Of a stretch of DNA of 21,907 bases, positions 1-21,907 are shown piece after piece; the stretch's first letter is position 1; every line of letters starts with the position of its first letter. The notes below the pieces were generated by a model that did not search any database, was not told where the DNA came from, and was given only the letters and a program-made list of their open reading frames with translations. This stretch comes from a virus. The stretch spans positions 1 through 21,907 of the IMG/VR virus record IMGVR_UViG_3300042518_000821. One strand, given 5' to 3'. A program made the translations under genes and the position numbers.

Positions 1-759
1 CGTCAGCCCCTCGCGCTCAATGATGACCAGCACGAACTTGTCATTGCGCTCCTCGATCCAAGTCCGCCGGCAGGCCGCAACCTCCTTCGGCGTCAGCCCG
101 AGGTAGCGGGTCAATAGGAACGCCCTTCGTATTCCGCCGCCGCGCTGCTTGCTCGCCGCATCCATCGCCTCGAGGACCGCCGGAGCGATGCGCTCAAAGG
201 TCACCGCCGGCGCCCGCATGCCGACCGAAGCGGCAGCAAACTTCTGGATGCAATCCGGCAGCGCAAAATCCTGCCACTCCAGCGGATGGCAAAAGACCGA
301 CCGCGCACCCGCCAGCGTCCCGCGGACGGTGTAGACACTGCCCTCAAACTCGCGCTGATACTTCGCCACATTAGCCGGCGAGACCGCCGTCAGCGGCAGC
401 GCCCGGAGCTGCTCATTGGTCCCGCCGAGAACCGCCCGCAGGAACCGCAGCAGCCGGTTGACATTCGCCTGCTTGGTCGGCAACTTGCTCACCTTCAAAT
501 AATGATCCACCGCCTCACCAACCGACCGCGCCGTCGTCCGCATGGCATGCGCCTGCAAGGCCACCAGCCCCTCGCGCCCCGAGTCGGTGAGAATGCCCTT
601 TGCCTTCTCCTTGGCCATAGTCAGGTCACGCAGCCCCGTCGAAATCCGCAGCCGCTTCCGAGTGTGCGGGTGACGGAAGTCCAACTGCCACCGCGGCGAG
701 TCAGTGGGCAGATACAGTTTGCCGGTCAGACCGGACGCCGTGACTTTGTGTGTGTCCAT
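1..759 (-). CDS. int: Tyrosine recombinase (phage integrase), C-terminus beyond the left edge
   Basis: Reading leftward from ATG at 757-759, the frame stays open for 253 codons to the edge of the window, so the 3' part is missing. The N-terminal ~75 residues look like an arm-binding/SAM-like region (basic, with HPHTRKRLRIS at 31-40). Residues ~77-170 resemble the core-binding helical domain (SVGEAVDHYL, NVNRLLRFLRAVL). The catalytic domain begins near residue 188. The sequence RAFLLTRYLGLTPKEVAA (212-229) matches box I of tyrosine recombinases, but the usual arginine of the G-L-R-x-x-E motif appears to be Thr223. The later His/Arg/Tyr residues are not in the window. The gene starts about 150 bp from a truncated tRNA-Thr that is the likely attachment core. 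It should catalyse site-specific integration and excision. The family call is well supported. Activity cannot be judged without the C-terminus. Confidence 0.85.
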   Translation of the reverse strand, partial: MDTHKVTASGLTGKLYLPTDSPRWQLDFRHPHTRKRLRISTGLRDLTMAKEKAKGILTDSGREGLVALQAHAMRTTARSVGEAVDHYLKVSKLPTKQANVNRLLRFLRAVLGGTNEQLRALPLTAVSPANVAKYQREFEGSVYTVRGTLAGARSVFCHPLEWQDFALPDCIQKFAAASVGMRAPAVTFERIAPAVLEAMDAASKQRGGGIRRAFLLTRYLGLTPKEVAACRRTWIEERNDKFVLVIIEREGLT

Positions 760-774
760 GCCGCAGGGGTAACG

Positions 775-852
775 CTGCCAGACTCCGCTGTCAAATCACC
801 CTGCCAAAAGTTCGGCAAAACCCTGCCACTTTCTCTGCCAAAAAATAAGGCA
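775..852. repeat. CTGCCA repeats and TGCC-N8/9-GGCA inverted repeats upstream of the integrase
   Basis: CTGCCA occurs at 775, 801, 823 and 835 in the gap between the integrase start and the tRNA fragment. Two of these copies form imperfect 23-bp repeats, each with an internal inverted repeat: TGCC-N8-GGCA at 802-817 and TGCC-N9-GGCA at 836-852. Both are followed by AAAACC or AAACC. A third TGCC-N9-GGCA lies on the far side of the tRNA fragment. I infer integrase or excisionase arm-type sites, or an operator controlling the integrase. Confidence 0.5.
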
Positions 853-907
853 AACCATATGCAAACCGATACATTCAGTTTCAATTTCTACAGAGAAAAC
901 GACCTTC

Positions 908-948
908 GCCGAAGTAGCTCAGTTGGTAGAGCAGCGCATTCGTAATGC
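908..948 (+). tRNA. 5' half of tRNA-Thr(CGT), truncated; probable phage attachment core
   Basis: The 41 bases fold as a tRNA start: acceptor 5' strand GCCGAAG, TA, D-arm GCTC-AGTTGGTA-GAGC, then an anticodon arm with loop TTCGTAA, which reads anticodon CGT (Thr). The tRNA match stops directly after the inner anticodon-stem bases TGC. No variable loop, T-arm or acceptor 3' strand follows, so the gene is not functional as it stands. The anticodon arm contains the perfect palindrome GCATT-CGT-AATGC, the kind of symmetric core used by tyrosine recombinases. The integrase on one side and phage late genes on the other point to attP. An alternative is a prophage end next to a second integrated element. 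Most tRNA-type att sites keep the 3' half, so the 5' half is unusual. Confidence 0.7.
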
Positions 949-976
949 CCTGTCTTCCTCTGTCCGATTACCACTC

Positions 977-993
977 TGCCGCGTAGTCTGGCA
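977..993. repeat. TGCC-N9-GGCA inverted repeat on the right side of the attachment core
   Basis: The sequence CTCTGCC (974-980), then nine bases, then GGCA (990-993) repeats the arrangement CTCTGCC-N10-GGCA-type seen at 833-852 on the other side of the tRNA fragment. It sits between the attachment core and the stop codon of the lectin-like gene. Together the two sets would fit the two arms of an attP site. The repeat is short, so a chance match is possible. Confidence 0.35.
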
Positions 994-1000
994 CGCGCCC

Positions 1001-1954
1001 TCACGGCGTCCGCGCCAGCCGCAGCCCCATCCACGCATTCACCGCGCTCGGCGGCTGCTCCCCGCGCCGCGTCGAGCGCACCGCCAGCTCGCCCGCGATC
1101 GCATAGGCGCCCCCGCGGAATCTCCGCGGCGTCATCCCCACCGTGGCAATGTCGAAGCACCACTCAGCCACATTCCCGCTCATGTCATAGGTGCCCAGCT
1201 CATTGCCCAGCTTCGTGCCCACCCGTTGCGCCGCCCCCGCATTCACCGAATACCACGCCACCGCGCCCACCGTATTGCTCCCCGCGTAAGTGAATCCTCC
1301 GCTCGAGGTCGCCCCGCGCGCCGCCCATTCCCACTCCCGCTCCGTAGGCAACCGCCACCCATTCCCGCCCGCCACCGTCACCGCGTCCGAAGTGCCGCTG
1401 CGATACACCGCGCCGCCCACCAGATACACCGGCGCCAGCCCCTGCCACTCCGACAGCGCATTGCACCACTTCACCGCATCGTACCAGCTCACCGATCCCA
1501 CGGGAAAATCCTCACCCGCCCACGTCCCACGCCCCGCTAGGTCATAGCCCCGCGTCACCGCCCAATCCCGCACCCGCGCCCACAGCGCGCCCGTCACCTC
1601 ATAGCGCCCGATGGCAAACCCCTCCATCCACGCCGTGCCAAACCACGCCGACTGCGACCCGCCCGGCACGCTCACCGCATCGATCGTTGGCGCCGGCGTC
1701 GGGGTCGGTGACGGCGTAGGCGTAGCCACCGGCACCAGCTCGCCCTGCATCCGGTAAAAGCCCTGGTCGCCCTGCACCCGGCCCGCATTGATCCGCCCGC
1801 CGTGCAGCATCGCGCCCTCCACGGCCACCGGCACCCAAGGCCCGTGCAGCGAATCCGCCCGCTCCAGCGTGACGAAGACATCATGTTCCCCCGTCGCCCA
1901 GCCCGCCGCCGCCAGCATGACACTCAACAACCACGCCCCAGCAATCGTTCTCAT
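1001..1954 (-). CDS. Secreted SUMF1/FGE-like (formylglycine-generating-enzyme fold) protein; candidate moron
   Basis: I use ATG 1952-1954 (317 aa) because it begins a clear signal peptide (MRTIAGAWLLSVMLAAAGWA, residues 1-20). A longer in-frame start at 2215 would read through the terminator and into the preceding gene. Residues ~25-75 form a small beta module ending in GFYRMQ. A Pro/Thr/Ser linker follows (78-90). Residues ~92-315 are an FGE-sulfatase/SUMF1 domain: GRYEVTGALW (116-125), PVGSVSWYDAVKWCNALSEW (151-170), GWRLPTEREWEWAARGA (199-215), YDMSGNVAEWCFD (256-268), RGGAYA (280-285), MGLRLAR (309-315). The cysteines that catalyse formylglycine formation normally follow the RGG motif and are absent here. 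The domain is therefore more likely a binding (C-type-lectin-fold) module than an enzyme. The gene stands alone between a terminator and the attachment core. Hand-counted 60-base samples gave about 67-77% GC, against 55-60% in late-gene samples. It may alter the host surface or derive from the host. Confidence 0.8.
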   Translation of the reverse strand: MRTIAGAWLLSVMLAAAGWATGEHDVFVTLERADSLHGPWVPVAVEGAMLHGGRINAGRVQGDQGFYRMQGELVPVATPTPSPTPTPAPTIDAVSVPGGSQSAWFGTAWMEGFAIGRYEVTGALWARVRDWAVTRGYDLAGRGTWAGEDFPVGSVSWYDAVKWCNALSEWQGLAPVYLVGGAVYRSGTSDAVTVAGGNGWRLPTEREWEWAARGATSSGGFTYAGSNTVGAVAWYSVNAGAAQRVGTKLGNELGTYDMSGNVAEWCFDIATVGMTPRRFRGGAYAIAGELAVRSTRRGEQPPSAVNAWMGLRLARTP

Positions 1955-1991
1955 ATCGCCCAAAAGTAAGCCCGACCGCCCACCCGCCAAG

Positions 1992-2024
1992 CAAAAAAGA
2001 AAGGGCCAGCCGTAGCTGACCCTT
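1992..2024 (-). terminator. Intrinsic terminator of the late operon
   Basis: On the minus strand, 27 bases after the stop of the 1738 aa gene, AAGGGTCAGC pairs with GCTGGCCCTT (10 bp, one G-U pair) around a TACG loop, followed by the T-rich tract TCTTTTTT. The loop closed by C-G is of the very stable UNCG type. It should stop late transcription before the downstream secreted-protein gene. Confidence 0.85.
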
Positions 2025-2051
2025 AGTCTCTTTCTGGACGTGCCAGATGAG

Positions 2052-5000
2052 CTATTGTTCTTCCGTTGCCATGGCTGCGGCACCTGCGGCGGTAACGCCG
2101 TAGACCACCTTGCCGGTGAGGTCAAAGAACTCGTCGGTGATCTTACTGCGGCCACGGTTGCCGCTTGGACCAGTCTCAGCGCCGACCACTTTGATCGGCG
2201 GCATGGCCGATCCATTGTTCTTAAACGCCGCCGCCAGATTCTTTTTGATCAGCGCCGTTTCCTTGGCCGAGTTGCTGACGATGGTGATCCGGCCAACATT
2301 ACGCAAGTCGGGATTGAGCACATAAGCCTCGGTTCTGTTGCGCTGAATCGCAACCATAGGAGGAACCTTGTCAGAACTTGTAAACGATTGCGTCTTGCCC
2401 TGCGAAGCCGATCCTACAAGCTGGCTGACTGCAACCTTGCGAAGCTCGTTGCGCACGCCGGCAATGCCCTTCTCCTTGTAGATGCTACGCATGGACGACA
2501 GCGCGCTATCGGGTAGCGACACGGCAAGCTGGTGTGCCCGGATAAACGGCAGGCCGGCATTGCCAACCAGCAGGTCCGTTTTAAGCACCCGCTTGCCACT
2601 CGGCAGTGTATCGTAAATCTCTTTGGTCGGGTCGCCGAACGACCGCGCATTCTTGTCGCCCACGTTTGCTGATGCGTGGATGTCGGTCAGCCCGTTGCCT
2701 ACGCCATAGTGGTGGTGCGATGTCGCCACCATCGGCGTGTCCTTTTTCCACTCAAAAAACACGTTGTAGTTGCCTTGGGCGCCATACTTCTGGCCCTCAA
2801 CGACCGAGGCATACACTCGAGGCGGCGCGCTTGGGTCTTCGCGCAGGGACGAGCCAAAAGCCTTTTGGTCTGCGGTCTTCTCGCCGATCACGAACGACAT
2901 GCCTTGGTCAATCGTTGCCGCGCGCACGCCGCTTGCGCGGGCCTCGTCGATGTTTTGACCGGCAGCGACCTTGCCCTGCTGCTCCTTGTTGAGTTGCCGA
3001 GCCACCTGTTGCGCCTTCATCAGCGCCAAGTCGTTGTCACTATCGAAAGCCTCAAAGGCTGAGGTTAGCCAATTTGGGTTCACGCCATCGCGCGACTTGA
3101 CGGTCGGCCTTCCGGTTCCAGCCATGCGCGACAAGTCAGAGGTGCCCATACCGCTGATAACTTGCAGCGATCCTTTGCTGCGGTCTTTGAGTAGACGATA
3201 TACTTCTGCCGCCAGCGCTTTGGATTCGCTAACAGGAATACCCTTGTTAATTAACCGGCTGGACAGCGAATCGACTGCATCGGCCTGCAGGCGCTTGATT
3301 CGTTGCGGTGTCTCCTTGCTGTAATAAGCGGACAGCTCGTCAATGGCCGCAGATTGCTCTGGTGATATGCGACCGATGACTGGAGCATTCTCCGGCTGGT
3401 CGGCAATGGGGCGAAGCGTGCCGCCGGTTGCTTCCTGCGCTGCGGTAAAGTTCTCGGCCACCACATCCGGCATCGCCTGCCCACGCCTCTGCAACGCCCG
3501 CTGCAACTGCGGATCTTCCTCCCGCACGCCGCGGCGCTCCAGCTCTGCGCTGATCGCCTCGTTGCGCCGAAGCAGCTCGCGGGTCTGCGCAGCGCCGCCA
3601 CGCACCGGACGGCCCTCACGCATGCCCAGGGTGGACAGCCCAAGGTAGCCTTGGTTCTCCTCGTATTGGCGTAGGAGCTGGTCGGTGGTCATGCCTTCGA
3701 CGGCATCCGGCATCCCCTGCGCCTCCCGCGGGATCTGCTGGGGCATGCGCACCGGCAGGTCGGTGTCTAGGTCTGGTCGCGGAGCCGGGGCATCGGGCAT
3801 GAAGTTGCCGTTGGCCTTTTGGTAATCAAAGCTAAAGCCTTGGCGGCCGGTGCCAGCGATGTCATCAAAGGCGTCAAGGCGCAGCGTCTTGAGTGCGGAA
3901 CCCTTGCCGCCTAGTCCGGTCAGCGGGTTGGCCGCGCGGTTGGTTTTGGTGCCGATGCCAAGCAAGGCGTTGACGGCGTTGCGGCGGGTGTCGCCGATAC
4001 CGTCTGCTCCAGCGCGTCCGTTGGCATGATTGTCCAGCACGCGCCGCAGGTCGGCCTCGAGCTGCTTGAAATCCCAATTGATCTCGGCCAGAGAAGGATC
4101 GCGCTGGGCGATGGCCTTCATGGCGCGGTTGCGGAATTGCGTGAGATCGACAACGAAGGCGTTGATGTTGCCGTCCTTGGTCGCTTGCCACTCAACGAAC
4201 ATCACCTCGCGGTTAATGGCCTGGGCGTTGCGCAGGTCGCCCTGCTTGAAGACATCCTTCGACTTGCCCAGCGCAAAGTAGCGCACCTGCATGGTCTCGC
4301 CAGCGGTGCCGAGCGCTTCCATGCGGCGGGCGAGCTGCTTGAGAGGCGCCGGGAATCGCGTGAGGTCAAAGCGCGGCGGCAAGGTCTTGCCGGCCACAAT
4401 GCGCTGACCGTCGCGGAAACGGACGCCAAAGGTCGGGTCGTTCGGCTCCTTGGTCCCGCGGTCGATCATCTCGCGCACCTGCTGCTGGCGGGCGCGGATG
4501 AACTTGGCGCGGTCGGGGTCATTCTTTTTGTCCCTCAACTTGACGTTGCCGCTCTCGTCGATGAAGGCCAGCTCGTTCTCAAGTCGGCCGTTGCCGTAGT
4601 CGCGGAACGTGACGTTCGGGTTGTTCTTTAGATCATTCGGGTTGCCCGCGCGAGTCAGCGGGGCGCCAGACGGAGCCTCATGCGCCGGGTCGTTCAGCCA
4701 TTGCTGGTAGGCGCTGATGTATTGCCGGATGTTGCGGCGCATGACGGGGTCAGCGGCGAGGATTGGGTTGTCCTTAAAGAGTCTGTCTGGCGGCACCTGC
4801 AGCTTGCCGGTCTGCGGGTCGATGGGCGCGCCGGCCGCTGCCAGCGCCCTAGCATTGGCGCCTAGCACGTTCTCGGCAAAGCCGACCGGATTGAATCCCG
4901 CAGGGATGCCGCGGCGAATCTGCGCGTAGTCGATGCCCGCCGCGCGGTGCTCCTCAGCGAACACTTCATCGCGCAACCAATCCAGACGGTCGGAGTCGCC

Positions 5001-7268
5001 GCGAGCTAAGGCGCCCTCGGACAGTTCGTTGAGCACGCTGTCCACGTCGGTCTCGCTCACCTCGATCTTTTGCCCCGGAAACTCCCGCGCATTGCGGTTG
5101 GCTACAAAGGTGCGCGCATACTCGCGTGCCATGGAGTCCAGCTTTTCGGGACCGTAGCGCTGGTTGATGCTAGCGCGGGCCGAATTCTTCATCTCCGGCG
5201 ATATGGCCGCACTAGCCAGCAGGGCGTGTCCGTATTCATGCGGAGCCACATCGGTGCGGCGGGCGTCGGCGTTAAGGAAGAGGCGGGCGCGCTGACCTTC
5301 CGGTGCATGCAGGAAGTATCCCGCCGTGCCATTGCCACCTAGCGCGCTGACGTTGGCGTCGTAGTCAAGGCCGTTGAGCGGGATGAAATCGACCGAGTCG
5401 CGGTAAAATCCCTGCATGGCAGCCATGCCAGCGAGGTCTTCAAATTTGGTATTGCGCATCAGCGCATCGATGTCGCCGCCGGCCAGCTCTACGTCGGTCA
5501 ACATGCGCCCCGGCTCCTTCATGCTGTAGTAAACCTCGGCAGCGCGATCTGGCGCAGCGCGCCCTAGCTCGCCCGCATTGTTCTGCTGAATGTCCACCAG
5601 CATGCGACCGATGTCGCTCACCGCCGCATCGCGCCTGCGCCCGCGGGCACCGGCCACACGACCAACCAATCCGCCGCCCGCACCAAACAGCACACCGGCG
5701 CCGTAGATGCCCTCCGCGGTCTGCTCGTCACCCATTTCGCGGTAGGCTTCGGCAAAGGGGATGTTGACCAGCGGTCCAACTACTGCGCCACGCCCCACGG
5801 CACCGGCGGTGCGCGAAGCCTGCACGATCAGCGGGTTGGCTAGGCGCGCTGCCACTTGGCGCACGCGCGGGGAAAATGCTTCGTTCTTGGCGATCCGCGC
5901 CGGCGTTGACTCCAGCGGGACGAACTTGCTTGGGTTGACCAGCGCCTCGCGGATCTCCCGCGGCACCGCTGCGTTGTTGGCCACCGCCGCCCGCGCCACA
6001 TCGTCCATACCGTTGGTCGCATCAGCCGACTCGCGCATGATCATCTTGGCCGTGCCGGTTGCGCCCTCGACGCGGCGAAGCACGCCGGAACCCATCTTGT
6101 ACATCGGGTAGAGGCTCATCAGCGCCAGCGCCGTGTTGCGCGCCTCCTCCGGCGCTCCAGACATCACGGTCGCCACGGCACCGGCGCCACCGCCATAGGC
6201 TGCGGTTTTGGCGATCTTTGATTGCGTCTTACGGTCCAGTGCGCCAAAGGTCATCCGCTGCACGGCGCGCGTGAACACGTCCGCACCCTTGTCGATAATG
6301 TTGGCGCTGCCGCCAGCCGCAGCTTCCGCCGCACCCAGCGTTTTGGCGCTGAAAAGTTTTCCGAGACGCGCCGCGCCGGTCACCCTAGTTGCGGCAAATC
6401 CCGGCGCCAAGTTCTCCGGTGCCAGTAGGATTTCTGCAGGCAGTGTGAAGCTCTGGTTGGCTTTCACGCCCAGCAGCTTCTCGTCCATGATGTCGAGGTA
6501 GGTGCTGCGGATTGCGTTTTCCTTGGCGTAAAGCTGGTAGCGGTGCTCGTCGAGGTCGGCATCGGTCACCGGGGCCAGCGTCTTGCCCTCGCTGGCCATT
6601 TGTGTCAGCGGCGCCACACCGCCGAGCGGGGAGTAGACAAACTCGCCGGTCTCTTGCACGCGATACCGCGGCTTGCCCATCGCCAGATTGTTGAGCGCCA
6701 AGACCGTCTCGGTCGTGTTCAGCGCCGTGCCCTGGATGCCAGCCTTGGCCGAAGCCGGTGCCTGCAGCGCTGCTTCCACCATCGGCATGCGCTTGTAGTT
6801 GCCGTCAATGGCGCCGGTCTTGATGAGGACATTCTCCACGACTGCGGCAAGATTTCCGCCCTTGTCGAGGGCCATGTTCCAGTCAGCCACGCTCTGCAGG
6901 ACACCACCGCCAATAGCCTTGGCCATCTGCCACTTGCCCGGTCGCTTGCCCTGCTCGGTCAGCTTGACCTCTAGCTCGTCCGCCTCCTTGAGCTGCTCTG
7001 GCGACAATAGGATGCGCGCATCATACTTGGCGTCCACTGTCCGCTGATCCACCTCTTCGGGCGTCAGCTCTGGCGCGCCATACAGCGCATCGCGCACGTC
7101 CAGTTCTTCTGGCGTGTATTCGGCCTTGGTCTCCTGCGGGCCTTCGTAATAACTCATGGCCGCGCCCACGCCGCCTGAGATCACGTCATAGACCGGACGC
7201 GGCGCCTGCTGGGCCTCCAGCGCGTCCAACTCTTCCGGCGTATATTCCTCTTTAGCGGCCGGCGGCAT
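2052..7268 (-). CDS. Giant internal virion (ejection) protein with zinc-metallopeptidase motif
   Basis: This 1738 aa protein is the last gene of the late operon and overlaps the 355 aa gene upstream by 17 bp. Size and position match the large ejected proteins of podoviruses (T7 gp16-like role), although I see no clear sequence similarity to them. The N-terminus carries three copies of a YTPEELD-like motif (residues 7-18, 49-60, 66-77) and a related LLSPEQL (87-93). Alanine/glycine-rich, weakly hydrophobic stretches lie near 345-375 and 517-545 and could help cross membranes. APHEYGHALLAS (675-686) is an HExxH zincin motif, and EVFAEEH (768-774) could supply the third zinc ligand. Residues ~900-1090 are a charged mixed region. 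The last ~250 residues (including TSHHHYGVGNG, 1516-1526) form a separate globular-looking part. Peptidoglycan or protein cleavage during DNA entry is the inferred role. A polyvalent protein ejected to act in the host is the alternative. Confidence 0.75.
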   Translation of the reverse strand: MPPAAKEEYTPEELDALEAQQAPRPVYDVISGGVGAAMSYYEGPQETKAEYTPEELDVRDALYGAPELTPEEVDQRTVDAKYDARILLSPEQLKEADELEVKLTEQGKRPGKWQMAKAIGGGVLQSVADWNMALDKGGNLAAVVENVLIKTGAIDGNYKRMPMVEAALQAPASAKAGIQGTALNTTETVLALNNLAMGKPRYRVQETGEFVYSPLGGVAPLTQMASEGKTLAPVTDADLDEHRYQLYAKENAIRSTYLDIMDEKLLGVKANQSFTLPAEILLAPENLAPGFAATRVTGAARLGKLFSAKTLGAAEAAAGGSANIIDKGADVFTRAVQRMTFGALDRKTQSKIAKTAAYGGGAGAVATVMSGAPEEARNTALALMSLYPMYKMGSGVLRRVEGATGTAKMIMRESADATNGMDDVARAAVANNAAVPREIREALVNPSKFVPLESTPARIAKNEAFSPRVRQVAARLANPLIVQASRTAGAVGRGAVVGPLVNIPFAEAYREMGDEQTAEGIYGAGVLFGAGGGLVGRVAGARGRRRDAAVSDIGRMLVDIQQNNAGELGRAAPDRAAEVYYSMKEPGRMLTDVELAGGDIDALMRNTKFEDLAGMAAMQGFYRDSVDFIPLNGLDYDANVSALGGNGTAGYFLHAPEGQRARLFLNADARRTDVAPHEYGHALLASAAISPEMKNSARASINQRYGPEKLDSMAREYARTFVANRNAREFPGQKIEVSETDVDSVLNELSEGALARGDSDRLDWLRDEVFAEEHRAAGIDYAQIRRGIPAGFNPVGFAENVLGANARALAAAGAPIDPQTGKLQVPPDRLFKDNPILAADPVMRRNIRQYISAYQQWLNDPAHEAPSGAPLTRAGNPNDLKNNPNVTFRDYGNGRLENELAFIDESGNVKLRDKKNDPDRAKFIRARQQQVREMIDRGTKEPNDPTFGVRFRDGQRIVAGKTLPPRFDLTRFPAPLKQLARRMEALGTAGETMQVRYFALGKSKDVFKQGDLRNAQAINREVMFVEWQATKDGNINAFVVDLTQFRNRAMKAIAQRDPSLAEINWDFKQLEADLRRVLDNHANGRAGADGIGDTRRNAVNALLGIGTKTNRAANPLTGLGGKGSALKTLRLDAFDDIAGTGRQGFSFDYQKANGNFMPDAPAPRPDLDTDLPVRMPQQIPREAQGMPDAVEGMTTDQLLRQYEENQGYLGLSTLGMREGRPVRGGAAQTRELLRRNEAISAELERRGVREEDPQLQRALQRRGQAMPDVVAENFTAAQEATGGTLRPIADQPENAPVIGRISPEQSAAIDELSAYYSKETPQRIKRLQADAVDSLSSRLINKGIPVSESKALAAEVYRLLKDRSKGSLQVISGMGTSDLSRMAGTGRPTVKSRDGVNPNWLTSAFEAFDSDNDLALMKAQQVARQLNKEQQGKVAAGQNIDEARASGVRAATIDQGMSFVIGEKTADQKAFGSSLREDPSAPPRVYASVVEGQKYGAQGNYNVFFEWKKDTPMVATSHHHYGVGNGLTDIHASANVGDKNARSFGDPTKEIYDTLPSGKRVLKTDLLVGNAGLPFIRAHQLAVSLPDSALSSMRSIYKEKGIAGVRNELRKVAVSQLVGSASQGKTQSFTSSDKVPPMVAIQRNRTEAYVLNPDLRNVGRITIVSNSAKETALIKKNLAAAFKNNGSAMPPIKVVGAETGPSGNRGRSKITDEFFDLTGKVVYGVTAAGAAAMATEEQ

Positions 7269-8319
7269 TCGATTGCTGTTGCTGCTGCGGGGTAAAACGG
7301 TAGACCCATTTGCCCTGCTGGTTTTGAGTAAGCGTCATCGTTTGGCCGGTCACTGGATCAATGCGGGTTGGTTTGAGGTTGGCGGGAGGTTGGGCCGATT
7401 GCGGCGCGGTGGTGGATGCCGCGGGTGCGGCGCCCTGCGCTGGCGATTGCTGTGGCAGACCCTGAGAAAGAATCTCGCGCGTGCGACCGAAATACTCGCG
7501 CCACACCTGCGGTGGATCGTCGCGCCGTGGGAACATCTCTTCGAGGAACTTGCGCTCGTCATTCGACAGCGGCTTGACGTATTTGGCCGCCTCCAGCACC
7601 TCGGTCTTGGTCGTGAAACTCAGCTCAAACCGCTTGGCGTAGCGATCCTGGTTGTTCCACTTGTCCCATTCGTTGGCCACAAAGCTGCCCGCCGCTGGGC
7701 CGACCAGGCTGTCTAGGTCGCTGTCGTCCGCGATGTATTTATCCATGATGCCGAGGACGCTTTGCACGCGGGCTGCCTGTTGCGCCTGCTCGCGCTCTTT
7801 GGCGGGGTCCGCTGCCTTGCTCGCGCTCTGCATCGCCTGCCGATCCTGATTCTGCCGGAACTCATCAGCCAACCGCGCGGCCTCCGAAGCCGGCACCTTC
7901 TTCATGTTCTTGATATTTTCGTAGACGTAGCGCGACTGGGGATCGAGGGAGTTGTAAATGTTGCGCGCCTCGTCGGTTTGGCCTGCGGCATGGAGCTGCG
8001 CGATTTGTTGGAACGGCTCAAAGTTAAAATGCACGCCCTTGGACGGAACGCTCATCGTGGCGCGGCGCACCTCGGCCGGCGTCGGGTCAACCATGGCGTC
8101 GTCCGGCGGGCTGAACTCGTCCAGCGGCACCGGATTGCCCTCGGCATCGGTCACGGGCGGCAACACATCGTCTCCCGATTCTGCCATTGCGTTGTTTCTA
8201 CTAACGTCACTTGGGTTCATTCTTGCGATCTCCTCATCCATTGTTATCGGCGGCTCCACCACCATGCCATCGGGCGGACGGTCTAGTGGGAAGCGCTCTT
8301 CAGCCCTGCGTCGGCTCAT
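7252..8319 (-). CDS. Probable internal virion/ejection protein (355 aa), function unknown
   Basis: No family is recognised. The N-terminal ~90 residues are acidic and proline-rich (PPVTDAEGNPVPLDEFSPPD, 54-73). The middle (~95-270) is helical and charged, with QAQQAARVQSVLGIMDKYIA near 178-197. The C-terminus is a Gln/Pro/Ala linker ending in GKWVYRFTPQQQQQ. The start overlaps the previous stop as ATGA, and the end overlaps the giant ejection protein by 17 bp, so expression is probably coupled. Its place between the 156 aa and 1738 aa genes suggests a component of the DNA-ejection apparatus. A scaffold or chaperone for the giant protein is also possible. Confidence 0.7.
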   Translation of the reverse strand: MSRRRAEERFPLDRPPDGMVVEPPITMDEEIARMNPSDVSRNNAMAESGDDVLPPVTDAEGNPVPLDEFSPPDDAMVDPTPAEVRRATMSVPSKGVHFNFEPFQQIAQLHAAGQTDEARNIYNSLDPQSRYVYENIKNMKKVPASEAARLADEFRQNQDRQAMQSASKAADPAKEREQAQQAARVQSVLGIMDKYIADDSDLDSLVGPAAGSFVANEWDKWNNQDRYAKRFELSFTTKTEVLEAAKYVKPLSNDERKFLEEMFPRRDDPPQVWREYFGRTREILSQGLPQQSPAQGAAPAASTTAPQSAQPPANLKPTRIDPVTGQTMTLTQNQQGKWVYRFTPQQQQQSNAAGR

Positions 8320-8786
8320 CGATTTCCGAAGGTAGGCAACGATGTGCCGTCAAAACTCGGACCCTCTTCGGCGCGGGTGTTGGCGTTGTTAATGTTGTTG
8401 CGGGTAATGTCGCGCTGAGTTTGGACAATAGGCGCCTGCTCCATCCGCTGCCTGCCAAGCTGCGCATTGGCCATGGAGGGCATCCACGATCCGAAGTTGT
8501 CGAGCATCATGCCTGCATCGTAGTCATCCATGTCGGTGAAGGAGCTGAGTTGGTTCTCGTCAAAGCCAAAGGTCTCTCCGGCCATGCCCATGAACTTTTT
8601 GAAGTTCTTACCCTTGGCTTTGGTGCCCTGCATCTGCCCATAAGCCCCAGCCAAACTAACCAAAGCCCCGCCGATATCATTAGCCAGTTGGACCTTCGCC
8701 TGCGCATTCATCTGCGCCGAGTTGACAATTCCCTGTCCGCGGATCGCTCCGCTCTCATCATTTACGGTTGGGTTGTAAGCAAACAT
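8316..8786 (-). CDS. Probable small internal virion protein (156 aa)
   Basis: The protein is Gln/Asn/Met-rich and begins MFAYNPTVNDESGAIRGQGI, followed by an alanine-rich helix that could be amphipathic (QLANDIGGALVSLAGAYGQM, 33-52) and an acidic Met-rich segment near 80-105. There is no signal peptide. It has one of the clearest ribosome-binding sites in the window (AAGGAG, 9 bases before ATG), which suggests high expression, as expected for a structural component. It overlaps the 355 aa gene by 4 bp. The ejection-protein role is inferred from position and composition. I cannot name the family. Confidence 0.65.
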   Translation of the reverse strand: MFAYNPTVNDESGAIRGQGIVNSAQMNAQAKVQLANDIGGALVSLAGAYGQMQGTKAKGKNFKKFMGMAGETFGFDENQLSSFTDMDDYDAGMMLDNFGSWMPSMANAQLGRQRMEQAPIVQTQRDITRNNINNANTRAEEGPSFDGTSLPTFGNR

Positions 8787-8795
8787 AGTTTTGTT

Positions 8796-8801
8796 CTCCT
8801 T
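8796..8801 (-). promoter_or_regulatory. Strong ribosome-binding site for the 156 aa protein
   Basis: AAGGAG lies 9 bases before the ATG at 8784-8786. It is in the 13-base gap after the cysteine-cluster gene and restarts translation of the ejection-protein block after the inserted gene pair. Confidence 0.7.
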
Positions 8802-9084
8802 ATTTGATTCCTGCCGCCGCCCTTGCCTCTAGGCACAGGGTTGATCCGGCCACAAACGCGCGGCAGGCGTTTGGTCGGTTGTTGTAAATTGAGCAAGAGA
8901 CGCCGCATCCGACTTCGCCGGTCAGCGCCACGCATCTGCTGTTCGTTGTCTTCATTAGTGGGTAGTCATCGCGCAGCATCCATTGCGGGATGCCGACAGC
9001 GTCAGATCGGTCTCGTCGTAAGATTGGCCAGCTCCACTTGTGACTGCAGCATGCGCCACACCGTTGACAGTCGAATCGCTCCAT
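8800..9084 (-). CDS. YkgJ-like cysteine-cluster (putative Zn/Fe-chelating) protein
   Basis: The 94 aa start at ATG 9082-9084 (MERFDCQRCGACC) is chosen because family members begin just before the first cysteine cluster. The frame itself is open to a start at 9216. Cysteines at 6, 9, 12 and 13 (CxxCxxCC), 51, 60, 64, 74 and 84, together with CSIYNNRPNACRAFVAGS (64-81), are the hallmark of the YkgJ/CxxCxxCC family, thought to bind zinc or iron. With this start the gene overlaps the PAPS-reductase-like gene by 130 bp in another frame, which is long for a phage. No clear ribosome-binding site lies at the usual distance; a CGGAGG-like sequence is about 19 bases upstream. It probably works with the upstream enzyme, perhaps supplying or sensing metal. 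Confidence 0.8.
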   Translation of the reverse strand: MERFDCQRCGACCSHKWSWPILRRDRSDAVGIPQWMLRDDYPLMKTTNSRCVALTGEVGCGVSCSIYNNRPNACRAFVAGSTLCLEARAAAGIK

Positions 9085-9911
9085 GTCGGGCGGAAGCCCT
9101 GCGCCTCCGATTGCAGGTCGATGTAGGGTGCTAGATGGCTGATGTTGTTCGTCTCGCATTGATTCTTTGGGCACCAGACGGTGCCGCCGAGGTGGCGGTT
9201 CACGCAGTTCCAGCACACCGGATAGTAGTCGCTGTTTGCGCTCTTATCCTTCCGGTGCCGCCACACGCCGTCCGACTTCTCGTAGCGGGTGTCGTCATTC
9301 GGCACGCCTTCGGCTTCAAGGTAGTTCCAGATGTCGGCATCCGACCAGTGGCGCATCGGGTAGAGCTGAGTAGGAATGCCCGCCTGCACCAAAACGTCCT
9401 GCGCGAGCGGCACTTGGCCCTTGATCAGGTCCACGTCGGCGCTTTTTTGGCCGTGGAAGGCGGCATCCCACGGGAAGTTGAATGTGCCGGTTGGGCGCTT
9501 CAGAGCTTCCAGCCCGCACAGATAGCGACCGCTGGCCAGCTCCTCCGGCTGCGGTTCTTCGGTGCCGAGGCAGAGCGCCAGCGACTTGGTGCCGATCTGG
9601 TAGAGCTTGATGAAGTCAAAGCGCGGAATGCCGGTCTCAATGTCGTAGCCGTCTGTCAGCGCATAGCCGAGAGGCGCGTAGTCATACATCTCCAAGTCCC
9701 ACGCCTCGGCCAGCATGTCGCTGTAAGCATAGCGATGCCGGAAGCGCGGCTCGCGCCACTGGATCACCGGCGGCTTGGCGCCCACCTTGTGGCGGATGAG
9801 GTGCAGCATCGCTGTAGAATCCTTGCCGCCGCTCCAAAGCACGACAGGGTTGGCGCTGGCGTCCAGCCAACGCTCCACCTTGCGGCACGTTTCTTTGACC
9901 AGTTGATCCAT
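8955..9911 (-). CDS. PAPS-reductase-like PP-loop ATPase (phosphoadenosine phosphosulfate reductase family)
   Basis: Within 318 aa, VVLWSGGKDSTAMLHL (23-38) contains the PP-loop SGGKDS that binds ATP/PAPS-type nucleotides. LYPMRHWSDADIWNYLEAEG (183-202) is the family's conserved substrate-side motif. CWNC (233-236) with Cys247 and Cys252 could form a Zn or Fe-S site. The family includes CysH sulfonucleotide reductases, CysD and the DndC sulfur-transfer enzymes, and is common in phages with uncertain substrates. The ATG is 3 bases after the stop of the 278 aa gene, without a clear ribosome-binding site, so translation is probably coupled. Residues from ~276 overlap the cysteine-cluster gene and look unlike the rest of the protein. 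A role in sulfur or nucleotide/tRNA modification is inferred only. Confidence 0.85.
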   Translation of the reverse strand: MDQLVKETCRKVERWLDASANPVVLWSGGKDSTAMLHLIRHKVGAKPPVIQWREPRFRHRYAYSDMLAEAWDLEMYDYAPLGYALTDGYDIETGIPRFDFIKLYQIGTKSLALCLGTEEPQPEELASGRYLCGLEALKRPTGTFNFPWDAAFHGQKSADVDLIKGQVPLAQDVLVQAGIPTQLYPMRHWSDADIWNYLEAEGVPNDDTRYEKSDGVWRHRKDKSANSDYYPVCWNCVNRHLGGTVWCPKNQCETNNISHLAPYIDLQSEAQGFRPTWSDSTVNGVAHAAVTSGAGQSYDETDLTLSASRNGCCAMTTH

Positions 9912-9914
9912 AAG

Positions 9915-10751
9915 CTAGATGGCGATGACGCCGATACCAATAGCTGCACCGGCACCAGCACCGATCATGCCCATGGTCGCCGAGTTGTTGGCCGCGCCGG
10001 CCTGCATTGAGGCGGATTGCAGCGCCGCGTTGTTGTTCATTACCGAGTTGTAGCGGCTGGCTGCCATGTTGGTGTTGAAGCTCTCGACATTGCCCGCCTG
10101 TTGCAGCGAACCACCGAAGATGCTGTTCACCTGTCCGGTTGTGGTGGAAAGCGTCTGCGAGCCAAGTCCAAACGCCGGTCCAATAGCCTGCCGAAACGGA
10201 TCAAGGTCTCCGTAGGCACCAGCCAATCCAACCCGCCGCTGCCTGCGGGCCAAGTCCATCTGATTGACGCTGGCCGCAAAGCCACGCCGAGCATCCTGCC
10301 GTGCGGTGCCGTAGGCATCCCGGTTGAGAATCTCAGCCGCGCTGCCGCCCATCGAGGTGCCAAGACCGCGAGCCGCAAACGCCGCGCGGGCCGACTGCGA
10401 GGCTTCGCGCATCTGCTCTGGTGAGAGCGAGCGACCGAGGGCCAGCTCCGACTCCGCATCCTGCATGAGCCTAGCCTCAATGGCGTTCGGCGTGCTCGCC
10501 GCCGTCAGCTCTTCGCCGACCACGCCGCGTGTGCGGGCTAAGTATTCGTTGTCGAGCTTACCAGCGAGTTGGTCAGCGGTCCCAAGCTGCATCTTGATAT
10601 ACTCAGGATACAGTCTTTTGATCGACTCTTCTTGCGCCAAGGTTTGAGCGTTGGCCACGCGAATCGACGCCTCGGCCATTTTGTCGTAGTCAATCGGCGC
10701 CGGTGCCGGTGGCACTGGTGCTGGTGTAAATGATGGTCCTCCACCTCCCAT
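9915..10751 (-). CDS. Internal virion (ejection) protein candidate, 278 aa
   Basis: A proline-rich start (PAPVPPAPAPIDYDKMAEAS, 10-29) leads into a long Ala/Gln/Arg-rich helical region (~25-185, for example RGVVGEELTAAS and SPEQMREASQSARAAFAARG). An Asn/Ser/Gln-rich part follows. The C-terminal hydrophobic Gly/Ala segment MGMIGAGAGAAIGIGVIAI (260-278) could insert in a membrane. This arrangement is typical of small podoviral ejection proteins (T7 gp14-like role). The start is supported by AGGAGG 8 bases upstream. It is the first member of the ejection block, which continues after two inserted accessory genes. Confidence 0.7.
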   Translation of the reverse strand: MGGGGPSFTPAPVPPAPAPIDYDKMAEASIRVANAQTLAQEESIKRLYPEYIKMQLGTADQLAGKLDNEYLARTRGVVGEELTAASTPNAIEARLMQDAESELALGRSLSPEQMREASQSARAAFAARGLGTSMGGSAAEILNRDAYGTARQDARRGFAASVNQMDLARRQRRVGLAGAYGDLDPFRQAIGPAFGLGSQTLSTTTGQVNSIFGGSLQQAGNVESFNTNMAASRYNSVMNNNAALQSASMQAGAANNSATMGMIGAGAGAAIGIGVIAI

Positions 10752-10752
10752 A

Positions 10753-11103
10753 TTATTGTCCTCCTGTTTTGCTAATTAGTTTCTCCCAATAGTAGACGCG
10801 CGGCTCCAAGCTCCCCCTGCGGCACCAAGCCACATAGGTCTGCGGATGCGGCGCCACGCGCAGACACTCCCGAACAGGGTTTGCGCCAGCAGCGCCAGCA
10901 GCCAGAGTGACGAACCAGCAGTTAGGCTCCCCGAGTTCAAAGTTTTGCTCCTCCGCGTTCCACCGCACAGCGCGAGCCAGCATGAAGCATTCCGGCGAGT
11001 TCCACACATAGCCCGCCGACAAATGCTCGCCGACTGCTTCCCAGAAGTCCTGCTCCGAGTGGTTGTCCCACCAGTGTTTTGCGCGTTGCCATGGGGTCAT
11101 CAC
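10753..11103 (-). CDS. Hypothetical late protein, 116 aa, tryptophan-rich
   Basis: I do not recognise a family. The sequence is rich in Trp (WQRAKHWWDNHSEQDFWEAV near the start) and has Cys at 39, 62, 80 and 94. It has no signal peptide or membrane segment and is predicted to be a small soluble protein. Its start overlaps the stop of the C1q-like fiber gene (ATGA, 4 bp), and it is followed within one base by the 278 aa gene. It is therefore co-translated with virion genes. It could be a fiber chaperone or a small virion component. Confidence 0.6.
   Translation of the reverse strand: MMTPWQRAKHWWDNHSEQDFWEAVGEHLSAGYVWNSPECFMLARAVRWNAEEQNFELGEPNCWFVTLAAGAAGANPVRECLRVAPHPQTYVAWCRRGSLEPRVYYWEKLISKTGGQ
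10760..10765 (-). promoter_or_regulatory. Ribosome-binding site of the 278 aa virion protein
   Basis: A full AGGAGG stands 8 bases before the ATG at 10749-10751. It lies inside the last codons of the preceding 116 aa gene, whose stop and this start form TAATATG. Confidence 0.75.
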
Positions 11104-11828
11104 GCTGCTCTGGCCAGATACCCAGAGAAAGAACTTGAAATACTACGATTGCCTCCAGCGCCGTGGTAGGCTCGCAAATCGACGTAGTCGCTGACGCTCA
11201 TATAAACAAGCCCGCTAACCGTGTTGCGTATAATCGAGGCGTCGATATGCGGACCTTGCAGCGCCAAATTGCCATTCAAGTAGATTCCGAGAACAAAATT
11301 GCTGGCAGTGCCAGAAACCTGACTCGCTGCTTCAAATTGATAGTATCCAGCGATTGTGGCCGTGAAAACATTGCTGGCAAAATTGGAGTTTGTGTCTACC
11401 GCTTCCGTCTGTAGAAGCACCTGCGTCCACGTTGCGGTTGCAATCGCTTGGCTTGTAGACGATGCCGCCATAAATAGCGGGCCGCTGCTTGCGACGTTTG
11501 ACGCAAGTTTCGCCTGAGTGATTGCCCCGCTGGCCACCATGCCAGATGTCACCTTGCTTGCCCCAATCGCCGTAACGCCGGAGCTTGTCACCGTGACATC
11601 TCCGCTCAGAGCTGTGGCGGTTGGCACATTGCTTGCGTTTCCAAGCAGCACCTGACCAGCCGCGATAATGGCAAGTTTGCTGTGGGCAATGCCAGCAGAT
11701 GCGTTGATCTTTGCGTTCGTCACTTCATTGTCAGCGACAACCACAGTCGGCGCGGCGGCGCTGTTGAGTTTCGCGGGGGTGACGGTCTCGCCGCTCGTCC
11801 ATGTGTATCCTTGAGTCACTGTTGCCAT
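11100..11828 (-). CDS. Tail fiber-like protein with C-terminal C1q-like domain
   Basis: The N-terminal half (residues ~1-112) carries repeated fiber motifs with pattern AxxxAKL (VTPAKLN, GIAHSKLA, GAITQAKLA) and TSSGVTAIGASKV. Residues ~114-240 resemble the C1q/TNF-like jelly roll: AGYYQFEAASQVSG (160-173), LGIYLNGNL (180-188), SGLVYMSVSDYVDLRAY (205-221) and SFSGYLAR at the end. Such domains form trimeric, receptor-binding tips. The protein is likely a host-recognition appendage of the virion. The gene lies between the tail-tube gene and the ejection block and follows a ~115 bp gap. AAAGGAAAAC before the ATG is a plausible ribosome-binding site. Confidence 0.75.
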   Translation of the reverse strand: MATVTQGYTWTSGETVTPAKLNSAAAPTVVVADNEVTNAKINASAGIAHSKLAIIAAGQVLLGNASNVPTATALSGDVTVTSSGVTAIGASKVTSGMVASGAITQAKLASNVASSGPLFMAASSTSQAIATATWTQVLLQTEAVDTNSNFASNVFTATIAGYYQFEAASQVSGTASNFVLGIYLNGNLALQGPHIDASIIRNTVSGLVYMSVSDYVDLRAYHGAGGNRSISSSFSGYLARAA

Positions 11829-11943
11829 GATTGTTTTCCTTTGTTGCTAGGCTGCGGTTTGGCTTCGCTTCGCTTCAGCCTGTCTCGCTGCGCTCGGCTC
11901 AGTTGCCATGAGTAGTTGAGAGTTGAGGGTTTAGAGTTGAGGG
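11829..11943. other. Gap of ~115 bp between the tail-tube and C1q-fiber genes
   Basis: It holds a heptamer repeat tract next to the tail-tube stop (11915-11946), a GC-rich stretch with three GCTTC units (11862-11876), and a 20-codon minus-strand reading frame (11847-11909) with no ribosome-binding site. That frame starts ATGGCAAC, like the real fiber gene. No promoter is obvious. Confidence 0.5.
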
Positions 11944-11946
11944 TTA
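11915..11946 (-). repeat. Degenerate heptamer repeat over the stop of the tail-tube gene
   Basis: Read on the coding strand from the stop codon, the units are AACCCTC, AACTCTA, AACCCTC, AACTCTC, then AACT. The two exact 13-bp copies are spaced 14 bases apart (11919-11931 and 11933-11945). The tract begins in the TAA stop. Confidence 0.75.
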
Positions 11947-13968
11947 GGCGGCGTTGCGGGTCTCAGTCGGCGGGTTGCTCTGTCCTGCTGCTTCGATGCT
12001 CACGTTGCGGATCTCGGGCCGGTCCGCCGTGGTTAGAAATTCCAGTTCGCAGTAGTGTGCTTTTTGCCTGATCGGCTGCTTCAAAGTGTAGTCCTCGCTC
12101 AAGCCAGACGTATTGGCTTGACCCGGCACCAGCGTGATCTCCGCATCTGGATTGGTCAGTCGCGCCCTGACAGTGATGCCAGCGGTGTCAGGCAAGACCA
12201 CATCCGAGAGCGAACGACGGAACCGCTGGGTGTGCATGCTGGCCATGCCGTAGCGGCGGGTGACAATGCGACCGGCGACCGTCCCGACATAGCCAGTGAT
12301 GGAAGGATCGGGCGCGTTGTCGCCGGCCTGCTCCTCGTTGAGCATCATAATAGTGCCTGCCTGCGAGGTTGCCATGACGCGGCGACGGCTTCCCTCCGTG
12401 ACGACCAAAAGGTCATCAATGCCGAAGCCGTAATCGTCGCGGGTTTCCCACTGGTCGTTGAGGGCCGACCAAATAAACAGCCAAGCACGAGGGTTGGCGC
12501 CCGCTGTCTGCGGAACGGAGAGCAGGTAACGGTTGTCGTGCCAGACGCCGACTGCGTTCTCGGAGGCTACCGGATCTAACCGTTCAAACTGGTCGGCAAT
12601 CGGATCACTGAGCGGCTTGGTGTCGCCGCGAAGTTGCAGATCAAGGCGCGCGTCGAGACGGTAGACGCCGGCGTCAGACAGAAAGAAAACATACTGGCCA
12701 GCCACCGCAATCGTCTTGCGGGCCAAGCAGCCGACCTCGTCAGTCAGTAACTCCAGCTTGGACAGAGGCGTGTCGATACTGAAGTCCGAGCCGTCTGTGC
12801 TGCTGAACTGCGCCACGGTAGCCAGCCAGATCGACTTGCGCATGAAGACCAAGAACTTGCCCTCCACCCACGGCTGCACGGCGACCAAGTAGTCGTTGCT
12901 CCCTTGGTTGGCGCGGAAGGATTGGAAGAAAGAGTCATAGACTTCGGGGTCCAGCCAGTCAGAGAGAAGCACGCCGTCGCGTCCGCTTGGCACCACCAAG
13001 CGATTGTTGGCGTAGACTGCCCACGGGACCGAGGGCAGCGATTTGAATGTTGCGCCCACGGCCGGCACGCCGCCCGGGCTGCGGACAAAATCGGTTGCTG
13101 GGTCGAGATCCCAGTAGAGAGGCGCCTTCACACGGCGCACGGTGCGGCCGGTGGTGGTCGTGTCCTGCGCGGTGCCAGACGGCACGGTGATCGTGAAGGA
13201 ATCCGTGGCGACCGTGGCAATGTCGTATTCTACGCCGTCAAAGGCAGCGACATTGCTCCCCTCAATCCGCACCCGCATGTCGGCGCTGTAGCCGTGGCCC
13301 GTTAGATTGACCGTCGCCGTGGTGCCCGACACCGTAATGCCGCCGGTCGTAATTCCGCTCGTCCGGTATTCCTCGCGCAGAGTGCTGGCTTCTCGGAAGA
13401 GATACAGGCGGTTGAATGCCTGCACCATCGAAACCTTGTCGCTCTGCTCAATCGTTTCGCCGGAAGGATACGTCAGCGTGGACGGCAAGTTTGTTGAAAT
13501 GATTTCCTCGTCGCCGTCCGTTACCAGCGGCTCGTCGGGGTTGACGCCATCGGTGACTAAGATCGTTCCGCTGCCCCACGTTGCGCTAAATCCGCTGCCG
13601 TCATCAAAGATTTGCAGATACGCCTCGGCGGGCGCGGCGAGCACCACCAGCTCAAAGCTGTTCACGGCATCTGGCGAGCGGACCACCGCCGAAGCGAACA
13701 CGCCGCCGGTATAGATGCTGCGCACCACCGGATCTCCGGTGCCTTCGCTTACGGCCAAGTTAAACGGCACGGTGAGCGGCGCATTGGCTGGCGCCACGCC
13801 GCTGGCCATCCGCTTGGCGCCCCTGCGCGTAGTTGCTACGCCGCGATCCAAACGCATATTCTCCGAAACTTGCAGCACACCGGCTGGCAAGTTGATCGGA
13901 TTTAAGCGCGATGCGTAGCCGATAAAACCGGCGTCACCATCGCGTTGCACTGGACTTTCAAGTGGCAT
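11944..13968 (-). CDS. Tail tube/nozzle candidate (T7 gp12-like tail tubular protein B role)
   Basis: The 674 aa protein begins with NPINLPAGVLQVSENMRLDR (23-42) and GVATTRRGAKR, a pattern like the N-terminus of podoviral tail tubes that replaces non-conserved proteins with a positively charged arm. Residues ~210-272 form an inserted Ig-like beta module (VNLTGHGYSADMRVRIEGSN). The rest has beta-propeller-like repeats such as WAVYANNRLVVPSGRDGVLL, YVFFLSDAGVYRLD, NRYLLSVPQ and VMATSQAGTIMMLNE. Size and composition fit the nozzle that closes the short tail. The gene is flanked on both sides by fiber genes, consistent with tail assembly. It starts 7 bases after the 225 aa gene's stop. No enzymatic motif is evident. 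Confidence 0.7.
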   Translation of the reverse strand: MPLESPVQRDGDAGFIGYASRLNPINLPAGVLQVSENMRLDRGVATTRRGAKRMASGVAPANAPLTVPFNLAVSEGTGDPVVRSIYTGGVFASAVVRSPDAVNSFELVVLAAPAEAYLQIFDDGSGFSATWGSGTILVTDGVNPDEPLVTDGDEEIISTNLPSTLTYPSGETIEQSDKVSMVQAFNRLYLFREASTLREEYRTSGITTGGITVSGTTATVNLTGHGYSADMRVRIEGSNVAAFDGVEYDIATVATDSFTITVPSGTAQDTTTTGRTVRRVKAPLYWDLDPATDFVRSPGGVPAVGATFKSLPSVPWAVYANNRLVVPSGRDGVLLSDWLDPEVYDSFFQSFRANQGSNDYLVAVQPWVEGKFLVFMRKSIWLATVAQFSSTDGSDFSIDTPLSKLELLTDEVGCLARKTIAVAGQYVFFLSDAGVYRLDARLDLQLRGDTKPLSDPIADQFERLDPVASENAVGVWHDNRYLLSVPQTAGANPRAWLFIWSALNDQWETRDDYGFGIDDLLVVTEGSRRRVMATSQAGTIMMLNEEQAGDNAPDPSITGYVGTVAGRIVTRRYGMASMHTQRFRRSLSDVVLPDTAGITVRARLTNPDAEITLVPGQANTSGLSEDYTLKQPIRQKAHYCELEFLTTADRPEIRNVSIEAAGQSNPPTETRNAA

Positions 13969-13975
13969 TTAGTGG

Positions 13976-14653
13976 CTAACCCTCATACATGATGTTGACC
14001 GCGCCTGCGTCAAAGGTGTCGGAGGCGTCTGAGCGGGTAACGCGCACACGATCAAGCGCCCCCGAAAGCGCAACATTTCCTGCGGCAAACATTTGTGCCC
14101 CGCTGTTGCTATAGACGCCTATGCCTTGCCCCAGCCAAGTATTGTAACCCACCAAATTAAGGACAAATGTTCCAGTAACGATATTTGCCGCCGCGCCCAT
14201 GTAGACGACAAACCCAGCGCTGGAAGATATTGCTCCAGCGGTTGTGGTTGTGCCCTGTAGGAATGTGGACAAACTAGCATATCCGCTTGTCGTGAGGCTG
14301 CCGGAGCCTATCTGAATCAACATGTGGGCCGTTCCGGCGAATGAGACCGCATCCAGCATGACCGTAATGCGCTTGACCCACGAAGGGATTGCGGTGAAGT
14401 CGATAAATGTTCCGCTGGTGGTGGCTTGGGCGGTGGCGAGCGTGAGCGGCTGAGAAAGCTTTGCCGGGGTGACGGCGCCATCCGCCAGCTTGCTACCAGC
14501 GATGGCCGCATCGCTGGCAATACTGGCGTTTTTGATTCCGGCAAGAACTTCAAGTTTGCTTGCTCGCTTGGTAATGCCGCTTTGTTGAACAATAAGTTCG
14601 TCAGAATCGGCAACGGATGTTGCGTCTGGTAGTTGTGAGATGGTTTTGGCCAT
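13976..14653 (-). CDS. Tail fiber/appendage protein, 225 aa
   Basis: MAKTISQLPDATSVADSDEL at the start is the common N-terminal module of phage fibers that attaches to the virion. It is followed by fiber repeats (ASIASDAAIAGSKLADGAVT, 43-62, then AKL). The C-terminal ~150 residues (from ATTSGTFIDFTAIPSWVKRI) are beta-rich and resemble the carboxy domain found at the end of many phage fibers and collar fibers. The N-terminal repeats are related to those in the C1q-tipped fiber at 11100-11828, so the two flank the tail-tube gene as related appendages. The start is ATG 14651-14653. The leader is a pyrimidine-rich repeat with no good ribosome-binding site. Confidence 0.7.
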   Translation of the reverse strand: MAKTISQLPDATSVADSDELIVQQSGITKRASKLEVLAGIKNASIASDAAIAGSKLADGAVTPAKLSQPLTLATAQATTSGTFIDFTAIPSWVKRITVMLDAVSFAGTAHMLIQIGSGSLTTSGYASLSTFLQGTTTTAGAISSSAGFVVYMGAAANIVTGTFVLNLVGYNTWLGQGIGVYSNSGAQMFAAGNVALSGALDRVRVTRSDASDTFDAGAVNIMYEG

Positions 14654-14662
14654 AGGATTGGA

Positions 14663-14698
14663 GGTGTGAAAGTGGGAAGGTAAAAGGTGGGAAGGTTA
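14663..14698 (-). repeat. Pyrimidine-rich 7-8 nt repeats after the amidase stop
   Basis: On the coding strand, ACCTT-type units recur every 7 to 8 bases from the TAA stop. The exact 10-bp copies are at 14672-14681 and 14687-14696, 15 bases apart. The tract fills the gap to the next gene. Confidence 0.7.
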
Positions 14699-15280
14699 GT
14701 TGAGGGCGGCTTTGAGCCGTGACTTAAAGCGGGCCGCGTCGGCGGGAGAGATGTCGTTCTTGCGATTGGGGGCGATTTGCTGGTGGGTGACGATGCGGGA
14801 CATCGGGATGTGCCAGCGCTTCATGCGGGGCACGATGTATTGGATGGCGCTGTCCATGGCCGCTTCACCGAGCGGGTCGCTGTAGGTGTCGCCGTCCCAC
14901 GCCACACCGAGGGAATAGCTGTTGCAGTCTGGAACGCCCTGCCAGCTCGACAGACCTGCATGCCAGCAGCGGGCCGTGTCGTCGGCGAGGACGGTGCGGT
15001 TGCCGTTGCGGGCGATGATGACGTGGTAGGACACTTTGCTGGCGGGATTCATGCACCAGCTCACGCTGCCGTTGTAGCTACCGCTCGTATGGTGCAACAC
15101 GATCATGGTCGGGGTTATGGGGCGTCCGCTTTTGTTCGGCGTGTTGAGACGGCGCTCGTCGTAGGCTTTGCTGGCTGCGGGTGTGGAGCTGGTTGTGGAT
15201 GCGAATGGCAAGCTCGGCGAGGCTGGCGCTGGGCCAGTCGCGGACGGCTTTCCAAATAGTCTCTTGATCCACTTCCACAT
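14696..15280 (-). CDS. Endolysin: N-acetylmuramoyl-L-alanine amidase (Amidase_2/PGRP fold)
   Basis: Residues 57-190 are a zinc amidase domain that cuts the bond between muramic acid and the peptide stem. VLHHTSG (61-67) gives the first zinc His, HQQIAPNRKNDIS (166-178) supplies His166 and probably Asp176, and YHVIIARNG (85-93) and CWHAG (105-109) are further family motifs. The first ~50 residues are a basic, Ser/Pro/Ala-rich extension (MWKWIKRLFG then linker) that could hold the enzyme at the membrane. There is no clear cleavable signal peptide. The gene ends a lysis cassette, 4 bases after the lipoprotein gene, and should release progeny once the holin opens the membrane. Confidence 0.92.
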   Translation of the reverse strand: MWKWIKRLFGKPSATGPAPASPSLPFASTTSSTPAASKAYDERRLNTPNKSGRPITPTMIVLHHTSGSYNGSVSWCMNPASKVSYHVIIARNGNRTVLADDTARCWHAGLSSWQGVPDCNSYSLGVAWDGDTYSDPLGEAAMDSAIQYIVPRMKRWHIPMSRIVTHQQIAPNRKNDISPADAARFKSRLKAALN

Positions 15281-15284
15281 GCGC

Positions 15285-15437
15285 TTACTTTGCGTGGCCT
15301 TTGGGCGGCGGGTTGACGGTGACGGTGGCCTGTTGCTTCACGAAGTCATAGCCGACCGTCACGCAGCCAGCCGCAGCGACAGCCCAGCTCACGGCGAGGA
15401 TCGCAACTGCAATGAGTTTTGTGACGCGGGCGAGCAT
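15285..15437 (-). CDS. Small lipoprotein (50 aa), candidate outer-membrane spanin (Rz1-like role)
   Basis: ATG 15435-15437 opens a 50 aa frame: a short basic start (MLARVTK), a hydrophobic segment LIAVAILAVSWAVAA, then lipobox AAGC with Cys25. The mature part is only 26 residues and ends in a proline-rich tail (NPPPKGHAK). Lipid attachment at Cys25 and a proline-rich mature peptide between holin-like genes and the endolysin match the o-spanin role in lysis of Gram-negative hosts. No matching i-spanin was found. A non-lytic lipoprotein is possible. It lies 4 bases after the 57 aa gene and 4 bases before the amidase. Confidence 0.7.
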   Translation of the reverse strand: MLARVTKLIAVAILAVSWAVAAAGCVTVGYDFVKQQATVTVNPPPKGHAK

Positions 15438-15441
15438 GGAG

Positions 15442-15615
15442 TCAGAGGCGGGCGTTGTTGTCTTTGGCGACGATCAATCCCCAACCGGCGAGCAGGCTCG
15501 CGGAGATGAGGCCGAGGTCGGGGATTGTGCCGCTGGCCAGAAATTCGCGTCCGGCCGTGGACAAGCTGGCGATGATAGTGAGTGCTCCGAGTAGGTTCGT
15601 TTTCCAGTTTCTCAT
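15442..15615 (-). CDS. Small phage membrane protein (57 aa) of the lysis cassette
   Basis: ATG 15613-15615 opens 57 codons ending with TGA at 15442. The protein has two hydrophobic segments (LLGALTIIASLSTAG, 8-22, and LGLISASLLAGWGLIVAK, 34-51) separated by a short loop. It starts RNWKTN and ends AKDNNARL, a shape I recognise from many small phage proteins encoded beside holins. The start overlaps the holin-like gene by 4 bp (ATGA). It probably acts with the holin, as a second holin or an antiholin. Confidence 0.75.
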   Translation of the reverse strand: MRNWKTNLLGALTIIASLSTAGREFLASGTIPDLGLISASLLAGWGLIVAKDNNARL

Positions 15616-15827
15616 TTCTTTAGTTCTTTCTGTTTCTTTCTGATGTCGTGAAGGACGCTGATGAGCGTGGCCAGTCCGACCAAAATTCCGATGATGAGTC
15701 CGCCGATGCGGAGGGTTGCTTCCAAATGGGGCAGCATGCTGAACACTGAGGAGCCGATAGACGTGGCCGTTCCGATGACGCCTTTTTCCGTCGTGCTGAA
15801 ATTGTGATGAAAATACTGCAAGCTCAT
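15612..15827 (-). CDS. Holin-like protein, 71 aa
   Basis: The protein has a polar N-terminus, a moderately hydrophobic stretch (~17-35), one strong membrane segment LRIGGLIIGILVGLATLISV (39-58), and a highly basic tail (RKKQKELKK). These are holin features. It is first in the lysis cassette, followed by the 57 aa membrane protein, the lipoprotein and the amidase, all on the same strand with overlaps or tiny gaps. It would form the membrane lesion that lets the endolysin reach peptidoglycan. Small size and context support the call. No family is identified. Confidence 0.75.
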   Translation of the reverse strand: MSLQYFHHNFSTTEKGVIGTATSIGSSVFSMLPHLEATLRIGGLIIGILVGLATLISVLHDIRKKQKELKK

Positions 15828-15847
15828 CGCGCGGCTCCTCAGATGCG

Positions 15848-16105
15848 TTACTTCAAGTAGGCAAGCACGGCACCGGCGTGCAGCTTGATCTCGGTAAAGT
15901 TGCCCTCGATGGCGGTGCCGACCGGAAACGCATAGGCGCTGCCGCTGGTCGTGTTCGCCACGTTTGTCTGGTTGCCCGCGAGCGTGTGAAACTTGGTCGC
16001 GGCGTCGAGGCTTTCGACAACGCTGAATGTTCCGGTGACAGCCGTGGTGTCGGAGATGAGGCGGACGCCGTTGGCTTTGTTCGTTGTTCTGACGTTAGGG
16101 TTCAT
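15848..16105 (-). CDS. Small virion-associated protein (85 aa), unknown function
   Basis: This is a compact beta-rich protein with no signal or membrane segment, ending IEGNFTEIKLHAGAVLAYLK. That ending resembles short phage proteins in structural modules, where such sequences often form decoration or appendage subunits. It begins MNPNV, close to the MHPNV start of the 69 aa protein at 18601. Otherwise the two differ, so I do not call them paralogs. It lies between the adaptor-like gene (4 bases upstream) and the lysis cassette. Confidence 0.6.
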   Translation of the reverse strand: MNPNVRTTNKANGVRLISDTTAVTGTFSVVESLDAATKFHTLAGNQTNVANTTSGSAYAFPVGTAIEGNFTEIKLHAGAVLAYLK

Positions 16106-16109
16106 AGGA

Positions 16110-16727
16110 TTAGTATTGGTTGACGCGAGCCGTCCACATGGAGGGTTGGCCCTGTTGGAAGTAGTATTTGTCGCGCTGCGCGATTAGCTCGGACTCGGCC
16201 ATCTGCTCCATGGCGAGTGCTTTGTCGAGCTGGCCGTCTTCGGTGAGGAGGTCAGAGGTGAGCATGAGCGCGACTGCCTTTGCGATGACGCTGGGAACTG
16301 TTGCGGAGAGGTTGCTTGCGCTGTATTCGGTCGGGCGGACGCGGTAGTTGACGTAGACGGTGGTCGGTAGGTCGCTGCTTTGCGGGAAACGGACGTTGTC
16401 GCCAAGTAGGGTGTAGCCAATCTGGCGGGGCGAAACGTGGGTCGCAGGGTTGTCGCGCAGGACGGCGAAGACTTCGCCCATGGCGGTCTCGCCGGATTGC
16501 TCGTAAGGAATATAATAGCCGGTCGTGTCGTCGCCTTCGACGGTGCGTTCCTCAACGCGCATAAGCTCGGGCCAATCACTCCACTCCCAGCAGTCCGCGA
16601 TGCGTTCGTTGGCGGCGGCGACCATCATGGTGCGGGCGCCGGATGGGATGGCGTCGATGGTGCTGGCGTCGTTGCCGACACGTTGCCATGCGCGTAACAA
16701 AATGCTTTGTAGGGTAACAGTTCTCAC
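16110..16727 (-). CDS. Tail adaptor/gatekeeper candidate (T7 gp11-like tail tubular protein A role)
   Basis: The 205 aa protein begins at GTG 16725-16727 (VRTVTLQSILLRAWQRVGND as read, first residue Met). The helix-rich start, MMVAAANERIADCWEWSDWP (34-53), a central beta part (YVNYRVRPTEYSA) and a long C-terminal helix region (KALAMEQMAESELIAQRDKY) fit the adaptor that joins portal to tail tube in podoviruses. It lies between the portal side of the operon and the tail-tube gene. I infer the role from size, pattern and order, not from a decisive motif. No strong ribosome-binding site is seen; the leader is a repeat over the upstream stop. Confidence 0.65.
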   Translation of the reverse strand: MRTVTLQSILLRAWQRVGNDASTIDAIPSGARTMMVAAANERIADCWEWSDWPELMRVEERTVEGDDTTGYYIPYEQSGETAMGEVFAVLRDNPATHVSPRQIGYTLLGDNVRFPQSSDLPTTVYVNYRVRPTEYSASNLSATVPSVIAKAVALMLTSDLLTEDGQLDKALAMEQMAESELIAQRDKYYFQQGQPSMWTARVNQY

Positions 16728-16732
16728 GGGGA

Positions 16733-16748
16733 CACTAAGGCACTAAGG
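16733..16748 (-). repeat. Two CACTAAGG units over the stop of the 155 aa gene
   Basis: The octamer CACTAAGG is directly repeated (16733-16740 and 16741-16748). The second copy contains the TAG stop of the upstream gene, and the tract ends a few bases before the GTG start of the adaptor-like gene. Confidence 0.65.
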
Positions 16749-17210
16749 GTTTCCGCCTACGCTTTGCTCCGGCGTGACAAGCAGGGCTTGCATGGCGGAC
16801 TGCACGGCGGCTTCGAAGGTGATGGGCGGCTGCGGCCAGTCGTTGCGGGGGCTTGGATCGGACGCGAAGATGGCGAGGATCTGCTGCAAGTATTGCTCGA
16901 TGGCGTCCAGTTCGGGGCTTTGCTGGCCGGCGGCGGCGAGGGATTGGCGGAGATAAAGCAACGTGGGCTGGCGTTCGCCGCCGAGGCCGACGCTGCGGAG
17001 GTGTTCTTCGGCGGTGACGGTGGGCAGCGGCGTGGGGATGAGCGTGCGACTGGCGGCGTCCCACATGAGGCTGCCGTTTTGCAGTCCTTCGCCTTGCTCG
17101 TCGGTGAGCGGGAGCGCGGTGATGCCTTCTGGTAGCGGATCGGCGATGACGGTGCCGATGCTGACGGATTCGCCTGTCGCGGTGTTATAGAGGAGGTGCC
17201 AGTTTTGCAT
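16743..17210 (-). CDS. Hypothetical late protein, 155 aa
   Basis: The N-terminus (MQNWHLLYNTATGESVSIGT, 1-20) looks like the short beta modules that start some phage tail and fiber-assembly proteins. The middle is GLQNGSLMWDAASRTLIPTP. The C-terminal half is helical (EEHLRSVGLGGERQPTLLYL, then QSPELDAIEQYLQQILAIFA). No catalytic motif is visible. The stop of the 280 aa gene and this start form TAATATG. It probably helps assemble or forms part of the appendages coded around it. The family is not recognised. Confidence 0.55.
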   Translation of the reverse strand: MQNWHLLYNTATGESVSIGTVIADPLPEGITALPLTDEQGEGLQNGSLMWDAASRTLIPTPLPTVTAEEHLRSVGLGGERQPTLLYLRQSLAAAGQQSPELDAIEQYLQQILAIFASDPSPRNDWPQPPITFEAAVQSAMQALLVTPEQSVGGNP

Positions 17211-17211
17211 A

Positions 17212-18054
17212 TTATGGGATGCCGATCAGACAGAAGCCGTAGCGGTCGGGGTTCGCACCGATGTTGTGCTTCACGGCGAGGCGGGAACCGCTCGGAATGT
17301 TGCGGCCAAAGAGCGATAGATAAGGCGGCGAGGACTGCACGAACTCATTGGCGTTGTAGTTGACGATGGTGGCGCCAAAAGTTTGCTCGCTGCCCGATGA
17401 CCCCACGCCAACATCAAATTGCGGACTAAATGCCGCGATGCTGCTGTTGTGCGTAGACGGCACGATGGCCACGGCGCGGTAGGCTTGTGATGTTGATGCC
17501 GTTGCTTGCACCCATGTTCCGCTGGCTCCGCTGAAGCTGATGCCTTGGCTGTTGGCCGTGTTGCCGCCGATGACATCCACGCTGGTGGGCGCAGTGGCGT
17601 AATCGCTGCTCGCTGTAAGGAGAAATACTTGTGCGGTTGCCGTTTTACCGCCCGTGACCACAGACTGAATGCGGGCAGACAGTCGCGTGCCGCTGGGGAT
17701 TTGAAGCGGAATAGAAACGGCAACGCCTGTTGGGCCAGCCGTGGCTACTGCTCCACCAACGGCAAGGTTGGAAATAATGTTTGTTTCAGACCCGCTGGCC
17801 CCTGTGGCGATGTCAATGAGTGTGGCGGTATTGGTGCCTGCCACGGCGATGTCTTGCACCATCAGCACCAACAGTCCCGCATTGGCGGAAGCGGAGGCGA
17901 TGAGTTCGGTATACGATCCCTTGGTGTGCGCGGAAGTGTTGGCGGTGAGCGATACTTCGGCGCTGGAATTGACGAGGGTATAAGCCGCCTCAAACCAATC
18001 GACATTGCGGAAGAGCGGCGTGGCACCGAGATAACCTTTTTGCAGGAGGGCCAT
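17212..18054 (-). CDS. Beta-rich virion protein with a duplicated domain, 280 aa
   Basis: The protein is Ser/Thr/Ala-rich with almost no charged clusters, typical of virion appendages. It consists of two related halves: DIATGASGSE (81-90) and IPSGTRLSARIQS (119-131) recur as DVGVGSSGSE (214-223) and IPSGSRLAVKHNI (253-265), offset by 133-134 residues. Similar strands lie around GSYTELIASAS (46-56) and GTWVQATASTS (179-189). Two tandem beta-sandwich or lectin-like domains are likely. The gene starts 3 bases after the 173 aa gene. The role is inferred as a head- or tail-decorating protein. No family is recognised. Confidence 0.6.
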   Translation of the reverse strand: MALLQKGYLGATPLFRNVDWFEAAYTLVNSSAEVSLTANTSAHTKGSYTELIASASANAGLLVLMVQDIAVAGTNTATLIDIATGASGSETNIISNLAVGGAVATAGPTGVAVSIPLQIPSGTRLSARIQSVVTGGKTATAQVFLLTASSDYATAPTSVDVIGGNTANSQGISFSGASGTWVQATASTSQAYRAVAIVPSTHNSSIAAFSPQFDVGVGSSGSEQTFGATIVNYNANEFVQSSPPYLSLFGRNIPSGSRLAVKHNIGANPDRYGFCLIGIP

Positions 18055-18057
18055 AGG

Positions 18058-18579
18058 TCAGGGATCGGTGATGAGATACAAGGTGGCCGCGTCGGGACTT
18101 CCGATGGCGTTGTATTCGGCTTGGGTGAGGCTCACGATGTTGTTGACCACGTCACTGCCGCTGCCTGCGGAGGTGTCGCTGACGACGTTGGTGCCGGAGC
18201 GGTTGGCGATGGTCAGCGTGCGGGTGGTGCCGGTGGTGATGCCGGAGAGTTCAAAGGCTAAATTTTTGGAGCTGTCGCCGTTGTCGTAGAGGAGGAAGTT
18301 GGCGTCGTTGAAGACATCCGGCAGAATGCCGGCGTAGGTCCAGTCAGTTGCGCGTGTTCCGGTGGTGGCAACGCGAATGTAGATGCCAGCGGGTTTGCGG
18401 TTGATGAGCCAAGTGCCTTCGGGTTCGCGGACGAGGTAGGCGCTGTCTACGGCTGGCGGGTTGGCGGTGGGCAATGCGCTGAAGTTTTGCACCTCGCCGT
18501 CGATGTAGGACGCGCCGCCGCCGCCGCCCGATCCTTTTTGATCGAACGTGCCGGAGAAGGGGTTAAACGTCCAAGGCAT
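18058..18579 (-). CDS. Phage upper-collar/minor structural protein, 173 aa
   Basis: It begins MPWTFNPFSGTFDQKGSGGG, a module common in phage structural proteins: a short aromatic start and a Gly-rich hinge. It continues with a beta region (ALPTANPPAVDSAYLVREPE, 35-54) and ends in LTQAEYNAIGSPDAATLYLI (151-170), a C-terminal pattern I recognise from minor structural or fiber proteins. It lies between the 69 aa and 280 aa virion genes. It is likely an attachment module for appendages. The exact location in the particle is unknown. Confidence 0.65.
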   Translation of the reverse strand: MPWTFNPFSGTFDQKGSGGGGGASYIDGEVQNFSALPTANPPAVDSAYLVREPEGTWLINRKPAGIYIRVATTGTRATDWTYAGILPDVFNDANFLLYDNGDSSKNLAFELSGITTGTTRTLTIANRSGTNVVSDTSAGSGSDVVNNIVSLTQAEYNAIGSPDAATLYLITDP

Positions 18580-18603
18580 TTGAGATTAGAAATTGGAGAT
18601 TTA
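18580..18603 (-). repeat. Degenerate heptamer repeat after the stop of the 69 aa gene
   Basis: From the TAA stop on the coding strand the units read AATCTCC, AATTTCT, AATCTCA and AATGCC. It is short and AT-rich. It fills the gap to the start of the 173 aa gene. Confidence 0.55.
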
Positions 18604-18810
18604 AGAGCGGGTGACTGTGGCGATCTTGGCGTCATCGCTGGACGGCGTGCCGCCGACATAGGTGAAGGTGAGCGTGGCGACTGTCTGGCTGCCTTCTTTG
18701 TAGACCACCGTGGAAAGGTTGTTTGTCGTGCTGACGTAATTTAGCTCAACCGCGTTGTGCTGCGGGATGTTTAGTCCGGCGATGTTTCTGACTGAGACGT
18801 TGGGGTGCAT
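18601..18810 (-). CDS. Small beta-strand protein of the structural module, 69 aa
   Basis: The sequence begins MHPNVSVRNIAGLNIPQHNA and continues with alternating polar/hydrophobic strands (ELNYVSTTNNLSTVVYKEGS, VATLTFTYVGG), ending in KIATVTRS. Such short all-beta proteins occur in phage structural modules, but I cannot assign a function. It has no signal peptide. It follows the portal gene after a 27-base gap that again holds a period-8 repeat (18813-18828). Confidence 0.6.
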   Translation of the reverse strand: MHPNVSVRNIAGLNIPQHNAVELNYVSTTNNLSTVVYKEGSQTVATLTFTYVGGTPSSDDAKIATVTRS

Positions 18811-18812
18811 GG

Positions 18813-18828
18813 GCTAAACTCTCTAACT
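18813..18828 (-). repeat. Weak period-8 repeat between portal and 69 aa genes
   Basis: On the coding strand AGTTAGAG is followed directly by AGTTTAGC, 10 bases after the portal stop. It is purine-rich, unlike the other tracts, and short enough to be chance. Confidence 0.35.
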
Positions 18829-18837
18829 TCGCTATAA

Positions 18838-20946
18838 TTAGGCGGCGGGTTGGGCGGTCATGCCGAGTTGCTGGTCTTGGGCCATCTTTTGCAGCGCGGG
18901 CTGGGCGCCGGTGCGGCCGATGACTGCGTTTTGCTGCTGTTGCAACTGGAACTGGAAGGCTTGTGCTCTCGCGTCGATCATGCTGCGGAAGATTTCGTCT
19001 TGGGCGTAGCGCTGCTGGACGGCGGGATTGCTCTGGATGATTTGCTGCAAGGTTTGCAGCCTGACTTGCGCGTTTTGTCCGCCCTCTTTGAGCGGCGGCT
19101 CGGTGCCTGCGGCGATTTTGGCGAAGGCTCCTTGCTCGTCCTCCTGCTCGGCCTGGGTAGCGGCGCCGATGTCTTTGATGAGGATGCCGGCGAGATTTGG
19201 GTCTACTGCCTGCATCATATATTGGACCAAGCCGACTCGATCGATAACGCCGAAGCTGTCCAAGGGGACCAAGACTTTGGCGAGGTAGTCTAATTTGGCG
19301 CCGAGGGCTTCGGAGTCGAGCAACCGGGCATCGAACTCGCACGTCACGTCGAAGCGGCCGCGGATGTCGGCGGGGCTGGCAGTGAGCGGGAGATTGGGGT
19401 TGCCGGTGACGCGGGCGACTTCTTCCGCGGTCATATACTGCTGACAAAGAGCGAGCGTCTGGACGAGGCAGAGCTTCATGTCGAGCAGCCACGAATCGAC
19501 CAGCTCCTGAGTGTGGAGCATGTAGCGTTGCGGCGGGACGGCTTCGCTGATGCGGCCGAAGTAGTTGTCCACGTCGTTGCGGATGGACATTTCGACTTCG
19601 ATGCTGCCGGCGTCGGGCTGCGGCGGGGTCATCCAAGAGATCTCGCCGGGGCGGCGCTCAGGGATTTGCACACCGGGGCCGAGGATGAGATCCATCTTGC
19701 CGCGGGCGGCACTGGTTTTGAGCGGGGGCAAGGTGACAATGCTGGCGCGGTCGCCTCGCATGTCGCGTTGGATTTTGACTTCTTCCTGGGCGGTCTGGAC
19801 GATCTCTGGCACGCCGCGGGACTCCAAGATGGGGCGTGAGGCGCGCTCGCGGGGCAGCTCGACGAAGGGATAGAGCGCGTGGGCGTAGGGCAGGATGTCG
19901 TGGACGGCGGTGCGGTCGGGAACGTGGTAGCTGAGGACGGTGCGGGTGACGCGCATGGCCTTGGTGCGGTCGTCGTGCTCCTTCCTGTAGACGTGCCAGA
20001 TTTCGATCATGTCGCGCTGGTGGTCGTAGAGGAACTGGTCGCTGCGGTGGAGGTTCAGCGAGATGCGGCGGATGTCGCCTTTCTTCTCCACGACTTGCTC
20101 AACCCATTTGTCGTCCCAGCCCTCTACAGCGGCACGCTCGCGCAACTCCGGTTCGGTCATTAGCTCGCGTCGGGCAACGAACGCGGCACGCTGTAATGAG
20201 TAGGTCTGGGCGGGGAAGATGATGTCTTCCCAAGGCTCGAGCGCGGTCCACTGGGGCCGGCTTTCAAAAACGTAGGGCTGCTCCCATTCGACGAAGCCTT
20301 TCTCGCGGAAGGCGCGGACCTTGGCGGTGCTGCCGAGTTCCGGGATCACTTCGCCCATGAGCTGGGCGGCGAGTTCTTCTTGCTCGGGGTCAAGGACGAC
20401 CTCGAGGAGGGCTTGCAGGTTGGGGTCTTGGGACTCTTGCAGCATCATCATGGCGTCTTCCATGCTGAAGCTCTTGATCTCGGTGCGGGTGGTCTTGATC
20501 CAATCGACGGCCATGACGGCGAGGCCGTAGGTCTCTCGGAAGTTGGCGGCGAGCTGCACTTCCCTGCGGAGATCATCCAAGACGTGCTGAAAGAGGAGCC
20601 ATTTCAACACACTTTCCGCGGCGCTGCGCTTGTCGATGTCCATGGACTCGACGGGCTGGACTTGGACGCGCGCCTTGAAGAAGGCGTTGGTCAGCATGGC
20701 AACGTGGTCGCGGACGATGGTGTCAGCCATGCGCACGCGGGAATCTAGGGACTTGTCCCAAGGGAATGGGCGCTTGCCGAGGGCTTCTTGGTGCTTGCGG
20801 CCGTCGTCGGTCTGACCGGCCCAGATGCAGAAGCGGGTGTTCCAGTTGCGGAGCTTCCGCTGGACGTAGCCGCTGCCATCGGCGTCGGCTTCATCGATGT
20901 CCGAGAGGATCTCGGAGATTTTGTCGCGGTCGGGTGCTTTGATCAT
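18838..20946 (-). CDS. Portal protein (podovirus type, 702 aa)
   Basis: The size and domain order fit podoviral portals. An acidic helical start (DKISEILSDIDEADADGSG) leads to FPWDKSLDSRVRMADTIV (61-78) and then LKWLLFQHVLDDLRREVQLA, which resembles the portal wing. EPWEDIIFPAQTY, IEIWHVYRKE and LYPFVELPRE follow. After EIVQTAQEEVKIQRDMRGDR come helical segments that would form the crown. The C-terminus is Gln-rich (QFQLQQQQNAVIG). The portal is the DNA gate at one capsid vertex and the docking site of terminase and the tail adaptor. Its ATG overlaps the stop of the preceding gene by 4 bp. No other portal candidate is in the window. Confidence 0.85.
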   Translation of the reverse strand: MIKAPDRDKISEILSDIDEADADGSGYVQRKLRNWNTRFCIWAGQTDDGRKHQEALGKRPFPWDKSLDSRVRMADTIVRDHVAMLTNAFFKARVQVQPVESMDIDKRSAAESVLKWLLFQHVLDDLRREVQLAANFRETYGLAVMAVDWIKTTRTEIKSFSMEDAMMMLQESQDPNLQALLEVVLDPEQEELAAQLMGEVIPELGSTAKVRAFREKGFVEWEQPYVFESRPQWTALEPWEDIIFPAQTYSLQRAAFVARRELMTEPELRERAAVEGWDDKWVEQVVEKKGDIRRISLNLHRSDQFLYDHQRDMIEIWHVYRKEHDDRTKAMRVTRTVLSYHVPDRTAVHDILPYAHALYPFVELPRERASRPILESRGVPEIVQTAQEEVKIQRDMRGDRASIVTLPPLKTSAARGKMDLILGPGVQIPERRPGEISWMTPPQPDAGSIEVEMSIRNDVDNYFGRISEAVPPQRYMLHTQELVDSWLLDMKLCLVQTLALCQQYMTAEEVARVTGNPNLPLTASPADIRGRFDVTCEFDARLLDSEALGAKLDYLAKVLVPLDSFGVIDRVGLVQYMMQAVDPNLAGILIKDIGAATQAEQEDEQGAFAKIAAGTEPPLKEGGQNAQVRLQTLQQIIQSNPAVQQRYAQDEIFRSMIDARAQAFQFQLQQQQNAVIGRTGAQPALQKMAQDQQLGMTAQPAA

Positions 20947-21464
20947 TTGGCTACGTTCCGCTTGCTAAGTTGCTGCATGATGTATTCGGCCGCCGCACGC
21001 TGTTCTGGAGTGGGGTCAGGCACCTCGCCGCTGTTAGCGATTAGGCGCGAAACAATTGACTGCTTGAACGCAAGGTCGTCTTCCGCGTAGGGCTTGCTTG
21101 ATGCGTCCTTGCCAAACTCTTTTTTGCGCCATTCCTGCTGCATGGGCGTGATGGCGAATTGAGGCGAGTAGCCTTGCTCGTCCATTATGTGCCTTGCCGC
21201 TTCTAGCTTGAGCAGTCCTTGATACGCCTTTGGGTCTGCCATGTAGGGATTGAACGGATTGGCAACCACTACGCGCGGCTCGTCTTTAGGGCTATTGTTC
21301 ATGCCACCGCCCCACGCCATTCCGGCTACATTAGTGTTGGCGCGAAAATAATCTGTTAGCCCAAGCTCGTCCGCCGTGCGCTCTGGATACGGTAGCGATT
21401 CGCGCATAAGGTTCTGGCCGAGCGGTCGCCCTGAGCGCGCATAAACTGGTGCTGGGCTTGGCAT
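20943..21464 (-). CDS. Hypothetical late protein upstream of portal, 173 aa
   Basis: I choose ATG 21462-21464 (MPSPAPVYARSGRPLGQNLM) because it follows the upstream stop by one base. The longer frame from 21599 would overlap the 111 aa gene in another frame and give only a low-complexity Pro/Ser/Lys extension. The body contains PRVVVANPFNPYMADPKAYQ (near 63-82) and a helical, charged C-terminal half (GLLKLEAARHIMDEQGYSPQ). No signal or membrane segment is present. Overlap with the portal start by 4 bp suggests a virion or head-assembly function. I cannot name a family. Confidence 0.6.
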   Translation of the reverse strand: MPSPAPVYARSGRPLGQNLMRESLPYPERTADELGLTDYFRANTNVAGMAWGGGMNNSPKDEPRVVVANPFNPYMADPKAYQGLLKLEAARHIMDEQGYSPQFAITPMQQEWRKKEFGKDASSKPYAEDDLAFKQSIVSRLIANSGEVPDPTPEQRAAAEYIMQQLSKRNVAK

Positions 21465-21465
21465 G

Positions 21466-21801
21466 CTAGGGGACGAGGACGGTCGTTTTGCGCGGGGTGT
21501 AGTGGACGGCGGTCTCGGGGTGGCGCTTTTTGAAGTCGTCGCGCCAGCCTTTGTCGGCCCAGCACCCGGGTTCGGTTTTTTCCCAGGCCCAGTAGACATC
21601 GGCGTCGATGCTCATGGTGTGCTGGCCGATGCCTTCGACGGCGCACTGCTCGAGGCGCTCGTTGGCCTGCGCGATGCGCTGCTGCTCAAGGCCGGCCATG
21701 ACGGCCTTGGCGTTCCAACCTGTGAGGAGTTCCTCTTTTACGAGGTGGGCCATCTCATCGCCCAGGTCGTTGGCGATGCCGGTCCAGAGTGAGTCGGCCA
21801 T
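21466..21801 (-). CDS. Conserved-looking late protein, 111 aa
   Basis: The first ~60 residues are helical (SLWTGIANDLGDEMAHLVKE, 4-23, and GLEQQRIAQANERLEQCAVE). The second part is rich in aromatic residues: DADVYWAWEKTEPGCWADKG (66-85) and WRDDFKKRHPETAVHYTPRK (86-105). It has the look of small proteins coded next to phage terminase or portal genes, but I do not recognise a named family. It begins directly after the hairpin that follows the gene at the right edge and is followed by the 173 aa gene. Confidence 0.6.
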   Translation of the reverse strand: MADSLWTGIANDLGDEMAHLVKEELLTGWNAKAVMAGLEQQRIAQANERLEQCAVEGIGQHTMSIDADVYWAWEKTEPGCWADKGWRDDFKKRHPETAVHYTPRKTTVLVP

Positions 21802-21809
21802 CCTGAAAG

Positions 21810-21833
21810 CTGCGGCGCCCGGAGACGCCGCAG
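21810..21833 (-). promoter_or_regulatory. Perfect 8-bp hairpin between the right-edge gene and the 111 aa gene
   Basis: On the coding strand CTGCGGCG pairs exactly with CGCCGCAG around an 8-base loop, followed by CTTTC and then the ATG of the 111 aa gene 9 bases later. The T-run is too poor for a strong terminator. It could be a leaky terminator, an RNA-processing site or a stabiliser that keeps the upstream message more abundant. Confidence 0.55.
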
Positions 21834-21855
21834 GTGATTCAAGACTTGGTCTGAC

Positions 21856-21907
21856 TTAGAGCGCGTTGACGTTGGCGATGTGGAGGAAGACCTCCAGTTC
21901 GCCGGTG
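21856..21907 (-). CDS. C-terminal 16 codons of a gene that continues past the right edge
   Basis: On the minus strand the frame reads TGELEVFLHIANVNAL then TAA at 21856-21858. Only this end is visible, so no product can be assigned. Its position just upstream of the portal-side genes, together with the absence of a major capsid gene elsewhere in the window, makes the capsid protein one candidate. That is a guess. Confidence 0.4.
   Translation of the reverse strand, partial: TGELEVFLHIANVNAL

Follow-up and report, generated by a model that had tools for sequence, protein, structure and literature searches.

The stretch of DNA analyzed here (the window) makes up an entire IMG/VR record of 21,907 b. 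The original prediction had raised the question of a circular or terminally redundant contig; the record was linear, and no terminal repeat or redundancy was found along its length. From the left, the window encoded a tyrosine integrase, an interval of ~150 bp separating the integrase start codon (759) from nucleotide 1 of a tRNA fragment (908), an FGE-sulfatase-domain protein and a block of phage genes (Table 1), with the integrase and phage genes all on the minus strand. The integrase gene, which adjoins the tRNA 5' half, was cut by the contig end; a full-length relative (L003, 6001-7107) matched PF00589 and phrog_1/phrog_216. The tRNA fragment had been predicted to lie between an integrase and late genes. 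The integrase flank held, albeit truncated, but the neighbor on the other side was the FGE-sulfatase-domain gene and not a recognizable late gene.

Table 1. Features of the window, in window coordinates
Feature	Position	Strand	Remarks
Tyrosine integrase gene	1..759	-	253 of ~368 aa; 3' end lost at contig end
P arm: four YTGCCA copies at 775, 801, 823, 835	775..840		Putative integrase arm-type sites
Left arm of 13-nt inverted repeat, TGCCAGACTCCGC	776..788		
TACAGAGAAA box, with CAGAGA	889..898		Inverted partner at 955-963
tRNA-Thr(CGT) 5' half (nt 1-41), candidate attP core	908..948	+	Exact match to intact host genes
Perfect 13-nt palindrome GCATTCGTAATGC	936..948	+	Read from sequence; anticodon loop 939-945
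Right (P') arm: CTCTGTCC at 958, TGGCA-type box 981-993	958..993		Constant offsets from half in Thr- and Phe-type relatives
FGE-sulfatase (SUMF1-like) domain protein	1001..1954	-	Neighbor of candidate attP; at this place in close relatives only
Phage gene block (amidase endolysin, large 1738-aa protein, others)	2052..21801	-	Beyond candidate attP

The FGE-sulfatase-domain protein, which directly adjoins the candidate attP and is encoded on the plus strand at 4635-5759 in L003, had an N-terminal signal-like stretch, and its gene was missing from the corresponding place in L006. A possible role for this protein is as lysogenic-conversion cargo. The 1738-aa protein (2052-7268, minus strand) had no Pfam or PHROG match and contained an HEYGH motif (HExxH-type), as found in metallopeptidases; similar long genes were situated near attP in L003 and L006. 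A PAPS reductase-domain protein, a domain that is a frequent phage auxiliary gene, was encoded at 8955-9911 (minus strand). L003 (11030-12303) and L006 (9891-11053) each contained two long overlapping open reading frames in different frames (418/423 aa and 381/386 aa, respectively), one resembling a cytosine-5 DNA methyltransferase, whereas the other may be an artefact of coding bias.

The tRNA-Thr 5' half and its host match

Positions 908-948 read GCCGAAGTAGCTCAGTTGGTAGAGCAGCGCATTCGTAATGC, and as neither ARAGORN nor Rfam detected a tRNA in the window, this sequence represents a tRNA fragment. We scanned ~85,000 species genomes for the exact 41-mer, which was found in only three, all of them Verrucomicrobiota MAGs (titled Chthoniobacter flavus, uncultured Verrucomicrobia and Chthoniobacterales bacterium). 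Each match lay within an intact tRNA-Thr(CGT) gene, at nt 1-41, and the three genes shared a common gene neighborhood. Among 2.9 million IMG/VR contigs, the 38-nt core of the 41-mer occurred in one other, a close relative of the window phage. A chance match to tRNA-Thr is excluded, and the 41 nt tie freshwater Verrucomicrobiota to a group of uncultured phages. The tRNA-Thr(CGT) genes at L030-L032, an unoccupied integration site, were flanked by an Lrp/AsnC-like regulator gene on one side and polyamine-transport-like genes on the other, and their promoter-like sequence (TTGCCA-18-TATTTT) was strongly conserved.

Identity between host and phage was confined to nt 1-41, after which (...AATGC) the host continued with GCGGGTCAGG and the phage with CCTGTCTTCC. 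The phage copy begins at nt 1 and ends at nt 41 in the anticodon arm, lacking the T arm and tRNA 3' end, unlike a canonical 3'-half attP. The original prediction had the match stop within the anticodon arm and described that arm as a perfect palindrome, both of which agreed with our results, and the search of host genomes that it proposed did find an intact tRNA-Thr(CGT) sharing these positions; the match also takes in the tRNA 5' end. In terms of a full tRNA, three of five anticodon stem pairs were left in the phage (TGCCC versus TGCGC in the host). By analogy with SSV1- and lambda-type integrases, the anticodon loop (939-945) is the probable region of strand exchange (overlap region) (PMC8371274).

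Related loci and conserved arms

Five contigs encoded integrases 71-100% identical to that of the window, and an alignment search recovered 17 loci in IMG/VR whose integrases were related to it at 65-100% identity. All 17 had a tRNA 5' half between the integrase start and the next gene, surrounded by a P arm and a right arm. The half varied by clade, with tRNA-Thr(CGT) in the window, L002, L003 and L004/L005; tRNA-Phe(GAA) in L017-L022, L027 and L029; and tRNA-Met(CAT) in L023-L026 and L028. The arms on both sides were conserved throughout, indicating that the half was exchanged among three tRNAs within one integrase family while the arms were kept.

YTGCCA and/or TCTGGCA boxes were present to the left of the half in every relative checked, across all three classes. 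In the window, a 13-nt inverted repeat (776-788 and 981-993, 92% complementary) coincided with the outer limits of the original prediction (775-993). In all three tRNA classes, CAGAGA preceded tRNA nt 1 at a near-fixed distance (-17 to -19), and a CTGTGTC-like box followed the half at 12-13 bp; the Thr and Phe classes shared a TGGC box at +43. The conserved TACAGAGA box could serve integrase binding or form part of a promoter. It looked like a -10 element, but it has an inverted partner across the core and so may be a site for the integrase.

ARAGORN found no tRNA in attP alone, yet joining the phage halves to host 3' halves in silico yielded complete tRNA-Thr, tRNA-Phe and tRNA-Met. The exact Phe half was found in eight of 2.9 million viral contigs, all belonging to the integrase family of the window and none with a complete tRNA at the locus. 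The same half was present as one copy per genome in candidate hosts G006, G007 and G008, and also in near relatives; matches read out in host genomes were complete tRNA-Phe sequences. Elongator tRNA-Met was likewise found once in the candidate hosts. The Met halves of L023-L026 had a GCAC/GTGC D stem, compared to GCTC/GAGC in the listed Verrucomicrobiota tRNA-Met genes, with pairing kept, and this double change was absent from 387 Verrucomicrobiota genomes. A paired change of this kind fits selection that acts on the half within a tRNA, with an unsampled host as a possible alternative, and the change may be a single event.

Proposed integration and the promoter of the restored tRNA

We consider it very likely that the element serves as attP in a temperate phage infecting freshwater Verrucomicrobiota, and that upon integration the start of an intact tRNA comes from the phage-borne half and not from the host. 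The tyrosine integrase would bind the repeated arm-type boxes on either side of a core identical to the host tRNA 5' half, and strands would be exchanged around the anticodon loop with the matching host tRNA gene. At one junction, host promoter, host 5' half and phage right arm would be joined, leaving a displaced, non-functional fragment (predicted as host upstream sequence, half and CCTGTCTTCCTCTGTCC). At the other, integrase gene, P arm, phage-borne 5' half and host 3' half would form a complete tRNA gene divergent from the integrase (predicted as P arm, tRNA-Thr 5' half and GCGGGTCAGGGGTTCGAG), and transcription of this tRNA would have to begin in phage DNA.

Nearly all elements that integrate at tRNA genes keep the host promoter in charge, whereas here a restored 5' half would part the tRNA from its native promoter, and the phage would have to drive its expression. 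From this geometry, and from the single-copy Phe and Met halves in candidate hosts, we infer that the phage supplies the promoter of the restored tRNA. We compared scores from a simple sigma70 matrix, with approximate weights, to those of shuffled sequence. In candidate hosts, the native promoter of tRNA-Thr (again TTGCCA-18-TATTTT) and those of several Phe and Met genes scored clearly above shuffles. Sigma70-type promoters in the phage P arms, including that of the window, did not score above shuffles except in the Met-type L024; a missing match is weak evidence. Among integrated islands (see below), promoter-like sequences were found on the element side in G157 and G220 (TTGCCA-16-TAGTAT/TATTAT), and none was recognizable on the element side of the tRNA-Lys islands. 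Alternatively, the tRNA sequence might be restored but transcribed little or not at all, a loss tolerated since another isoacceptor can read the codon. The P arm without a consensus promoter would agree with this, and for tRNA-Thr(CGT) wobble by tRNA-Thr(TGT) could suffice. We nevertheless consider it unlikely, as tRNA-Phe and elongator tRNA-Met, both present once in candidate hosts, are targeted with an identical layout, and as good promoters lie upstream of the half or restored tRNA in phage P-SSP7 and the G157/G220 islands.

A very improbable alternative is tRNA-dependent lysogeny, a strategy known in actinobacteriophages (Fionnbharth and others; PMC10865867), in which the host tRNA gene is also affected and the phage compensates, but where the core is ~10 bp, the junction does not restore the tRNA, and a complete replacement tRNA is needed elsewhere in the phage. 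The window lacks part of the phage genome, where such a tRNA might lie. However, as the 41-bp shared core of the window extends to tRNA nt 1, the tRNA is rebuilt, and neither the window nor the loci of its family (up to 15 kb) contained a complete tRNA.

We give hardly any weight to the possibility that the window holds attL or attR from an integrated prophage, with chromosomal DNA on one flank. The FGE-sulfatase gene directly adjoins the half, and genes of this type are common in Verrucomicrobiota chromosomes, but host tRNA flanks shared nothing with either side of the phage half, and both flanks recurred around other tRNA halves in independent phage contigs. Since the arms are conserved around swapped halves, neither flank is chromosomal; the attL/attR reading is refuted, and interpretation of 908-948 as attP, with phage DNA on both flanks, is supported by these sequence comparisons. 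The original prediction had preferred attP because an integrase lies on one side and phage genes on the other, and the conserved arms on either side speak against the chromosomal flank that it had named as a refuting observation. It is scarcely credible that transduction or capture of a host tRNA left the half behind as a remnant without any part in integration: tRNA fragments do occur in phages, but this one adjoins an integrase gene, is flanked by arm repeats and has the same layout with three tRNAs at 17 loci.

With attP as the preferred reading, we tentatively suggest that integrase, arms and tRNA promoter might constitute a modular cassette that swaps 5' halves between isotypes and puts single-copy host tRNAs (Phe, Met) under phage-controlled transcription in the lysogen. 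As the element would have to supply the tRNA promoter, and tRNA-Phe and tRNA-Met are probably single-copy, prophage and host tRNA expression would be linked, and if the cassette reading is true the prophage gains a hold on host translation. The use of three tRNAs by the same integrase lineage also offers a natural series for studying how integrases change target.

Comparison with known systems and integrated islands

The original prediction called a phage that restores the 5' half unusual. It is uncommon, but less unprecedented than implied: T7-like cyanophages have four 39-bp attP motifs, all matching the first half of tRNA-Leu, and integration of P-SSP7 and S-TIP37 at tRNA-Leu was shown experimentally, with both int and attP required (PMC8776855). 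We read the P-SSP7 half directly at 5860-5898. As in the window, attP of these two phages exactly copies the 5' half of a host tRNA and has its end in the anticodon loop. However, it is downstream of the int 3' end, whereas that of the window is upstream of the int start; the T7-like cyanophages all use tRNA-Leu, compared to Thr, Phe and Met in the window family; and in P-SSP7 a clear promoter-like sequence (TTGTTA-16-TATAAT) precedes the half by 19 bp, where the window P arm has no recognizable sigma70-type promoter. P-SSP7 and S-TIP37 are also lytic T7-like phages of cyanobacteria without stable lysogens, whereas the window phage is proposed to be temperate. No recognizable tRNA half was found near int in HTVC019P.

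In the archaeal plasmid pTN3, the core common to attP and attB is a 41-bp tRNA-Leu 5' half (PMC5495485), and pTN3-like integrases use the tRNA 5' half, with the rebuilt tRNA expressed from the integrase promoter, an arrangement rarely encountered in bacteria (PMC8371274). The window resembles pTN3 in the 41-bp 5' half and in a rebuilt tRNA parted from its original promoter (PMC5495485, PMC8371274). In pTN3, however, attP lies within int and integration splits the gene (a suicidal integrase of the pTN3/SSV type), whereas the window attP lies outside the integrase frame. Phages with a canonical 3'-half attP, such as cyanophage PSS2 and mycobacteriophage Boilgate, likewise have a tyrosine integrase and rebuild the tRNA at one junction, but they carry the 3' half (that of PSS2, read directly, contains the T arm and 3' end) and the host keeps the promoter, in contrast to the 5' half of the window. 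Searches that presume a 3' fragment would miss 5'-half elements. A 5'-half attP is thus already known, though rare, from some marine T7-like cyanophages and pTN3; what is new is a family in Verrucomicrobiota (a new host phylum) with a divergently oriented integrase gene and three tRNA targets.

An integrase-alignment scan of genome contigs found no relative, and an integrase HMM run over three candidate hosts, 384 genomes of the class and 197 relatives of G007 gave distant matches only; neither search revealed an integrated member of the window family. The original prediction had proposed to look for attL/attR in related prophages. None was found for the family itself, but islands in G323 and G157 showed the layout expected after integration, with an intact tRNA on the integrase side and a displaced 5' half on the opposite end. 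The integrases of such islands were related only distantly to that of the window (E about 1e-4 to 1e-33 in a genome search). A 45-kb Verrucomicrobiota island in G323 (contig C58) had an intact tRNA-Lys(CTT) at 43682-43754, divergent from an integrase (profile E about 1e-18), and a perfect copy of tRNA-Lys nt 1-38 in the same orientation at 89100-89137. In the element-free relative G222, the upstream host block was 2.8 kb from the tRNA, compared to ~64 kb in G323, and the downstream gene was adjacent in both, placing the G323 island on the 5' side of the tRNA. An integrase remnant lay beside the displaced half in G323, and two elements are probably stacked there. In G157, a restored tRNA-Ser was situated beside an integrase gene on contig 4, and the displaced half was on contig 10 behind promoter-like sequence.

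Three other candidates were dropped: a pair of G501 tRNA-Lys contigs as occupied and empty alleles (the upstream regions partly matched), G102 loci beside tRNA-Thr genes (no displaced half), and the G530/L137 provirus as an att pair (a single copy of the half in the record). In L137 (IMGVR_UViG_2508501067_000007, 34705 b), a different tyrosine-recombinase-like gene was arranged divergently to an intact tRNA-Met(CAT); this provirus is possibly another 5'-side integrator, its far end not being found in the record. At tRNA-Lys sites in several Verrucomicrobiota genomes (L072-L082), integrase genes or remnants were situated directly upstream of tRNA-Lys (G323, G454, G412 and G467), which suggests that elements in this group frequently integrate on the 5' side of tRNA-Lys.
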